Source of the DNA: Streptomyces sp. NBC_00659
GTDB taxonomy: Bacteria; Actinomycetota; Actinomycetes; Streptomycetales; Streptomycetaceae
DNA: 64,000 nt
Assembly: GCF_036226925.1 (NCBI RefSeq)
Contig: NZ_CP109031.1
Coordinates: forward strand, 62,001 to 126,000
Direction of reading: 5' to 3'
Both the position numbers and the translations under genes were made by a program. This document shows, in pieces, positions 1-64,000 of this stretch. Below the pieces are notes generated by a model. The model ran no database searches, was not told the origin of the DNA, and saw only the letters and a list, made by a program, of their open reading frames with translations. Within the stretch, counting starts at the first letter, position 1; each line of letters begins with the position of its first letter.

Positions 1-2
1 CG

Positions 3-677
3 CTGGCGCCGCTGCTGCGAGGCCGGGTGCCGCGGGCGGCGGAACGCATCGAACGCGCGGGCCGTGCGCACGCGGCACGCCGCTCGCGTACCGAGGCGCA
101 GGCGCGGGCGGGCTACGGCGAGGCCCCGCTGGACCCGCTGACGGCCGCGCACGCGGTCGCGGCCGGGCTGCCGGAGGACGCCGTGGTCGTCGAGGAGGCG
201 ATCACCACCGGGATCCGGCTGCGCCAGGTGCTGTCCCTGGACCGCCCGGGTTCGTACGTCCACACGGTGGGCGGCGGCCTCGGGTGGGGCATCGGGGCGG
301 CTGTCGGCAGAAGGCTCGGCGGCCCGGACCGGCCCGTGGTGGCCGTGCTCGGCGACGGCTGCACGATGTTCGGGCTGCAGGGCCTGTGGTCGGCAGCCCG
401 GTACGAGGTGCCGGTCACCTTCGTGGTGATGAACAACGGCGAGTACCGCACGCTCAAGGAGACCCTCGACTCCTGGGACAGCCGCTCCACCCGCCGCGGC
501 CGCTACGTCGGCCTCGACCTGTCCCCGGACCGCCTCGACTTCACCAGGGCGGCGGAGTTCTTCGGCATCGAGGCGGTACGCGCGACCGGCGCCGACCACC
601 TCGCGGAGACCGTGGCCAAGTCCGCCTGCTCCGATGCCCCGTTGCTCATCGACGTACCGGTCAACGGCCACGGCTGA
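3..677 (+). CDS. ThDP-dependent decarboxylase, C-terminal part (benzoylformate decarboxylase-like), cut at window edge
   Basis: Only the last 225 or so residues lie in the window; the frame is open to the first base. The thiamine diphosphate motif is visible as LGDG followed about 25 residues later by NNGEY, with a Leu-Trp-Ser-Ala-Ala-Arg-Tyr stretch between them, as in benzoylformate decarboxylase and acetolactate synthase-like enzymes. These enzymes decarboxylate 2-oxo acids or form acyloins. The aldehyde dehydrogenase starting 31 bp downstream suggests 2-oxo acid to aldehyde to acid. The substrate cannot be told from this part, and a link to the polyketide cluster is not shown. Confidence 0.75.
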   Translation: MAPLLRGRVPRAAERIERAGRAHAARRSRTEAQARAGYGEAPLDPLTAAHAVAAGLPEDAVVVEEAITTGIRLRQVLSLDRPGSYVHTVGGGLGWGIGAAVGRRLGGPDRPVVAVLGDGCTMFGLQGLWSAARYEVPVTFVVMNNGEYRTLKETLDSWDSRSTRRGRYVGLDLSPDRLDFTRAAEFFGIEAVRATGADHLAETVAKSACSDAPLLIDVPVNGHG

Positions 678-708
678 TCACCCGCCACGACTGAGGGAGA
701 GCTGGAAG

Positions 709-2169
709 ATGCCCCGATTGGTGGACCCCACCGCACTGCACGGGAAGGTGTTCAGCCAGGGCTGGCGGGCCCCCGCGGGCGGCGCCGCCGCCACGACGGA
801 GCCCGCGACAGGCCGCGCCCTCGCCACGGTGGGTACGGCCGACGCCTCGGACATCCGCGCGGCGGCCCGCGGCGCCGCCCTCGCCCAGCCCGCGTGGGCC
901 GCGACGCCTGCGGCCGAGCGGGCCGCGGTGCTGCGCCGGGCCGCGCAACTGCTGGAGGCGCACGCCCCCGAGGTCGTGTCGTGGCTCATCCGCGAGGGCG
1001 GCGGCGTACGCGGCAAGGCGGAGTACGAAGTCGGTGCCGTGGCCGACGAGCTGTGGGCCGCCGCCGCACTGCCCGGCCGCCCGCACGGCCATCTGCTGCC
1101 CTCGCAGCCCGGCCGGCACAGCGTGGGCCGGCGCATCCCGCTGGGCGTGGTCGGGGTGATCAGCCCGTGGAACGTGCCCCTGCTCCTCGGCATGCGCGCG
1201 GTCGCCCCCGCCCTGGCCCTGGGCAACGCCGTCGTCCTCAAACCGGACGAGCAGACCCCGGTCTCCGGCGGCTGGGTGACAGCCCGGCTGTTCGAGGAGG
1301 CCGGACTGCCCGAGGGTGTCCTCCACGTGCTGCCCGGCGACGCCGGGCCAGGTGCGGCGCTGACCTCCGACCCGGACGTGGCGATGATCGCGTTCACCGG
1401 TTCCACCGCGGTCGGCCGTGAGGTCGGCCGCACCACGGGCCGCCTGCTGAAGCGGGCTTCGCTGGAACTGGGCGGCAACAACGCGCTGATCGTGCTGGAC
1501 GACGCGGACCTCGACGTCGCCGCCTCGGCCGGCGCCTGGGCCTCCTTCTTCCACTCCGGGCAGGTGTGCATGGCCGCCGGCCGGCACATCGTGCTGGAGT
1601 CGGTCGCCGAGGCGTATACGGAGCGGCTGGCCAAGCGGGCCGAGCAGCTGACCGTGGGCGACCCGTGGACGGCGGACGTCGACCTCGGACCGCTGATCAG
1701 CGACGGCCAACTGGCCCGGGTGAAACGGCTCGTGGCCGAGACCGTGGCCGCCGGAGCCCGCGTGCTGACCGGCGGCACCCACACCGGTCCGTTCTACCGG
1801 CCCACGGTGCTGGCCGGCGTGACGGCGGCGATGCCGGCGTTCCGCGAGGAGATCTTCGGCCCGGTGGCCCCGGTGATCGTGGTGGCCGACGACGACGAGG
1901 CCGTCGCGGTGGCCAACGACACGGAGTACGGGCTGTCCGCGGCCGTCCAGAGCGGATCCGCCGAACGCGGTCTGGCGCTCGCGGAACGCTTGAGGACGGG
2001 GCTGGTCCACGTCAACGACCAGACGGTCAACGACGAGGCGCATATACCGTTCGGCGGGCGCGGCGCCTCCGGCAACGGCAGCCGCCACGGCTCGGAGAAC
2101 AGCTGGGACGAGTACACCCAGTGGCAGTGGCTGACCGTACGCGGCACGGCACTGCCGTATCCCTTCTGA
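709..2169 (+). CDS. NAD(P)-dependent aldehyde dehydrogenase (benzaldehyde dehydrogenase-like)
   Basis: A 486-residue protein of normal family length. The Glu motif (LELGGNN), the nucleophile Cys in a GQVCMAAGR context and the EEIFGPV motif are all present, so it should oxidise an aldehyde to the acid. The ATG at 709 is preferred to an upstream in-frame ATG because GGGAGAGCTGG lies just ahead of it and homology begins there. It sits between a ThDP decarboxylase and an enoyl-CoA hydratase, all on the plus strand, which suggests a small aromatic or 2-oxo acid degradation operon. Alternative substrates are possible. Confidence 0.85.
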   Translation: MPRLVDPTALHGKVFSQGWRAPAGGAAATTEPATGRALATVGTADASDIRAAARGAALAQPAWAATPAAERAAVLRRAAQLLEAHAPEVVSWLIREGGGVRGKAEYEVGAVADELWAAAALPGRPHGHLLPSQPGRHSVGRRIPLGVVGVISPWNVPLLLGMRAVAPALALGNAVVLKPDEQTPVSGGWVTARLFEEAGLPEGVLHVLPGDAGPGAALTSDPDVAMIAFTGSTAVGREVGRTTGRLLKRASLELGGNNALIVLDDADLDVAASAGAWASFFHSGQVCMAAGRHIVLESVAEAYTERLAKRAEQLTVGDPWTADVDLGPLISDGQLARVKRLVAETVAAGARVLTGGTHTGPFYRPTVLAGVTAAMPAFREEIFGPVAPVIVVADDDEAVAVANDTEYGLSAAVQSGSAERGLALAERLRTGLVHVNDQTVNDEAHIPFGGRGASGNGSRHGSENSWDEYTQWQWLTVRGTALPYPF

Positions 2170-2193
2170 CGCCTCGACGAGAGGAGCCGCAGC

Positions 2194-3006
2194 GTGTCCG
2201 ACGAGCCGCGCCGCGTGCGCTACGACAAACGCGGCCACGTCGCCCGTATCACCCTGGACCGGCCGCACGTGCTGAACGCGATGGACCTCGCCACGCACGC
2301 CGAACTCGCCAGGATCTGGGACGACTTCGAGGCCGACGACGACATCTGGGTGGGTGTCCTCACCGGAGCCGGTGAGCGCGCCTTCTCCGTCGGCCAGGAT
2401 CTCAAGGAACTGGTCCGCCGGTTCGACGAGGACACCGCGGGCGCCGCGGTCTCCACCTTCGGCAGCCGCGGCAAGCCCGGCTGGCCCCGGCTGTCCGAGC
2501 GCTTCTCCCTGTCCAAACCGCTGATCGCCCGCGTCAACGGCTACGCGCTCGGCGGCGGCTTCGAACTCGCCCTCGCCTGCGACATCGTCGTCGCCGCCGA
2601 ACACGCCGAGTTCGCCCTGACCGAGGCCCGGCTCGGCCTGATGGCCGGCGCCGGCGGTGTGTTCCGGCTGACCCGGCAGGCGCCGTACCGGGCGGCGATG
2701 GGCCACCTGCTGACCGGCCGCCGCATGTCGGCGGCCCGCGCGTACGAACTGGGGCTGGTCAACGAGGCCGTGCCGTACGACGAGTTGGACGACTGCGTCG
2801 ACGGCTGGCTGGAGGACATGCTGCGCTGCGCGCCCCTGTCCTTGCGTGCCATCAAGGAAGCCGCGGCCACGTCGGCCACGATGCCCCTGGAACAGGCCTT
2901 CGCCACGCGGTACGTCTGGGAGGAGCGCCGGATGCACAGCCGGGACGCGGAGGAAGGCCCGCGGGCCTTCGTGGAGAAGCGCCCCCCGAAGTGGACGGGG
3001 ACCTGA
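2194..3006 (+). CDS. Enoyl-CoA hydratase/isomerase (crotonase) family protein
   Basis: A 270-residue crotonase-fold protein, full length, with a GTG start and a strong GAGGAG site. The oxyanion-hole motif [16 protein letters not shown] is intact, and the region after it ([13 protein letters not shown]) carries a Glu at the first catalytic position, while the second usual Glu position reads Gly-Ala-Gly-Gly. It probably hydrates or isomerises an acyl-CoA thioester made from the acid supplied by the two upstream genes. It is the last gene of this plus-strand operon and is followed by a hairpin terminator. Confidence 0.8.
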
Positions 3007-3033
3007 TCCGTCTTTGCGACGCGCCTCGACGCG

Positions 3034-3065
3034 ATCGCCCCCGGCCTCGACCGGCCGGGGGCGAT
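3034..3065. terminator. Bidirectional hairpin terminator
   Basis: A perfect 13-bp stem (ATCGCCCCCGGCC and its complement) with a 6-nt loop lies between the convergent enoyl-CoA hydratase and carboxylase epsilon genes. There is no U-tract, as is common in Streptomyces. Confidence 0.7.
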
Positions 3066-3075
3066 GCTCTGCGCG

Positions 3076-3288
3076 TCAGGCCGCGCCCTGCCAGCTGTGC
3101 GGGGCGCCGAAGTACGTACGGCGTTCCAGGCGTCGCCAGGGGGCCGCCGAGGGCCGGTCCTCGTCCGGGTCCGCTTCCATCCCGCCGGCCGCCGCTGCCC
3201 GGGCCAGCAGGACCGCGGTCAGGGCGGCCAGCTCCTCGGGTCCGGCATGGCCTTTCTCGACACGCAGGATTCGGTCGTCGTCGCTCAC
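3076..3288 (-). CDS. accE: Acyl-CoA carboxylase epsilon subunit
   Basis: A 70-residue protein with the short AccE/PccE pattern: an ILRVEKG strand, then PEELAALTAVLLARAAA, an acidic and Pro-rich linker, and a Trp/Arg-rich tail. Epsilon subunits bind and stimulate the carboxyltransferase beta subunit in actinobacterial acyl-CoA carboxylases. It starts 13 bp after the beta subunit gene stop on the same strand, which is the usual actinobacterial arrangement. No biotinylated alpha subunit is encoded in the window, so a shared alpha chain from elsewhere must be used. Confidence 0.8.
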   Translation of the reverse strand: MSDDDRILRVEKGHAGPEELAALTAVLLARAAAAGGMEADPDEDRPSAAPWRRLERRTYFGAPHSWQGAA

Positions 3289-3301
3289 GATGAGTCTCCG
3301 T

Positions 3302-4840
3302 TCATTGCGGGGGGTTGCCGTGTTTGCGGGAGGGCAGGTCCGCGTGCTTGGTGTGCAGCATCGCGAGTGACTTGATGAGGATCTCGCGGGTCTCGGCGGG
3401 GTCGATGACGTCGTCGACCAGGCCGCGTTCGGCCGCGTAGTAGGGGTGCATCAGCTCGGCCTTGTACTCCTTGACCATGCGCGCGCGCATGGCCTCGGGA
3501 TCGGCGGCGTCGGCGATCTGGCGGCGGAAGATGACGTTGGCGGCGCCCTCGGCGCCCATCACGGCGATCTCGTTCGTCGGCCAGGCGTAGGTGAGGTCCG
3601 CGCCGATGGACTGGCTGTCCATGACGATGTAGGCGCCGCCGTACGCCTTGCGCAGGATGAGGGAGATCCGCGGCACCGTCGCGTTGCAGTACGCGTAGAG
3701 CAGCTTCGCGCCGTGCCGGATGATCCCGCCGTGCTCCTGGTCGACACCCGGCAGGAACCCGGGCACGTCCAGCAGGGTCACCAGAGGAATGCTGAAGGCG
3801 TCACACAACTGCACGAAACGGGCCGCTTTTTCGGAGGCCTCGATGTCGAGGACACCGGCCAGGCTCTGCGGCTGGTTGGCGACGATGCCGACGACCATGC
3901 CGTCGAGGCGGGCCAGCGCGCAGATGATGTTGCGGGCCCAGCGCTCGTGGATCTCCAGGTAGTCGCCGTCGTCGACGAGTTCCTCGATGACCTTGGTCAT
4001 GTCGTACGGGCGGTTGCCGTCGGCCGGGACCAGGTCCAGCAGCACCTCGCTGCGGCGGTCGGCCGGGTCGGAGGACTGCGCCCGCGGCGGGTTCTCGCGG
4101 TTGTTCTGCGGCAGCATCGACAGGAGGTAGCGCACCTCGGCGATGCAGGTCTCCTCGTCGTCGTAGGCGAAGTGGCAGACGCCGGAGGTCTCCGCGTGGA
4201 CGTCGGCGCCGCCCAGGCCGTTCTGGGTGATCTCCTCGCCCGTCACCGCCTTGACCACGTCCGGGCCGGTGATGAACATCTGCGAGGTCTCGCGGACCAT
4301 GAACACGAAGTCCGTCAGCGCCGGCGAGTAGGCCGCGCCGCCGGCGCACGGGCCGAGCATCACAGAGATCTGCGGGATGACCCCGGAGGCCTTCGTGTTG
4401 CGCTGGAAGATGCCGCCGTAGCCGGCGAGCGCCGAGACGCCCTCCTGGATACGGGCGCCGGCACCGTCGTTCAAAGACACCAGCGGCGCACCCGCCGCGA
4501 TGGCCATGTCCATGATCTTGTGGATCTTCGTGGCGTGGGCCTCGCCCAGCGCCCCGCCGAAGATCCGGAAGTCGTGGGCGTACACGAAGACCGTACGGCC
4601 CTCGACCGTGCCCCAGCCGGTGATGACACCGTCGGTGTACGGCCTCTTGGCCTCCAGGCCGAAACCGGTCGCCCGGTGCCGGCGCAGCTGCTCGACCTCC
4701 CGGAACGAACCCGCGTCCAGCAGCAGCCCGATGCGCTCCCGGGCGGTCAGCTTGCCCTTGGCGTGCTGCGCCGCCGTCGCCTTCTCGCTCGGGCCACGCA
4801 ACGCCTCCGCACGGATCTCCCGCAGCTCAAGAATCGACAT
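3302..4840 (-). CDS. Acyl-CoA carboxylase beta subunit (carboxyltransferase)
   Basis: A 512-residue protein, full length for PccB/AccB. The two crotonase-like halves are visible: an acyl-CoA oxyanion motif near GPCAGGAAYSPAL and a carboxybiotin motif near RKAYGGAYIVM. It transfers CO2 from carboxybiotin to acetyl- or propionyl-CoA, giving malonyl- or methylmalonyl-CoA. A locally encoded copy beside a type II PKS could raise extender-unit supply, but it could equally be an ordinary flanking gene. The preceding TetR remnant and the GTTTC/GAAAC palindrome upstream suggest it once had its own repressor. Confidence 0.88.
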   Translation of the reverse strand: MSILELREIRAEALRGPSEKATAAQHAKGKLTARERIGLLLDAGSFREVEQLRRHRATGFGLEAKRPYTDGVITGWGTVEGRTVFVYAHDFRIFGGALGEAHATKIHKIMDMAIAAGAPLVSLNDGAGARIQEGVSALAGYGGIFQRNTKASGVIPQISVMLGPCAGGAAYSPALTDFVFMVRETSQMFITGPDVVKAVTGEEITQNGLGGADVHAETSGVCHFAYDDEETCIAEVRYLLSMLPQNNRENPPRAQSSDPADRRSEVLLDLVPADGNRPYDMTKVIEELVDDGDYLEIHERWARNIICALARLDGMVVGIVANQPQSLAGVLDIEASEKAARFVQLCDAFSIPLVTLLDVPGFLPGVDQEHGGIIRHGAKLLYAYCNATVPRISLILRKAYGGAYIVMDSQSIGADLTYAWPTNEIAVMGAEGAANVIFRRQIADAADPEAMRARMVKEYKAELMHPYYAAERGLVDDVIDPAETREILIKSLAMLHTKHADLPSRKHGNPPQ

Positions 4841-4864
4841 TCCATAGACTCCGAATACGAGACG

Positions 4865-4877
4865 GTTTCTGTGAAAC
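4865..4877. promoter_or_regulatory. Candidate TetR operator (GTTTC-N3-GAAAC)
   Basis: A 13-bp palindrome with 5-bp perfect arms lies 25 bp upstream of the carboxylase start, between it and the TetR gene. This is the expected place for an operator of the adjacent regulator. The arms are short, so the call is tentative. Confidence 0.35.
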
Positions 4878-4993
4878 GTACCGCCGGAAAGGCCATTTCA
4901 ATGATCTTTTTCCGGTAAATAGGGGCCCCCGAACTCAAGAGAATTCGGAAATAGGGGTTCGCGGGGCGACGGATACGGGCCGGCAGGGGGACT

Positions 4994-5407
4994 TCAGGTG
5001 ACGCCCTTCGGCAGCAGCCGACGGGCGAGTTCGCCGATCAGGTCGTCGCCGGCGTACGGGGCGAGCACCTCGGGGACGGTGAGGTCGTCGAGGCGCAGCT
5101 CCAGCATGGCGAGGCAGCCGGCGCGGTCGGCCTCCATGCGCTCGTGGACCTGGCGCAGCAGGAGCGCCACGAGGCCGGTCGAGGGCTCGGCGCGCATGAC
5201 GTCGGCGACCTGCTCCGGGTCGGGCGCGATGCGTTCGTCGGTACGCCGCATGAGCTGCAGCAGCAGCTCGTCCCGGTTGCGGAAGTAGTTGGAGGACGTG
5301 CCGACCGGCACGCCCGCCCGGGCGTCGACCGCGCGCAGGGTGAGGCCGCGCGAGCCTTCGCGGGCGAGAACGTCGATGGCCGCGTCGAGGAGGGCGGTGC
5401 GGTTTCG
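4994..5407 (-). pseudogene. TetR-family regulator with disrupted or unclear 5' end
   Basis: From about 5407 down to the stop at 4994 the minus strand encodes a good TetR protein: a helix-turn-helix with RTALLDAAIDVLAREG followed by LTLRAVDARAGV and the SNYFRNRDELL recognition region, then an effector domain of about 85 residues. No ATG, GTG or TTG in this frame precedes the HTH; the only usable start (GTG at 5311) would remove most of it. Upstream the frame runs into the DUF5302 gene's terminator. A frameshift near 5410 is likely, since another frame there reads a typical basic N-terminus. It would have controlled the carboxylase gene. Confidence 0.55.
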
Positions 5408-5505
5408 GTGTCCGCCGGCCCAAGCCGCGCTCCGTGCCCCGCCCCCGTCCGCTTCCCAAGCCCGGCGCGCGGCGGTGAACCGCGGCCCACTCCACTCGGT
5501 GAAGG

Positions 5506-5546
5506 AGAATCGCCGGTCCCGGAAAGTCCTCGGGGCCGGCGATTCT
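5506..5546 (-). terminator. Hairpin terminator after the DUF5302 gene
   Basis: A 15-bp stem (AGAATCGCCGGTCCC against its complement, with one G-U pair) and an 11-nt loop, 28 bp past the stop of the minus-strand gene ending at 5574. Confidence 0.6.
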
Positions 5547-5573
5547 CTTGTGCTGTCGATGTGGATCCGCTGC

Positions 5574-5756
5574 TCAGCCGGCCTTGCGCCGGAATTGGCG
5601 CTTCTGCCCGGCCGGACCGCTCATGCCCTTCACCTTCAGCCGGCCGTCCTCGTGCGCCTGGCGGTCCCTGTTCGTGTTCCGCTTGCGCGCGAGGACCTCA
5701 CGGAATTTGCGCCGGTTCTCGTCCTCCGTGGAATTGTTCTCCGGGGTTTCTGCCAT
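5574..5756 (-). CDS. Small conserved DUF5302-type protein
   Basis: A 60-residue charged protein with an acidic N-terminus, a RRKFREVLARKR core and a C-terminal GQKRQFRRKAG tail. This matches the small actinobacterial DUF5302 family as I remember it; its function is unknown. The ATG at 5756 has a perfect AGGAGG site 5 nt upstream. It is flanked by a terminator on one side and gene ruins on the other. The same reading frame runs upstream into the MFS remnant, which is a coincidence of high GC rather than a fusion. Confidence 0.7.
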   Translation of the reverse strand: MAETPENNSTEDENRRKFREVLARKRNTNRDRQAHEDGRLKVKGMSGPAGQKRQFRRKAG

Positions 5757-5859
5757 ACGAGCCTCCTGTGGGAGATGTGTGAGGGAAGGGAATTCGGCCT
5801 GGGCCGGGTCGGGGACGGGACCGCCGGCGGCGGAGTCGTCCTTGGCGTTCGCCGCGGCG

Positions 5860-6100
5860 CCGGCGTTCGTCGGCTCGCTGCGCGGGAGCAGCGGGGTGAG
5901 GGCGGCGGTCAGCAGGAAGGCGGCGACGTTGCACCACGGGGTGAGGCAGACCGCAGAGGTGAAGTCGGCCGCGGCGGCCGCGCTCTCGCCCCGGCGCCGA
6001 CGAGTCCGAGGAGGACCGCTCCGACGGCCGCGGTACCGGTCGCCGAGCCGAACTGCGTCGCGGTGTTGACGACGCCGGACCCCGCGCCCGCGTCCTCGGG
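5860..6100 (-). pseudogene. MFS (EmrB/QacA-type) transporter, C-terminal remnant
   Basis: Two pieces in different frames resemble the end of a 14-TM drug transporter. The first is GAGSGVVNTATQFGSATG, the usual Gly-rich segment before TM13. The second is FTSAVCL...NVAAFLLTAALTPLLPR, the last TM helix. No intact open frame joins them and the rest of the gene is absent, so it cannot make a transporter. An MFS N-terminal fragment lies on the opposite strand at 13286-13500. Confidence 0.55.
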
Positions 6101-6109
6101 GGGCAGGTC

Positions 6110-6484
6110 GATCTCCGGCTCGCCCGTCAGGGCGGCTGCGCGGGGCAGCAGCGCTTCGTCGGCGATGCCGTCGCCCAGGTCGACCAGGCGGATCACACGT
6201 TCGGCGTACTCGCCGCGCGCCGCGCGGACCAAGCCCCGCAGCGGTGCCCGCAGCGGGTCGCGGACGTCGTTGTCCGCGCCCGCCGCCGAACGTGTGATCC
6301 ACACCAACTCGGCACCGTTCAGCCGGGGTTCGCCCGGCAGACGTTGCAGAGTACGCAGCGCGGAAGCGGTCAGCTCCTGCGCAGCGTCGGCGATGTCGCC
6401 ACGACCGGCTGTCGGCGCCACCGGCGTGGTCGCGTCGACGGCCAGTCGAGCGGGCGCCTGCCACCCGTTGTCCAGGCGGGCAGG
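6110..6484 (-). pseudogene. Type I PKS ketoreductase domain fragment
   Basis: About 125 residues resemble the structural (N-terminal) half of a modular PKS ketoreductase: ALRTLQRLPGEPRL, then ELVWITRSA, PLRGLVRAARGEYAERVIRLVDLGD and ALLPRAAALTGEPEI. The catalytic half (NADPH-binding Gly-rich loop, Ser/Tyr/Lys) is missing. The fragment is fused in frame to the MFS remnant at about 6105. It is the debris of a type I PKS gene once present here. Confidence 0.55.
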
Positions 6485-6689
6485 CAGTACATCCACATCA
6501 GCCACATGGTCGGCCTCCAGGCTCTCGGACACCCCGGCGCTGTCACCGAGGACCCACGTTCCGTCCGCCGGTGTCTCCTGCTCGGGCAGGGCACGCGGCG
6601 TCCGGAAGCCGACGCGGTAGTGGTCACGCCGGCCGCGTCACTGCCGGCTCCGAGACGGCCGGCGCCGCGATGCGCTCACCGCGGGCCGG

Positions 6690-6912
6690 CCGGGGCAGCC
6701 AGGCCTGCTTCAGCTCCCGGCTGCAGCCACCGCCGCCGTACTCGCGGCACGTACAGCCCGAGCAGGCCTTCGTCCGCGAGCAGCCGGATGATCTCGGGCG
6801 GGGTGCGCCGGGCGCGGTGCCAGGTGCCGGCGCAGGGGGCCATGTGGCGGTCGCGGAAGGCCCTGAACTCCTTGCGGGCCTGCTCCTGCTGCGCGGTGAG
6901 CGCTCCGGTCAT
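6690..6912 (-). pseudogene. FkbI-like acyl-ACP dehydrogenase, frameshifted N-terminal remnant
   Basis: The first 57 residues match the N-terminus of acyl-CoA dehydrogenases of the FkbI/Asm15 type, which oxidise hydroxymalonyl-ACP precursors: QEQARKEFRAFRDRH, then PPEIIRLLADEGLLGLYVPR. After YVPR the expected EYGGGG continues only in another frame, so a frameshift has occurred, and the flavin-binding and C-terminal domains are absent. It follows the FkbJ-like carrier gene directly, as in methoxymalonyl-ACP operons. Confidence 0.6.
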
Positions 6913-6931
6913 CGTCTCGGTCCGCTCTCGC

Positions 6932-7186
6932 CTACAGCGCTGCCGGGGCGGAGAGCTTGCGTGTGACGAAGGCGTCGAGCGCGCTGATGGACCGGAAGTA
7001 CTCCAGCTCCAGGTCCTCGTTCTCGACCGTGATGCCGAATTCGTGCTCGACGAAGGACACCAGCTGCATCGCGAACATCGAGCTGACGAAGCCGAGTTCG
7101 AAGATGTCGTCGTCGTCCTTGAGGTCCTGCACCGGGAAGAAGCGGGAGAGGTACTCCGCGGCCCTGGCCCTGTTGTCCGTGCTCAT
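6932..7186 (-). CDS. FkbJ-like acyl carrier protein (methoxymalonyl/hydroxymalonyl-ACP type)
   Basis: An 84-residue carrier protein. The phosphopantetheine site reads ELGFVSSMFAMQLVSFVE, the characteristic FkbJ/Asm14 form rather than the DSL form of fatty acid or type II PKS ACPs. Such ACPs hold glyceryl, then hydroxymalonyl and methoxymalonyl groups for type I PKS modules. The partner genes beside it (FkbI- and FkbK-like) are reduced to fragments and no FkbH or O-methyltransferase of this route is seen. The protein is intact but may have lost its original job, or may have been recruited together with the adjacent AT. Confidence 0.75.
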   Translation of the reverse strand: MSTDNRARAAEYLSRFFPVQDLKDDDDIFELGFVSSMFAMQLVSFVEHEFGITVENEDLELEYFRSISALDAFVTRKLSAPAAL

Positions 7187-7246
7187 CTCGTCATCCGTCC
7201 TGTTGTCATGGTGTCGTGGCGGTCGCGGAGAGGAAGGGGGCGGGCG

Positions 7247-7330
7247 TCAGCGGTACTTGTGGAAGCCCTCGCAGCTCTTTCGCCCGAGCAGGCGGCCATC
7301 TTCTTCAGCAGCGCATCAGCACGCGGTGGG
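7247..7330 (-). pseudogene. FkbK-like 3-hydroxyacyl-CoA dehydrogenase, C-terminal remnant
   Basis: On the minus strand the residues DGRLLGRKSCEGFHKYR followed by a stop match the C-terminal signature of 3-hydroxyacyl-CoA dehydrogenases (consensus GRLGRKSGEGFY). A preceding ADALLKKM piece in a second frame fits the helix before it, so a frameshift separates them. The order remnant-FkbK, FkbJ, remnant-FkbI is that of methoxymalonyl-ACP operons. It overlaps the 3' end of the AT gene, which suggests that gene's end was created by the rearrangement. Confidence 0.5.
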
Positions 7331-9044
7331 AGACGAAGCCCGGGCCGTCGGGCAGCTGGAAGCGGGCCGGCGAGGTGCCGGTGTGCGAGGAGCCCTCCGC
7401 GGCGGTGTCCGGCTCCCGGCCGGCGCGCAGTGTCTCCACGGCGGCGGCCATCCGGGAGACGGTCGACCACTCGTAGATCTGGCGCAGCGACACCTCGACG
7501 CCGAAGACGCGCTTGATGCGCAGGGCGAGCCGGGTGGCGAGCAGGGAGTTGCCGCCGACCTCGAAGAAGCTGACGTCGTGGGGCAGCTGCTCGTTCCTGA
7601 GCACCTTGGCCCAGACGCCCGCGACCTCCCGCTCCACGCTGCTCGGCGCGTTGCCGGACGCGGTGTCGCCCGAGACGGTGGTGACGGCGTCGGCCACGAG
7701 GTCCAGCTCGTCGGCCGGGAAGCCGGCCCGGTCGATGCCGGCGCCGGCCAGCCACAGCCGCCCGAGCGCCTTGAGGGCGACGGCGGAGTCGGACCGGCGC
7801 TCCAGTGGATGACGCATGGAGGCGACGACGGTGCCGGCCTCGGGGCCGCGGATCACGGTGGCCATGCTGCTGAGGGTCTGGCCGGGGCCGGTCTCCAGCA
7901 GCAGCGGAACGGCCGCGAGGTGGCGCAGGCCCTCGGCGAAGCGCACGGGGCTGACCAGGTGGAGGGCCCAGTAGGCGGGGTCGGTGGCCTGTGCGTCGGT
8001 GATGGGCTCGCCGGTGACGTTGGAGATGTAGGGGATGCTCGGCGGGTTGAGGGTGAGGGTCCGCGCGAGGTCGGTCACCTGGCCGGCGATGGGCTCCATC
8101 ATCGAGGAGTGGAAGGCGTGGGTGGACTGCACCCGGCGGCAGACGGTGCCGCGTTCGCGCAGGGTGCGCTCCAGCTCCTCGATCGCGGCGACGGGGCCGG
8201 CCGCGACGCAGAACTCCGGTCCGTTGACGGCGGACAGCGACACGTCGTCCCCGAGCAGGGCGCCGGCCTCCTGTTCGGGAAGCATGACGGCGAGCAGGGC
8301 GCCCTCGGGCAGGCTGTCGATGAGTGCGGCCCGGCGGGCGACGAGGGTCAGGGCGTCCGGGAGGGCGAGCACACCGGCGAGGGTGGCGGCGACGTACTCG
8401 CCGAGGCTGTAGCCGATCATGACGGAGGGGCGGGCGCCCCAGGACTCCCAGAGCCGGGCCAGCGCGTACTCGATGACGAACAGTGCGGGCTGGGCGAGCC
8501 GGGTGGCGTTCAGCCGGCGCTCGTTCTCGCTGCGCGGGCCGTCCCCGCGGCCGAGCATGCGGCGCAGGTCGACGGCCGGGGCGGCCGTGACGGTGGCGCC
8601 CGGTTCCGGGTCGGGGAAGACGATCTCGCGGATGTCCAGGCCGAGTTCGGGCGTGAGCGTCTTGGCGCACTCGTCGACGGCGGCGCGGAAGACGGGGAAG
8701 TCGCGGTACAGGTCGCGGCCCATGTCCCCGTAGTGGTCACCGAGTCCGGGGAACATGAAGGCGACGGGAGCGGCGTGCCCGGCCTCCCGGACGCCGAGGT
8801 CCGTGGCGACGCCCTCGCCGGTGAGCACGGCGCCGCGGTGACCGCCCTCGCTGCCGACGGTACGGATGCGCACCGGGACGTCCTCCAGGACCGGGAACTG
8901 GGCGAAACGGGCCTTGAGTCCGGCGAGTCCGGTATGGAGAGTCGTGCCGTCGGCCCCGCTGAGCAGGGCCAGATGCCACAGGACCGGCTCGGACGGCGCA
9001 AGTGCCGCCTCGTCGTTCGTCTCAGCGGTGGTCTTGGGGCTCAT
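7305..9044 (-). CDS. Acyltransferase-carrier protein didomain (AT-PCP/ACP)
   Basis: A 579-residue protein. Residues 1-90 look like a PKS linker, and about 90-400 form an acyltransferase with the nucleophile in GYSLGEYVA and the specificity motif HAFH, typical of malonyl-type selection. After a linker, about 470-545 is a carrier domain with the attachment site GGNSLL, which is PCP-like. It would load an acyl unit onto its own or another carrier. The start has AAGGAGAGG upstream. It is followed by a remnant FkbK and an FkbJ-like ACP, so it may come from a hydroxymalonyl-unit pathway. The C-terminal 20 residues may be altered by the deletion there. Confidence 0.8.
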   Translation of the reverse strand: MSPKTTAETNDEAALAPSEPVLWHLALLSGADGTTLHTGLAGLKARFAQFPVLEDVPVRIRTVGSEGGHRGAVLTGEGVATDLGVREAGHAAPVAFMFPGLGDHYGDMGRDLYRDFPVFRAAVDECAKTLTPELGLDIREIVFPDPEPGATVTAAPAVDLRRMLGRGDGPRSENERRLNATRLAQPALFVIEYALARLWESWGARPSVMIGYSLGEYVAATLAGVLALPDALTLVARRAALIDSLPEGALLAVMLPEQEAGALLGDDVSLSAVNGPEFCVAAGPVAAIEELERTLRERGTVCRRVQSTHAFHSSMMEPIAGQVTDLARTLTLNPPSIPYISNVTGEPITDAQATDPAYWALHLVSPVRFAEGLRHLAAVPLLLETGPGQTLSSMATVIRGPEAGTVVASMRHPLERRSDSAVALKALGRLWLAGAGIDRAGFPADELDLVADAVTTVSGDTASGNAPSSVEREVAGVWAKVLRNEQLPHDVSFFEVGGNSLLATRLALRIKRVFGVEVSLRQIYEWSTVSRMAAAVETLRAGREPDTAAEGSSHTGTSPARFQLPDGPGFVSHRVLMRC

Positions 9045-9133
9045 GCCTCTCCTTGAGGTGTCGGCCGTCCGGAAAGGGTCGAGCGCTCACTGCTGCCCCG
9101 TGCCCCTTCGAGGTGTCCGTCGTCAGCCAACTG

Positions 9134-9150
9134 TCGAGGCGCTGCCTCGA
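9134..9150. promoter_or_regulatory. Palindrome TCGAGGC-N3-GCCTCGA upstream of the AT gene
   Basis: A perfect 7-bp inverted repeat with a 3-nt spacer, 90-106 bp upstream of the AT-carrier start. Further TCGA-containing heptamers lie at 9079 and 9108. It is placed like an operator, but the spacing does not follow the 11-bp rule seen at other promoters here. Confidence 0.35.
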
Positions 9151-9210
9151 GCGGGGCCGGAGCTGCGGTCGACACACGCCGCCGCGGATCACGCCGGACC
9201 CGCGACGAAA

Positions 9211-9251
9211 CGGCGCCGGTCCCGGACCGTGAGGGTCCGGGACCGGCGCCG
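9211..9251 (-). terminator. Hairpin terminator downstream of the LAL regulator
   Basis: A perfect 18-bp stem (starting CGGCGCCGGTCCCGGACC) with a 5-nt loop, 14 bp past the stop of the LAL gene. Confidence 0.65.
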
Positions 9252-9265
9252 TTCGGTGCGGGTTG

Positions 9266-12046
9266 TCAGGCGGACTCGCGCATCGCGCTGTGCAGCCCGT
9301 ACGGCAGTTCCTTGCGGTGCTTCACATTGAGCTTGCGGTACACCTGCGTGAGGTGCTGTTCCACCGTGCTGACGGTGATGAAGAGCCGTCCGGCGATCTT
9401 CCGGTTGGTCATGCCCTGGGCCGCGAGTGCCGCCACGCGCAGTTCCGCGTCGCTCAGTTGGGCGAGATCGCTCGCCGCGGCAGCGGAGTCGGCGGAGCAC
9501 AGGCCGTCCTTGCCGGCCTGGAGTTCCTCGGTCAGTGATCCGGCCTTGCACTCCATGGCCGACCGGTACGCCCGGCGCGCGATCATCCGGGCGCGGCTGC
9601 GGTGGCCGTCGTGGTGGAGCGCGTGGCCGAGGTCGGCGAGCGCGCGGGCGAGTTCCAGATGGTCGCCGCAGGCCTCGAGCATGTCCACGGCCTCGGTGAG
9701 CAGGGCGGCGCGCCGGTGCGGTTCGCCGGTCGCGGCGAGGACCCGCAGCGTCGTGGCACGGGTGCGGGAGGGGCCGGGGCTCAGCCGCTGCAGCTGTTCG
9801 TCGATGAGGCGGCGGGCCTGGTCGCGGTCGTCGAGGTGCAGCCATGCCTGGGCCGCGGCCGTGCGCCAGGGCACCAGGCCGGGCAGGTCCATCTCCCAGG
9901 CGCGCATGAGCTCGCCGCAGGAGGCGAAGTCGGCGAGTGCGGCGTAGTGGCCGCCGGTCGCCAGGTGGTGGCAGCCCCGGGCGTGGAGGTACTGCAGGCC
10001 GTAGCGGGTCTGGAACATCGCCTCCGGCACCGGCTGGGCAAGCAGGGCGGCGGCCTTGTCGTAGCGGCCCATGCCGGTGGCCGCGAGCACGGCCGTACCG
10101 AGGGGAAGGCCGAGTCCGACGCCCCAGGCCGCCGGCGGCAGCTGTGCCAGCGCCGTCTCGGCGGCCCCCAGGGCCGCGGGCAGGGCGCCCCGGCGCAGCG
10201 CGGCCTCCGCCTGTACGGCGTGGATGCGGGCCTGCCACGACGGGCTGCCCCGCAGGGCGTCCTCGCCGAGCAGCCGGGCGAACCAGGGTTCCGCGACGTC
10301 CAGCCGGTCGGCGTAGACGAGGGCGAGCAGGGCCGAGGTGACGGGCTCGGCCGTCTCCGGACCCTTGTCGCCGAGCTGGATGCGGCGCAGGGCCTGTTCG
10401 GCGTGGACCACGGTGGAGGGGTCGGCTCCGCGCCGCAGGACGGTGTCGAGGACGGCCACGCCCTGGAGCCGCGGTTCCACCACGACATGGGCGGAGGCGG
10501 GGTCCTGGCCGGCCGGGGGCGGGGCGGTGCGGCTGCCGTGGGTGAGCAGCTCCGGGCTGCTCGCGGAGATCGCCCGCCGCAGGACACCGAGTTCGCCGGC
10601 GGTGCGCCGGTCCGGGCCGCCCGGGATGTCGCCCAGCCGTTCCAGAGCGTCGACGGCTTCGTCGAACCTGCCGTACCAGAGCAGGTGCCAGACCAGGGCG
10701 ATGGTGTCTGCGCCGCAGAGGTGGCCGGCGCGGGCGGCGTCGATGAGGCGGGGCAGATGGCGCACCACGCCGGCCGGACGCACATGCCAGGCGAGCCCGG
10801 CGATCCTGGTCCTGATCCCGGCGCGCCGGGCGGTGTCCCGGCACAGTTCGTGGGCGAACTCCAGGTATCTGAGCGCCAGGTCGAAGCGCTGCCCGGCACG
10901 TGCCTCGTCGGCGGCCTCCTCCAGGACGCCCACCGCCCACCGGGCGTCGCCTCCGCCGCCGGCGAGCAGATGGCGGGCGACCGTCGAGGCCGGGGCTCCT
11001 TCCTCGTACAGCAGGTGGGCGAGGGAGCGGTTGAGGGCGGTGGCCTCGTCCGGGGACAGGTCCTCGCGGACCGCCCGGCGGACGGCGGGGTTGCGGAAGC
11101 GGCCCTCGTGCATGAGTCCGGCGCCCTGCAGTGCCTGGATCACGCGCGGCACCATGTCGCCGGCCAGGCCGACCGCCCCGCTCAGCACCGTGACCGGGGC
11201 GTCCTCGCCGGCGACGGCGAAAGCCTGCGCCATCTGCAGCACCGCGAGTTCGCCGCGGCGCAGCAGGCCCGAGACGGCCTGGCGGAACCTGTCGCCGGGG
11301 CAGACCTGGAGCGGTGTGTCCTTCGCCGCGGCCCGCGCCTCCGCGTAGTCCTGGACCAGCGCGCGCACCAGCAGGGGGTTGCCGCCGGACGCCTCGTGGA
11401 CCTCCGCCGCCAAGGCGTCCGCCTCCTGCCGTCCGACGAGTCCCACGAGGGACGCGGCGACCGCGTCCGGGGGCAGGGGGGCCAGGCGCAGTTGCCGGCA
11501 GTGCGGGAGCCGCAGCAGTTCGGCGTGGAACTCGGCGGCCGCGGACGCGGCGGGGGTCGCGCGGGCGGACTCGCCGACCACGACGACCACGCGGGACTCC
11601 CGGATCCTGCGGGCGAGGAAGAGCAGGAAGCGCAGGGAGGTGTCGTCGGCGTACCGTGCCTCGTCGACGAAGACCATCACCGCAGCGCGCTCGCCCAGGG
11701 CCAGGACCGCCTCGTGCAGGCGGTGCAGGACCTCGAACTCCACGTCGGCCGCGCCGGTGGCGCCGGCCAGCCGGGCGCCTTCCTCGCGGATCAGGGTCTG
11801 CGGATCGTCCACGGCGCCGGCGAGTTCGGCGCTCTGGAAGAGCTGGCCGGCCACACCCAGCGGGATGCCCGTCTCCGCCGGGGAGGCGATGGCGTCGAGC
11901 AGGACGGCGCCGGCCTCGTCGGCGCCGTGCACACATGCCTTCATCAGTGAGGGGTCCCCGCAGCCCGGGGGTCCGCCCACGACCACGACGGAGCCTTGTC
12001 CTTCCTTGGCGCGCTCAAGGGCCTGCCTGAGCGTGTTCGTCTCCAC
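9266..12046 (-). CDS. LuxR-family LAL transcriptional regulator with degenerate Walker A
   Basis: A roughly 926-residue large ATP-binding LuxR regulator: N-terminal AAA-type domain, long TPR-like middle, and a C-terminal helix-turn-helix (QLSDAELRVAALAAQGMTNRKIAGRL, then VSTVEQHLTQVYRKL). The Walker A loop reads GGPPGCGDPSL, so the essential Lys-Ser/Thr is Asp-Pro, and Walker B reads VMVFVDEARYAD. ATP hydrolysis is therefore doubtful while DNA binding looks intact. The GTG start at 12046 is chosen because a purine-rich CGGAAAA lies ahead; a TTG 33 bp upstream is possible. It likely regulates the cluster. Confidence 0.82.
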   Translation of the reverse strand: METNTLRQALERAKEGQGSVVVVGGPPGCGDPSLMKACVHGADEAGAVLLDAIASPAETGIPLGVAGQLFQSAELAGAVDDPQTLIREEGARLAGATGAADVEFEVLHRLHEAVLALGERAAVMVFVDEARYADDTSLRFLLFLARRIRESRVVVVVGESARATPAASAAAEFHAELLRLPHCRQLRLAPLPPDAVAASLVGLVGRQEADALAAEVHEASGGNPLLVRALVQDYAEARAAAKDTPLQVCPGDRFRQAVSGLLRRGELAVLQMAQAFAVAGEDAPVTVLSGAVGLAGDMVPRVIQALQGAGLMHEGRFRNPAVRRAVREDLSPDEATALNRSLAHLLYEEGAPASTVARHLLAGGGGDARWAVGVLEEAADEARAGQRFDLALRYLEFAHELCRDTARRAGIRTRIAGLAWHVRPAGVVRHLPRLIDAARAGHLCGADTIALVWHLLWYGRFDEAVDALERLGDIPGGPDRRTAGELGVLRRAISASSPELLTHGSRTAPPPAGQDPASAHVVVEPRLQGVAVLDTVLRRGADPSTVVHAEQALRRIQLGDKGPETAEPVTSALLALVYADRLDVAEPWFARLLGEDALRGSPSWQARIHAVQAEAALRRGALPAALGAAETALAQLPPAAWGVGLGLPLGTAVLAATGMGRYDKAAALLAQPVPEAMFQTRYGLQYLHARGCHHLATGGHYAALADFASCGELMRAWEMDLPGLVPWRTAAAQAWLHLDDRDQARRLIDEQLQRLSPGPSRTRATTLRVLAATGEPHRRAALLTEAVDMLEACGDHLELARALADLGHALHHDGHRSRARMIARRAYRSAMECKAGSLTEELQAGKDGLCSADSAAAASDLAQLSDAELRVAALAAQGMTNRKIAGRLFITVSTVEQHLTQVYRKLNVKHRKELPYGLHSAMRESA

Positions 12047-12231
12047 AGCGTTTTCCGAATAGCCGAGCAAGATCGCCCCCGTAAGAAAAAGCCGACCCCG
12101 GGAACCGGTGCCACAGCGCACCGGTGATGATGTGTGAGAAGGGCGCGGATGCGTTGGCACCGTAGTCGGGGGGGCGCAAGGGCGGCGCAAGGGAGCAAGG
12201 GCGCTTCGGTGGGGGCGCAGCTTTGGGCCGG

Positions 12232-13119
12232 TCAGGTGGCGACGAGTTCCGGGCGGAGCCGCTCGCACAGGGGAACCGCGCCGCAGTCCGCCGCGAGGTG
12301 CCAGGCGCGGCGCAGGAACACCCCGGCCGCGGAGTCGTCGCCCAGGTCGCTCAAGGCGTCCGAGAGGTCGGCCAGGACTTGGGCCTGCGCCGGACGGTCA
12401 CCGGCGGTGCGCAGTTCGGCGGCGGCCAGGCAGAGCGTGGCGGGCCGCAGGGCGGGTTCCTGGGTGGCGGCGCGCAGCCGCAGCGCGAGGCCGCGGTGCC
12501 GTGGTCCCGGCTCTGCGGCCGCGGTGAGCTGTGCGTCGATCAGCTTCGTGGCCCGGTCGTACCGGCCGAGGTGCACCAGCGCCTCCGCCGCGTCGGTGCG
12601 CCAGGGCAACTGCGCGAAGAGGCCGCTGTCCTGACGCTCCGCCAGCTCTCCGACGCGCAGGAAGTCGGCGAGGGCTTCTTCCGGGCACCGTACGGCCAGA
12701 AGACGGCGGCCCCGGGCTCTGAGGTACGGCAGGACGTCCTCGGTGAGCGGGAGCGGTCCGGGCGCGGCACGGCGCAACTGCTCGTCCGCCTCGTCGGTCC
12801 GGCCCAGTTCCGTCAGCGCCTGGGCCAGCACCGCCACGGGCCACAGTCTCAGGGGGGTGTCGGAGCCGGCGGCCCGTACGGCGGTCGCGGCCTCCCGTTC
12901 GGCCGCGGCGAGTCCGCCCAGGCACAGCAGGGCCTCGGCGCGCAGCGCACCGAACGCGGTCTGCCAGCGGCGTGCCCCGGAACGGGCGGCCCGGTCCCGC
13001 AGGGCCGCACAGCGGTCGGCCGCCCGGTCCGGGTGCCCGGCGTGCAGGAGCCCGCGCACGGCTCGTATCCGGAGTTCCAACGGATCCGGGCGCGGTGGAC
13101 GGGGCGCGTGGCTGGCCAT
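12232..13119 (-). pseudogene. LAL-type regulator fragment (TPR region only)
   Basis: A 295-residue open frame made only of Ala/Leu/Arg-rich helical repeats like the central region of LAL regulators, for example RWQTAFGALRAEALLCLGG and QLPWRTDAAEALVHLGRYDRA, closely echoing segments of the neighbouring LAL (PWRTAAAQAWLHLDDRDQA). Both the ATPase domain and the C-terminal LuxR helix-turn-helix are missing. It is probably a truncated paralogue left after a partial duplication; a short adaptor protein with its own function cannot be ruled out. Confidence 0.5.
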
Positions 13120-13285
13120 GCCCGTCAGTGAACCGGACCGCGTCCGCACCGGCCAGGGCCCTCCAGCTCGCCTCCGGCCGTTCTGTAGCGGCTGTGGACG
13201 GCGACGGGCGTCTTCGAGTGAGGCCGAACCGGTTCTGCGGCGGTCCTCGGGAGACGTGTGCGGCGATCGTCGTCCGCCCGTCCCG

Positions 13286-13500
13286 ATGATCCGGCTCGGC
13301 GACCCGATCGTGAACATCGCGCCGCCCGGTCTGCGCGAGGGACTGGGGCTGTCCGCCGTGGGCGCGTCATGGATGATCAACGCCTGTCCGCTCGTGTTCG
13401 GCGGGCTGCTGCCGCTCGGCGGCCGGGCCGGGGACGGGGACGCCCTGGGCCGCCGCAGGGTGTTCACGGCGGGCGTCGCGCTGTTCACGGCGGACCGGAA
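13286..13500 (+). pseudogene. MFS drug transporter, N-terminal remnant
   Basis: About 70 residues match the start of EmrB/QacA transporters: DPIVNIAPPGLREGLGLS (TM1 end), ASWMINACPLVFGGLLPLGGRAGD (TM2 with the start of motif A) and GRRRVFTAGVALFTA. The frame then degenerates and no later TM segments follow. It lies on the plus strand, opposite to the C-terminal MFS remnant at 5860-6100. Confidence 0.6.
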
Positions 13501-13553
13501 CGAACGGATCCGGACATCGGCGGCTCACGCGGGCCCATATTCCCGTCCGTTTC

Positions 13554-13593
13554 TCCAGACGGCCTCCAGGCGCCGTCTTCCCTTTTTCCAGAC
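13554..13593 (+). promoter_or_regulatory. Candidate SARP operator upstream of SARP 1
   Basis: TCCAG-type heptamers begin at 13554, 13565 and 13587, exactly 11 and 22 bp apart, 205-238 bp upstream of the SARP 1 start. The following 200 bp are unusually AT-rich (around 13620-13700), fitting a promoter region. Confidence 0.4.
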
Positions 13594-13791
13594 CGGCACG
13601 GCGTGCACGACACGGTCACGACGTGGCCTAATTACCAAGTCTTTAAATATCAATCGAGGTTGGACGGCAAGTCGGAAGGCACGGTTCCGTCAATTATCAC
13701 GGGTATGCGCACGACGGCGGTTGAATGCGAACACCGGCCACCGGTACGGTCATTTTCACTGGAATGAGGAGACGGACAACGGGAGACAGCC

Positions 13792-14652
13792 TTGCTGATC
13801 AGACTCGTTGGCCTCGTCACGATCGAGCACGACGGCGCGCCGCCGCTGCACGTGTCGAGCACGCAGGCCCAGATCGCCTTTTCCCGGCTGATCCTGGAGC
13901 GCGCCTCGGGCACCAGCCGCGACCAGCTCGCGGCCACCATCTGGCCGGACGGGCTGCCCGACACCTGGGCATCGGCCCTGCGCAGCGTCGTCAGCAAGGT
14001 GCGGGGCTATCTCACCGGACCGGTCGCGCGGCCCGGCGAGACCCCGCTGATCGCGCAGAGCGGCCGGTACGCGCTGCGGCTGCCCGAGGACGTCGCCGTG
14101 GATCTGGAGGCGTCCGAGATGGCGGTCACCGAGGCGAGGTCCGCGTTCGCCGAGGGCGCGCACGCCGTGGCGCACGGACTCGCCGCCGCCGCCGTGTCCA
14201 ATCTGCGGGGCTCGTTCCTGCCCGGGCACGACAGCGCGTGGGCCGTCGGAGTGGGCGAGTGGGTGGACGAACTGCGCCTGAGCGCACTGGAGCTGGCGAG
14301 CCTGTCGGCCTCGGTGCTGGGCGACGGCCACCAGGCGGCGCGATACGCCGACGAGGCGGTACGGCAGGCGCCGCTGCGCGAGAGCGCGCACCGCTGCCGG
14401 ATGACGGCGTACGTCGGCGCGGGCAACCGGGCGGAGGCGCTGCGCGCCTATCACCGGCTGCGCGAGGTGCTCGCCGACGAGCTCGGCGTCGACCCGGCGG
14501 CCGAGTCCCAGGCGGCGTACCTGGAGCTGCTGCGCACCCCTGAGCCGCCTCGGCCGCGGCGCGGCTCCGGCTCCATCCGGCAGGCACCCGCGAACGCCCT
14601 CGACCCCCTGCTGATGGGAGCCTTCGAGCCCCTCAGCCCGCCGGCTCAGTGA
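13792..14652 (+). CDS. SARP-family pathway-specific activator 1
   Basis: A 286-residue protein. Residues 1-90 form a winged helix of OmpR type (IRLVGLVTIEH, then TSRDQLAATIWPDGLP and ALRSVVSKVRGYL). Residues 95-250 form the bacterial transcriptional activation domain (ESAHRCRMTAYVGAGNRAEALRAYHRLREVLADELGVDP). The start is TTG with GGGAGA upstream. SARPs bind direct heptamer repeats and switch on type II PKS and other antibiotic genes. This is one of three SARPs in the window and is isolated between regulator ruins and the SAM-regeneration operon. Confidence 0.85.
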   Translation: MLIRLVGLVTIEHDGAPPLHVSSTQAQIAFSRLILERASGTSRDQLAATIWPDGLPDTWASALRSVVSKVRGYLTGPVARPGETPLIAQSGRYALRLPEDVAVDLEASEMAVTEARSAFAEGAHAVAHGLAAAAVSNLRGSFLPGHDSAWAVGVGEWVDELRLSALELASLSASVLGDGHQAARYADEAVRQAPLRESAHRCRMTAYVGAGNRAEALRAYHRLREVLADELGVDPAAESQAAYLELLRTPEPPRPRRGSGSIRQAPANALDPLLMGAFEPLSPPAQ

Positions 14653-14957
14653 CGCCCGCTCTCCGACCCGCCCGCGCCGCCACGCCCCGCTCCCCGAATT
14701 CCGCCCCACGGCCCCCGAATTCCGCCCCACGGCCCCTGGAGCGGAATTCGAGTCGTTCTCCAGCCCCTCAAGCGAATCTCCAATGAATTGCTGCCGTTTC
14801 TGAGGAGATTCGCGCGGAAGGCGGCGAGGACCCACTCTGCGCGGCGCCGGCAAGCACGCCCTTCACCCACCACTTCTTGAAATCCTCGCCGCATTCCGGG
14901 AATCACTCGCCGGACGGGACCGTCGTCCCGCCCTGTTCCTCGACGTTCTCCGGGCCC
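14653..14957. other. Intergenic region between convergent SARP 1 and ahcY with repeats
   Basis: About 305 bp without a gene. Two 21-bp direct repeats containing GAATTCCGCCCCACGG lie at about 14694-14735, and an inverted copy GCGGAATTC at 14741-14749 pairs with GAATTCCGC at 14717. A separate 10-bp inverted repeat (GCGAATCTCC and its complement) lies at 14772-14781 and 14804-14813. These may be terminators for the two converging genes or regulator sites. Confidence 0.5.
14694..14749. repeat. 21-bp tandem direct repeat with inverted half-copy
   Basis: CCGAATTCCGCCCCACGGCC occurs twice at a 21-bp period, followed by the inverted GCGGAATTC. The second repeat and the inverted copy can form a 9-bp stem with a 15-nt loop. 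Confidence 0.6.
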
Positions 14958-17198
<2,241 letters not shown>

Positions 17199-17202
<4 letters not shown>

Positions 17203-20200
17203 GCTCGTCCTCCCGCGTTGAAGTAGCCGGCCGCCGGGTGGTGCACGACGATCGCGTCGGTGGACTGCTCGGGGTGCAGCTGGAACTCCTCGGACAGGTG
17301 CACCCCGATACGCTCAGGCCGGAGCAGGTCGGCGATCTTGGCGCGGTCCGCCAGGTCGGGGCAGGCCGGGTAGCCCAGCGAGTAGCGGCAGCCCTGGTAC
17401 TCGGTGCGGAACATGCCGTCCATGGACTGCGGGTCGGCGGCGCAGATGCCGAGTTGGTCACGGACCCGCGCGTGCCAGTACTCGGCGAGGGCTTCGGCGA
17501 GCTGCACGGACAGCCCGTGCAGCTCGAGGTAGTCGCGGTAGGCGTTGGCCTCGAAGAGCTTGGCGGTCTCCTCACCGATCCGCGAGCCCACGGTGACGAC
17601 CTGGAGGCCGACCACGTCGGTCTCGCCGGACCCCTCGGGGCGGAAGAAGTCCGCCAGGCACAGGTGCCGGCCGCGCTGCTGGCGCGGGAAGGTGAACCGG
17701 GTCCGCTCCGAGCCGCTGTCGTCCAGGATGATCAGGTCGTCGCCCTTGGAGACGCAGGGGAAGTAGCCGTGGACGACGGCCGCTTCGAGCAGGTTCTCGG
17801 TGCGCAGCCGATCCAGCCACATCCGCAGCCGCGGCCGGCCCTCGCTCTCGACGAGTTCCTCGTAGGTCGGCCCGTCGCCGGCGCGGGCCTGCTTGAGGCC
17901 CCACTGGCCCTTGAAGAGGGCGCTCTCGTCCAGCCAGGAGGCGTACTCCTTGAGCTGGATGCCCTTGATCACGCGGGTGCCCCAGAACGGCGGCTCCGGC
18001 AGCGGGGTGTCGGTGGCCACGTCGGAAGAACCGGGCTGCGACAGCTCGTCGGGCTTCGACTCCCTCTTCGGGACGCGGCGCTGCTTGAGTTCGGGCAGGA
18101 CCGCGCCGGGCACTCCGCGTTTGACGCCGATCAGGGCGTCCATCAGGCGCAGGCCCTCGAAGGCGTCGCGGGCGTAGCGGACCTCGCCCTGGTAGATCTC
18201 GTGGAGGTCCTGTTCGACGTAGGCGCGGGTCAGGGCGGCGCCGCCGAGGATGACGGGGTAGTCGGCGGACATGCCCCGCTGGTTGAGCTCCTCCAGGTTC
18301 TCCTTCATGATCACCGTGGACTTGACCAGGAGCCCGGACATGCCGATGACGTCGGCCCTGTGCTCCCGGGCGGCGTCCAGGATCGCGGAGACGGGCTGCT
18401 TGATGCCGAGGTTGACGACGTTGTAGCCGTTGTTGGACAGGATGATGTCGACGAGGTTCTTGCCGATGTCGTGGACGTCGCCGCGCACGGTGGCCAGCAC
18501 GATGGTGCCCTTGCCTTCGGAGTCCGACTTCTCCATGTGGGGCTCGAGGTAGGCGACGGCCGTCTTCATCACCTCGGCGGACTGCAGCACGAACGGCAGC
18601 TGCATCTGGCCGGAGCCGAACAGTTCACCGACCACCTTCATGCCGTCCAGCAGCGTCTCGTTGACGATGTCGAGGGCGGGACGGTCCTGCAGCGCCTCGG
18701 CCAGGTCGGCCTCCAGGCCGTTCTTCTCCCCGTCGATGATCCGCCGCTTGAGGCGTTCGTCCAGCGGCAGCGCGGCCAGCTCCTCGGCCTTGCCCGCCTT
18801 CAGCGACTTGGTGGTGGCGCCCTCGAACAGCGCCATCAGCTTCTGCAGCGGGTCATATCCCTCGGCCCTGCGGTCATGAATGAGGTCGAGGGCGGTGGTG
18901 ACCTCCTCCTCGGTGAACCGGGCGATCGGCAGGATCTTGGAGGCGTGCACGATCGCCGAGTCCAGGCCCGCCCTGACACACTCGTCGAGGAAGACGGAGT
19001 TGAGCAGGATGCGGGCGGCCGGGTTCAGACCGAAGGAGATGTTGGACAGGCCGAGCGTGGTCTGCACGTCGGGGCGGCGGCGCTTGAGCTCGCGGATCGC
19101 CTCGATCGTCGCGATGCCGTCCTTGCGGGACTCCTCCTGACCGGTACAGATCGTGAAGGTCAGGGTGTCGATGAGGATGTCGGACTCGTGGATGCCCCAG
19201 TTCGTGGTGAGGTCCTCGATGAGCCGTTCGGCGATGGCGACCTTGGTCTCGACGGTACGGGCCTGGCCCTGTTCGTCGATGGTCAGCGCGATCAGCGCGG
19301 CGCCGTGTTCCCGCGCGAGCTGGGTGACCTTCGCGAACCGGGACTCGGGTCCGTCGCCGTCCTCGTAGTTGACGGAGTTGAGGACCGCACGTCCGCCCAG
19401 GCGCTCCAGGCCCGCACGCAGCACCGGAACCTCGGTGGAGTCGAGCACGATCGGCAGCGTGGAGGCGGTGGCGAACCGGCCGGCCAGCTCGTCCATGTCC
19501 GCGACCCCGTCCCGGCCGACGTAGTCGACGCACAGGTCGAGCATGTGCGCGCCCTCGCGGATCTGGTCGCGGGCCATCTCCACACAGTCGTCCCAGCGGG
19601 CCTCCAGCATCGCCTCGCGGAACTTCTTCGAGCCGTTGGCGTTGGTGCGCTCACCGATCGCCATGTACGCGGTGTCCTGACGGAACGAGACCGTCTGGTA
19701 GAGCGAGGCCGCACCGGGCTCGGGCCGCGGATCACGCCCGGGGGGCGTCAGACCGCTCACCCGCTCCACCACCTGGCGCAGATGCTCCGGGGTCGTGCCG
19801 CAGCAGCCGCCGATCAGGGACAGGCCGTAGTCCCGTACGAAGTTCTCCTGGGCGTCGGCCAGTTCCGCCGGCGTCAGGGGGTAGTGGGCGCCGTTCTTCG
19901 TCAGGACCGGCAGACCCGCGTTCGGCATGCAGGACAGCGGTACCCGCGAGTGCCGGGCCAGGTAGCGCAGGTGCTCGCTCATCTCGGCGGGGCCGGTGGC
20001 GCAGTTCAGGCCGATCATGTCGATGCCGAGCGGCTCCAGCGCGGTCAGCGCTGCACCGATCTCGGAGCCGAGCAGCATGGTGCCGGTCGCCTCCACCGTC
20101 ACCGAGCAGATGAGCGGCAGGTTCACGCCGAGGGAGTCCAGGGCCCGGCGGGCGCCCAAAAGTGCCGCCTTGGTCTGGAGGAGGTCCTGGGTCGTCTCCA

Positions 20201-20687
20201 CCAGGAGCGCGTCCGCGCCACCGGTGATCATGCCTTCCGCGTTCTGCCGGTAGGCGTCGCGCAGCACGGTGTACGGGGCGTGGCCCAGGGTGGGCAGCTT
20301 GGTGCCGGGGCCCATCGAGCCGAGCACCCAGCGCTGCCGACCGGTGGACGCCGTGAACTCGTCGGCCACCTCTCGGGCGATCCGGGCCCCTTCCCGGGAC
20401 AGTTCGTGGATCCGGTCGGCGATCTCGTACTCGGCCAGCGCCGCGAAGTTCGCACCGAAGGTGTTCGTCTCGACGCAGTCGACGCCGACCTCGAAGTACG
20501 CCTCGTGCACCGACCGCACGATGTCCGGGCGGGTGACGTTCAGGATCTCGTTGCAGCCTTCCAGCTGCTGGAAGTCCTCCAGGGTGGGGTCCTGCTCCTG
20601 GAGCATCGTGCCCATCGCGCCGTCGGCCACCACCACACGGGTGGCGAGCGCCTCGCGCAGGGCGTCTGCCCTTGTCCGCCCGGTCAC
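17199..20687 (-). CDS. metH: Cobalamin-dependent methionine synthase
   Basis: A 1162-residue protein with the four MetH modules in order: homocysteine-binding barrel (zinc ligands in GLNCATGP and GGCCGTTP), methylfolate-binding barrel, B12 module with [10 protein letters not shown], and a C-terminal SAM-dependent reactivation domain. It remethylates homocysteine to methionine. It overlaps the adenosine kinase gene by 4 bp upstream and metF by 4 bp downstream, so stoichiometric expression is expected. A full-length MetH inside a secondary-metabolite cluster is uncommon but known from some SAM-recycling cassettes. Confidence 0.94.
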
Positions 20688-21670
20688 AACAACTCCTCCA
20701 GAGCCGGCGCGAGTTGCTCAGCAGCCTCGATGCCGTACGCGTGCTCCGCCGTGCGCAGCAGGTGCGAGGGGTCGATGCGGTAGGTCTGGGAGCCGACCGC
20801 CGCGAGGGCCTGGGCGGCCACCACGCAGCCGAGGCGGGCTGCGGCGTCGAGGGGCAGGTCTCGCCCGAGACCGGCCAGGAAGCCGGCCCGGAAGGCGTCG
20901 CCGACGCCGGTCGGGTCGGCCACGGGGGCGTCGGGGACGGCCGGTACGGTCAGCGTCGGTTCGCCCCGGCGGTCGATGCGTACGCCGGCGCCACCGAGCG
21001 TGGTGACCCAGATGCCGACGCGGGCGAGGATCTCGGTGTGCTCCCAGCCGGTGCGTTCGCGCAGCAGCGCGGCCTCGTACTCGTTGGTGAACAGCCAGCG
21101 CGCGCCGTCGACCAGGTCCCGGGTCTCCTCCGGCTCCAGCCGGGCGAGTTGCTGGGAGGGGTCGGCGGCGAAGGGGAGGCCGAGTTCACGGCAGCCGGCG
21201 GTGTGCCGCAGCATCGCGGCCGGGTCGTCGGGGCAGACGAGGACCAGATCGGTGCGCGGGTTCAGCAGGGTGTCCAGCCGCCGCAGGTCGATGTCCCGCG
21301 CCTGCTGCATCGCGCCCGCGTAGAACGCCGCGATCTGGTTGGCGTCCTGGTCGGTGATGCACAGGAAGCGGGCGGTCTGCCGGTCGCCGGAGACAAGGAC
21401 CGCGCCGGTGTCGACCCCGTGCTCCTTGAGCCAGGTCTCGTACTCGGCGAAGTCGCTGCCCACGGCGCCGACGAGCAGCGGTGCGAGGCCCATGCTGCCG
21501 AGGCCGAAGGCGATGTTGGCCGCGACTCCGCCACGGCGCACCTCGAGGGCGTCGACGAGGAAGGAGAGCGAGACATGGGCGAGCTGGTCGGGGATCAGCT
21601 GATCCGCGAACCGGCCGGGGAAGACCATCAGGTGGTCGGTGGCGATGGAACCGGTGACAGCGATGCGCAC
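20684..21670 (-). CDS. Adenosine kinase (PfkB family)
   Basis: A 328-residue ribokinase-fold protein. It has the RRGGVAANIAFGLGSMG substrate region and the catalytic DPTGVGDAFRAGF anion-hole motif. In this context it phosphorylates adenosine released by AhcY to AMP, pulling that reversible reaction forward. A gap of 28 bp follows the metK stop and the metH start overlaps its end by 4 bp. A general sugar kinase role is less likely given the neighbours. Confidence 0.85.
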   Translation of the reverse strand: MRIAVTGSIATDHLMVFPGRFADQLIPDQLAHVSLSFLVDALEVRRGGVAANIAFGLGSMGLAPLLVGAVGSDFAEYETWLKEHGVDTGAVLVSGDRQTARFLCITDQDANQIAAFYAGAMQQARDIDLRRLDTLLNPRTDLVLVCPDDPAAMLRHTAGCRELGLPFAADPSQQLARLEPEETRDLVDGARWLFTNEYEAALLRERTGWEHTEILARVGIWVTTLGGAGVRIDRRGEPTLTVPAVPDAPVADPTGVGDAFRAGFLAGLGRDLPLDAAARLGCVVAAQALAAVGSQTYRIDPSHLLRTAEHAYGIEAAEQLAPALEELL

Positions 21671-21698
21671 GTCGATCTCCTCGTGAGGCGCGGACCGT

Positions 21699-22907
<1,209 letters not shown>

Positions 22908-22966
22908 GACTCTCCAGTGGTGTCCGGTGATGTGACGTCTGTGACGAGCGCCGCCGGGCGGGCCGG

Positions 22967-25120
22967 TCATCCGGGGTGTCCGGGGTGTCCGGCCCGTTCG
23001 GCGGCGGTTTCGAGCATCCGGGCGTGGCCGTCGGCGTCGGCCGCGGCACCGGTGAGCACCACGAGCGGAGGCCGTCCGCCGTGGGCCGCGATGCGCCGGG
23101 CGATCTCGTAGGCGGCGCTTCCGCCGCCGCAGAACCCGCCCAGGACGAGGAGTTCCTCCGCGTCGGCAAGGGAGCGCAGCGCGGTGTACCGGGCGTCTGT
23201 CCCGCCGGGCAGGGAGCGCAGCAGGACGATCGACTCGGGGCCCCGGTAGGCGCGGGCGAGCCGGTCGTAGCGGGAGCGGGGGGTGCCGTGGGTCTGCAGG
23301 AGGCAGACGGTGCCCGCGCCGGCGGTGTCGGCGGCACGCAGCGGGACGAGCGGGGGTTCCGCTTCGGCGGCGGGCAGGGGCTCTGCCGGGTCGCGGGCCG
23401 GCGTGGTGTCCTCGTGGCCGGACGGCGGGACGGTGCAGGCGCTGTCCATGAGGACGGACAGCAGGTCCAGGATGTCGGCCACGGTCGTGGAGTCACCCGC
23501 CACGTAGGGCAGTTCGCCCAGCAGCAGGGCACTGTGGGTGAGGACGCCGGCACCGGCGGCGTCGTCGAGCCGGGCCCGGTCGTAGGACGCGGTCAGGACG
23601 AGTCTGCCGTCGCCGTCGTGGTGGGCGACGATCGTGAGCGGGAAGGCCGTGCGGGCGCCCTGGGTCTCGGGCTGCTCGACGCGGACGCCCTGGGCGGCCA
23701 GGACGTCGGCCAGGTCGTCGGTGTCGCGGGGCCTGCTCTCGAAGACGATCAGGGTGCCGTCCTCTTCGGTGGCCTCCTCGGCCCCCGAGGCGGCCCAGGA
23801 GCGGATCTGGCCCGGGGAGATCCATTCGTAGGCCGACATGTCCAGGGCCCGGTCGCGGAGTTCGGCGAGCAGCGTTGTCATGGTGGAACGGGGGTCGACC
23901 TCGACGGACAGCGGCAGCACGGTGCGCAGGGCGGCGGGCATGCGTTCGGCGCCCTCGAAGAGGATGCCGCGCCCGGAGGCGGTGACGCCGAAGCGGACCC
24001 GTGCCGCTCCCCCGGCTCCGCAGGCCCGGTACAGCAGCAGGGCCCAGACGGCCTGCAGGACGCCGCTCTCGGTGCTGCCGCAGCGCGCGGCCCAGGCGCC
24101 GAGGCGCTCGGTCTGGGCGGCGGTGAGGCGCAGCCGGGTGCGGCTGACGGCGTCGGGCGGCTGGGTGGCCGCGGGGCGGGCCGCGTCGGTGGTTTCGGCG
24201 GGCGGGAGGGGCCAGGCGGTGTCGGTGGGCGAGGGCAGGGCCCGCGACCAGAAGTCGCGGGCGGGGCCGGTGTCCTGACGGCCGAGCCAGCGGGCGTAGT
24301 CGCGCAGGTCGGGCCGGCGTTCGCCGCCCGGCAGCTGGCCGCCCGCCAGGTAGGCCCGGTAGAACTCGCGCAGAAGCAGGCGTGCGCTCCAGTCGTCGAG
24401 CAGGGCGTGATGGTAGGTGAGCAGCATCCGGGCGGGCACGGGCTGGTCGTCCGCCGAGGGGGCGGAGCCGAGGACGGTGACGCGCAGCGGACCGGGCAGG
24501 CGCGGGTCGATGCCGCGCCTGCGGTCGTGTTCGACGAGGTCGGTCCAGCGGGCGCCGCCGTGCGGCACCCACAGCACGGCGGCGTCGACGTGCTCGTGCA
24601 GGACGATCAGCGGTTCGGGCCCGTCGTCGAACGCGGCGCGCAGCACGCTCTCGTGGTCGGTGACGGACTGCCAGGCGGCGCGCAGGCGTTCGATGTCGAG
24701 GGGGCCGTGCCAGAGGGCGGTGAGCTGCTCGATGTGGCGGCCGGGGTGGGTCTCGGAGTCGGCGAGGAGTTCGCGCTGGAGCGGGGTCGCGGTGAGGCTG
24801 CGGGTGGGGCGGGCGCCGGGCAGCGGGTGGGTGAGCAGGTCGGCGAGCCGTCCGTAGGGGAAGGCGTCGTGCGGTGTGCCGGTGTCGTCGACGGCGAGCC
24901 GGAGCGCGTGGTGGCCGGGGCCGAGTCCCTCGACGCGGTGCCGCCAGGCCGGGGCGCCGGGGTGGTGGACGGCGAGGTGGTCGAGGGCGGCCCTGAGCCG
25001 GTCCGGGTCCAGTGGGCCGCGCAGCTCCAGGACGGGCGTGTCGTAGGGGGGCCGGCCCAGGTCGACGAAGACGGTCGTCGCTTCCTCGGGCGGTGGGGGC
25101 GCGGTGTGGTCGGTGGTCAT
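22967..25120 (-). CDS. Condensation domain-thioesterase protein (NRPS-like, no A or PCP domain)
   Basis: About 717 residues. Residues 100-500 form an NRPS condensation domain with the active site HHALLDDWS and a [12 protein letters not shown] entry motif. The last 150 residues resemble an alpha/beta-hydrolase thioesterase whose nucleophile elbow reads [14 protein letters not shown], so the GxSxG Ser is a Cys. Freestanding C domains join two carrier-bound or free substrates. Here it could couple the carrier-bound building block of the trp-like operon, or another acyl unit, to the polyketide. The ATG at 25120 has a weak ribosome site; the frame is open to 25390. It heads the operon carrying the SAM-cycle genes. 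Confidence 0.75.
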
Positions 25121-25471
25121 CGGCTGTCCGGGGCGTGCACGTCCGGGTGGCCGCGCGTACGGCGTGCTGTCCACGCGTACGACTGTGTGCACGGCCTCCG
25201 CGTACGGCTGTGGAGAACCCCCTCCCTCCCTTCTCTCGAGCGCGGAACGAGTATGTGCAGGCCCGCCCATACGGTCCTGATACGGCGCTGACACCGTGCT
25301 GGTCCGGGCGGCCCGCGGTGGGCGGTGCCCGGCTCGGCCGGGCGCGCAGGAATCGTTTCGAAGGGATGGGCCGCGACAGTCGCCCGGCACCCTATTGCCG
25401 GTCGGGGCCCGTGCCCCGGATCCTCGACCGCTCCTGGATCCGGCCTCGAGAACACCGTGCGGGCCCGCGCG
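25121..25471. other. Intergenic region with candidate operator and CGTACG repeats
   Basis: About 350 bp without a convincing gene. CGCGTACG-type repeats occur around 25155, 25175 and 25200. A further 11-bp-spaced heptamer pair (TCGTTCC, TCGAGAG on the minus strand) lies at 25233-25250. The strong triple repeat at 25421-25449 is listed separately. Confidence 0.5.
25421..25449 (-). promoter_or_regulatory. SARP-type operator: TCGAGGC/TCCAGGA/TCGAGGA at 11-bp spacing
   Basis: On the minus strand three heptamers start at 25449, 25438 and 25427, exactly 11 bp apart, within the region leading to the condensation-thioesterase/SAM operon. A BamHI-like GGATCC palindrome overlaps the array (25416-25443). 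The distance to the annotated start is long (about 310 bp), so a leader or a different start is implied. Confidence 0.55.
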
Positions 25472-26359
25472 TCACCCGCGTGGAGTGCCGTCGTCCGCCG
25501 GGACGGCCAGGAGGCCGGTGACGGCGCCCACGAAGCCCTCGTCGAGCATGGTGCGCGGTGCCGTGTCGCGGGAGGTGTCCAGGCCGGCGTCGTGGCAGGC
25601 CACGCTGAGGAGGTAGCGGCCGAGCACCTGATGGGTGGTGAAGGCCCAGTCGCCGCGGGCGGCGGGCGTGCCGTCGGGCCCCAGCAGTCCCGGGCTTTCG
25701 ACACCGAGGCCGAACTCGGAGAAACCGAGCCGCAGTCCCTGCCCCAGGGCCTTGGTGTACGCCTCTTTGAACGTCCACAGCCGCAGCAGTCCGGCCGAGC
25801 GGTCGGCGTCCGGGAGCCGCTGAAGCTCCGCCCGTTCGGCGGGCGTGCACACATGTTCCTGCATCAGGTCGAACGACATGGTCCGTGTGGCGGGTTCGGC
25901 GTCGACGCCGATCCGTCCGTTGCGGCTGACGCCGACGGCGATCAGGTCGTCGGTGTGGGTGAGGCTGACGTCGATCTGGTCGAGCCCGCGCAGATAGGGC
26001 CGGCCCCCGATCTTGTAGGCCAGATCGAGTGCGGCGGCCTCGGTGTCCAGCGCGGCCGCGGCGGTGAACTTGGTGGCCATCCGCGACGCCGCGAACCGGA
26101 AGCGCACGACCGGGTCGGCGGTGCGCCGGTAGCGCGTCCAGTCGCGGCCGAGCAGCGGCCGCAGCAAGGGGTCAGTGACGGCGGTGGCGAGCCATTCGCC
26201 CCAGGTGGTGTACACCACGGCGTTGCCGCGCAGCCGCATGCCCTCACGCACCTTGTGCCAGGGCCCGTCGGGGCCGCTGACGTGGATCGGCTCGCTGATG
26301 CGGTCGGTGTCGTGCGGTACGGACGTCATGGCCGGTTTGGCCGGTGTCGACGGGTTCAC
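25472..26359 (-). CDS. Sfp-type 4'-phosphopantetheinyl transferase
   Basis: A 295-residue protein with the Mg-binding motif RIGVDAEPATR and the LWTFKEAYTKALGQGL motif of Sfp-type enzymes, plus a DVSLTHTDDLIAVGVS strand. It transfers phosphopantetheine from CoA to carrier proteins, here plausibly the PKS ACP, the PCP at 49.3 kb and the AT-carrier protein. The start is GTG at 26359 with GGGAGGG 7-8 nt upstream. It lies 35 bp after the long acyl-CoA dehydrogenase gene and is probably cotranscribed with it. Confidence 0.88.
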   Translation of the reverse strand: MNPSTPAKPAMTSVPHDTDRISEPIHVSGPDGPWHKVREGMRLRGNAVVYTTWGEWLATAVTDPLLRPLLGRDWTRYRRTADPVVRFRFAASRMATKFTAAAALDTEAAALDLAYKIGGRPYLRGLDQIDVSLTHTDDLIAVGVSRNGRIGVDAEPATRTMSFDLMQEHVCTPAERAELQRLPDADRSAGLLRLWTFKEAYTKALGQGLRLGFSEFGLGVESPGLLGPDGTPAARGDWAFTTHQVLGRYLLSVACHDAGLDTSRDTAPRTMLDEGFVGAVTGLLAVPADDGTPRG

Positions 26360-26394
26360 CGTGTGCCCTCCCTGTCTGGTGCCTGTCCGTGCTC

Positions 26395-28155
26395 TCACTG
26401 CGCGAGCGGTGTGGCGTCCAGGTCGCAGCTGAGGCCGGCCCGGTATCGGCGGATCAGTTCGTCCAGCAGGTGTGCCGTGCAGCCGTCGGGCAGGTCGGGC
26501 ACCGGGATGCCGAGCCGCTCGCCGATCCGGGACAGGGCGAGCACCGCCCACGCCGCGTCGGCGAGGAAGGGATCCGTGCCGTCCTGGCCCTCCCAGATGC
26601 CCAGGACCGCCGCGGCGGCGGTGATCAGGCTGTAGCGGTCGCTGAGCACGCACATCGCGGGATCGCCGAACGCCGAGGCCCCGGACGGCGGGAGCAGCCG
26701 GCAGGTCGCGCGCAGTGCTCGCAGTTCGGCGACGAACGCCTCGGCGAGTTCCGCGAGCGCGGTGATCTGGCCGCCGACGCCGCGGGAGGGGGCGAGCCGG
26801 CCGGCCGACCCGATGAGGGAGGCGGCCATGAAGTCGCCGCCGCCCGCGATGCCCAGCAGCCGGTAGTCGAGCGGGGGCAGTTCGGCGCCCTTGCGGAACA
26901 GCTCCGGCGGCGGCTCGTCCTCGGCGAACCAGGCGCTCTCGGCGAGGTGGCGCAGCTGCGGCACGATCACCGCCTGGCAGGCGGCGGTGCCCGCGTGGCC
27001 GAGCCCGGCGACCGGCAGGTCCCGTACGAGCTTGTCGAGGGCGCCGTACTGCGGGCTGCCGTGTTCGTAGCCGCGGGCACCCAGCACGGTGGCGAGTTCC
27101 TCCAGGTTCTCCCGGAGCAGGCCGGGCACCACGTATTTGACGGCGGCGGCCGTCACATGGGCCCGGTCGGGCAGCAGGCCCAGCGCGCGCAGGGCGACGG
27201 TGGCCATGCTGTCGCAGGCCAGCAGATCGGCGAAGACCCCGGTGAGCGGCTTGTGCCAGCGGCGGGCGACGGGGCCGGTGCGCCCGGTGGTCGCGGCCCG
27301 GACCGCGGAGTGCAGGACGGTGTCGGCGGCCGCGGTGACGACCCCGCAGATCACGCTGCGGTTGACCTGGAAGGTGCGCAGGGCGAGCGCGACGCCTTCG
27401 CCCACGCGGCCGACGAGCGCGTCCTCGGGCAGTGAGCGGCCGTCGAACTCCAGCCCGGAGAAGAGCGCTCCGCGCATGCCCGGGGTCTCGATCCGCGGCA
27501 GGTGCCGCATCGTTCCGGTCTGTGCCCGCGCCGGGTCGAGGAGGAAGACGGAGTGGCTGTTGGGTCCGCGCGCGGCGTCGGTGCGGGCGTAGACGACCTG
27601 GGCGTCGGCGCGCGCCGCGTTGATGATCAGATCCTTGCGGCCGTACAGCCGGCGTCCGCCCTCCGGCGTCGGCCGGGCGGTGAACTCGTCCCTCAGGATG
27701 GCGTTCGCGTGGGCGAGTTCATGATGGAGGATCGTGCCACGGCCGCCGTCGAGCAGCAGGTCCGCGAGGTCACGGCGCTGGCGTGTGCTGCCGGCGGCCC
27801 AGACCGCGCCGGTCGCGAACAGCGAGGTGATGCCGTACCCGAAGCCGAGTGCGACATCGCGCCGGAAGACGGGGCGCAGGGTGCGGGCGAGCAGATCGGC
27901 CCGGGTGAGCCGCCCGCCGTACTCGGCGGGTACGAACTCCGCGCCCAGGCCGGACTCGGCGAGCAGGGCCTCGGTCGCGGCGGGCGGGGTGCGCCGGTCG
28001 TCGGCGGCGAACAGGGCGCGCAGACCGTGCGGGTTGGCGGGGTCGTGCGGATCGCCGAGCAGGGCCTCGAGCCGCGCGGCGCGCGCGAGCGCGTCCGTCT
28101 CCCAGCGGCCGGGTCCGGCGCCGGCTGCGTATACGGTCTCGGCGGTGGTGGTCAT
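26395..28155 (-). CDS. Acyl-CoA dehydrogenase-like flavoprotein (long form)
   Basis: A 586-residue protein, longer than the usual 380. An N-terminal helical domain holds LAESGLGAEFVPAEYGGRLT, the middle strand domain includes GRKDLIINAARADAQVVYARTD, and the C-terminal helical region is extended and ends with a SDRYSLITAAAAVLGIWEGQDG segment. Proteins of this length oxidise or reduce acyl groups in secondary metabolism, but the substrate is unknown. It is the first gene of a pair with the phosphopantetheinyl transferase, and a triple-heptamer SARP site lies 77-99 bp upstream of its ATG. Confidence 0.75.
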   Translation of the reverse strand: MTTTAETVYAAGAGPGRWETDALARAARLEALLGDPHDPANPHGLRALFAADDRRTPPAATEALLAESGLGAEFVPAEYGGRLTRADLLARTLRPVFRRDVALGFGYGITSLFATGAVWAAGSTRQRRDLADLLLDGGRGTILHHELAHANAILRDEFTARPTPEGGRRLYGRKDLIINAARADAQVVYARTDAARGPNSHSVFLLDPARAQTGTMRHLPRIETPGMRGALFSGLEFDGRSLPEDALVGRVGEGVALALRTFQVNRSVICGVVTAAADTVLHSAVRAATTGRTGPVARRWHKPLTGVFADLLACDSMATVALRALGLLPDRAHVTAAAVKYVVPGLLRENLEELATVLGARGYEHGSPQYGALDKLVRDLPVAGLGHAGTAACQAVIVPQLRHLAESAWFAEDEPPPELFRKGAELPPLDYRLLGIAGGGDFMAASLIGSAGRLAPSRGVGGQITALAELAEAFVAELRALRATCRLLPPSGASAFGDPAMCVLSDRYSLITAAAAVLGIWEGQDGTDPFLADAAWAVLALSRIGERLGIPVPDLPDGCTAHLLDELIRRYRAGLSCDLDATPLAQ

Positions 28156-28225
28156 GGCGGCGGTGGTCAGCTCCTTCGTCGCGGTACCTGTCTGTCGCGT
28201 ACCTACGCTCGACGCTGACGGCGGC

Positions 28226-28254
28226 TGCTCGCGGCGCACTGGAGCAGCGCTCGA
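28226..28254 (-). promoter_or_regulatory. SARP-type operator upstream of the long acyl-CoA dehydrogenase
   Basis: On the minus strand TCGAGCG, TCCAGTG and GCGAGCA begin at 28254, 28243 and 28232, 11 bp apart, at 99, 88 and 77 bp before the start codon. This is the same geometry as at the acyl ligase promoter (33208-33236). Confidence 0.65.
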
Positions 28255-28409
28255 GATGCGGTCCAGGAATCCGGGGCGGCGGTGCGGGGTGTTCACGAAA
28301 ACCCGCCGAACAGACCGCGCAGTCGGTTTTTTCTTGACGGTTTCCCGAGCGTGGCTCATGCGGGACACCGCGGTTCCGCGACCGTTTCCCGACTCCGGCT
28401 CCACCCGTG

Positions 28410-28450
28410 AAAAAAGGCTGCCGCGTCCCTTCGGGGAGTCACGGCAGCCT
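28410..28450 (-). terminator. Rho-independent terminator after the ARO/CYC gene
   Basis: On the minus strand AGGCTGCCG pairs with CGGCAGCCT, with an inner TCCC/GGGA stem and a CGAA loop, followed by six T residues. It closes the ligase-ABM-hydroxylase-ARO/CYC operon. Confidence 0.85.
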
Positions 28451-28486
28451 CGGCTCAGGCCCGGCCGGCGGCGCGGGCGGGAGCCC

Positions 28487-29443
28487 TCACCGCGCCCGGG
28501 TGACGCACTCCGCGTACCGGCGGACCGTGTGCAGCGTCGCGGTGGAGTTGCGTCCGAGGGCCTCCCTCACATGGCGGCGGGCCCGGGCGAGGTCCGCACC
28601 GGCCCCCAGCACCTGCTCCACGGCGTCCTCGCGCAGCACCACGCTGTGCTGCGCGACCACGGCCAGGCCGTTCTCGTCGGACACGACGTTCCACTCCCCG
28701 GTGTGCGCCTCCATCAGCGCGGGAGTGGTGGTCTGCTTGTAGACGATCCGCCCCGCGTGCGGGAAACAGATCCGCACGGACTCGGTCGTATGCCCCGCCC
28801 CGTCCGCCGTGAGCGTGTCCATCGCGATGACCTGCACCCCGGGGGTGTCCTCCGTCAGCTCCAGCCGCGCCACATGCGGAATCAGCTCGGGCCAGTCGCC
28901 GGCCCGGTACAGGAAGTCGTACACGCGCTCGGCAGGCGCGTTGATGCGGACCGTGTCCTCGAAGGACAGCACGAGGTCGTCGAAACGCGTCCACCGCTCC
29001 GCGAGGGACCGCAGACTCGCCAGTTCGGCCCGGGAGTTGAGGTCGAGGACCTGCTCCACCCACGCCACGTCACCCGCGGCGTCGCCGTGCACCGCGAAGT
29101 CGTGCAGCAGCGTCAGCAGGCTCGTCCCGTCCGCCCGCTCCTCGGTGATCCACGTCCCGCGCATCATCGTCACGGGCAGCTGGGTGTGGGTCTGGCGGAA
29201 CTCGACGCAGCGGGTCCCGGGATCGTGGACCCGCTGCGAGATCCACGACCTGAGCCGGCCGCCGGCCGTCGCCCACATCCGCAGGCGCTCGTTCGTGCCG
29301 TCGAACTCCAGCCGTTCCACGTGCACGTTCTCCGGGAAGAACAGCGGCCACCGCGTCGCGTCCGAGATCAGCCCGAACACGGCGCCGGCGGGGGCGTCCA
29401 CCTCGACCGAGTGCGACGTACGGTGCACGCGCTCACCCGTCAT
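28487..29443 (-). CDS. Didomain aromatase/cyclase (SRPBCC fold)
   Basis: A 318-residue protein made of two START/SRPBCC repeats: residues about 5-145 (HSVEVDAPAGAVFGLISDATRWPLFFP) and 165-310 (DTVRINAPAERVYDFLYRAGDWPELIPH). Didomain ARO/CYCs fold and aromatise the first ring of nascent poly-beta-ketone chains, typically after C9 ketoreduction in actinorhodin- and anthracycline-type systems. The ATG at 29443 has AGAGG 8 nt upstream; a GTG at 29452 is less well placed. It is the last gene of a minus-strand operon with the flavin hydroxylase. Confidence 0.9.
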   Translation of the reverse strand: MTGERVHRTSHSVEVDAPAGAVFGLISDATRWPLFFPENVHVERLEFDGTNERLRMWATAGGRLRSWISQRVHDPGTRCVEFRQTHTQLPVTMMRGTWITEERADGTSLLTLLHDFAVHGDAAGDVAWVEQVLDLNSRAELASLRSLAERWTRFDDLVLSFEDTVRINAPAERVYDFLYRAGDWPELIPHVARLELTEDTPGVQVIAMDTLTADGAGHTTESVRICFPHAGRIVYKQTTTPALMEAHTGEWNVVSDENGLAVVAQHSVVLREDAVEQVLGAGADLARARRHVREALGRNSTATLHTVRRYAECVTRAR

Positions 29444-29483
29444 CACAAGCACCTCTTCGCGGAGGGCCGGTTGTCGGTCACGG

Positions 29484-31205
29484 TCAGTGCTCCTTCGGGC
29501 GGTGGACGGGAGTGGGCAGGCCGGGACCCGGTTCGCGCAGGGCCTCCCCGGCGAGCGGGCCGGCCAGGCGCAGCGGGGCGAGGGCCCGGTCCAGCGCGGT
29601 GCGGGTCAGCTGGGCACCGCGCGCGGCGACATAGCCGTCCGGGCGCACCAGAACCCAGCAGCCGGGGGCCAGGCCGAGCGCGATGCGCAGCCGGGCGTCG
29701 GGGTCGGCGAGCGGGGCGGGACCGTCGGCGCACCGGCCGCCCACCGTGCGCACGGACAGCCACTCGCCGTACTGGACGGCGGCCGTCACGGCGACGCCGA
29801 CGGGTGTGTCACCGGGCCCGGTGCCGCCCTCGGAGAGCAGCAACGTCCAGCGGGGGTCGCGCAGTTCGTCGTGCAGGGAGCGGCAGCCGGGTGAGGAGGG
29901 GTGGTGGACCTGCGCCTCCGTGATGCGCCGGCCGGGGCCCGGTTCGGGGGTCGGCACGGACACGGACATCACCACGGGTCCGGCGCCGACGACGTACTCG
30001 TAGGCCTCGACGGTGGTCAGGGAGGACGCGCCGTACCCGATGCGCAGGCCGGACATGCCGCCGAGAACCTTGCGCTGGATGGCCCGCCGCAGCGGCGGCA
30101 CGGCGCGTACGACGGCGAAGACGGCCGGCAGCGCCGCCGCGGCCAGCAGGCTCTTGAGCTGGACGAGGAAGGTGGCGGTGCGGGTGGAGCCGAGCAGGGC
30201 CTCGCCGATCGGCACCCGCTCCTCGCTGTAGGTGTCGAGCAGGGCCGGTCCCGCGTCGCCCCGGTCGACCTGGGCGATTTTCCAGGCGAGGTTGTACGCC
30301 TCCTGGACGCCGGTGTTCATGCCCTGTCCGGAGGCGGGGCTGTGCACATGGGCGGCGTCTCCCGCCACGAAGACGCGGCCCTGCTGCATCCGTTCGACCA
30401 TGCGCTGCTGGAAGGTGAACACGGACGTCCACTCGGCCTCGCCGACCTTGACGTCACGGCCGAGCCCGGCCGACAGCCTGGCCCCGAGCCGTTCCGTGCC
30501 GCCGTCCGCGGCGGGCGCGGTGTCCAGGAGCCGCCACTGCCCGTCGCGGGCGTAGGGCACCATCATCAGGGCGTGCCCGCCGGTGTGGGTCCAGTAGATG
30601 GTGTCGGGCGGCAGGTCGGTGTCGACGGGCGCGTCGGCGAGCATCCACGTCTCGCTGGACTCGCCGATCAGTTCCAGGCCGAGCAGCTTGCGCACGGTGC
30701 TGTGCCCGCCGTCGCAGCCGACCAGCCACGAGGTCTCGACGCTCTCCTCGACGCCGTCGACGCCGCGCAGGCGGACGCACACGCCGTCCGCGGCCTGCTC
30801 GAACCCGGTCAGCTTCACGCCCCACTCGATGTCGACGCCGAGCCGGGCCACGGCCTCGCGCAGCACGGCCTCGGTCTCGGTCTGCGGGACGATCAGCGTG
30901 TACGGGTAGGAGGTCGGCATCGTCGTGTAGTCGGCCTCCAGCCGCACCAGCCGGTGCCCGCCGGAGTACATGGTGAAGGCCCGGTTCCGCCGTCCCCGTG
31001 CGAGCAGGTCGTCGACGACGCCCATCTGCGCGAACGTCTCCAGGCTGCGCGGGTGCACGGCCACGGCGCGGCTGGTGCGCGCGGGCCCGGGCGCGGCGTC
31101 GACCAGCCGCACCCACATTCCCCTGCGGGCGAGTTCGTGGGCGGCGGTCAGGCCCACGGGGCCCGCGCCGACGACGATCGCCCGTGGCCGGTCGAGGTCG
31201 TGCAT
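29484..31205 (-). CDS. FAD-dependent aromatic hydroxylase (PgaE/RdmE-type monooxygenase)
   Basis: A 573-residue class A flavoprotein monooxygenase. It has the Rossmann motif VVGAGPVGLTAAHELARRG, the DG motif (LVGCDGGHSTVRKLLG) and the GDAAHVHSPASGQGMNTGVQEAYNLAWKI motif, followed by a C-terminal thioredoxin-like domain. Such enzymes hydroxylate angucycline and anthracycline rings using NAD(P)H and O2. Its start overlaps the stop of the upstream ABM gene (TGATG), indicating translational coupling, and GAGGGGAGC provides the ribosome site. Confidence 0.9.
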   Translation of the reverse strand: MHDLDRPRAIVVGAGPVGLTAAHELARRGMWVRLVDAAPGPARTSRAVAVHPRSLETFAQMGVVDDLLARGRRNRAFTMYSGGHRLVRLEADYTTMPTSYPYTLIVPQTETEAVLREAVARLGVDIEWGVKLTGFEQAADGVCVRLRGVDGVEESVETSWLVGCDGGHSTVRKLLGLELIGESSETWMLADAPVDTDLPPDTIYWTHTGGHALMMVPYARDGQWRLLDTAPAADGGTERLGARLSAGLGRDVKVGEAEWTSVFTFQQRMVERMQQGRVFVAGDAAHVHSPASGQGMNTGVQEAYNLAWKIAQVDRGDAGPALLDTYSEERVPIGEALLGSTRTATFLVQLKSLLAAAALPAVFAVVRAVPPLRRAIQRKVLGGMSGLRIGYGASSLTTVEAYEYVVGAGPVVMSVSVPTPEPGPGRRITEAQVHHPSSPGCRSLHDELRDPRWTLLLSEGGTGPGDTPVGVAVTAAVQYGEWLSVRTVGGRCADGPAPLADPDARLRIALGLAPGCWVLVRPDGYVAARGAQLTRTALDRALAPLRLAGPLAGEALREPGPGLPTPVHRPKEH

Positions 31206-31492
31206 CACGCGCTCCCCTCGATGGTCTCGTACAGCCCCGGGCCGGGCGTGGCCGGCGGGCCCAGGCCCTGGGCCAGGGACGGGAACTCCTCGCTGCGCAC
31301 AGCCTTGCGGTGGGCGGCGGCGTCCTGGCACACGGCGAGCTCGGGGAAGACGTCGGGCGCGCCCGCGTGGCGGAGGGTCTGGTGACGCACGTATCCGGGC
31401 TGAGCGGCCGTGGAGGCGGTGAGCCTGCCCTTGACGGCGAGGAAGGCGTCGGTGCCGCCGTGCACGGTCGGCTTGTCGACGAAGGTCACCAT
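31205..31492 (-). CDS. ABM-family monooxygenase (antibiotic biosynthesis monooxygenase)
   Basis: A 95-residue protein with the dimeric ferredoxin-like pattern of ABM/ActVA-Orf6 proteins: FVDKPTVHGGTDAFLAVKGRLTASTAAQPGYVRHQTLRH. Members oxidise anthrones to quinones without cofactors, or act as small polyketide-modifying proteins. It is placed between the acyl ligase and the flavin hydroxylase. A second ABM-like gene lies at 41147-41449. Confidence 0.75.
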   Translation of the reverse strand: MVTFVDKPTVHGGTDAFLAVKGRLTASTAAQPGYVRHQTLRHAGAPDVFPELAVCQDAAAHRKAVRSEEFPSLAQGLGPPATPGPGLYETIEGSA

Positions 31493-31550
31493 GTTCTGCT
31501 CCTGAGGATCTGAGGGGTCGGGTGTCCGGGTGCGGGCGGTGGGGGCGGGG

Positions 31551-33137
31551 TCAGCAAGCGGCCCGCTCCTTGAGCTGCTGCCGGACCAGGCGCCGCGCCG
31601 GCTTCCCGGTGGGGGTACGCGGCACAGCGTCCAGGGCTTCGGCCAGGCGGATCCGTTCGAAGTGCGCGAGGTGTTCGTTGGCCCGGGCCGTGACCGAGTC
31701 GAGGACGTCGAGGACCTGGTGGGCGCCGGCGGTGTCGTGGTCGTCGTGCAGGACGACGCCCGCCCAGACGAGGCCGCCGTGCTCCTGGTCGGGCCAGTCG
31801 GCGACCAGGCAGTCGGCGACGCGCGGGTCGGTGGCGAGGATCCGTTCGACGCGGCTGGGCGAGACGATCTCGTTGTCGTACTTGAAGATGTCGTCGATCC
31901 GGTCCACCAGCCACAGGGCTTCCTCGTTGTCGACGTATCCGACGTCCCCGGTGGAGAACCAGCCGTCCGCGTCGATGCGCGCGCAGCTGTCCTCGCCGAG
32001 GTAACCGGCCATCAGCTGGGGGCCCTTGACCTGCACCTCGCCGGTGGACCAGACGTCCACCGGGCGGCCGGTGGTGAGGTCGACAAGCCGGCACTCGGTA
32101 CCGGGCACCGGGGTGCCGACCGCGCCGGGCCGGTAGCGGCCGGGCTGCTGGCAGTGGGTGAGCGGGGACAGCTCGGCCATGCCGTAGCCCTGGACGACGG
32201 GGACGCCGAGCAGATCGCGCAGGGTGCGGGCGGCCTCGCGGCGCAGTCCCGAGCCGCCGGACAGCACGGCCGTGAGCCGGGGCCCGCCCCGTGCCCCGCG
32301 CGCGGTCCTGGGCAGGCGCTCGTCGGCGGCGAGGCGGTGCAGCCGGGCGGGCAGCCCGTAGTAGTGGGTGGCGCCGGTGCCGGCGGCCACGGCCAGCGAG
32401 ACAAGCGGGTCGGGGTCCTGGCACAGCACCTGGCAGGCACCGGCGTACAGCGCCGAGTTGAGGTGCATGACGTGGTACAGCGGCAGGTGGTTGACGGTGA
32501 CCGCGTCACGGTCCAGGCGGTGGGCGAGTGCGACCTGCCGGGCGTTGGCGACCACGTTGCGGTGGGTGAGCAGCACGCCCTTGGGGCGGCCGGTGGTGCC
32601 GGTGGTGAACTGCACGCAGGCCACGGCGTCCGGGTCCGCGCGCCGCTCGCCGGGGGTGTCCGGCGCCGTGTCCAGGACGGTGTGCAGCGGTATGCAGCCG
32701 GGGGGCACCACCGCGTCGGGCGCGTCCGTCACCACGACGGTGCGCAGCGCGGGCAGCGCGCCGCGCATCTTGGCCAGCAGCGCGGCCGTCGCCGAGGGCA
32801 CCAGCGCGATCTCGGCCCCGGACGCGGCGAAGACATGCCGCAGCCCGTCCTCGCCGATCAGCGGATTGACCAGGACGACCGTGCCGCCACTGCCCATGAC
32901 GCCGTAGTAGGCGGCGGCGAAGGCCGGGTCGAGGACGCTTGCGACACCGACCCGCACGCCCGGTCGGCCGGCGGTCTCCTGCTGCAGATACGCGGCGATG
33001 CGGTCGGCCCGGGCGGCCAGTGCGCCGAAGGACACGGCCGCGTGCGCGGTGCGCACGGCGATGCCGTGCGGGTCGCGCCCGGCTGCGGTGCGCAGCAGTC
33101 CGTCCACCGGGAGATCGGGGTAGGTGAAGTCCGGCAC
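31551..33137 (-). CDS. Acyl-CoA/acyl-ACP ligase (ANL superfamily)
   Basis: A 528-residue AMP-forming ligase. It has the P-loop motif FTTGTTGRPKGVLLTH, an LPLYHVMHLNSALYAG acyl-pocket region, GYGMAELSP, WFSTGDVGY and the catalytic Lys motif PRTPTGKPARRLV. It would activate a carboxylic acid as a starter or side-chain acyl group. It leads an operon with the ABM, hydroxylase and ARO/CYC genes, and a triple-heptamer SARP site lies 77-99 bp upstream. The substrate cannot be read from the sequence. Confidence 0.85.
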   Translation of the reverse strand: MPDFTYPDLPVDGLLRTAAGRDPHGIAVRTAHAAVSFGALAARADRIAAYLQQETAGRPGVRVGVASVLDPAFAAAYYGVMGSGGTVVLVNPLIGEDGLRHVFAASGAEIALVPSATAALLAKMRGALPALRTVVVTDAPDAVVPPGCIPLHTVLDTAPDTPGERRADPDAVACVQFTTGTTGRPKGVLLTHRNVVANARQVALAHRLDRDAVTVNHLPLYHVMHLNSALYAGACQVLCQDPDPLVSLAVAAGTGATHYYGLPARLHRLAADERLPRTARGARGGPRLTAVLSGGSGLRREAARTLRDLLGVPVVQGYGMAELSPLTHCQQPGRYRPGAVGTPVPGTECRLVDLTTGRPVDVWSTGEVQVKGPQLMAGYLGEDSCARIDADGWFSTGDVGYVDNEEALWLVDRIDDIFKYDNEIVSPSRVERILATDPRVADCLVADWPDQEHGGLVWAGVVLHDDHDTAGAHQVLDVLDSVTARANEHLAHFERIRLAEALDAVPRTPTGKPARRLVRQQLKERAAC

Positions 33138-33207
33138 GGCTCGTTCTCCTCCGGGTCTCGGTGGGGCGGCGCGTGCGCCGCCCGGCGGATCTCACCTTCC
33201 GCCGGAC

Positions 33208-33236
33208 CGCTCGAGGAATGTTCGAAGAGCGCTCGA
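33208..33236 (-). promoter_or_regulatory. SARP-type operator upstream of the acyl ligase operon
   Basis: On the minus strand TCGAGCG, TCGAACA and TCGAGCG occur at exact 11-bp intervals, beginning 99, 88 and 77 bp before the ligase ATG. This is the best-conserved copy in the window and matches the TCGAGC(G/C) heptamers reported for DnrI-type SARPs. Confidence 0.75.
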
Positions 33237-33263
33237 TCTGTGCTGCGAGAGCGGGGCGCACAC

Positions 33264-33300
33264 GCTGCACGGCCGGGAGCGCTGCTCCCGGCCGTGCAGC
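33264..33300 (-). terminator. Hairpin terminator after the thioesterase gene
   Basis: A perfect 17-bp stem (GCTGCACGGCCGGGAGC and its complement) with a 3-nt loop, 86 bp past the thioesterase stop and upstream of the ligase promoter. Confidence 0.75.
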
Positions 33301-33385
33301 CTGGGCCAGGACTCCCCTCCCTTTCGGGGAGGGGAGGATTCCGTCATGGCCGTCCTCCTGTGCAGGCCGGTCCGAGGGACGGGCC

Positions 33386-34150
33386 TCAGCCGCGCGCACC
33401 GGCCGTCGCCCGGGGAGCCCGGGTCAGACGCCGTACGACACGGCAGGCCCGTCCGAGCAGGCGGGGCAGTTCGGGTCCGCGGACGAAGAAGTGGTCGCCG
33501 GGCAGCGTGCGGGCCACCAGCGGTCCCGAGGTCCAGCGCCGCCAGTCCGCCAGCTCGGCGGGCCGCACCAGCGGATCGTCCGCGCCGGCGACGGCCAGGA
33601 CCGGCACGGTCAGCGGGCCGCCCCGCACCGGGGTGCGGGCGGCGCGGCGCAGGCTGTCGGCGAGGGCCAGGTCGTCGCGCAGTACCGGCATCACGGACCG
33701 GTACCAGAAGCCGCCGGGGTCGGCGCCCTCGGGCACGGCGCCCATCGTGTCGAGCAGCCGCAGCAGCCGTTCGTCGGACTCCCGGCAGGCGTCCGCGAGT
33801 TCGGACGGGGTGTCGGGCGGCGGGCAGGCCCCCACGGCGAGCAGGGCCGGGCCGGGGAGCCCGGCCTCGTGCAGTGCCCGGGTGAGCGTGTAGGCGACCA
33901 GCGCGCCGAGGCTGTGCCCGTACAGCACGTACGGCGTGTGCGGCGCGGTCCGCAAGCCGTCCATCAGGTCGGCCAGCAGTGCCCCGCGTCCCGTCACACG
34001 GGCTTCGCGGCGCCGGCTGTCGCGGCCCGGAAGCAGGTGCGGCACGGGCGAGACGCCGGGGCCGAGGCCGGCGCGCCAGCCGTGGAACGAGGAGATGCCG
34101 GCTCCGGCGTGCGCGAAACAGTGCAGCCCCACCGGCTGTTCGTCGGGCAT
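33386..34150 (-). CDS. Type II thioesterase
   Basis: A 254-residue alpha/beta hydrolase. It has the oxyanion region CFAHAGAGISSFHGW, the nucleophile motif YGHSLGALVAY, an Asp in VAGADDPLV and the catalytic His in LPGDHFFV. Type II thioesterases remove wrong or stalled acyl groups from carrier proteins, and some release products. The ATG at 34150 is preceded by GAGGGACAGCCG. It lies 81 bp downstream of SARP 2 on the same strand and is probably cotranscribed with it. Confidence 0.88.
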   Translation of the reverse strand: MPDEQPVGLHCFAHAGAGISSFHGWRAGLGPGVSPVPHLLPGRDSRRREARVTGRGALLADLMDGLRTAPHTPYVLYGHSLGALVAYTLTRALHEAGLPGPALLAVGACPPPDTPSELADACRESDERLLRLLDTMGAVPEGADPGGFWYRSVMPVLRDDLALADSLRRAARTPVRGGPLTVPVLAVAGADDPLVRPAELADWRRWTSGPLVARTLPGDHFFVRGPELPRLLGRACRVVRRLTRAPRATAGARG

Positions 34151-34231
34151 CGGCTGTCCCTCTTCTCGTCGCGCCCAATCGGCTCTCCCGCGCCTCACGG
34201 AGGTCACGCCGGGTCCTCGCCGCATTCGGGC

Positions 34232-35053
34232 TCAGGCCGCGTACAGATTGAAGGTGGAGGTGCGGCGCGGCCCGCACGCCACGTCCAGCGCCGGGTCGAC
34301 GGTGAGCATCGCCTGGTGCAGCCGCTGCAGCTGCGGCGAGGGCTCCACGCCCAGATCTTCGATCAGCCGCTTGCGCAGCCGGCGGTAGACGTCCAGCGCG
34401 GTGGCCTGCCGGCCGGAGCGGTAGAGCGCCACCATGGCCTGCGAGTGCAGGCCCTCGTGCTGCGGATGACGGGCGACCAGGTCGGTGAGCTCGGCGATGA
34501 GCTCGGTGTGCCGGCCGAGCCTGAGATCGGAGTCGATGCGGCGCTCGACGATGACCAGACGGCTCTCCTCCAGCCGCATGACCTCGATCTCCAGGATCGG
34601 GCCGACCCGTACGTCGACGAGTGCGGGCCCCTGCCACATGGCCAGCGCGTCCCGGAACAGACCGGCCGCCTGCGCGTCCTCGCCCTCGTCGAACGCGGAC
34701 TGACCGGCCGTCACCAGCTGCTCGTAGCGGTGCACGTCCACGCTCTGGGGCGGGACCTGCAGCAGATAGCCGCCGTGCCGGGTGGCCAGCACCTCCTTGG
34801 CGGTGCCGGGGGCGTCGGGCCCCATGGCGGTGCCGAGGCGGCGACGCAGCTGCAGGATGTAGGTCTGCATGGTGGTCATGGCGCTCTGGGGCATGTTGGT
34901 GCCCCAGATCTCTTCCATGAGGGTGGGCACAGGCATGACCCTGCCCGGGTAGAAGGCGAGCAGAGCGAGGATCTGCCTCGGCTTGCCCGCTGTCGGAACG
35001 ATTGAGACCCCGTTGACGTCGGCGCTCAACGGACCCAGAACCTGTATCTCCAC
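34232..35053 (-). CDS. SARP-family pathway-specific activator 2
   Basis: A 273-residue protein with an N-terminal winged helix (IQVLGPLSADVNG, KPRQILALLAFYPGRVMPVPTLMEEIWG, TTMQTYILQLRRRLG) and a BTAD domain (ESRLVIVERRIDSDLRLGRHTELIAELTDLVARHPQHEGL, ALYRSGRQATALDVYRRLRKRLIEDLGVEP). It is closest in layout to ActII-ORF4/DnrI-sized SARPs. It is divergent from SARP 3 across a 378-bp control region and upstream of the thioesterase. Confidence 0.9.
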   Translation of the reverse strand: MEIQVLGPLSADVNGVSIVPTAGKPRQILALLAFYPGRVMPVPTLMEEIWGTNMPQSAMTTMQTYILQLRRRLGTAMGPDAPGTAKEVLATRHGGYLLQVPPQSVDVHRYEQLVTAGQSAFDEGEDAQAAGLFRDALAMWQGPALVDVRVGPILEIEVMRLEESRLVIVERRIDSDLRLGRHTELIAELTDLVARHPQHEGLHSQAMVALYRSGRQATALDVYRRLRKRLIEDLGVEPSPQLQRLHQAMLTVDPALDVACGPRRTSTFNLYAA

Positions 35054-35431
35054 AGTTTCCTCCCCGTACCGGTTGAGTGGTTGGTTCCACTCGATGGCTC
35101 AAAGCCGTCGGCCGTGCAGCACGCTAGCCCGGTTCGCGTGACACCCCTCGCAATCTCCAGCCGCGTTCAAGCGACCTTCCACATGCGGGCTTTCCACCTG
35201 GGACCAGCCCGCTCAAGAACGCTTGTACGAATGCTGGAACCGGGCTCGCACGGGCGGCCGCCCCCCTGCCCTGGATGGCTATCGTCCGAAGGACCGGCCG
35301 CCTCACCCCGCGGCCGCAATTGGCCGACCCGGAACGGACCACACCACGACACCCGCGGCCGCCGCACACCCGACCAGCGACGGAGGCACCATGGAAGAGC
35401 GTCAGCCCGTGCCGGACCGAGCAGTGCCGCG
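35054..35431. promoter_or_regulatory. Divergent control region between SARP 2 and SARP 3
   Basis: 378 bp between two divergent SARP genes. On the minus strand TCCAGCA, TACAAGC and TTGAGCG start at 35238, 35227 and 35216 with 11-bp spacing, and TTCCAC occurs twice 15 bp apart at 35177 and 35192. This suggests auto- or cross-regulation. No gene is convincing here, although a short plus-strand frame precedes the SARP 3 start. Confidence 0.45.
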
Positions 35432-36439
35432 ATGAGCATGACGCGCGGGGGCGTCAGGGCGGCCGCCCGGCCCGGGACGGTGCCCTCGTCCGCCGGTGAG
35501 GAGACGGAGTTCCGGCTGCTGGGGCCGGTGGAGATACGGCACGGCGGGGCGGGCACCGACATCGTGCCGCCGGGGCCCAAGCAGCGGGTGCTGCTGTCGG
35601 CGCTCGTGCTGCATGCGGGCCGGCTGCTGTCCGTGGACCAGCTCACCGAGGAGCTGTGGGGCGACAGTCCCCCCTCGAACGCGGCGAACGCGCTGCAGGC
35701 ACACGTGGCCCGGCTGCGCCGCCTGCTGCCGGAGGAGCCCGCGCCGGCCCCCGGCCACGAGTGGATCACCACCCTGCCGACCGGCTATCTGCTGAGCCTG
35801 GGCCAGGCCGGCACCGACGTCGAGCGCTTCCACCGGCTGTCCGCCAGGGGCCGGGCGGCGATCGCCACCGACCCCGGCTACGCTGCCCAGCTGCTGCGCC
35901 GTTCCCTTTCGCTGTGGCGCGGTCCGGCACTTCAGGACAGCCGCTACGGCCCGATCTGCACGAGCGAGGCGGACCGGCTGGAGGAGAACCGGCTGACGGT
36001 GCTGGAGACCCTGTACGACGCCAGCCTGCGCTGCGCCCAGCACGGCGAGATCACCGGCGAGCTGGAGAAACTGACGTCCGACCATCCGCTGCGCGAGCGG
36101 TTCTACGACCTGCTGATGATCGCCCTGTACCGCGGCGGCCGCCAGGCCGAGGCCCTGGGCGTCTACGAGCGTGCCCGCCGCCGTCTGGTGGAGTCCCTCG
36201 GCATCGAACCGGGTCCCGTCCTGCGCGGCCGTCTGGAGGCGATCCTCAACCACTCCCCCGACCTGTCCGCCCCCACGGGCCCGGGCTTTCCGGCCGGGCC
36301 GACGACGCCGGCCGACACGCTGGAACTCGGCAGTGAGATCGTCCGCCTGCAGCAGCACATCGACGAACTGTGCCGCCGGCAGGAGGCGTTGGTACGCCGT
36401 TTCGACGCGTTGACGGCCCGCCTCCCGGAGACGGGGTGA
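35432..36439 (+). CDS. SARP-family pathway-specific activator 3
   Basis: A 335-residue SARP. Residues 25-125 form a winged helix (FRLLGPVEIRHGG, LLSVDQLTEELWGD, NALQAHVARLRRLLPEE), residues 130-280 form the BTAD domain, and a C-terminal extension (EIVRLQQHIDELCRRQEALVRRFDAL) looks like a coiled coil. That tail is unusual for a small SARP and could mediate dimerisation. The start at 35432 is the first ATG before the conserved domain, and the ribosome site is weak. It lies immediately upstream of the minimal PKS genes on the same strand. Confidence 0.87.
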   Translation: MSMTRGGVRAAARPGTVPSSAGEETEFRLLGPVEIRHGGAGTDIVPPGPKQRVLLSALVLHAGRLLSVDQLTEELWGDSPPSNAANALQAHVARLRRLLPEEPAPAPGHEWITTLPTGYLLSLGQAGTDVERFHRLSARGRAAIATDPGYAAQLLRRSLSLWRGPALQDSRYGPICTSEADRLEENRLTVLETLYDASLRCAQHGEITGELEKLTSDHPLRERFYDLLMIALYRGGRQAEALGVYERARRRLVESLGIEPGPVLRGRLEAILNHSPDLSAPTGPGFPAGPTTPADTLELGSEIVRLQQHIDELCRRQEALVRRFDALTARLPETG

Positions 36440-36461
36440 GCGCTCTCGGCCCGCGTCGTGT

Positions 36462-36479
36462 TCGAGCCGTCCTCCAGGT
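36462..36479 (+). promoter_or_regulatory. Candidate SARP operator upstream of the minimal PKS
   Basis: TCGAGCC at 36462 and TCCAGGT at 36473, 11 bp apart, 121 and 110 bp before the KSalpha ATG. The third position (36484) is degenerate. Confidence 0.5.
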
Positions 36480-36582
36480 ACGTCGGCGACGCTCGGACGG
36501 TCGACGGGGGGCTCGTACTGTCGCCGGGCGACGATCCGCGCCGCCGTCGTGACACCTGGAGGACAACTGTGAGGGACAGCCG

Positions 36583-37848
36583 ATGAGACGGGTTGTGATC
36601 ACCGGAATCGGAGTGGTCGCCCCGGGTGGAGTGGGCACCAAGGAGTTCTGGTCGGTGCTCACCGCGGGCCGCACCGCCACCCGTGGCATCACCCTGTTCG
36701 ACCCTGCCCAGTTCCGTTCGCGCATCGCCGCGGAGGTGGACTTCGACGCCGACGCGCACGGGTTCACCGCGGCCGAGGCCCAACGGCTCGACCGTGCGGC
36801 GCAGTTCGCGCTGGTCAGTGCCCGCGAGGCGGTGGCCGACAGCGGACTGGACGGGCAGCTCGACCCGCTGCGCACCGGGGTCACGCTCGGCAGCGCCGTC
36901 GGCTGCACCACCGGCCTCGACGTCGAGTACGCGAAGGTCAGCGAGGGCGGCGCCCACTGGCTGGTCGACCACACACGCGCCGTTCCGCATCTGTTCGACT
37001 ACTTCGTGCCCAGCTCGCTGGCCGCCGAGGTCGCCCGCAGCGTCGGCGCCCAGGGCCCGGTGTCGCTGGTGTCCACGGGCTGCACCTCGGGCCTGGACTC
37101 CGTCGGGCACGCGGTCGAGCTGATCCGCGAGGGCAGCACCGACGTCATGGTCACGGGCGCGACCGAGGCGCCGATCTCCCCGATCACCCTGGCCTGCTTC
37201 GACGCGATCAAGGCCACCACGTCCCGCAACGACGAGCCGCAGACCGCCTCGCGGCCCTTCGACCGCACCCGCAACGGGTTCGTGCTCGGCGAGGGTTCGG
37301 CCGTCCTGGTCGTCGAGGAGCTTCAGCACGCCCGCCGCCGCGGCGCGCATGTGTACGCCGAGATCGCGGGCTTCGCCAGCCGCAGCAACGCCTACCACAT
37401 GACCGGCCTGCGCTCGGACGGCAGGGAGATGGCGGAGGCCATCACCGCCGCCCTGGACGAGGCCCGGCTCGCCCCCGGCGACGTCGACTACATCAACGCC
37501 CACGGCTCGGGCACCAAGCAGAACGACCGGCACGAGACGACCGCGTTCAAGCGCGGTCTCGGCTCCCGGGCGTACGAGGTGCCCATCAGCTCCATCAAGT
37601 CGATGATCGGCCACTCGCTCGGCGCGATCGGCGCCCTCGAGGTGGCCGCCAGCGCCCTGGCCATCGAGCACGGCACCGTGCCGCCCACGGCCAATCTGCA
37701 CGAACCCGACCCCGCCTGCGACCTGGACTACACCCCGCTCGTGGCCCGCGAGCAGGTGACCGACACGGTACTGACCGTGGGCAGCGGCTTCGGCGGCTTC
37801 CAGAGCGCCATGATCCTGACCCGCCCGCACCTGGGAGTGAGCGTATGA
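36583..37848 (+). CDS. Type II PKS ketosynthase alpha (KSalpha)
   Basis: A 421-residue ketosynthase. The active-site Cys lies in [13 protein letters not shown] and the two catalytic His in [14 protein letters not shown] and [12 protein letters not shown]. It forms a heterodimer with KSbeta and extends the malonyl chain on the ACP. GAGGG precedes the ATG, and its stop overlaps the KSbeta start by 4 bp. The sequence is of the aromatic polyketide type rather than the spore-pigment or polyene types, judged by overall similarity from memory. Confidence 0.96.
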
Positions 37849-39116
37849 CCGGCACGTCCCTCCTCGAACGCCCCGGCGTCACCGGTCGCGGCGCCCAAGC
37901 CCGCACCACCCCCGCCGTGGTCACCGGCATCGGTGTCGTCGCCCCCAACGGGCTGGGAGCCGCGGCCTGGTGGGCGGCGGTCCTGCGCGGCGAGAGCGGC
38001 ATCCGTCCGCTGACCCGCTTCGACGCCTCCGGGTATCCGGCCCGGCTCGCGGGCGAGGTGCCCGGCTTCGTCGCCGAGGACCATGTGCCCAGCCGGCTGA
38101 TGTCGCAGACCGACCAGGTGACCCGGCTGTCGCTGGTGACCGCCGAGGAGGCGCTCAAGGACGCCGGTGTCGAGGCGGCCGAGCTGCCCGAGTACGCGGC
38201 GGGCGCGGTCACCGCGTCGTCCGCGGGCGGCTTCGAGTTCGGCCAGCGCGAGCTTCAGGCCCTGTGGAGCAAGGGCAGCCAGCACGTCAGCGCGTACCAG
38301 TCGTTCGCCTGGTTCTACGCGGTGAACACCGGTCAGATATCCATCCGCCACGGGCTGCGCGGTGCCAGCGGAGTGCTGGTGTCCGAGCAGGCCGGCGGTC
38401 TGGACGCGGTGGGGCAGGCCCGCCGCCAGCTGCGCAGGGGATCCTCGCTCGTCGTCACGGGCGCGGTCGACTCCGCGCTGTGCCCGTGGGGGTGGGCCGC
38501 GCACCTGGCCGAGGGACGCATCAGCGTCAGCGACGACCCCGGCCGCGCCTTCCTGCCGTTCTCGGCGGACGCCTGCGGCTATGTCCCCGGCGAGGGCGGC
38601 GCGCTGCTGGTCCTGGAGTCCGCGACCGCGGCCCGCGACCGGGGCGCCCGGGTGTACGGGACGGTCGCCGGATACGCGGCCACCTTCGACCCGGCCCCCG
38701 GGGCGGGCGGGGGCTCGCGGCTGGGCGCGGCGGCCGAACTCGCCCTGGACGACGCCGGGGTACGGCCCGACCAGGTCGACGTGGTCTTCGCCGACGGCGC
38801 CGGGGAACGGGTGGCCGACCGCGCCGAGGCGCGGGCGATCTCCGATGTGTTCGGGGAGTACGGCGTCCCGGTGACCGCGCCGAAGAGCATGACCGGCCGG
38901 CTCGCCGCCGGCGGTGGCGCGCTGGACCTGGCGGCCGCCCTGTTCTCGCTGCGGGACCAGGTGATCCCGCCCACCACCGGCACCCGGCGCCCGGCCGAGG
39001 ACTGCCCCCTGGATCTCGTGACCGGTGCCCCGCGCCGGGGTGCGCAGCTGCGGACGGCGCTCGTGCTGGCGCGCGGGCGCGGCGGTTTCAACGCCGCCGC
39101 CGTGGTCCGCGCCTGA
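37845..39116 (+). CDS. Type II PKS chain length factor (KSbeta)
   Basis: A 423-residue ketosynthase homologue in which the active-site Cys is replaced by Gln in the diagnostic [12 protein letters not shown] motif. KSbeta starts chains by decarboxylating malonyl-ACP and sets the chain length. Overlap with KSalpha (ATGA) indicates coupled translation and equal expression. Chain length cannot be read safely by eye from the cavity residues. Confidence 0.96.
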
Positions 39117-39181
39117 CCCCGCCGGCACCCGCAGCACCTGTACCGAAGAACACCCGGGAACACCGAGGAATGAGGTATGCC

Positions 39182-39445
39182 GTGAAACGGCTCGAACTCA
39201 CTGACCTGATCACCCTGCTGCGTGAGTGCGCCGGCGAGGAGGAGGGCGTGGACCTGGACGGCGACATCCTGGACGTGCCGTTCGCCGAACTGGGCTACGA
39301 CTCGCTGGCCGTGCTGCAGACGACCGGGCGCATCGAGCGGGACTTCGAAGTGCTCCTGGACGAGGAGGCCGTGGACGAGGCCGAGACCCCGCGCGTGTAC
39401 CTGGAACTGATCAACCGGGCGCTGTCCGAGCGCGCCGGCGTGTGA
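39182..39445 (+). CDS. Type II PKS acyl carrier protein
   Basis: An 87-residue ACP with the phosphopantetheine Ser in ELGYDSLAVLQTTGRIE and an acidic helix II. It carries the growing polyketide chain between KSalpha/KSbeta and the cyclases. GTG at 39182 is preferred because TGAGG lies 6 nt upstream; an ATG at 39170 would place GAGGA against the start codon. It completes the KSalpha-KSbeta-ACP minimal PKS and is followed at once by the flavin oxidase gene. Confidence 0.93.
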   Translation: MKRLELTDLITLLRECAGEEEGVDLDGDILDVPFAELGYDSLAVLQTTGRIERDFEVLLDEEAVDEAETPRVYLELINRALSERAGV

Positions 39446-39456
39446 GCGGGGACACG

Positions 39457-41070
39457 ATGACTGCTCCGAACCGCAGACGCTTCGTCACGGGCACGATCGC
39501 CGCGGCGGCGGCCGCGGGTTCCGGCCTCGCCACCGCAACCGCCGCCGCGAGCCCCTCCTCCCATCCGCTGGTGGTGGAACCGGCGGACCCGCGCTACGCG
39601 GACCTCGCCGTGCGCGGCAGCAACAAGAGGTTCACCGCCCGGCCCGAGGCCTTCGTGCTGGCCACCACCACCGAGCAGGTGGTGGTGGCGGTGCGTGAGG
39701 CCGTACGCGACGGCAAGCGCATCGCGGTGCGCAGCGGCGGCCACTGCTACGAGAACTTCGTGGGTGACACCTCGGTCCGCCGGGTCGTCGATCTCGCCGG
39801 GATGGACACCGTCCGCTGGGACGCGGCGCGCGGCGCCTTCGAGATCGGCGCGGGTGCCCGGCTCGTGGACGTCTACCGGGCGCTCTACTACGGCTGGGGC
39901 GTGACCGTCCCGGGCGGCGCCAGCGCGACCGTCGCCTTCGGCGGCCATGTGCAGGGCGGTGGCTACGGGGCTCTGTCCCGCCGCCACGGGATCTCCAGCG
40001 ACCATCTGCTGGCCGTCGAAGTGGTCGTCGTCGACGCCCGCGGGCGGGCCCGCGCGGTGGTCGCCACGCGGGACGCGAACGATCCGAACCGTGAACTGTG
40101 GTGGGCCCACACCGGTGCGGGCGGCGGCAACTTCGGCGTCGTCACCCGCTACTGGTTCCGCTCGCCCGCGGCCCGGGGCAGCGACCCCGCCACCGCTTTG
40201 CCGCGGCCGCACGGCAGCGTGCTGACCTCCGCCGTGATGTTCCCGCGCGAGGGCATGACCAGGAACGCGTTCCGCACGCTGGTGGGCAACCACGGGCGCT
40301 GGCACGAGCGCAACAGCGGCCCCCGGTCGCCGTACACCGGCCTGTTCAGCGGTCTGGTGCTGCTGGGCCACCAGGGGGAGAGTGACCAGGGGCTGAGCGC
40401 CGTGGCCTTCACCCACCTGGACGCGACCCTGCCCGACGCCGGCAGGCTGCTGCAGGACCACATCGACGCGGTCTCGGCCGGGGTGGGCGTCCAGGCGTAC
40501 GCCGCGCCGCCCGAGACGCTGCCGTGGCTGGCGTCGGTCGAGTCGCTGGCCGCCTCCCAGGACGCGGAGAGCGGCCGGCAGAAGATCAAGTCGTCCTATC
40601 TGCGGCGGGCGTTCACCGACGAGCAGATCGACGTGCTGTACGGCTTCCTGGGCAGCACGGAGCACACCAACGACTCCAGTTCGGTGTCCATCCAGTCGTA
40701 CGGCGGCCTCGTCAACACGGTCGGCCCGCGGTCGACGGCGTCCTGGCAGCGCGGCTCGGTGATGAAGGCGCTGTTCATGAACACCTGGCAGAGCCCGGAG
40801 CGGGACGCGGCGAACGTGGACTGGCTGCGCCGGCTGTACGCGGGTGTCTACCAGGACACGGGCGGGGTTCCGGCGCCGAACGACCGCAACGAGGGCTGCT
40901 TCATCAACTTCCCCGACATCGACATGGCCGATCCGAAGTGGAACACCTCCGGTGTGCCCTGGCACCGGCTGTACTTCGGGGACAACTACCACCGCCTGCA
41001 GGCGGTCAAGGCGAAGTGGGACCCGCGCGAGGTGTTCCACCACCCGCTGTCCGTGCGAGCGGCCCGGTAG
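39457..41070 (+). CDS. Tat-exported FAD-linked oxidase (berberine bridge enzyme/AknOx family)
   Basis: A 537-residue protein. Residues 1-35 are a twin-arginine signal (NRRRFVTGTIAAAAAAGSG then Ala-rich). The FAD domain has RSGGHCYENFV, whose His is the usual covalent ligand, and GGHVQGGGYGALSRRHG. The position of the second, cysteinyl ligand in bicovalent enzymes reads Ser (GGASATV). The C-terminus YFGDNYHRLQAVKAKWDP is typical. The family includes extracytoplasmic oxidases that act late on the finished product, such as AknOx on aclacinomycin sugars. A GTG at 39442 overlapping the ACP stop is an alternative start. Confidence 0.88.
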   Translation: MTAPNRRRFVTGTIAAAAAAGSGLATATAAASPSSHPLVVEPADPRYADLAVRGSNKRFTARPEAFVLATTTEQVVVAVREAVRDGKRIAVRSGGHCYENFVGDTSVRRVVDLAGMDTVRWDAARGAFEIGAGARLVDVYRALYYGWGVTVPGGASATVAFGGHVQGGGYGALSRRHGISSDHLLAVEVVVVDARGRARAVVATRDANDPNRELWWAHTGAGGGNFGVVTRYWFRSPAARGSDPATALPRPHGSVLTSAVMFPREGMTRNAFRTLVGNHGRWHERNSGPRSPYTGLFSGLVLLGHQGESDQGLSAVAFTHLDATLPDAGRLLQDHIDAVSAGVGVQAYAAPPETLPWLASVESLAASQDAESGRQKIKSSYLRRAFTDEQIDVLYGFLGSTEHTNDSSSVSIQSYGGLVNTVGPRSTASWQRGSVMKALFMNTWQSPERDAANVDWLRRLYAGVYQDTGGVPAPNDRNEGCFINFPDIDMADPKWNTSGVPWHRLYFGDNYHRLQAVKAKWDPREVFHHPLSVRAAR

Positions 41071-41086
41071 GGCCCTTCTCCCGTAC

Positions 41087-41132
41087 GCCGAGAGCGGGCG
41101 GCCCCGGTGTCCCGGGGCCGCCCGCTCTCGGC
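41087..41132. terminator. Bidirectional hairpin terminator (21-bp stem)
   Basis: A perfect 21-bp stem starting GCCGAGAGCGGGCGGCCCCG with a 4-nt loop lies between the convergent oxidase and ABM genes. Confidence 0.8.
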
Positions 41133-41146
41133 TTGCGTGGAGCCGC

Positions 41147-41449
41147 TCAGCCTCCGGTGGCCGCCTCGCGTTCCAGCACAGCCGTGTACAGGTTCGGTTC
41201 GCTGGTGCTCACCGTGCGCAGCGCGGCGGCGTGCGGGGCGAAACCGGGGTGGGTGACGGCCGCGCGGAAGGACTCGTCGTCCGTCCACTCGGCGATGTTG
41301 ACGTAGGAGCCGGGCCGCTCGGTGTGGCGCAGCAGCCGGTGGCGCAGGAATCCGGGGCGGTCGCGGAAGAAGGCCGAGGTGTCGTCGAAGAGCCGCTCGA
41401 ACTCCTCGGCCGGGCCGGTGACCGTGAACCGGTTGATGAAGGTGACCAC
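41147..41449 (-). CDS. ABM-family monooxygenase-like protein, second copy
   Basis: A 100-residue protein with a ferredoxin-like ABM pattern: VTFINRFTVTGPAEEFERLFDDTSAFFRDRPGFLRHRLLRHTERPGSYVNIAEWTDDESFRAAV. The GTG at 41449 has GGAGGAG upstream. It is divergent from the exporter genes and may share the SARP site between them. It could oxidise an anthrone-type intermediate or act as a small cyclase. Confidence 0.75.
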   Translation of the reverse strand: MVTFINRFTVTGPAEEFERLFDDTSAFFRDRPGFLRHRLLRHTERPGSYVNIAEWTDDESFRAAVTHPGFAPHAAALRTVSTSEPNLYTAVLEREAATGG

Positions 41450-41501
41450 GTGCTCCTCCGGGCCGGTGGGCGTTGACGCACCGAACGCTTGCCTGCCCGG
41501 C

Positions 41502-41530
41502 TCGAGCCGGGCTCGAAGGCGGACCGAGCG
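41502..41530 (+). promoter_or_regulatory. SARP-type operator upstream of the drrAB-like exporter
   Basis: TCGAGCC, TCGAAGG and CCGAGCG start at 41502, 41513 and 41524 with exact 11-bp spacing, 79, 68 and 57 bp before the ATPase ATG. The first repeat sits inside the 14-bp palindrome CCGGCTCGAGCCGG, and the divergent ABM gene starts 53 bp away, so both could be controlled. Confidence 0.65.
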
Positions 41531-41580
41531 GCCGGCCGAAGACTGCTCGGACCTGTCGCACACCGGGGAAAGGGACATCC

Positions 41581-42597
41581 ATGACGAGGCCATCCGTGGG
41601 ATCCGGGTACGCGATCCTCGCCGAGAACCTGTGCAAACGGTACGGCGACGCCCCGGCCCTGAGGGGGTTCGGTCTGCGGGTGCCCGAGGGCACGGTGCAC
41701 GGTCTGCTCGGGCCCAACGGCGCCGGCAAGACGACCGCGGTACGCATCCTGTCCACGCTGGCCAGGCTGGATGAGGGCCGGGCGGAGGTGGCCGGCTTCG
41801 ACGTGGTCCGCGACAGCGCGAAGGTGCGGGCGCGGATCGGGCTGCTCGGCCAGTACGCCGCGGTCGACGAGGTCCTCAGCGGCCGCCAGAACCTGGTGAT
41901 GTTCGGGCGGCTGTACCACCTGGGAAAGCGCGCGGCCGGTGCGCGCGCGGACACGCTGCTGGAGCAGTTCGGGCTCGCCGGCACGGGTGCCAAGCAGGTC
42001 AAGGACTACTCGGGCGGTATGCGCCGGCGCCTCGACCTGGCGGCCAGTCTCATTCTCGCGCCGCGGGTGCTCTTCCTCGACGAGCCGACGACGGGCCTGG
42101 ACCCGCGCAGCCGCAACGAGGTGTGGGCGGCGGTGCGTTCCCTGGTCCAGGACGGCACGACGGTCCTGCTGACCACGCAGTACCTGGACGAGGCGGACCA
42201 GCTCGCGGACAGGATCTCGGTGATCGCCTCGCCGGGCGGTGCGGGCGGGCGGGTGATCGCCGAGGGCACGCCCGACGAGCTGAAGTCGGCGATCGGCGGC
42301 GACCGGATCGACGTCACGGTCCGCGGCGCCGGTGAGATCGCCGCCGCGGCCGGGGTGCTGGCCCGCATCACGGGCCGGGACCCCGACACCGACGTGGAGA
42401 ACCGGCGGGTGGGTGCCCCGGTCTCGGACCGGGTCGCCGCCCTGTCCGAGATCGTGCGGGCACTGGGCGAGGCGGGTGTCGTGGCCGAGGACATCGCGCT
42501 GCGCCGCCCCACGCTGGACGAGGTCTTCCTGCACCTGACCGGCACGGACAGGAACCAGAGCCCGAGCGGGACCGAGAACGAAGAGGTGACGGTGTGA
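41581..42597 (+). CDS. ABC transporter ATP-binding protein, DrrA type
   Basis: A 338-residue ATPase. Walker A is GPNGAGKTTAVR, the signature is YSGGMRRRLDLA, Walker B is VLFLDEPTTGLDP and the H-loop region is TTQYLDEADQLADR (Gln in place of the usual His, as in DrrA proteins). The C-terminal regulatory domain ends in RPTLDEVFLHLTG, which is typical of DrrA. With the overlapping permease gene it should export the antibiotic and give self-resistance. Confidence 0.93.
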   Translation: MTRPSVGSGYAILAENLCKRYGDAPALRGFGLRVPEGTVHGLLGPNGAGKTTAVRILSTLARLDEGRAEVAGFDVVRDSAKVRARIGLLGQYAAVDEVLSGRQNLVMFGRLYHLGKRAAGARADTLLEQFGLAGTGAKQVKDYSGGMRRRLDLAASLILAPRVLFLDEPTTGLDPRSRNEVWAAVRSLVQDGTTVLLTTQYLDEADQLADRISVIASPGGAGGRVIAEGTPDELKSAIGGDRIDVTVRGAGEIAAAAGVLARITGRDPDTDVENRRVGAPVSDRVAALSEIVRALGEAGVVAEDIALRRPTLDEVFLHLTGTDRNQSPSGTENEEVTV

Positions 42598-43418
42598 GCA
42601 CCGCAGTCCCGCAGTCCGAAACCGGCACGGGCGGTGCCCGCTGGGCCCTGTCCGACTCCTGGGTGCTGACCGGGCGTTCGCTGGCCCACTGGGCCCGCAA
42701 TCCCGCCCCCGTCGTCATCGGCCTGCTCTTCCCGATCATGATGGTGCTGATGTTCGGATATCTGTTCGGCGGGGCGATGCAGGTTCCCGGCGGGGGCAGC
42801 TATCGCGAGTTCCTGGTACCGGGCATGTTCGCCATGACGATGGTCTTCGGCATCGAGGTGACGATGCTGGCCGTGATCAGCGACGCCGCCAAGGGGGTCA
42901 CCGACCGGTTCCGGGCGATGCCCACGTCCGCGGCGGCGGTGGTGAGCGGACGCAGCATCGCCGACATGCTCAACTCGGTCCTCGGGCTTGCCGTGATGAT
43001 CCTGTGCGGCCTGGCCGTCGGCTGGCGCGCGAACGAGGGGTTCGGCCGGGCGCTGGCAGCCGTCGGCCTGCTCCTGCTGCTGCGCTTCGCCCTGCTGTGG
43101 GTGGGCATCTACCTGGGGCTGGTCTTCACGGACCCGGCCGCCGTCACCGCCGTGCAGACCCTGGTGTGGCCGCTGGGGTTCCTGTCGAACGCCTTCGTGT
43201 CGCCGGACACGATGCCGGGCTGGCTCGCCGCGGTCTCCGAGTGGAATCCGCTGTCGGCGACGGTGACGGCCGCGCGGCGGCTGTTCGGCAACCCGGGCTG
43301 GGACACCGGGACATGGGCGACGGATCAGGCCATTGTCATGGGTGTGGTGTGGCCGGTGATCATTTTTGCCGTTTTCTTCCCTCTGTCCGTGCGACGCTAC
43401 CAGCGGCTCGGCAGCTGA
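42594..43418 (+). CDS. ABC-2 type permease, DrrB type
   Basis: A 274-residue membrane protein with about six hydrophobic helices, including PVVIGLLFPIMMVLMFGYLFGG near residue 40, and the conserved FLSNAFVSPDTMPGWLAAVSEWNPLS motif of DrrB-type permeases. It starts within the last codons of the ATPase gene (4-bp overlap). It pairs with the ATPase as an efflux pump in the cytoplasmic membrane. Confidence 0.92.
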   Translation: MSTAVPQSETGTGGARWALSDSWVLTGRSLAHWARNPAPVVIGLLFPIMMVLMFGYLFGGAMQVPGGGSYREFLVPGMFAMTMVFGIEVTMLAVISDAAKGVTDRFRAMPTSAAAVVSGRSIADMLNSVLGLAVMILCGLAVGWRANEGFGRALAAVGLLLLLRFALLWVGIYLGLVFTDPAAVTAVQTLVWPLGFLSNAFVSPDTMPGWLAAVSEWNPLSATVTAARRLFGNPGWDTGTWATDQAIVMGVVWPVIIFAVFFPLSVRRYQRLGS

Positions 43419-43469
43419 GAGCGACCACATCGGACGGGACCGGATGTACGAAGGGGAATCCAGAGGGAC

Positions 43470-46298
43470 ATGGCAGTGACGACGGGCGTTCGGGCCGACG
43501 ACCTCACGCGGTGTGCGGTGCTCTTCGAGGCGGCCGACCCGCCCCGCTCCGGCACGGTGGTGTTCTGGGACCCGCCGGGCGGTCCGCCCGATCCGGTGGC
43601 CGGGGCGGGGGACGCCGTGGACGTGGTCACCGTCGAGGGCGGTGCCCCGGTCCTGCGCACCGTCGCGGCCGTGCGGCTGTCGGTCGGCGACGCGCTGCCG
43701 GTGCTGGCCCGCGCGGCCCGGCCGGGGGCGGGGGTCCATCGGGCCGCCGCGTTCTGGGCAGGCGCGGCCGCGATCGCCCTGCACCTGGCGGCCCGGGAGC
43801 GGCTGCTGCCGGGTGTCACGCCGGGCGGCTACGACGCCTGGCGGATCGGCCCACTGGACCTGGACGACGTGCAACGGGTGCGCGCGCTCGCCGCTGCCGC
43901 GCCGCCCGAGGCGTACGCCGGCGTCCTGCCGGGCACGGCTGACACGGCGGTGCGGATGGCCGAACCGGAGGGCCTGGTACGGGCGTTCCTGGACGCCGTC
44001 GCCGACACCCTGCCGCGCACCCCGGCGGCCCCGGCGGCCACCGGCCGGGCGGCGTTCGCGGCGGCGGAGCCCCAGCTCGTGCCCCAGCTGCGGGCCTGGG
44101 CCGAGGAGATCTCGGCGGGCCTGGACTCGGGAGTCCGCGTCAGCCTGCGGGTGGAGCTCACCGGCGGGAGCGAGGACGGCGGCATCGCCCCCTGCCTGCG
44201 CCTGGTCCCCCGCGCCCACAGCCTGGCCGACCCCACCCTCGCGCTCGACGCGGACGAGCTGTTCGCGAGCGCCGATCACGCGCTGGGTCCGCGGGCCCAG
44301 GCCGACACCGTGCTGGCCGTGCGCCGGGCCGCGGACGTGTGGAAGCCGCTTCAGCGGCTGTTGCCCGTGCCGCACGCCATGGAGTTGTCCGACCAGGACG
44401 TGACCGATCTGCTGGGCGGCGCGGCCGGCCGGCTGCGCGCTCACGGCATCGACGTGCTGTGGCCCGGGGACGCCGGCCGCTCGCTGACCGCCCGGGCCGT
44501 CGTCGGCGCCGGCCTCGCGCCGCCGGCCGACCTGCGTTCGTTCTTCGGCGGCGACGGCACCGTGGACCTGCGCTGGCAGCTCTGCCTGGACGGCGACCCG
44601 TTGACGGACCAGGAGAGGGCCGAGGCCGCCGCGGGCCGTCCCGCCGTACGGCTGCGGGGCGGCTGGATCCTGGCCGGTGCCGACCTGGCCCGCAAGGCCC
44701 GCGAGCCGGAGGTGGGCACGCTCACCGCGATCGAGGCGCTCGCCGTCGCCCTGACCGGATACGCGCGGGCCGGCAAGGAACAGGTGCCGGTGGAGCCCAC
44801 CCCCTGGCTGCTGGCGCTGCGTGCCCACCTCGCCGATCCGGACGGCGGCGCCGAACCCCTGCGCCGGCCCGCCGCGCTCGCCGCCACCCTGCGCGACTAC
44901 CAGCTGCGCGGCCTGCGCTGGCTGGACCGGATGACCTCGCTGGGGCTGGGCGGCTGCCTCGCCGACGACATGGGCCTGGGCAAGACCGTCCAGCTGATCG
45001 CGCTGCATCTGCTGCGCCAGGAACACGAGGACAGCAGCGGGCCGACCCTGGTCGTCTGCCCGGCCTCCCTGCTGGGCAACTGGCAGCGCGAGGTGGGCCG
45101 GTTCGCGCCCGGCACGGCCGTACGCCGCTACCACGGCACGGGCCGCACCCTGGACGGCGCCGGGGAGGGATTCGTCCTGACGACGTACGGCACGATGCGC
45201 CTCGACGCCGACCGGCTCGCCGGGCACCGCTGGGGCATGGTCGTCGCCGACGAGGCCCAGCACGTCAAGAACCCGCACTCCAGCACCGCCAGGGCGCTGC
45301 GGCTGATCCCCGCCGACGCGAAGATCGCGCTCACCGGCACGCCCGTCGAGAACAGCCTCTCCGAGCTGTGGGCGGTCCTGGACTGGACGACGCCCGGACT
45401 GCTCGGCGGATACGGCGAGTTCCGCCGGCGCTGGATGGCGCCGATCGAGGCGGAGCGCACCGAGGGCGCTGGGGAACGGCCCACGGCACAGCGCCTGGCC
45501 ACTCTCGTGCGCCCGTTCCTGCTGCGCCGCCGCAAGTCCGACCCGGGCATCGCGCCGGAACTGCCGCCCAAGACCGAGACGGACCGGCCGGTCGCGCTGA
45601 CCGCCGAGCAGTCGGCGCTGTACCACGGGCAGGTGCGGCAGGTGATGGCGCAGATCCGCGGCAGCGAGGGCATCGCCCGCAGCGGCCTGGTCCTGAAACT
45701 GCTCACCGGCCTGAAGCAGATCTGCAACCACCCCGCCCAGTTCCTCAAGGAGGAGGGCACGGTGCTCACGGGGCGCTCCGGGAAGCTGGAGCTGCTCGAC
45801 GAACTCCTCGGCACGATCATCGCCGAGGACGGCGCCGTGCTCGTGTTCACGCAGTACGTCGTCATGGCCCGGCTGCTGGAGCGGCACCTGCGCGAACGCG
45901 GGGTGCCCGCCCAGCTGCTGCACGGCGGCACGCCCGTGCCCAAGCGCGAGGAGCTCGTCCAGCGCTTCCAGGACGGGGAGGTGCCGGTCTTCCTGTTGTC
46001 GCTGAAGGCGGCCGGTACAGGCCTGAACCTGACCCGGGCCGAACACGTCGTGCACTACGACCGCTGGTGGAACCCGGCGGTGGAGGCGCAGGCCACGGAC
46101 CGCGCGTACCGGATCGGCCAGACCAGGCCCGTCCAGGTGCACCGGCTGATCGCCGAAGGCACCGTCGAGGACCGCATCGCCGCCCTGCTGGAGTCGAAGA
46201 AGGAGCTCGCGGACTCGGTGCTCGGGGCGGGCGAGCAGGCACTGACGGAACTGACCAACGACGAACTGGCCGGCCTGGTCGAGCTGAGGAGCGAGTGA
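43470..46298 (+). CDS. SNF2-family DEAD/DEAH-type helicase
   Basis: A 942-residue protein. The N-terminal 430 residues form an actinobacterial SNF2-associated region. The ATPase core follows with LADDMGLGKTVQLIALHLL (Walker A), VVADEAQHVKNPHSST (DEAQ box), LTGTPVENSLSELW and the helicase C-terminal lobe (VFTQYVVMARLLERHL, RAYRIGQTRPVQVH). SNF2 proteins act on DNA or nucleoprotein. The ATGA overlap with the SWIM-domain gene is the usual conserved pair. It has no evident biosynthetic role and interrupts the cluster. Confidence 0.92.
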   Translation: MAVTTGVRADDLTRCAVLFEAADPPRSGTVVFWDPPGGPPDPVAGAGDAVDVVTVEGGAPVLRTVAAVRLSVGDALPVLARAARPGAGVHRAAAFWAGAAAIALHLAARERLLPGVTPGGYDAWRIGPLDLDDVQRVRALAAAAPPEAYAGVLPGTADTAVRMAEPEGLVRAFLDAVADTLPRTPAAPAATGRAAFAAAEPQLVPQLRAWAEEISAGLDSGVRVSLRVELTGGSEDGGIAPCLRLVPRAHSLADPTLALDADELFASADHALGPRAQADTVLAVRRAADVWKPLQRLLPVPHAMELSDQDVTDLLGGAAGRLRAHGIDVLWPGDAGRSLTARAVVGAGLAPPADLRSFFGGDGTVDLRWQLCLDGDPLTDQERAEAAAGRPAVRLRGGWILAGADLARKAREPEVGTLTAIEALAVALTGYARAGKEQVPVEPTPWLLALRAHLADPDGGAEPLRRPAALAATLRDYQLRGLRWLDRMTSLGLGGCLADDMGLGKTVQLIALHLLRQEHEDSSGPTLVVCPASLLGNWQREVGRFAPGTAVRRYHGTGRTLDGAGEGFVLTTYGTMRLDADRLAGHRWGMVVADEAQHVKNPHSSTARALRLIPADAKIALTGTPVENSLSELWAVLDWTTPGLLGGYGEFRRRWMAPIEAERTEGAGERPTAQRLATLVRPFLLRRRKSDPGIAPELPPKTETDRPVALTAEQSALYHGQVRQVMAQIRGSEGIARSGLVLKLLTGLKQICNHPAQFLKEEGTVLTGRSGKLELLDELLGTIIAEDGAVLVFTQYVVMARLLERHLRERGVPAQLLHGGTPVPKREELVQRFQDGEVPVFLLSLKAAGTGLNLTRAEHVVHYDRWWNPAVEAQATDRAYRIGQTRPVQVHRLIAEGTVEDRIAALLESKKELADSVLGAGEQALTELTNDELAGLVELRSE

Positions 46299-47596
46299 TG
46301 GCCGCGAGCAAGGACAGCGGCGCCCGGGGCTTTCCCGCCTTCCCCGCCCGCAAGGGCGGCCGTGCCCGCGGCCAGTCGTTCTGGGCCGGATCCTTCACGC
46401 AGGCCGTCGAGGACACCTGGCCGGAGGAGGAGCCGCTGAAGCAGGGCCGGGCCTTCTCCCGCACCGGACGGATCGGGCCGATCGCGGTCGGCCCGGGACG
46501 GATCACGGCGCAGGTCTACGGCGGCGACGAGGCGTACACGACCGTGATCACCCTGCGGGAGCTGGACGACCAGGAGTGGGAACTGCTGTGGGACAAGACC
46601 GCGGACCGGCCCGCCGTGACGGAGTCGCTGCTGGCCGGTGAGCTGCCCGAGGACCTCCTGGAGGCGGTGGAGGACGCCCGGCTGCGGCTGCTGCCCGGGT
46701 ACGGGGACCTGGACGCCGACTGCGACTGCGACGCCCTGGACCATCCGTGCCCGCATGCCACGGCCCTGTGCTACCAGCTGTCGTGGCACCTGGACACGGA
46801 CCCGTGGCTGCTGCTGCTGGTGCGGGGCAGGGGCGCCGGAGAGGCCGTGGAGGAGCTGAAGTCGGAGCTGCTGCTGCGGGCCATGACGGGCGGGGACGAA
46901 GAGGACGAAGAGGATGGCGAGGACGGCGAGGACGCGGACGGGACGGACGCGGAAGTCACCCTGCAGAAGGGCCCGTTGCCCGGCGTGGACCCGCTGTCCG
47001 CCTGGTCGCGGGAGGCGTCGCCGCTGCCCGGACTGCCGTCGCTGCCTCCCGCCCCGGCCGGTGCCGGTGAGCCGGTCACCGGCATCGAGGCCGACCCGCT
47101 GGAGCAGCTGGTCGCCGACGCGGCCGTACGCGCCAGGTCGCTGCTCGCGTACGCCCGGGGCCTGACCGACGCGCCCGCGCCCGAGCTCGGCCTGTGGCAG
47201 GACACCGTACGCATCGCGGCCACCCATCCGGATCCAAGGGTTGCGGCGCGGCTGCGGCAGGCCTGCGGCAGACCGTCCGAGGAGCTGGACCGCGCGGCCG
47301 AGGCCTGGCGCACCGGCGGGGCGGCGGGGCTGGAGGTGCTGGAGCGCGCCTGGTCGCCGTCCGCCCAGGAGACCGCCCGGGCACGCGCGGCGCTCTCGGC
47401 GGGCTGGGAGGCGGACGAACTGCCGGAGCTTCAGGTCCAGGGCAACCACTGGACACCGGCCGGCCAGGACATCCAGCTGCGCCTGGGCCGCGACGGCCGC
47501 TGGTACCCCTATCGCCGCCGGGCGGACGCGTGGTGGCCGGCCGGAGCGCCGCACGGCGACCCCTCGGACGCCCTCGTGGACCTCACCGACGACTGA
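46298..47596 (+). CDS. SWIM zinc-finger protein, partner of the SNF2 helicase
   Basis: A 432-residue protein with a SWIM-type zinc-binding motif around residue 145-160 (DCDCDALDHPCPHATAL; CxC then CxH), an acidic low-complexity stretch of Glu/Asp near residue 200, and a C-terminal region ending in RRADAWWPAG. It starts in the stop codon of the SNF2 gene. In actinobacteria such genes are commonly adjacent; the exact function is unknown. It is the last gene before a strong terminator. Confidence 0.85.
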   Translation: MAASKDSGARGFPAFPARKGGRARGQSFWAGSFTQAVEDTWPEEEPLKQGRAFSRTGRIGPIAVGPGRITAQVYGGDEAYTTVITLRELDDQEWELLWDKTADRPAVTESLLAGELPEDLLEAVEDARLRLLPGYGDLDADCDCDALDHPCPHATALCYQLSWHLDTDPWLLLLVRGRGAGEAVEELKSELLLRAMTGGDEEDEEDGEDGEDADGTDAEVTLQKGPLPGVDPLSAWSREASPLPGLPSLPPAPAGAGEPVTGIEADPLEQLVADAAVRARSLLAYARGLTDAPAPELGLWQDTVRIAATHPDPRVAARLRQACGRPSEELDRAAEAWRTGGAAGLEVLERAWSPSAQETARARAALSAGWEADELPELQVQGNHWTPAGQDIQLRLGRDGRWYPYRRRADAWWPAGAPHGDPSDALVDLTDD

Positions 47597-47607
47597 ACGG
47601 CACAGGG

Positions 47608-47647
47608 ACCAGGGCCCCGTCACCGCCACCGGTGACGGGGCCCTGGT
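47608..47647 (+). terminator. Hairpin terminator after the SWIM gene
   Basis: A perfect 17-bp stem (ACCAGGGCCCCGTCACC and its complement) with a 6-nt loop, 11 bp past the stop. Confidence 0.75.
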
Positions 47648-47666
47648 GCTGCAGGTGCACCGTGAC

Positions 47667-47684
47667 TCGATCAATCCTCCAGAC
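47667..47684 (+). promoter_or_regulatory. Candidate SARP operator upstream of the adenylation/trp-like operon
   Basis: TCGATCA at 47667 and TCCAGAC at 47678, 11 bp apart, 82 and 71 bp before the TTG start. The third position is degenerate. Confidence 0.5.
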
Positions 47685-47748
47685 CACCCCCGCACGATCG
47701 GGACCGAAGACCACCGCACGGTGCGAAACGGGATCAGGGGGAGGGAAC

Positions 47749-49266
47749 TTGAACGGCAGCGCAGGCAGGACGCAGGTCGCGCCCGGACACGTCGCGGCAC
47801 ACCGTCGCACCCTCCTCGGCGGTGTCCTGGAACAGGCGCGGCGAACCCCGCACGCGACCGCACTGGTGTGGCGGGACGAGGAGATCGGCTACGGAGCGCT
47901 GCTGCGCAGCGCGGAGCACGAGCGGGCCCGCCTGGCGCACCTGCCGGGCGACGCACCCATCGCCGTGCCCGCCGTGAAGTCGCCCGCCACCATCGCCCTG
48001 GTCCTGGCCTGTCTGCTGGAGCGCCGGCCGGTGCTGCTGGCGGCCGCCACGCTCGGCCGGGACGCCGTCGGCCTGCTGCACGAGCAGGCCGGCGTACAAA
48101 AGGCGCTGCGGCCCGACGACGGTCCCCCTGCGCGCGGGGCGAGCACCCCGCGGCCTCCCGCGCCGCCCACCGGCCGGCCCGCCCTGCTGCTCACCACCTC
48201 CGGCTCCACCGGAACCCCGAAGATCGTCCCGCTGGACGTGGCGGCACTGGACGCCTTCACCGGCTGGGCCGCCGACGCCTTCGGCATCGGCCCGGGCACC
48301 ACGGTCCTCAACTACGCGCCGCTCAACTTCGACCTGTGTCTGCTCGACGTGTGGGCCACCCTCGCGCACGGCGGCCGGGCCGTCCTCGTCGAGGCCGACC
48401 ACGCCCTGGACGGTCCCCGCCTGCTGAATCTGCTGACCCGGCATCAGGTCCGGGTCGTCCAGGCCGTACCCATGTTCTTCCGGCTGCTCGCCGACGCAGC
48501 GGACACCGCCGGGGTGGTCCTGCCCGCCGTACGGCACGCCATGTTCACCGGTGACGCCATGCCCGGGCCGCTGCTCGCCCGGCTGCCGGGCCTGCTGCCC
48601 GGCGCCCGGCTGCACAGCATCTACGGGTGCACCGAGACCAATGACAGCTTCGTGTACGAGGTGAGCGCGAAAGACGCGGCGGGCGGCGGCCCGCTGCCGC
48701 TGGGCCGGCCGCTGCCCGGCGCCGGTGCGCTCGTCGTCACGGACGAGGGCACGGTACTGGCCGGGCCCGGCGCCGGCGAACTGCTCGTCTCCACCGCCTT
48801 CCAGACCCGCGGCTACCTGGGCCCGGCGGCCGCCGCGCAGGCGTTCGTACCGCATCCGGCACGCGACGACGGCCGGCGCTACTTCCGCAGCGGCGACCTG
48901 GTGCGCCGGCACACGGACGGCTCCCTCACCCTCGAGGGCCGCACCGACGCGCAGGTCAAGGTGCGCGGGGTGCGGGTCAACGCCCAGGAGGTGGAGCACG
49001 TCCTGCTCGGCCACCACGAGGTCACCGAGGCGGCCGTCCTGGCCCTGCCCGACCCGGTCGCCGGACGGCTGCTGCACGCGCTGGTACGGCGTGCACCGGG
49101 CTCCGGCCTCACCAGCCTGACGCTGCGCGGGCATCTGGCCCGCCGGCTCCCCCGGGCGGCGGTTCCGTCGGGCCTGCGGATCGTCGACGACCCGCTGCCC
49201 AGGACTTCCACCGGCAAGGTCGACCGCGACCTGGTCGCTTCGGCCCACTTCACCAAGGAGAACTGA
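47749..49266 (+). CDS. Discrete adenylation enzyme (NRPS-type A domain)
   Basis: A 505-residue freestanding A domain. A3 is TTSGSTGTPK (about 149-158), the binding-pocket region reads NFDLCLLDVW with Asp at 195 in the position that holds an amino group, A5 is YGCTETND, A7 is YFRSGDLVRR and A10 is PRTSTGKVDRD. It activates a carboxylic acid as the adenylate and loads it onto the carrier encoded 1 nt downstream. The TTG start has a strong GGAGGG site. Neighbours suggest nicotinate or a derived unit, as in kosinostatin; the retained Asp also fits an amino acid such as proline. Confidence 0.88.
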   Translation: MNGSAGRTQVAPGHVAAHRRTLLGGVLEQARRTPHATALVWRDEEIGYGALLRSAEHERARLAHLPGDAPIAVPAVKSPATIALVLACLLERRPVLLAAATLGRDAVGLLHEQAGVQKALRPDDGPPARGASTPRPPAPPTGRPALLLTTSGSTGTPKIVPLDVAALDAFTGWAADAFGIGPGTTVLNYAPLNFDLCLLDVWATLAHGGRAVLVEADHALDGPRLLNLLTRHQVRVVQAVPMFFRLLADAADTAGVVLPAVRHAMFTGDAMPGPLLARLPGLLPGARLHSIYGCTETNDSFVYEVSAKDAAGGGPLPLGRPLPGAGALVVTDEGTVLAGPGAGELLVSTAFQTRGYLGPAAAAQAFVPHPARDDGRRYFRSGDLVRRHTDGSLTLEGRTDAQVKVRGVRVNAQEVEHVLLGHHEVTEAAVLALPDPVAGRLLHALVRRAPGSGLTSLTLRGHLARRLPRAAVPSGLRIVDDPLPRTSTGKVDRDLVASAHFTKEN

Positions 49267-49267
49267 C

Positions 49268-49531
49268 ATGGACTACGCCCAGGCCGTCAAGGAGTTCGTC
49301 CTCAGGGAGTTCCTGCCGGACGTGCCCGCGGACGACCTCGCCGACGACCTCGACCTGATGGCGAACGGCGTCATCGACAGCCTCGGGCTGCTCAAGGTGA
49401 TCGCCTGGCTGGAGGACCGCTACGGCGTCGACACCGATGCCGTGGACCTCGACCCCGAGTCCTTCACCTCCGTCGCGGCGATCGCCGCGTTCCTCACCGA
49501 CGCGCCGCGCGAGCACGTGGGGGCCGAGTAG
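49268..49531 (+). CDS. Discrete peptidyl carrier protein
   Basis: An 87-residue carrier protein with the phosphopantetheine Ser at about 38 in NGVIDSLGLLKVIAWLE. It differs from the PKS ACP (YDSLAVLQ) and is of the stand-alone PltL/DltC-like type. It follows the adenylation gene after 1 nt and precedes the TrpD-like gene by 2 nt, so the substrate is probably processed while tethered to it. The local Sfp-type transferase could activate it. Confidence 0.9.
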   Translation: MDYAQAVKEFVLREFLPDVPADDLADDLDLMANGVIDSLGLLKVIAWLEDRYGVDTDAVDLDPESFTSVAAIAAFLTDAPREHVGAE

Positions 49532-49533
49532 TC

Positions 49534-50580
49534 ATGCACGAGGCCGTCGTCGCGCTCATCGGCCGGGACCGTCCCGTTCAGCTGCCGGTGTGGCGGTCGT
49601 TCTGGGACCAGCTGCACGCCGGTGACCTGCGCCGGGGTGAGGCCACGGCCCTGCTCGCCTCGCTGTCGACCCGGATGCCGGACCCGGTCACGCTGTGCGC
49701 GTTGCTGGACTCGCTGGCCGAGCGCAGGCCCCTGCGCCCGGCGGACGCGTTCGCGGATGCCGTGAACATCGTCGGCACCGGGGGCGGGCCGCGTACCTTC
49801 AACATCTCCACGGCGGCCGCCTTCGTGGCGGCGGCGATGGGCGTCCGGGTCGTCAAGACCGGCTCTCGCGCCTACACCGGCAGCTGCGGCTCCCTGGACC
49901 TGCTCGAGCGGCTCGGCATCGCGGCGACGACGTCGTACGAGCAGACCCAGGACACCCTGGAGCGCTGCGGCGTCGCCTTCGCCGGGTACTTCGTGTACCC
50001 CGCGGAGATCGCGTTGCTCGCCCGGGCCGTCGTGCCGCTGGACATGCGGCGGCTGGGGTCGATCGTCAACACGCTCGGCCCCCTGCTCGCCGACGTGGCG
50101 GTGCGCGCCCAGGTGAGCGGGGTGTCCCGCCCGGAGGCGCTCGAGGGGCTGCGGCAGGCGGCCGCGCACGTCTCGCGTGCCACGGGCCGGACGGTGTGGC
50201 TGGCCGACAACGACGCCGGCGCCGACGAGCTGCTGGCGTTCACCGCCAACCGGGTGCGGTGCTACGAGGACGGCGCCGAGGACGAGTTCACCCTGCGGCC
50301 CGCCGCGCTGGGCCTGGGGCCGGGCCGGCTGGCGGATCTGAGCCGTCCCGGGGGAGGCGGTGTGCAGGACGCCGTGGATCTCTTCCTGGAGGTCCTCGCC
50401 GGACGCGGCACCCCCGCCGCCACCGAAACCGTCTGCCTCAACGCGGCCGCCCTGGCGGTGGCGGGCCGGCTCACCGGCGACTGGCACGAGGCACTGCGCG
50501 CCGCCCGCTCCACGCTGCACGACGGCGCGGCGCTGTCGTTGGTCGACCGGCTGCGCACGCGGGAGGCGGCTCATGCCTGA
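49534..50580 (+). CDS. TrpD-like phosphoribosyltransferase with altered amine-binding site
   Basis: A 348-residue homologue of anthranilate phosphoribosyltransferase. The PRPP region FNIST (89-93) is intact, but GTGGD is GTGGG (81-85), and the anthranilate-binding motif KHGNR reads KTGSR (108-112), replacing both the His and the Asn that contact anthranilate; the following SS is TG. It should still attach phosphoribose to an amine nitrogen, but probably not to anthranilate. In the kosinostatin model an enzyme of this kind N-ribosylates a nicotinate-derived ring. Its stop overlaps the TrpA-like start by 8 bp. Confidence 0.85.
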   Translation: MHEAVVALIGRDRPVQLPVWRSFWDQLHAGDLRRGEATALLASLSTRMPDPVTLCALLDSLAERRPLRPADAFADAVNIVGTGGGPRTFNISTAAAFVAAAMGVRVVKTGSRAYTGSCGSLDLLERLGIAATTSYEQTQDTLERCGVAFAGYFVYPAEIALLARAVVPLDMRRLGSIVNTLGPLLADVAVRAQVSGVSRPEALEGLRQAAAHVSRATGRTVWLADNDAGADELLAFTANRVRCYEDGAEDEFTLRPAALGLGPGRLADLSRPGGGGVQDAVDLFLEVLAGRGTPAATETVCLNAAALAVAGRLTGDWHEALRAARSTLHDGAALSLVDRLRTREAAHA

Positions 50581-51658
50581 GCGACTCCTGCCCACGGTCC
50601 CGGTGTCGGGCCTGGCTCCGGACGCTGTGCCCGGAGTGGCGTCCTTGTCCCTGGCGTCCTGCCGGAGCGCCGGGTCCGCCGCGCCGGTGGGGCCTTCGCC
50701 CGAAAGGCCTGGGGAGCGTCGCCCGGCTTGCGGGCCGGACGGAGACGGCCGGCCGGCGGGTGAGGGCCGGGGAGCCCGGGGCAGAGTTCCCGGGGACGCA
50801 CACCCCCACGCACCGGCCGACACGGGCGAGTTCTTCGCGCGCCGCCGTCCGGGCCGCCCGGGACTCGCCGTGTTCGTCAACGCGGGCGACCCGCCGCTCG
50901 ACATCCTGGCGGACCTCGCCGCGATGCTCGACGACAGTGACGTCGACTGCCTCGAACTGGCCGTCCCCTTCCCCGGCTCCGTCACCGACGGCCCGGTCGT
51001 CCGCCGCAGCGCGGACCGCGCACTGGCGAGCGGTGTCACCCTCGACGCCGTGCTCGACGCGGTGACAGCCATACGTCCCACCCTGCGCCGTCTGCGCATC
51101 GCCCTGCTCGCCGACTGGAGTCACACCGTCAGGGGCCGCGACCCGGGCGGCTTCGCCCGCGCCCTGGCCGACGCGGGCTGCGACGGGCTGCTGCTGCACG
51201 GCCTGCCGCCCCGGCTGCGGGCCGCCCACTACGAGGCCGCACAGCTGGCCGGCCTGCCGCTGGTCACCACCTGTTACGCCGTCTCCGGCCGGGCAACGGT
51301 GGCCGAGGCCGCACAGCACGCCTCCGCCTACCTCTACCTGGTCGCCCACTACGGCCGCAGCGGCACCACCGCCGCCCCGGACCACGACCGGCTCGCCGCG
51401 GCACTCGCCGAGGTGCGCGCCGCCACCCGCGTGCCGGTCGCCGTCGGTTTCGGTGTCCGCACCCGGGCCGACATCGCCGCTCTGGAGAAGCTGGGCGCGG
51501 ACGCCGCCGTCGTGGGCAGCGCCGGTGTCGCCCGTATCGAACAGGCCCTGGCCGAACGGCGCGACCCCGTGCGGGAGTTCGCCTCCTTCGTGGCCGGGCT
51601 GCGCGGCCCGGCCGCCCACCACCGTCATCACCGTACGACTGGAGGAAGCCACACATGA
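50573..51658 (+). CDS. TrpA-like aldolase (tryptophan synthase alpha homologue) with N-terminal extension
   Basis: A 361-residue protein. The TIM barrel starts near residue 84 and keeps the catalytic Glu128 (CLELAVPF) and Asp139 (VTDGP). The usual PFSDP is PFPGS. The late motifs YLYLVAHYGRSG and VAVGFGVRTRAD are typical. TrpA performs a retro-aldol loss of glyceraldehyde 3-phosphate. No TrpB is present, so it acts alone, like the plant BX1-type enzymes. The first 83 residues are Pro/Gly/Arg-rich and have no counterpart in TrpA. Confidence 0.85.
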   Translation: MPERLLPTVPVSGLAPDAVPGVASLSLASCRSAGSAAPVGPSPERPGERRPACGPDGDGRPAGEGRGARGRVPGDAHPHAPADTGEFFARRRPGRPGLAVFVNAGDPPLDILADLAAMLDDSDVDCLELAVPFPGSVTDGPVVRRSADRALASGVTLDAVLDAVTAIRPTLRRLRIALLADWSHTVRGRDPGGFARALADAGCDGLLLHGLPPRLRAAHYEAAQLAGLPLVTTCYAVSGRATVAEAAQHASAYLYLVAHYGRSGTTAAPDHDRLAAALAEVRAATRVPVAVGFGVRTRADIAALEKLGADAAVVGSAGVARIEQALAERRDPVREFASFVAGLRGPAAHHRHHRTTGGSHT

Positions 51659-52029
51659 TCGTGCGAAACATCGACAGTGTCCGCTGCGTCGACTGGGGCA
51701 ACGGCCTCAGCCGCCGCTTCCTCACCGAGTCCGACGGCCTCGGCTACACCGTCACCGACACGATCGTACGGGCCGGGACCAAGTCACGGCTGGAGTACCG
51801 CCGTCACCTGGAGGCCTGCTACTGCATCGCGGGCAACGGCGAGATCATCGACATGAACGGCGACTCCCACCCCATCACGCCGGGCACCCTGTACGCCCTG
51901 GACCAGCACGACGCGCACTGGCTGATCGCCTCTCCGCAGGAGGACCTGCGCCTGGTGTGCATGTTCACCCCGGCGCTGCGCGGCGACGAGCGCCACGATC
52001 TCGACTCGTCCGGGTTCTCCCAGTACTGA
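51655..52029 (+). CDS. EctC-like cupin (ectoine synthase homologue) without ectABD
   Basis: A 124-residue cupin that matches ectoine synthase along its whole length. The metal ligands of EctC are conserved as Glu53, Tyr80 and His88 (HLEACYC, LYALDQHDAHW), and the substrate residues Cys, Phe, Glu and His appear in VCMFTPALRGDERHD. EctC closes N-acetyl-diaminobutyrate to a cyclic amidine with loss of water. No ectA, ectB or ectD gene is present. In this operon a dehydrating cyclisation that forms a bicyclic amidine is an attractive role. It is coupled to its neighbours by 4-bp and 1-bp overlaps. Confidence 0.88.
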   Translation: MIVRNIDSVRCVDWGNGLSRRFLTESDGLGYTVTDTIVRAGTKSRLEYRRHLEACYCIAGNGEIIDMNGDSHPITPGTLYALDQHDAHWLIASPQEDLRLVCMFTPALRGDERHDLDSSGFSQY

Positions 52030-53168
52030 TGATCACCTGGACCGAGGACCAGCAGCGGCTGCGCGAGGGGCTGGCGCCCCTGCTGGAGAAGCTCAGCTGC
52101 GGACATCTCGAGCGTGACGCCCAGGCCGCCTTCCCCCGCGCGCAGTGGGACCTGCTGCGCGCGACGGGGATCCTGGGCCTGCCCTTCGACGAGCGGTGGG
52201 GCGGGCTCGGCCAGGACCTGCTGACCACGATGTACGTCCTGGAGGGGCTGGGCCTGGGCTGCCGCGACGCGGGGCTGAACTTCTCCGTGTGCAGCCATCT
52301 GGTCAGCACCGGCGTCCCCCTGCACCGGTTCGGCTCACAGCTGCTCAAGGACCGTTATCTGCCCGGGCTGTGCTCCGGCGACCTGATCGGCGCCCATGCG
52401 ATCAGCGAGCCCGACAGCGGTTCGGACGCGCTGGCGATGCGCACCCGGGCCCAGCGGGACGGCGACGGCTTCGTCCTGACCGGCAGCAAGGCGTTCGTCA
52501 GCAACGGCCCGGTCGCCGATGTCATCACCGTGTACGCCCGCACCAGCGACCGCCCCGGCCCGCTGAGCGTGACCGCGTTCCTCGTCGACCGTGACACGCC
52601 CGGCCTGAGCGTCGGGCCGCCGGTGGCGAAGATGGGCCTGCGCACCTCCCCGCTGTGCGAGCTGTTCTTCGACGGGTGCCGCATCCCGGCCACGCAGGTC
52701 GTGGGCCGCACCGGCGGCGGCTTCCTCGTCCTGGACCACGTGATGCGCTGGGAGATCCTGTGCTCCTTCGTCGTCAACGCCGGGGAGATGCGCGACCGGG
52801 TCGAGCGCTGCGCGCAATACGCCCGCACCCGTACCCAGTTCGGGCAGCCGATCGGCTCCTACCAGGCCGTCTCCCACCGGATCGTGGACATGGAGATCGG
52901 GGTGGAGACAGCCCGGCACTGGCTGTACTCGGCCGCCCGCAAGCTGGCCGCGGGCGAGAACGTCACCCGTGACATCGCGATCGCCAAACTCCTCACCAGC
53001 GAGGCCAACGTGGCCTCGGCGCTCGCCGCCGTGCAGATCTTCGGAGGCAACGGCTACATGGCCGAGTACGGCATCGAGAAGGAGCTGCGCAACTCGGTCG
53101 CCGGGACCATCTACTCCGGTACGTCCGAGATCCAGCGCAACCGCATCGCCTCGATGCTCGGCCTGTGA
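52029..53168 (+). CDS. Acyl-CoA dehydrogenase-like enzyme acting on the carrier-bound unit
   Basis: A 379-residue flavoprotein of the normal family length, similar to PltE/RedW-type enzymes that act on carrier-bound substrates. The FAD region includes AHAISEPDSGSDA and the C-terminal QIFGGNGYMAEYGIEKELRN. The catalytic Glu of the common YEGTSxIQ motif is Ser (IYSGTSEIQ). It may therefore work as a reductase, for example on a nicotinoyl thioester, or use a base elsewhere. It starts in the stop codon of the EctC-like gene. Confidence 0.85.
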   Translation: MITWTEDQQRLREGLAPLLEKLSCGHLERDAQAAFPRAQWDLLRATGILGLPFDERWGGLGQDLLTTMYVLEGLGLGCRDAGLNFSVCSHLVSTGVPLHRFGSQLLKDRYLPGLCSGDLIGAHAISEPDSGSDALAMRTRAQRDGDGFVLTGSKAFVSNGPVADVITVYARTSDRPGPLSVTAFLVDRDTPGLSVGPPVAKMGLRTSPLCELFFDGCRIPATQVVGRTGGGFLVLDHVMRWEILCSFVVNAGEMRDRVERCAQYARTRTQFGQPIGSYQAVSHRIVDMEIGVETARHWLYSAARKLAAGENVTRDIAIAKLLTSEANVASALAAVQIFGGNGYMAEYGIEKELRNSVAGTIYSGTSEIQRNRIASMLGL

Positions 53169-53206
53169 GACACCCTCGACACCCGACGGAAGCGGAACCC
53201 GCCATC

Positions 53207-53902
53207 ATGACGCCCCTGCAGCCCAGCCCCGGATCCGGTGCCCGAGCCGCCCTGGCGGCAACCGAGTTCATCGACCACGACAGCCCCGAGGTGCACGCGT
53301 TCGTCCGCCAGGCGCTGCCGGCGGGCGCCCGCACGCCCACCGAGCGGGCGGTGGCCCTGTACTACGCCGTGCGGGACGGCATCCGCTACGAGGTGTACGG
53401 CGCGGATCTCTCCCGTGCGGGGCTGCGCGCGAGCCGGGTCGTGCGCACCGGCTCGGGCATGTGCCTGCACAAGTCGGTGCTCTACGCGGCCGCTCTGCGC
53501 TCGCTCGGCATCCCGGCCCGCCTGGTCCTGACCGACGTCCGCAATCATCTGGCGTCCGAGCGGCTCAAGCAGCTGCTGGGCGGGGACGTGTTCCACCACC
53601 ACGGGCTGACCGCGCTGCGTCTGAACGGACGCTGGACGAAGGCGACCCCGGTGTTCAATAAAACCCTGTGCCGCCTGTACCGGATGGCACCGCTGGACTT
53701 CGACGGCATGGCCGACAGCCTCCATCACCCCTTCGACCTGCAGGGCCGGCGTCAGATGGAGTTCCTGCGCGAGCACGGCGAGTTCGACGACCTTCCCTAC
53801 GAGCGGGTGATCGGCGAGCTGCGGGCCGCCCACCCGCGGCTGTTCGACGCCGGCGGGGAGCGGTTGGCGAAAGGGTCTTTGGTACGGGAGGCGGCCGCAT
53901 AG
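53207..53902 (+). CDS. Transglutaminase-like protein
   Basis: A 231-residue protein with a transglutaminase/protease core: Cys in GSGMCLHKSVLYAAALRSLGIPARLV, His in FHHHGLTALRLNGRW and, where Asp is expected, KATPVFN, so the third triad residue is not obvious. A relative, AdmF of andrimid, makes an amide bond between carrier-bound acyl groups, so a role in joining or releasing the tethered unit is possible. ATG 53207 is preferred (GGAAGCGGAA upstream); GTG 53165 overlapping the previous stop is an alternative. It ends in the TrpF-like start. Confidence 0.75.
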   Translation: MTPLQPSPGSGARAALAATEFIDHDSPEVHAFVRQALPAGARTPTERAVALYYAVRDGIRYEVYGADLSRAGLRASRVVRTGSGMCLHKSVLYAAALRSLGIPARLVLTDVRNHLASERLKQLLGGDVFHHHGLTALRLNGRWTKATPVFNKTLCRLYRMAPLDFDGMADSLHHPFDLQGRRQMEFLREHGEFDDLPYERVIGELRAAHPRLFDAGGERLAKGSLVREAAA

Positions 53903-54570
53903 TGCTGGTCAAGTTCTGCGGTGCCACGACCGCCGCCGAGGTGCGGGGTGTCGCCGACGCGGGGGCGGATCTGGTCGGGCTGTGGCACGGCGTTGCGGGA
54001 GGGGCCGCCGACCTGTCCGTGCCCCGGCTGGCCGAGCTGGCGGCCCAGGCACGGGCGACGGGCCGGCTGGAGGCGGTGCTGGTCACCTTCGGCTCCGACG
54101 CCAAGGCGCTGGCCCGGCTGACCGCCGACGGCGGACCGTCGTGGGTGCAGCTGCACGGCTACCAGCCGCCCGCGACGGTGCGCGCCCTGCGCGCACTGGT
54201 CCCCGAGGGGGTACGCATCGTCAAGGTCCTGCACGTGCGGGGCGAGTCCTGTGTGGAGGCGACGCTGATCGGCGCGTACGAACGCGCCGGCACGGACTGC
54301 TTCCTGCTGGACGCGGTCACCGCGGACGGGCGGACCGGCAGTACGGCGGTGAGTCTGGACGACGCCGCGGTGACGCGCCTGGCCGGCCGGATGACACGCC
54401 CTTTCCTGCTGGCGGGCGGGCTGCGGGCGGACAACCGCGACCGGTTCGCCGGCTCCGTCGCCCACCCCCGGTTCCTGGGCATCGACGTGGACTCCGCCGC
54501 GCGCGGCCCCGACGGGCTGCTGTCGGCGGGCAACGCGGCGGCGGTGGCCGAGGGCTGGAGGACGCCGTGA
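53902..54570 (+). CDS. TrpF-like phosphoribosyl isomerase
   Basis: A 222-residue homologue of phosphoribosylanthranilate isomerase. The general base Cys6 (KFCGATT) and the general acid Asp137 (FLLDAVTADGRTGS) are conserved, as is VQLHG (82-86). It should open an N-linked phosphoribose by the Amadori rearrangement to the 1-deoxyribulose form. It follows the transglutaminase-like gene without a gap and overlaps the TrpC-like gene by 4 bp. The substrate is inferred to be the product of the TrpD-like enzyme. Confidence 0.88.
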   Translation: MLVKFCGATTAAEVRGVADAGADLVGLWHGVAGGAADLSVPRLAELAAQARATGRLEAVLVTFGSDAKALARLTADGGPSWVQLHGYQPPATVRALRALVPEGVRIVKVLHVRGESCVEATLIGAYERAGTDCFLLDAVTADGRTGSTAVSLDDAAVTRLAGRMTRPFLLAGGLRADNRDRFAGSVAHPRFLGIDVDSAARGPDGLLSAGNAAAVAEGWRTP

Positions 54571-55274
54571 CGTTCACCCGGGCGCTGACGGCGGCCGCCC
54601 GCCCCGTGATCATGGAGGTCAAGCGGCGGGACGCGAGCGGCACCGACCTCATGGGGGCGCGAACGGTCGCCGAGGTCGTCGCCGCGTACGAGGAGGCCGG
54701 GGCGCCGTGCATCTCGGTGGTCACCGGCCGCTGGTTCGGCGGCAGCGAGGATCTGCTGCGCCAGGTCGCCGCGCGCACCGGCCTGCCGCTGCTGCGCAAG
54801 GACTTCGTCACCTCGCGGCGCCAGCTGGCGCGCACCCGCGAACTCGGCGCCTCGGCGGTGCTGTTGACGGTCAAGGTGCTGCCCGCCGACGTCCTGGCGA
54901 GGCTGGTGGACCATGCGCTCGAGCTGGGGCTGACCCCGTTCGTGGAGGTCGCCGACGCGGCCGAGGCGGCTGCGGTGCCCCGGGCGGACGCGTGCGTGGT
55001 CGCCGTCAACAACAAGGACATCGCCACCCGTGAGCGGCTGCCCGGCGACCTCGAGCGCAGCGCCGCCCTGCTGCCCGTCGTACGGGGCACCGGCGCCCGC
55101 TGCGCGGTCAGCGCGAGCGGCATCACCGACCCCCTCGACGCGGCACGCCTGCTCGACACGGGCTTCGAGGGCCTGCTCGTCGGTACGGGGCTGCTGCGCG
55201 TGTCGCACCCGAAGCGGTGGTGCGCGGCCGTGGACAGGGCACGGGCCGGCCGGCGACAGGCCGGACGGCCCTGA
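54567..55274 (+). CDS. TrpC-like indole-glycerol-phosphate synthase homologue with changed active site
   Basis: A 235-residue TIM barrel. Glu17 and Lys19 (MEVKR), Lys78 (LLRKDF), Glu127 (PFVEVAD) and Asn148 (VNNKD) match the catalytic set of TrpC with the right spacing. Two sites differ: the SPSKG loop is DASGTD (22-27), and the ESG motif is ASG (183-185), losing a conserved Glu. The enzyme should decarboxylate and close a five-membered ring on an Amadori product, here probably a pyrrole ring on a non-anthranilate amine. It is the last gene of the operon. Confidence 0.87.
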   Translation: MTFTRALTAAARPVIMEVKRRDASGTDLMGARTVAEVVAAYEEAGAPCISVVTGRWFGGSEDLLRQVAARTGLPLLRKDFVTSRRQLARTRELGASAVLLTVKVLPADVLARLVDHALELGLTPFVEVADAAEAAAVPRADACVVAVNNKDIATRERLPGDLERSAALLPVVRGTGARCAVSASGITDPLDAARLLDTGFEGLLVGTGLLRVSHPKRWCAAVDRARAGRRQAGRP

Positions 55275-55279
55275 AGGGG

Positions 55280-55873
55280 TCAGGCGCGACGGGCCCGGCC
55301 GGTGGCACGGATGCCGCGTGCCGTGCGGCCCCACGGCTTGTACACGGAGATCACCGCCGCGGCGGTGAGCAGGGCGAACAGCAGCGGCACACTCCACACC
55401 AGGAAGTCGGCGGGCCGGCCGGGGCGCGGCGCGGCGCCGCCCGCCTCGGCGGTGTTCTCGGTGGCCTTGACGACGACCGGGTGGATGACGAACCAGGCGA
55501 AGACCGTCATGAACAGGGTGATGGCCCACTTGGCGATGATCCACCAGTGCAGCAGCAGGCCCCAGGCCGTGCCGCAGGACAGCAGGATGCCGGAGACGGC
55601 CGCGGTGACGCTGAACACCGTGACGCTGGTGTCGTCGAACACGTACATCGCGTAATAGACGCCCTTGGCGACGGCCGCGTCCTTGGTGGTCAGCCCCATG
55701 ACGGCAAGGACGGCCATGGACAGCGACAGCCCGACCCAGCCGACGGACGTGACGACGTGGATCGCCAGCGTCAGCTTGCGTCCCCTGCGGCCGAGTTCGA
55801 ATTTCCTCTTCTTCTTCCCGGTGCCGTTCCTGGCGGTGTTCTTGTTCCTGACAGCGCTGGAGGGAGCGGACAA
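55280..55873 (-). CDS. Four-helix integral membrane protein, DUF2269-like
   Basis: A 197-residue protein with a basic N-terminus (KKKRKFELGRRGRK) and four hydrophobic helices: LTLAIHVVTSVGWVGLSLSMAVLAVMG, VFSVTAAVSGILL, WWIIAKWAITLFMTVFAWFVI and FLVWSVPLLFALLTAAAVISVY (His near the start of the first). The layout resembles DUF2269/small heme-less membrane proteins. The TTG start at 55873 has GAGAGG upstream. It converges with the trp-like operon (5-bp gap) and is divergent from the NmrA gene. Its function is unknown; transport or resistance is possible. Confidence 0.65.
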   Translation of the reverse strand: MSAPSSAVRNKNTARNGTGKKKRKFELGRRGRKLTLAIHVVTSVGWVGLSLSMAVLAVMGLTTKDAAVAKGVYYAMYVFDDTSVTVFSVTAAVSGILLSCGTAWGLLLHWWIIAKWAITLFMTVFAWFVIHPVVVKATENTAEAGGAAPRPGRPADFLVWSVPLLFALLTAAAVISVYKPWGRTARGIRATGRARRA

Positions 55874-55933
55874 AACGCGGCCTCTCTTTCGTCCTGGGGG
55901 GGGTGTCGGCAGCGGATCCGATCGTTCCGTCCG

Positions 55934-55969
55934 CTGCTCGAGGCCCGCTGGAGACCGGTCGACCGGCTC
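55934..55969. promoter_or_regulatory. SARP-type operator in the divergent membrane protein/NmrA promoter
   Basis: On the plus strand TCGAGGC at 55938 and TGGAGAC at 55949 are 11 bp apart, with TCGACCG at 55959, 102-81 bp before the NmrA GTG. On the minus strand TCCAG and TCGAG heptamers face the membrane protein gene with the same spacing, so the site may serve both. Confidence 0.55.
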
Positions 55970-56039
55970 TCCGGGCATCCTCCAGCGGTGCGTCCGAGGC
56001 TGGGCACGACTCACTGGCCAACGAACTCGTGGAGCAGGC

Positions 56040-56900
56040 GTGACAGTTCTGGTGACAGGTGCAACAGGATCGGTCGGCCGTCATGTGGTCGAGCGGCTCG
56101 TGGCCGCGGGCGTCCCGGTGCGAGCGCTGACGAGGAACCCGGCCACCGCGGGCCTGCCGGCGGGAGTCGACGTCTTCGAGGGCGACCTCACCCGTCCCGA
56201 CACGGTGCGCGCGGCCCTGCGCGGGGTGGAGCGCCTCTATCTCTTCCCGGTCCCCGAGACGGCCCGCGAGGTCGTCGCCGCCGCCAAGGACGCCGGGGTG
56301 GGCCGGATCGTCGTGCTGTCGTCCTCCTCCGTCCTGGACGAGTCGGGCGACAACCACAGCGGTGAGTACCACCGTGTCGTGGAGCGTGCGGTCGAGGAGT
56401 CCGGCATCGACTGGACCTTCGTACGCCCCGACGAGTTCGCCGCCAACGTCCTGTGGAAGTGGGGTCCTTCGATCCGCGCCGAGGGCGTGGTGCGCGCCCC
56501 GTACGGCGATGCCCCGCGCGTCCTGGTCCACGAGGCGGACGTCGCCGCCGTCGCGGTGACCGCGCTCCTTCAGGACGGGCACACGGGCCGGGCGTATGTG
56601 CTCACGGGGCCCGAGGCGATCACCCAGGCCGACCAGGTGCGGGCGATCGCCGGGGCGCTGAGGCGGGAGATCCGCTTCGTGGAGATCACGCCCGACCAGG
56701 CACGCGAGCTGATGGGACAGGCCATGCCCGCGCCGGTGGTGGAGATGGTCCTCGGTTATCTGGCCGACGCCGCGGTCAACCCGCCCGTGGCCGTGGACAC
56801 CGTCGAGCGTGTCACCGGTGTGCCCGCCCGGACCTTCGCCCGGTGGGCGGCCGACCACGCCGGCGATTTCGCCCCCGTGTCCGAGGAAGTGGCCGCGTGA
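56040..56900 (+). CDS. NmrA-type NAD(P)-binding oxidoreductase 1
   Basis: A 286-residue atypical short-chain dehydrogenase. The dinucleotide motif is VTGATGSVGRHVVERL, and the sequence contains IVVLSSSSVLDESGDNHSGEYHRVVERAVEESGIDWTFVRP, typical of NmrA/HSCARG relatives that lack a clear Tyr-x-x-x-Lys. Such proteins act as reductases in aromatic polyketide tailoring. GTG start with GGAG. It overlaps the downstream MDR gene by 4 bp. Two paralogues lie at 59414 and 60306. Confidence 0.8.
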   Translation: MTVLVTGATGSVGRHVVERLVAAGVPVRALTRNPATAGLPAGVDVFEGDLTRPDTVRAALRGVERLYLFPVPETAREVVAAAKDAGVGRIVVLSSSSVLDESGDNHSGEYHRVVERAVEESGIDWTFVRPDEFAANVLWKWGPSIRAEGVVRAPYGDAPRVLVHEADVAAVAVTALLQDGHTGRAYVLTGPEAITQADQVRAIAGALRREIRFVEITPDQARELMGQAMPAPVVEMVLGYLADAAVNPPVAVDTVERVTGVPARTFARWAADHAGDFAPVSEEVAA

Positions 56901-57934
56901 GCATCGACGCCACGACCGCGCTCAGGGGCGCGAGGGTGACCATGACGGGCAGCGGCGAGCCCGAGAAGCAGCTCGTCACCGGGCACGAGCCGGTTCCCGC
57001 CGCGGGGCGCGGCAAGGTCGTGGTCCGTGTCGAGGCGGCGGGCGTGTCGTTCGCCGAGGTGCAGATGCTCCGGCACCTGCACCCCTTCCCGCCGCGCTTT
57101 CCCTTCGTTCCCGGCTACGACCTGGTCGGGCGGATCACCCAGGTCGGCGAGGACGTCACCGGGTGGCGGGTGGGCGACCGCGTCGCCGCCATGCCCCGGT
57201 ACGGCGCCTGGCAGGAGTACGTGGAGACGCCCGCCAAGCACCTCGCCCCGGTGCCCGGGGGCCTGGACGCCGCCGAGGCCGTCGCGCTGGTCACCAACGG
57301 CGTGACCGCCTACCAGATGCTGGACCGGCTGGCCGCACTGGCTCCCGGCGACACCGTCCTGGTGCACGGAGCCAGTGGCGGGGTGGGCACGGTGCTCGCC
57401 CGGCTCGCCGTCCACCGCGGACTGCGCGTCATCGGCACCGCGTCCCCGGCCAAGCACGAGGCCGTACGGGCGCTGGGCGCCGAGCCCCTCGACTACCGCA
57501 CCCCCGACCTGGCGTCGGCGGTGCGCGACCTGGCGCCCGGGGGCGTCGAGGCGGTCTTCGACCACATCGGCGGCCGGGGACTGGACGACAGCTGGGCGAT
57601 GCTCGCCAAGGGCGGCACGCTGGTGTCCTTCGACTCCTCCGTCGCCGGGTACCGGCCGGGGCAGTGGTTCCGCCCGCACGTCCCGGCACTGCTGCGCACC
57701 GGCCGGCGCTTTTTCGCCCGGCTGCTGGGGCTGACCGGCGGCCGCCGGATGACGATGTACTACGTCAAGCCGGGCGCCGACTTCAACGCCGCCCTGCAGG
57801 CTCTGTACGAGCTGCTCGCCGAGGGCGTGCTGAAGCCCCCGATCGCGGGCCGCCACCCGCTGGACGGGGCGGGCGGCGCACTGCGGCAGCTGCTGGAGGG
57901 GCGCTCCGTCGGCAAGCACGTCCTGACCCCCTGA
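56897..57934 (+). CDS. MDR-family quinone oxidoreductase-like protein
   Basis: A 345-residue zinc-free medium-chain reductase. The N-terminal catalytic domain contains GVSFAEVQMLRHLHP and VPGYDLVGRITQVGEDVTGWRVGDRV. The NADPH domain contains VLVHGASGGVGTVLARLAVHRGLRVIGT. It should reduce quinones or enones with NADPH. Translationally coupled to the NmrA gene, it probably takes part in reductive tailoring of the polyketide. Confidence 0.85.
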   Translation: MSIDATTALRGARVTMTGSGEPEKQLVTGHEPVPAAGRGKVVVRVEAAGVSFAEVQMLRHLHPFPPRFPFVPGYDLVGRITQVGEDVTGWRVGDRVAAMPRYGAWQEYVETPAKHLAPVPGGLDAAEAVALVTNGVTAYQMLDRLAALAPGDTVLVHGASGGVGTVLARLAVHRGLRVIGTASPAKHEAVRALGAEPLDYRTPDLASAVRDLAPGGVEAVFDHIGGRGLDDSWAMLAKGGTLVSFDSSVAGYRPGQWFRPHVPALLRTGRRFFARLLGLTGGRRMTMYYVKPGADFNAALQALYELLAEGVLKPPIAGRHPLDGAGGALRQLLEGRSVGKHVLTP

Positions 57935-57995
57935 CCACCCTCAGCCTCCGCCTCAGCCTCAGCCTCAGTTTCCTTACCATGCAAAGGAATTCAGC

Positions 57996-58439
57996 ATGTC
58001 CACGACGCTGACCGAGAAGTCCGTCCAGCAGCGCAACAAGCAGATCGCGCTGGACTGTGCCGCCGCCTGGAACCGCTGGGAGCTGGACGGCATCATCAAG
58101 CACTGGTCCCCCGACATCCGGCACTTCTCCGAGGACCGCCTCGTCGACACCCGGCAGATGACCGGTGCGATGCAGGGCGGCCTCGCCGCCTTCCCCGACC
58201 TCCACCTGGACGTCAAGAGCGCCGTCGCCGAGGGCGACCGGGTCATCCTGCGGATCACCGTGACGGCAACCCACCTGGGCGAGTTCATGGGCAGGGCCGC
58301 GACCGGCAGGAAGGTCACCTGGTTCATGCTCGAGGAGCTGCGCTTCGACGACGAGGGCCTGATCATCGAGCACTACGACGTCTTCAACTACCTGCCGATG
58401 CTCAAGGAACTGGGCTTGGTCCCCGCGGACATGATGTGA
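57996..58439 (+). CDS. SnoaL-like polyketide cyclase family protein 1
   Basis: A 147-residue NTF2-fold protein. It has the SnoaL pattern CAAAWNRWELDGIIKHWSPDIRHFSED, a FPDLHLDVKSAVAEGDRVILRITVTATHLGEFMG strand set and a C-terminal DEGLIIEHYDVFNYLPMLKELG. Members close the last ring of anthracyclines by aldol chemistry or hydroxylate rings. AAAGGA precedes the ATG. A CCTCAG hexamer repeat lies just upstream (about 57940-57970). It overlaps the MBL gene by 4 bp. Confidence 0.85.
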   Translation: MSTTLTEKSVQQRNKQIALDCAAAWNRWELDGIIKHWSPDIRHFSEDRLVDTRQMTGAMQGGLAAFPDLHLDVKSAVAEGDRVILRITVTATHLGEFMGRAATGRKVTWFMLEELRFDDEGLIIEHYDVFNYLPMLKELGLVPADMM

Positions 58440-59353
58440 GCGCCGGCGTTCTCCAGGCCGCGCTGAGCGAGGTCGCCGACGGTGTGTACGCCTTCGTGCA
58501 GCCCGACGGCGGCTGGTGCCTGAACAACGCGGGCCTCGTCGTCGGCGACGGGGGCAGGCATGTGCTCGTCGACACCGCGGCGACCGAGGCCCGGGCGCGG
58601 CGGCTGCGCGAGCAGGTGCTGCACCGTACGGGCACACCGCCGCGCACCCTGGTCAACACGCACTTCCACGGCGACCACACCTTCGGCAACCATCTGTTCC
58701 CGGAGGCCGTGGTCGTCGCGCACGAGCAGACGCGCTGCGACATGGCTGCCGCGGGAGTGCATCTGACGTCCCTGTGGCCGGACGTGTGCTGGGGCGACAT
58801 CGACATCGCGCTGCCCGAGATCACCTACCGCGACGCGCTCACCGTGCACGCCGGCGGGGTGCGGGTGGAGCTGCTGCATCTGGGCCCGGCCGCGCACACC
58901 ACCAACGACACCGCGGTGTGGCTGCCCGAGCAGCGTGTGCTGTTCGCCGGTGACCTGGTGATGTCCGGCGTCACGCCGTTTTGCGTGATGGGATCGGTCA
59001 GCGGTTCCCTGGCCGCCCTGGACCGTCTGCGCCGCCTGGACCCGCTGGTGGTGGTGCCCGGCCACGGGCCGGTCGGCGGCGCGGAGGTGTTCGACGCCGA
59101 CGAGGCGTACTTGCGATGGCTGCGGGACCTCGCGCGCAGGGGCGTCGCGGACGGATCGAGCCCGCTGGAGCTGGCCCGTGCCACCGGCCCCGGCCCCTTC
59201 GCCGGGCTGTTGGACGCGGAACGGCTGGTGCCGAACCTGCACCGGGCCTACGCGGAGGAACGCGGGGCGGCTCCCGGGGAGCGGCTGGACATCCCGGCCC
59301 TGTTCGCGGAGATGGCGCAGTATCACGGCAGGCTGCCGACCTGCCGGGCATGA
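58436..59353 (+). CDS. Metallo-beta-lactamase-fold hydrolase
   Basis: A 305-residue protein with all MBL metal motifs: THFHGDHTFGN (HxHxDH), GPAAHTTNDTAV (His), LFAGDLVMSG (Asp) and VVPGHGPVGG (His). MBL proteins in aromatic polyketide clusters act as cyclases, thioesterases or lactonases. GTG start coupled to the SnoaL gene. It ends 1 nt before a 26-bp hairpin. The reaction is not predictable from sequence. Confidence 0.85.
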   Translation: MSAGVLQAALSEVADGVYAFVQPDGGWCLNNAGLVVGDGGRHVLVDTAATEARARRLREQVLHRTGTPPRTLVNTHFHGDHTFGNHLFPEAVVVAHEQTRCDMAAAGVHLTSLWPDVCWGDIDIALPEITYRDALTVHAGGVRVELLHLGPAAHTTNDTAVWLPEQRVLFAGDLVMSGVTPFCVMGSVSGSLAALDRLRRLDPLVVVPGHGPVGGAEVFDADEAYLRWLRDLARRGVADGSSPLELARATGPGPFAGLLDAERLVPNLHRAYAEERGAAPGERLDIPALFAEMAQYHGRLPTCRA

Positions 59354-59354
59354 C

Positions 59355-59413
59355 CCGCGCAGGGGTGAGGGGCGCAACCGCCGGGTGCGGTTGCGCCCCT
59401 CACCCCTGCGCGG
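59355..59413. terminator. Bidirectional terminator with a 26-bp perfect stem
   Basis: CCGCGCAGGGGTGAGGGGCG and the next six bases pair perfectly with the downstream copy, with a 7-nt loop, and fill the whole gap between the convergent MBL and NmrA 2 genes. Confidence 0.85.
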
Positions 59414-60292
59414 TCACACGTCGATGCTCTTCAGATACGCCGCGAAGCTCTGCAGTCCCGGGTGCTCCGCGCGCAGCGCGGCGATGTCCGCACGGTACCC
59501 GTGCTCCTGGAACCACTCGAACATGAGGGCGATCTCGGGGCCGTTGGGGATGTACGGGCTGGCCGCCACCGCGTCGAGCGGCACTTCCTCGAAGCGGGCC
59601 GGCAGCCCGCTGCGGGCGGCGAACGCCTCGGCGACCTCGGTGGCCGTCAGCTCGTCGCCGGCCAGCTCGACGGCCCGGCCCAGGTACTCCCGCGGGTGGT
59701 CGAACGCCTGTGCGGCGAAGTGTCCGATGTCGTCCACGGCGATGAACTGCACCCGCGTGTCCGGCTTCAGCGCCAGTTGCACCACCAGGGTCCCGTCGAC
59801 GTTCTGCGGGCCGTGCGCGGCGAAGTTGTCCATGAAGAACGACGGACGCAGCACCGTCGTCGGCACGCCCAGCTCCTCCAGGTACCGCTCGATGTGCCGC
59901 TTGGAGTCGAAGTGCGGGACACCGCTGTGCCGTTCGGCCCCTCCCACCGAGCTGTACACCACGTGCGCGACCCCGGCGGCCTTCGCCGCCCGGGCCACCG
60001 CCCGGCCCTGGCGGACCTCGCCGCCCAGGCCCCCGGGCGTCATGAAGGTCTGCACGGAGAAGACTCCGTGCACGCCCTCCATGGCCGCGCGCAGCGACGC
60101 CCCGTCGTCCAGGTCGCCGGTGACCAGCCGCACTCCGAGCCCGGCGAGCGCGCGGGCCGCGTCGGACTTCGGGTTGCGCACCAGCGCGGCCGTGTCCCAG
60201 CCGCGTCGCACCAGTTCACGTGCGGTGGCGCCGCCCTGCAGGCCGGTCGCGCCGGTCACCAGGACCGTGCCGTTCGCCTCGCTCGTCGTCAT
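59414..60292 (-). CDS. NmrA-type NAD(P)-binding oxidoreductase 2
   Basis: A 292-residue protein with [22 protein letters not shown], a [28 protein letters not shown] stretch and a [36 protein letters not shown] region as in NmrA/HSCARG proteins. The ATG has GAGAGG 7 nt upstream. It is the last gene of a minus-strand operon (SnoaL 2, NmrA 3, NmrA 2). It could be a tailoring reductase or a redox-sensing regulator. Confidence 0.8.
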
Positions 60293-60305
60293 GTCGCAGC
60301 CTCTC

Positions 60306-61145
60306 TCAGCGAAACAGCGCGGCGTTGGCGGCCGCCCAGTCACGGTAGGGACGGGGGTCACGGCCGGTCAGGTCCCGCACGGCCGTCGTGGGCGTGGCCC
60401 ACGGCACCTCGGGGCTGTGCAGCGCGGCCACGTTGGTCACTGCGGCCGCCCGGTCGCCGGTGATGCCCGCGAAGACCTCGACGACCTCCTCCTGGGGGGC
60501 GACGGAAAAGCTCAGCCTGCGGCCCAGGGTCTGGCCCAGGATGCGGGCCTGCTCCTCGGAGGTGAGGATCTCGTCGCCGGTCAGGACGTACGCCTTGCCG
60601 CGGTGGCCGTCCTGGGTGAGCGCGGCGACGGCGGCCGAGGCGAGGTCGTACTCGTCGATGGGCGCACCGGGGTTGTTGCCGATCCAGCAGCGCACCGAAC
60701 CGCTGTCGCGGACGCTCTTGACCCACCACGAGGTGTTGGCGTGGAAGGGGCCGGGGCGCAAAAACGTGGTGGCGGCGCCGGACGCGGTGATCTCCCGCTC
60801 CGCGGCGCGGTGTTCGTCCGCGATGCCGTGCGCCAGCGGGTGCAGCACGCTCGCCGACGACAGGAACACGATGTGCTCGACCTGCGCGGCCGTCGCGGCC
60901 ACGGCGATGTTGCGGGCCTGGCCCGCGACGTCGCCGGAGAGCACGATCAGCGCCGTGGTGACGCCGGTGAAGGCGGCGGCCAGCGAGTCGGGGTCGGCGG
61001 GGCTGCCGGCGACGACGTCCACGCCCTCGGGCAGGCCGGCCTCCTCGGGCGTGCGGCTCAGGGCCCGTACCTTGCGGCCCGTCTCGGTGAGCCGGCCAAC
61101 GGCCTCGCGGCCGACCTTGCCGGTCGCTCCGGTGACCAGGATCAT
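60306..61145 (-). CDS. NmrA-type NAD(P)-binding oxidoreductase 3
   Basis: A 279-residue protein with [22 protein letters not shown] and an [29 protein letters not shown] motif. It closely resembles NmrA 1 (AYVLTGPEAIT here is [11 protein letters not shown]), so the two probably arose by duplication. It starts 2 nt after the SnoaL 2 stop. Likely NADPH-dependent tailoring reductase. Confidence 0.8.
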
Positions 61146-61147
61146 GG

Positions 61148-61582
61148 TCAGGCCCTCCAGCCCTGCGGCTCGGGCCACGGCGAGCCGAGCTGACGGTAGG
61201 TGCCCTGGTAGTCCGGCCAGTCACGGTGGTCACGGATCTTGCCGTCGACGAAGCGGATGAGGTGGATCTGCTCACCGGAGAACCTGCGGCCGGTCGGCGC
61301 CATGCCCACCAGCTCGCCGACGTGGCGGCCGTACAGAACGAGGCTGGCGCGCACCCAGTCGCCGCGCTCCTCGATCAGCACCTCCTCCAGGTGCGCTTCC
61401 TCGGAGAACGTCATGCGCAGCCACTTGACGGCCATCGCGAAGGAGTCGGGACCGCGCAGGTCCATGTGTTCCATCGTCGCGGGGTTGAGGTATTCCGGGT
61501 GTATGTATTCCGCGACGTCCTCGGTCTCACCGGTGTTGTAGGCATCGATCATGCGGCGTACAGCGGCTGTCTGACTGCTCAT
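61148..61582 (-). CDS. SnoaL-like polyketide cyclase family protein 2
   Basis: A 144-residue NTF2-fold protein with [27 protein letters not shown], then [43 protein letters not shown]. This is the SnoaL-like hydroxylase/cyclase pattern seen in SnoaL2/AclR-type proteins. It is the first gene of the minus-strand tailoring operon and divergent from the methyltransferase. Confidence 0.83.
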
Positions 61583-61655
61583 CGAATTCCCTCCGCGGGC
61601 ATTTTCCGTATTGTCTGTGCGATCTCCCGGTGGGGGCAAGGGAAGATTTCCGGGC

Positions 61656-61684
61656 TCCTCTCGCTTTCGAGGCGTCCTCCAGCT
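61656..61684. promoter_or_regulatory. SARP-type operator in the divergent SnoaL 2/methyltransferase promoter
   Basis: TCGAGGC at 61667 and TCCAGCT at 61678 are 11 bp apart, with a degenerate TCCTCTC at 61656. The minus strand reads TGGAGGA then TCGAAAG at the same spacing. The site lies 38-60 bp before the methyltransferase ATG. Confidence 0.5.
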
Positions 61685-61715
61685 GCGCACGGGGTGGCGA
61701 CCCCAGCATGGGGAC

Positions 61716-62588
61716 ATGGTCACGGACACGGACACGGCAACGTACAAAACAAAAGTCACCGCCGCCTTCAACGGGGCCGCGGCGACCTATGACCGGCTGG
61801 GCGTGGAATTCTTCACGCCCATGGGCGCGCGGCTGGTGGAGATCGCCGGGCCGCGGCCGGGCCAGCGGCTCCTCGACGTCGGCTGCGGCCTGGGCGCCAC
61901 GCTGCTGCCCGCCGCGCGGCTGGCCGGTCCGCAGGGCGGTGCGCTCGGCATCGACATCGCCGAGGCGATGATCGAGGAGGCCGGCCGTGAGGCGGCACGG
62001 CAGGGCATCGGCAACGTCGAGCTGCGGGTGATGGACGGGGAGCACCCCGATCTGCCCGCCCGCTCGTTCGACCTGGTGCTCGGCAGCTACAGCGTGATCT
62101 TCCTGCCGGACGCGCGGGCCGCACTGGCCCGCTATGCCGGCCTGCTGCGCGAGGGGGGCCGGATCGCCTTCACCAGCCCGGTGTTCACCCGGGACACCTT
62201 CCCCTTCCTCCCGCCGCTGTTCACCGACCTGATCCCGATGTCCCTGCTGCGCCACCTGCCGCCCGCCTGGCACCCGGAGCAGCTGCACGAGCAGCTGCAC
62301 TCCTGGCTGGAGGACCCCGCGGACCTGAGGGCCGCGCTGCACAGGGCCGGCTTCGGCGCGGTGGAGATCACCGACGAGACGGTGGACATGACGGCCCGCT
62401 CCGGCGAGGCCTGGGCCGACTGGTCCCACACACAGGGCATGCGGCTGCTGTGGCAGCATCTCCCGGCCGACGAGGCCGCCGTCCTGCGTGCCCGGCTCGT
62501 CACGGCGCTCGACGCGCTGCGCGGCGCGGACGGCCTGGTCCACATCGACGTCCCGGTCCGCTACGTCACGGCCACCGTGGCCATCTGA
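61716..62588 (+). CDS. SAM-dependent methyltransferase
   Basis: A 290-residue class I methyltransferase. Motif I is [18 protein letters not shown], the post-I acidic residue lies in [14 protein letters not shown], and motif II-like [15 protein letters not shown] follows, as in UbiE/COQ5-type enzymes. It may methylate a hydroxyl or ring carbon of the product. It is the only clear methyltransferase in the window and a natural consumer of the SAM supplied by the metK-ahcY operon. The ATG at 61716 starts the conserved frame. Confidence 0.87.
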
Positions 62589-62591
62589 GCG

Positions 62592-62637
62592 CGCACACGG
62601 ATGAGGCCCCCGGCGACGGGGGCCTCATCCGTGTGCG
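62592..62637. terminator. Bidirectional hairpin terminator (20-bp stem)
   Basis: A perfect 20-bp stem beginning CGCACACGGATGAGGCCCCC with a 6-nt loop fills the gap between the convergent methyltransferase and SDR genes. Confidence 0.82.
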
Positions 62638-62639
62638 GC

Positions 62640-63398
62640 TCACGTCACGGACAGCGCGCCGTCCACCGCGAGGACCGTGCCGTTGGCGTAGGCGGCCTGC
62701 GGCCGGGTCAGCTGCACGATCCACCAGGCGATGTCCTCGGGCCGGCCCACCCGGCCCGCCGGAATCCGCTGCGCCATCTCGCCCAGGAACGCCTCGTAGG
62801 CCTCGGCGGGCATGCCGGCCCGCACCCCGACGCCGGTGTCGACGACTCCCGGGGCGATGCCGACCGACCGTATGCCGCGCGGGGCGAGCTCCACCGCCCA
62901 GGTGCGGGTGAGGAAGTCGAGGGCGACCTTGGCCATGCCGTACACGGAGTTCTCCGGCCACGCCCGCCGGCCCAGCGAGCCCGCGGAGCTGACGTTCACG
63001 ACGACGCCCCTGGTCGCCTCGAGCGCGTCCAGCGCCCGCTGGGTCAAGAACACCGGGGCGAGGAGGTTCGTGCCCAGCTGGGCGCGCACCGATTCGCGGT
63101 CCAGGCCGTCCAGGGCCGCGAATCCGGTGACGGCGGCATTGTTCACCAGGACGTCGATGCGGCCGAATTTCTCGACAGCCGTTTCGACGATGATTTCCGG
63201 GGCGTCCGCGTCGTGAATGTCCTTGGAAAGGATGTGAATTCTGTCCTCGTACCCCGCCGCCGATTCTTTCAGTGTCGATTCGCTGCGGCCGACGACGAGT
63301 ACGTTCGCCCCGTCCTCGGCGAATGCGTGCGCCGTCGCCGCGCCTATTCCCGTGCCGCCGCCCGTGACGACGACGGCTTTCCGCGTGCCTGTGCTCAT
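62640..63398 (-). CDS. Short-chain dehydrogenase/reductase
   Basis: A 252-residue classical SDR: cofactor motif [24 protein letters not shown], Ser in [10 protein letters not shown], and Tyr-x-x-x-Lys in [12 protein letters not shown]. It reduces a keto group or oxidises an alcohol with NAD(P)H. It might be the polyketide ketoreductase that is otherwise missing, but it lacks the features I would look for in C9 ketoreductases, so a tailoring or unrelated role is as likely. Its start overlaps the stop of the upstream beta-lactamase-like gene by 4 bp. Confidence 0.85.
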
Positions 63399-64000
63399 GA
63401 GCACAGCGCGATGTTGACACCGCGGATGACGGCCTGCTCCGCCTCCGGGCCGAAGTCCTTGTCGCCGATCGTGAACGACAGCTGCACCCGGGCGTCCAGG
63501 TCTCGGGTGGTGGCCGCGAAGGTGGCGTAGCCGGGGATGCCGGCACCGTGGCCCCACAGGTCGAGGTCGTCGTCGTTCTCGAGCTTCATGATGCCAAGGC
63601 CGTAGCCGATGCCCATCGGCAGGTTCTCGATCATCTCGGGAGGCAGCGGGGTGGTCATCTCGGTGAACTCCGGCTCGTTCAGCAGCTTTCCGCTGAACAG
63701 TGCGGTGAAGAACCGGTCCAGGTCGGCGGTGGTGGAGATGATCTCGCCCGCGCAGCCGGCCTCGGAGGGGTTCATGAGCGTCACGTCGACGGGCTCGCCG
63801 CCGATCTGCATGTAGCCACGGGCGTGCGGCTCGGGGATGTTCGGGTCGTCGCCCGGCAGCACGGTCTGCGTCAGCTGCAGCGGCTGAAGGACGCGCTCGG
63901 TGATCTCCTGACGGTACGAGCGGCCGGTGACCTGGTCGATGAGCAGGCCGATGACGAAGTAGTTCGTGTTGCAGTACGCGAACCTGGTGCCGGGCTCGAA
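63395..64000 (-). CDS. Beta-lactamase-family serine hydrolase, C-terminal part, cut at window edge
   Basis: About 200 C-terminal residues of a class C beta-lactamase/DD-peptidase-like protein. The second motif appears as [18 protein letters not shown] (Tyr-x-Asn), followed by [24 protein letters not shown] and [13 protein letters not shown] (HxG third motif). The Ser-x-x-Lys motif lies outside the window. Family members include esterases and transesterases acting on polyketides as well as cell-wall enzymes. It is coupled to the downstream SDR gene. Confidence 0.8.

Follow-up and report, generated by a model that had tools for sequence, protein, structure and literature searches.

In Streptomyces sp. 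NBC_00659, genes for a discrete adenylation (A) enzyme, a discrete peptidyl carrier protein (PCP) and enzymes of the tryptophan type lie together in one operon, which raises the question of what acyl group these proteins build and from which precursor. We addressed this question in a window of 64,000 nucleotides, the whole stretch of DNA that was analyzed (Table 1). Our analysis suggests that the operon probably makes a pyrrolo[2,3-b]pyrrole (a bicyclic amidine) as an acyl group on its dedicated PCP, starting from glutamine. Gene content, conservation, retained catalytic residues and natural subsets of the cassette were observed directly, and the reactions and the product are predicted from them.

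Table 1 Genes of the cassette, the polyketide synthase and the tailoring region in the window
Feature	Position	Strand	Evidence
Type II PKS KS-alpha	36631..37848	+	87% identity to L014 (S. spiroverticillatus)
Type II PKS chain-length factor (CLF)	37848..39116	+	81% identity to L014 (S. spiroverticillatus)
Type II PKS acyl carrier protein (ACP)	39170..39445	+	68% identity to L014 (S. spiroverticillatus)
Discrete adenylation (A) enzyme, putative	47749..49266	+	PF00501/PF13193
Discrete peptidyl carrier protein (PCP)	49268..49531	+	PF00550
TrpD-like phosphoribosyltransferase, putative	49534..50580	+	PF00591
TrpA-like retro-aldol enzyme, putative, 361 aa	50573..51658	+	PF00290; TIGR00262 above cut-off
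EctC-like cupin	51655..52029	+	PF06339; NF009806 above cut-off
Acyl-CoA dehydrogenase-like enzyme (ACAD)	52029..53168	+	Pfam; 4irn best PDB match
Transglutaminase-like (TG) enzyme	53165..53902	+	PF01841
TrpF-like Amadori isomerase, putative	53902..54570	+	PF00697
TrpC-like ring-closing enzyme, putative	54567..55274	+	PF00218
NmrA-like (3), zinc dehydrogenase, SnoaL-like (2) and metallo-beta-lactamase-fold genes	56085..61552		Family matches

An earlier note on this DNA had described a nine-gene run with short gaps or overlaps and a type II PKS in the same cluster. Both descriptions were borne out, with Pfam families, strand and coordinates all matching and the KS-alpha, CLF and ACP genes lying upstream of the operon. 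The neighboring genes are separated by +1, +2, -8, -4, -1, -4, -1 and -4 bases when TrpA starts at ATG 50573, a start supported by the recurrence of the 8-base TrpD/TrpA overlap: of 65 loci with calls for both genes, 47 show it. The Pfam scan, which covered 50 of the 56 called window genes, assigned the operon to the families AMP-binding, PP-binding, Glycos_transf_3 (TrpD), Trp_syntA, Ectoine_synth, acyl-CoA dehydrogenase, Transglut_core, PRAI (TrpF) and IGPS (TrpC), and detected no TrpB in it.

The order of the cassette is shared with the kosinostatin/quinocycline clusters (kst of M. okii TP-A0468; ksn of S. spiroverticillatus and S. albidoflavus). All nine genes occur in the same order in S. 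spiroverticillatus (69-83% identity) and eight of the nine in M. okii TP-A0468 (50-76% identity), where no TG gene was found in the 20 kb of the locus. KS and CLF are 73% and 63% identical to those of M. arborensis, and the M. okii PKS lies outside the compared stretch. SnoaL- and NmrA-type families, which kosinostatin-type clusters have as well, occur in the window and are candidates for KstA10/A11/A15/A16-type tailoring; kosinostatin tailoring is also described as employing cyclase-like and NmrA/SDR families (PMC11101304, PMC12281474). Judged from this order and identity, the operon is a kosinostatin-type pyrrolopyrrole cassette, as the earlier note had supposed. The same layout, with the full cassette, PKS, helicase and SWIM genes, is found on a linear plasmid of S. 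xanthii (NZ_CP061282), which differs from the window in being plasmid-borne and whose A enzyme and TrpD are 65% and TrpF 59% identical to ours; no sugar gene is annotated in the 41 kb shown of this plasmid, the annotation of which is incomplete.

The gene set is also present in dozens of further bacterial clusters. We confirmed 422 relatives of the EctC-like protein and kept 80 loci, so that the class frequencies given here apply only to its close relatives; EctC lies less than 6.5 kb from a locus end in 17 of the 80. Family alignments used called genes with at least 38% identity and at least 75% coverage, the window included (69 A, 80 EctC and 65 TrpC), and a separate alignment took in 39 of the 120 listed EctC-like proteins. 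The eight genes A, PCP, TrpD, TrpA, EctC, ACAD, TrpF and TrpC occur together in 60/80 loci, and in 51 of the 63 loci where EctC is 6.5 kb or more from either end (TG not counted), while the exact gene order of the window recurs in 58/80 (45 without and 13 with TG). The operon is thus conserved more than chance would give. Seven of the 80 loci consist of A-PCP-EctC-ACAD-TG without any Trp gene nearby, and three of these (L071, L082 and L086) continue with IndA/PsuG-like, HAD and MFS genes (by Pfam for L071 and by BLAST for the others). A separate clade for the trp-less loci was not found in a tree of A, EctC and ACAD with 68 sequences. In S. albogriseolus the nine genes are spread over three contigs and all retained. 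Two loci, L013 and L015, have only PCP-TrpD-EctC in the vicinity; gene loss in L015 was rejected, as its six remaining genes were located on two additional contigs, and the L013 genome has TrpC- and TrpA-like genes far off on the same contig. UbiD, which acts on pyrrole carboxylates, occurs in 10/80 loci, and a PF02441 flavoprotein adjoins the cassette in three (L024, L060 and L080); their presence is consistent with a pyrrole carboxylate.

The operon is duplicated, with a copy in each arm of the chromosome. Because the Trp-like genes belong to the families TrpD, TrpA, TrpF and TrpC, and a search of this genome for PF00697 (TrpF) hit just the cassette gene, in its two copies, they could be taken as extra copies boosting the ordinary tryptophan supply. 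Streptomyces normally use PriA instead of TrpF. This reading is hardly credible, being rejected by the phylogenetic trees and by separate ordinary trpC, trpD and trpA genes elsewhere in the genome, and the lack of TrpB, the changed motifs and the linkage to A, PCP, EctC and ACAD in the 60 loci also argue against it. For TrpC, TrpD and TrpA alike, the cassette sequences fall into a single clade separate from the housekeeping enzymes (support 0.84, 0.94 and 1.0; 6, 4 and 6 housekeeping copies) in trees rooted on the housekeeping group, which hence does not appear as a clade; an extra TrpA-like protein of S. albogriseolus, whose 72 bits fall short of the housekeeping scores, was assigned to the cassette group. 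That these three enzymes group with their counterparts from the kosinostatin producer rather than with housekeeping Trp enzymes supports the carrier-bound, trp-like, kosinostatin-type building block proposed earlier. The glycines of the TrpD PRPP motif are kept in 69/69 sequences, in all of which the housekeeping KHGNR is changed to K[T/S]G[S/A]R. TrpA Glu29 and Asp40 (numbering from 50870) are conserved in 67/67, TrpF Cys6 in 66/67 (one gap) and Asp137 in 67/67, and TrpC E17, K19, K78 and E127 in 65/65, N148 in 62/65 and S184 in 59/65, whereas TrpC lacks the housekeeping SPS motif and the AESG Glu. M. okii has Thr in place of Asn148, and six loci, among them S. spiroverticillatus, have Gly in place of Ser184. 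We take Asn148, Ser184 and the lost AESG Glu to correspond to IGPS active-site residues, a point against the pathway proposed below, and the conserved residues of TrpD, TrpA, TrpF and the rest of TrpC to be known catalytic or motif positions. The operon therefore shares families, most catalytic residues and logic with the primary tryptophan pathway (TrpDFCA), but differs in its motifs, in lacking TrpB and in a presumably carrier-bound substrate.

The substrate loaded onto the PCP, which keeps its attachment Ser38 in 74/74 sequences but is only 40-50% alike in trp-less loci, was examined through the A enzyme. Its code positions read DLLAMTIDSK, mapped on what we assume to be the equivalent GrsA positions, with Asp195 presumably the amino-acid Asp. 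D195, Q238, D299, S300 and K490 are common to trp-containing and trp-less classes in 69/69 sequences (the window and 68 loci), and the fourth position is Ser in 5/7 trp-less A enzymes versus 1/62 of the others (mostly Ala), so the substrates of the two classes may differ, a point that slightly weakens the case for glutamine. To our knowledge, aryl-acid-activating A enzymes lack the amino-acid Asp, and this signature, which nicotinate activation would bring, was seen in none of the 69.

These data bear on the published precursor. Ma et al. (2013) reportedly traced the pyrrolopyrrole of kosinostatin to nicotinic acid and ribose, partly by feeding, and M. okii TP-A0468 carries the same cassette. 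The nicotinate origin has been restated since (PMC7918784, PMC5321127, PMC8400222), and a kstB7 mutant, without the proposed deformylase, gave less kosinostatin (PMC7918784). On this route, the A enzyme would load nicotinate, the pyridine would be reduced and contracted to a pyrrole, ribosylated and closed in a Trp-like manner, and EctC would form the amidine last. The earlier note followed the published claim and therefore had nicotinate as the loaded unit, ACAD as a nicotinoyl reductase and EctC as the final enzyme; none of these assignments gained support, because the A enzymes of trp-less loci have almost the same code, Asp included, ACAD is most similar to prolyl-carrier dehydrogenases, and EctC is kept in those loci. 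Moreover, no ring-contracting enzyme was recognized among the nine operon families, and KstB7 is reported to be lacking in the M. robiginosa cluster, with a homologue nearly 1 Mb off (PMC7918784). We therefore regard the nicotinate route as unlikely, and a glutamine origin contradicts the published feeding work on kosinostatin. Since trp-less loci keep A, PCP, EctC, ACAD and TG with a near-identical code, EctC and ACAD function independently of the Trp-like enzymes and most likely act ahead of them.

In the glutamine pathway that we favor, the EctC-like cupin would first join the side-chain amide of glutamine to its alpha-amine to give 2-amino-1-pyrroline-5-carboxylate, before loading, as proposed for showdomycin, or possibly on the carrier. 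Indeed, a known EctC is described as converting glutamine to the same cyclic amidine in a side reaction (PMC6344544, PMC5924519), and the metal ligands E53, Y80 and H88 are retained in 80/80 sequences. The normal substrate of EctC is N-acetylated diaminobutyrate (PMC6344544), and one residue on the pocket side of the first cupin motif, printed there as Trp, is Glu in 71/80 of our sequences, Gln in 8 and Arg in 1. Both points would suit a pathway in which A and EctC act on an amino acid other than glutamine, for instance a derivative of diaminobutyrate or ornithine, and form a different cyclic amidine or heterocycle, which the Trp-like enzymes then elaborate. We consider such a pathway distinctly unlikely: no EctA- or EctB-type family occurs among the 50 window proteins scanned, so that ectoine synthesis is not indicated either, and, by chemical reasoning, a five-carbon amide acid plus ribose minus three carbons yields the C6N2 bicycle directly.

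Continuing from glutamine, we propose that the A enzyme activates 2-amino-1-pyrroline-5-carboxylate (cyclised glutamine), or glutamine itself, and the cyclic form would be loaded onto the PCP. ACAD would then oxidize the pyrrolinyl-S-PCP to 5-aminopyrrole-2-carbonyl-S-PCP. Its best solved match is the prolyl-ACP dehydrogenase 4irn (E 4.7e-86), its best NCBIfam models are RedW and PigA (both below cut-off), and Glu242 is conserved in 78/78 sequences. Thus the operon shares a discrete A enzyme, a PCP and a like dehydrogenase with the prolyl-to-pyrrolyl carrier pathways (prolyl-carrier ligases; RedW, PigA and 4irn dehydrogenases), but adds EctC and an A code ending in the invariant Asp-Ser-Lys. 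With the aminopyrrole in the role of anthranilate, TrpD would attach phosphoribose to the exocyclic amine, TrpF would carry out the Amadori step, TrpC would close the second pyrrole ring on the neighboring carbon with no carboxylate to lose, and TrpA would remove glyceraldehyde 3-phosphate to leave pyrrolo[2,3-b]pyrrole-carbonyl-S-PCP.

The early steps resemble the proposed showdomycin route, in which the cyclase SdmE acts on L-glutamine, followed by the A enzyme SdmC, the PCP SdmD, oxidation and C-ribosylation, a pathway called incompletely understood (PMC8724604). We infer that SdmE of the S. showdoensis sdm cluster (LAQS00000000) is EctC-like, and both systems would share the cyclase, discrete A enzyme, discrete PCP and ring oxidation. 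The window contains this core (EctC-like cyclase, A, PCP and ring dehydrogenase), judged against showdomycin-like loci rather than sdm itself. In contrast to showdomycin with its SdmA/SdmB-type C-ribosylation, TrpD/F/C/A are proposed here, and neither an SdmA/SdmB-type C-ribosylation family nor a PsuG/IndA-like C-glycosynthase or a HAD phosphatase was found in 50 of the 56 called window genes. In the trp-less loci L071, L082 and L086, by comparison, the core is followed by IndA/PsuG-like, HAD and MFS genes in the manner of showdomycin. A glutamine origin of the pyrrolopyrrole or a link to showdomycin is not stated in the open literature searched, outside which most subscription papers lie; in the portions of it available, the two compounds are named together in a single paper only, a genome survey that lists them as separate predictions.

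On balance we lean towards a wider view, namely that kosinostatin does not, as accepted, derive its pyrrolopyrrole from nicotinate, that glutamine and phosphoribose are combined on a carrier-bound aminopyrrole replacing anthranilate, and that the cassette serves many actinobacterial clusters as a portable "aza-indole" generator, joined there to aromatic PKSs, to a separate class with ketosynthase and MaoC, and to UbiD, TrpB2-like and NRPS genes, which would supply a tryptophan isostere for peptides. If true, this would correct a likely wrong precursor, assign a role to carrier-bound copies of tryptophan enzymes and join the showdomycin and kosinostatin pathways by one testable chemical logic. 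The EctC relatives would then mark clusters as candidates for pyrrolopyrrole or aminopyrrole products.

As the last step, the TG-like enzyme would pass the acyl group to an anthracyclinone of the kosinostatin type, made by the neighboring type II PKS. Its Cys100 and His146 are kept in 24/24 sequences, the usual third residue was not found in this alignment (Thr instead), and a PDB sequence search gave no match at E 0.1; release or transfer of the acyl group by this enzyme is thus put forward very tentatively. No NDP-sugar family was the best match of any of the 50 window and 10 downstream proteins, and no sugar-attaching glycosyltransferase family was found in 50 of the 56 called window genes, the TrpD family being Glycos_transf_3 by name. 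A profile search for PF03559 (NDP-hexose 2,3-dehydratase) found none in the whole genome of this strain, whereas 4/6 genomes searched contain it, including the kosinostatin-type M. okii, S. spiroverticillatus and N. alkaliphila; the S. albogriseolus genome has it although its cluster flanks resemble those of the window. With PF03559 absent and the deoxysugar pathway apparently missing, we expect a quinocycline-like aglycone, probably without the branched octose.

A BLAST comparison of the chromosome arms revealed one indel between them.

The nine genes that the earlier note had read as one operon were each assigned a Pfam family, which agreed gene for gene with the families named there: a discrete adenylation (A) enzyme, PCP, TrpD-, TrpA- and EctC-like proteins, an acyl-CoA dehydrogenase-like (ACAD) and a transglutaminase-like (TG) protein, and TrpF- and TrpC-like proteins. 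Successive genes are spaced by +1, +2, -8, -4, -1, -4, -1 and -4 bases, and this close spacing and overlap fits a single transcript. For the TrpA-like gene the most likely start is 50573, 8 bases within TrpD, because the same overlap is called in 47 of 65 loci; the close relative L012 has a similarly long N-terminus, its protein measuring 402 aa from a comparable ATG. The type II PKS noticed earlier is present 5' of the operon with cyclase and oxygenase genes, and a group of SnoaL-, NmrA- and dehydrogenase-like genes lies 3' of it. The gene beside the SNF2 helicase has no Pfam match and its counterpart on the S. xanthii plasmid (L091) is annotated as a SWIM zinc finger; relatives of this region occur in L011, L012, L015, L027 and L091, and these genes possibly confer self-protection against a DNA-binding product.

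Features of the window and members of the ketosynthase/MaoC class
Feature	Position	Strand	Remarks
Nine-gene operon	47749-55274	+	A-PCP-TrpD-TrpA-EctC-ACAD-TG-TrpF-TrpC
Low-complexity N-terminus of TrpA-like protein	50573-50869		Long; protein 361 aa, called lengths 240-323 in 65 relatives
SNF2 helicase and second gene	43470-47596		Directly 5' of operon
S-adenosylmethionine recycling set	14958-22907	-	AdoHcy hydrolase, MTHFR, B12-dependent methionine synthase, PfkB-type kinase, SAM synthetase
Ketosynthase/MaoC class (31 loci)			L016, L022, L023, L026, L029, L030, L032-L035, L037, L038, L041, L044, L047, L049-L053, L057, L058, L061, L065, L067-L069, L073, L078, L079, L081

Using an alignment of 39 of the 120 listed EctC-like proteins as query, we confirmed 422 relatives in the species-genome collection and retained the best 80 as loci. 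These include the kosinostatin producer M. okii TP-A0468 (L066), in which A, PCP, TrpD, TrpA, EctC, ACAD, TrpF and TrpC are 50-76% identical to those of the window, and S. spiroverticillatus (L014), which has KS, CLF, ACP and all nine operon genes in the window's order and whose kosinostatin cluster is named in passages of PMC13099267. Also among the 80 are two species named in passages of PMC7918784, N. alkaliphila (L028) and A. bangkokensis (L048). Both the observation of the operon and the kosinostatin link drawn in the earlier note are right. Among the best 80 of 422, the eight genes shared with M. okii all occur in 60 loci (51 of 63 when only loci extending 6.5 kb or more on both sides are counted) and the exact gene order of the window in 58. 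The operon is a kosinostatin-type cassette that is conserved and has travelled widely. In S. albogriseolus the genes are scattered over three contigs, one with PCP-TrpD-EctC (L015), a second with A-TrpA-ACAD-TG-TrpF and a third with TrpC (the last two covered by L143 and L144), but all nine are kept though no longer adjacent, which suggests that they work together. To judge from the record titles, rearranged cassettes also occur outside Actinomycetota, in Roseomonas (L088) and a MAG labelled Acetobacteraceae (L075).

A gene set of this kind is not in itself novel, because passages of PMC13099267 already mention partial kosinostatin clusters, dozens in number, that have two of three modules; the precursor and logic proposed below are new. 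NDP-hexose 2,3-dehydratase (PF03559) was found in the genomes of M. okii, S. spiroverticillatus, N. alkaliphila and S. albogriseolus, whereas our search of the window's genome returned no match. Likewise, NDP-sugar or sugar-attaching families gave no best match among 50 of the 56 called window genes and 10 genes downstream. The S. xanthii plasmid shares the window's layout, with no sugar gene annotated in the 41 kb seen.

The genome also holds ordinary trpC, trpD and trpA genes at other sites, with far higher family scores of 266, 268 and 254 bits, versus 142, 159 and 147 for the cassette copies. The TrpF family search of the genome gave no match beyond the cassette gene and its copy, and Streptomyces usually lack a TrpF match. 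In phylogenies, TrpC, TrpD and TrpA of the cassette each fall into one group apart from the housekeeping enzymes (support 0.84, 0.94 and 1.0, respectively). The Trp-like genes are not housekeeping genes. Most residues needed for the chemistry are retained: the catalytic Glu and Asp of TrpA (67/67), the Cys (66/67) and Asp (67/67) of TrpF, and E17, K19, K78 and E127 (65/65), N148 (62/65; Thr in M. okii) and S184 (59/65; replaced by Gly in six loci, including S. spiroverticillatus) of TrpC. In contrast, the housekeeping TrpD motif KHGNR (4/4) is K[T/S]G[S/A]R in all 69 cassette copies, the TrpC SPS motif (6/6 housekeeping copies) is lost, and the Glu of AESG (5/6) is Ala in 65/65. We take several of these changed residues to line the anthranilate end, which makes it plausible that the substrate lacks an ortho carboxylate.

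Asp195, Gln238, Asp299, Ser300 and Lys490 are common to all 69 A enzymes, from loci with and without Trp genes. Asp195, whose placement is supported by an LgrA alignment, is in our assignment the position holding the amino group of amino acids. The retention of this Asp argues against a plain pyridine carboxylate as A substrate, and a route from nicotinate is probably incorrect. Against this reading, experiments by Ma et al. in 2013, feeding included, reportedly led to the conclusion that the kosinostatin pyrrolopyrrole derives from nicotinic acid and ribose, the precursors also taken up in the earlier note. The ACAD best matches, among solved structures, a prolyl-ACP dehydrogenase (4irn, E 4.7e-86), followed by 6cxt (labelled butyryl-CoA dehydrogenase) and a prolyl-PCP dehydrogenase; its closest NCBIfam models are RedW and PigA, with scores under their cut-offs. 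A pyrrole carboxylate would also fit the occurrence of UbiD genes (10 of 80 loci) and of PF02441 flavoproteins beside three cassettes.

Seven of the best 80 of 422 loci (L031, L071, L074, L082, L086, L087 and L090) carry A-PCP-EctC-ACAD-TG with no Trp gene nearby. The fourth A-code position is Ser in 5/7 of these versus 1/62 of the others, and otherwise mostly Ala, leaving room for substrates that may differ between the classes. In L071, L082 and L086 this set is followed by a PsuG/IndA-like enzyme, a HAD phosphatase and an MFS transporter, a layout that looks like the showdomycin arrangement. According to passages of the review PMC8724604, which calls the pathway incompletely understood, the cyclase SdmE is proposed to convert L-glutamine to 2-amino-1-pyrroline-5-carboxylate, with later activation by SdmC, carriage by SdmD, oxidation and hydrolysis, and then SdmA and SdmB. 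SdmE is putatively EctC-like, and, in this published description of the S. showdoensis pathway, the cyclase, A, PCP and oxidation acting from glutamine resemble the window's EctC, A, PCP and ACAD. Passages of PMC9120177 list showdomycin under the label ectoine, and a known ectoine synthase is described, in passages of PMC6344544 and PMC5924519, to form the same cyclic amidine from glutamine in a low-efficiency side reaction. The three metal ligands of the EctC-like protein are kept in 80/80 sequences.

In the route that we infer, glutamine would be cyclised by EctC, loaded on the PCP by A and oxidised by ACAD to 5-aminopyrrole-2-carbonyl-S-PCP. TrpD would then put phosphoribose on the aminopyrrole amine, TrpF would catalyze the Amadori step, TrpC would form the second ring at the adjacent carbon and TrpA would remove glyceraldehyde 3-phosphate. 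Glutamine would supply four of the ring carbons of the C6N2 bicycle and ribose the other two, the carbonyl staying carrier-bound. If confirmed, this mechanism would be a real correction and would tie together a large group of clusters.

A separate ketosynthase, 63-92% identical to the L016 enzyme, and a MaoC-like dehydratase accompany the cassette in 31 of the best 80 of 422 loci; our literature search found no named product for this class. TG was not found in any of these 31 loci, is present in 7/7 trp-less loci and keeps its Cys and His in 24/24, and on these grounds we tentatively regard it as a release or transfer enzyme. In L024, L036, L039, L042, L045 and L088, cassettes that have Trp genes are joined by UbiD and a TrpB2-like enzyme (NF009057 on L024); in L036 and L042 an NRPS comprising A, PCP and C domains comes next. 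Such TrpB2-like/UbiD cassettes are suggestive of a tryptophan isostere made as a peptide building block. L031, L074 and L087 are trp-less, yet have a TrpB2-like relative.

The chromosome is one contig of 9.66 Mb, of which the window covers bases 62001-126000. Left-arm bases 1-20000 and 106322-146320, the latter including the operon, were compared with their right-arm mirrors; the first and last 20 kb are 99.99-100% identical, as are 106,322-146,320 and the matching right-arm stretches, and the right arm carries a second TrpF copy at the mirrored position. Therefore, the operon is present twice, in a terminal inverted repeat, and the whole cluster is probably doubled as well.
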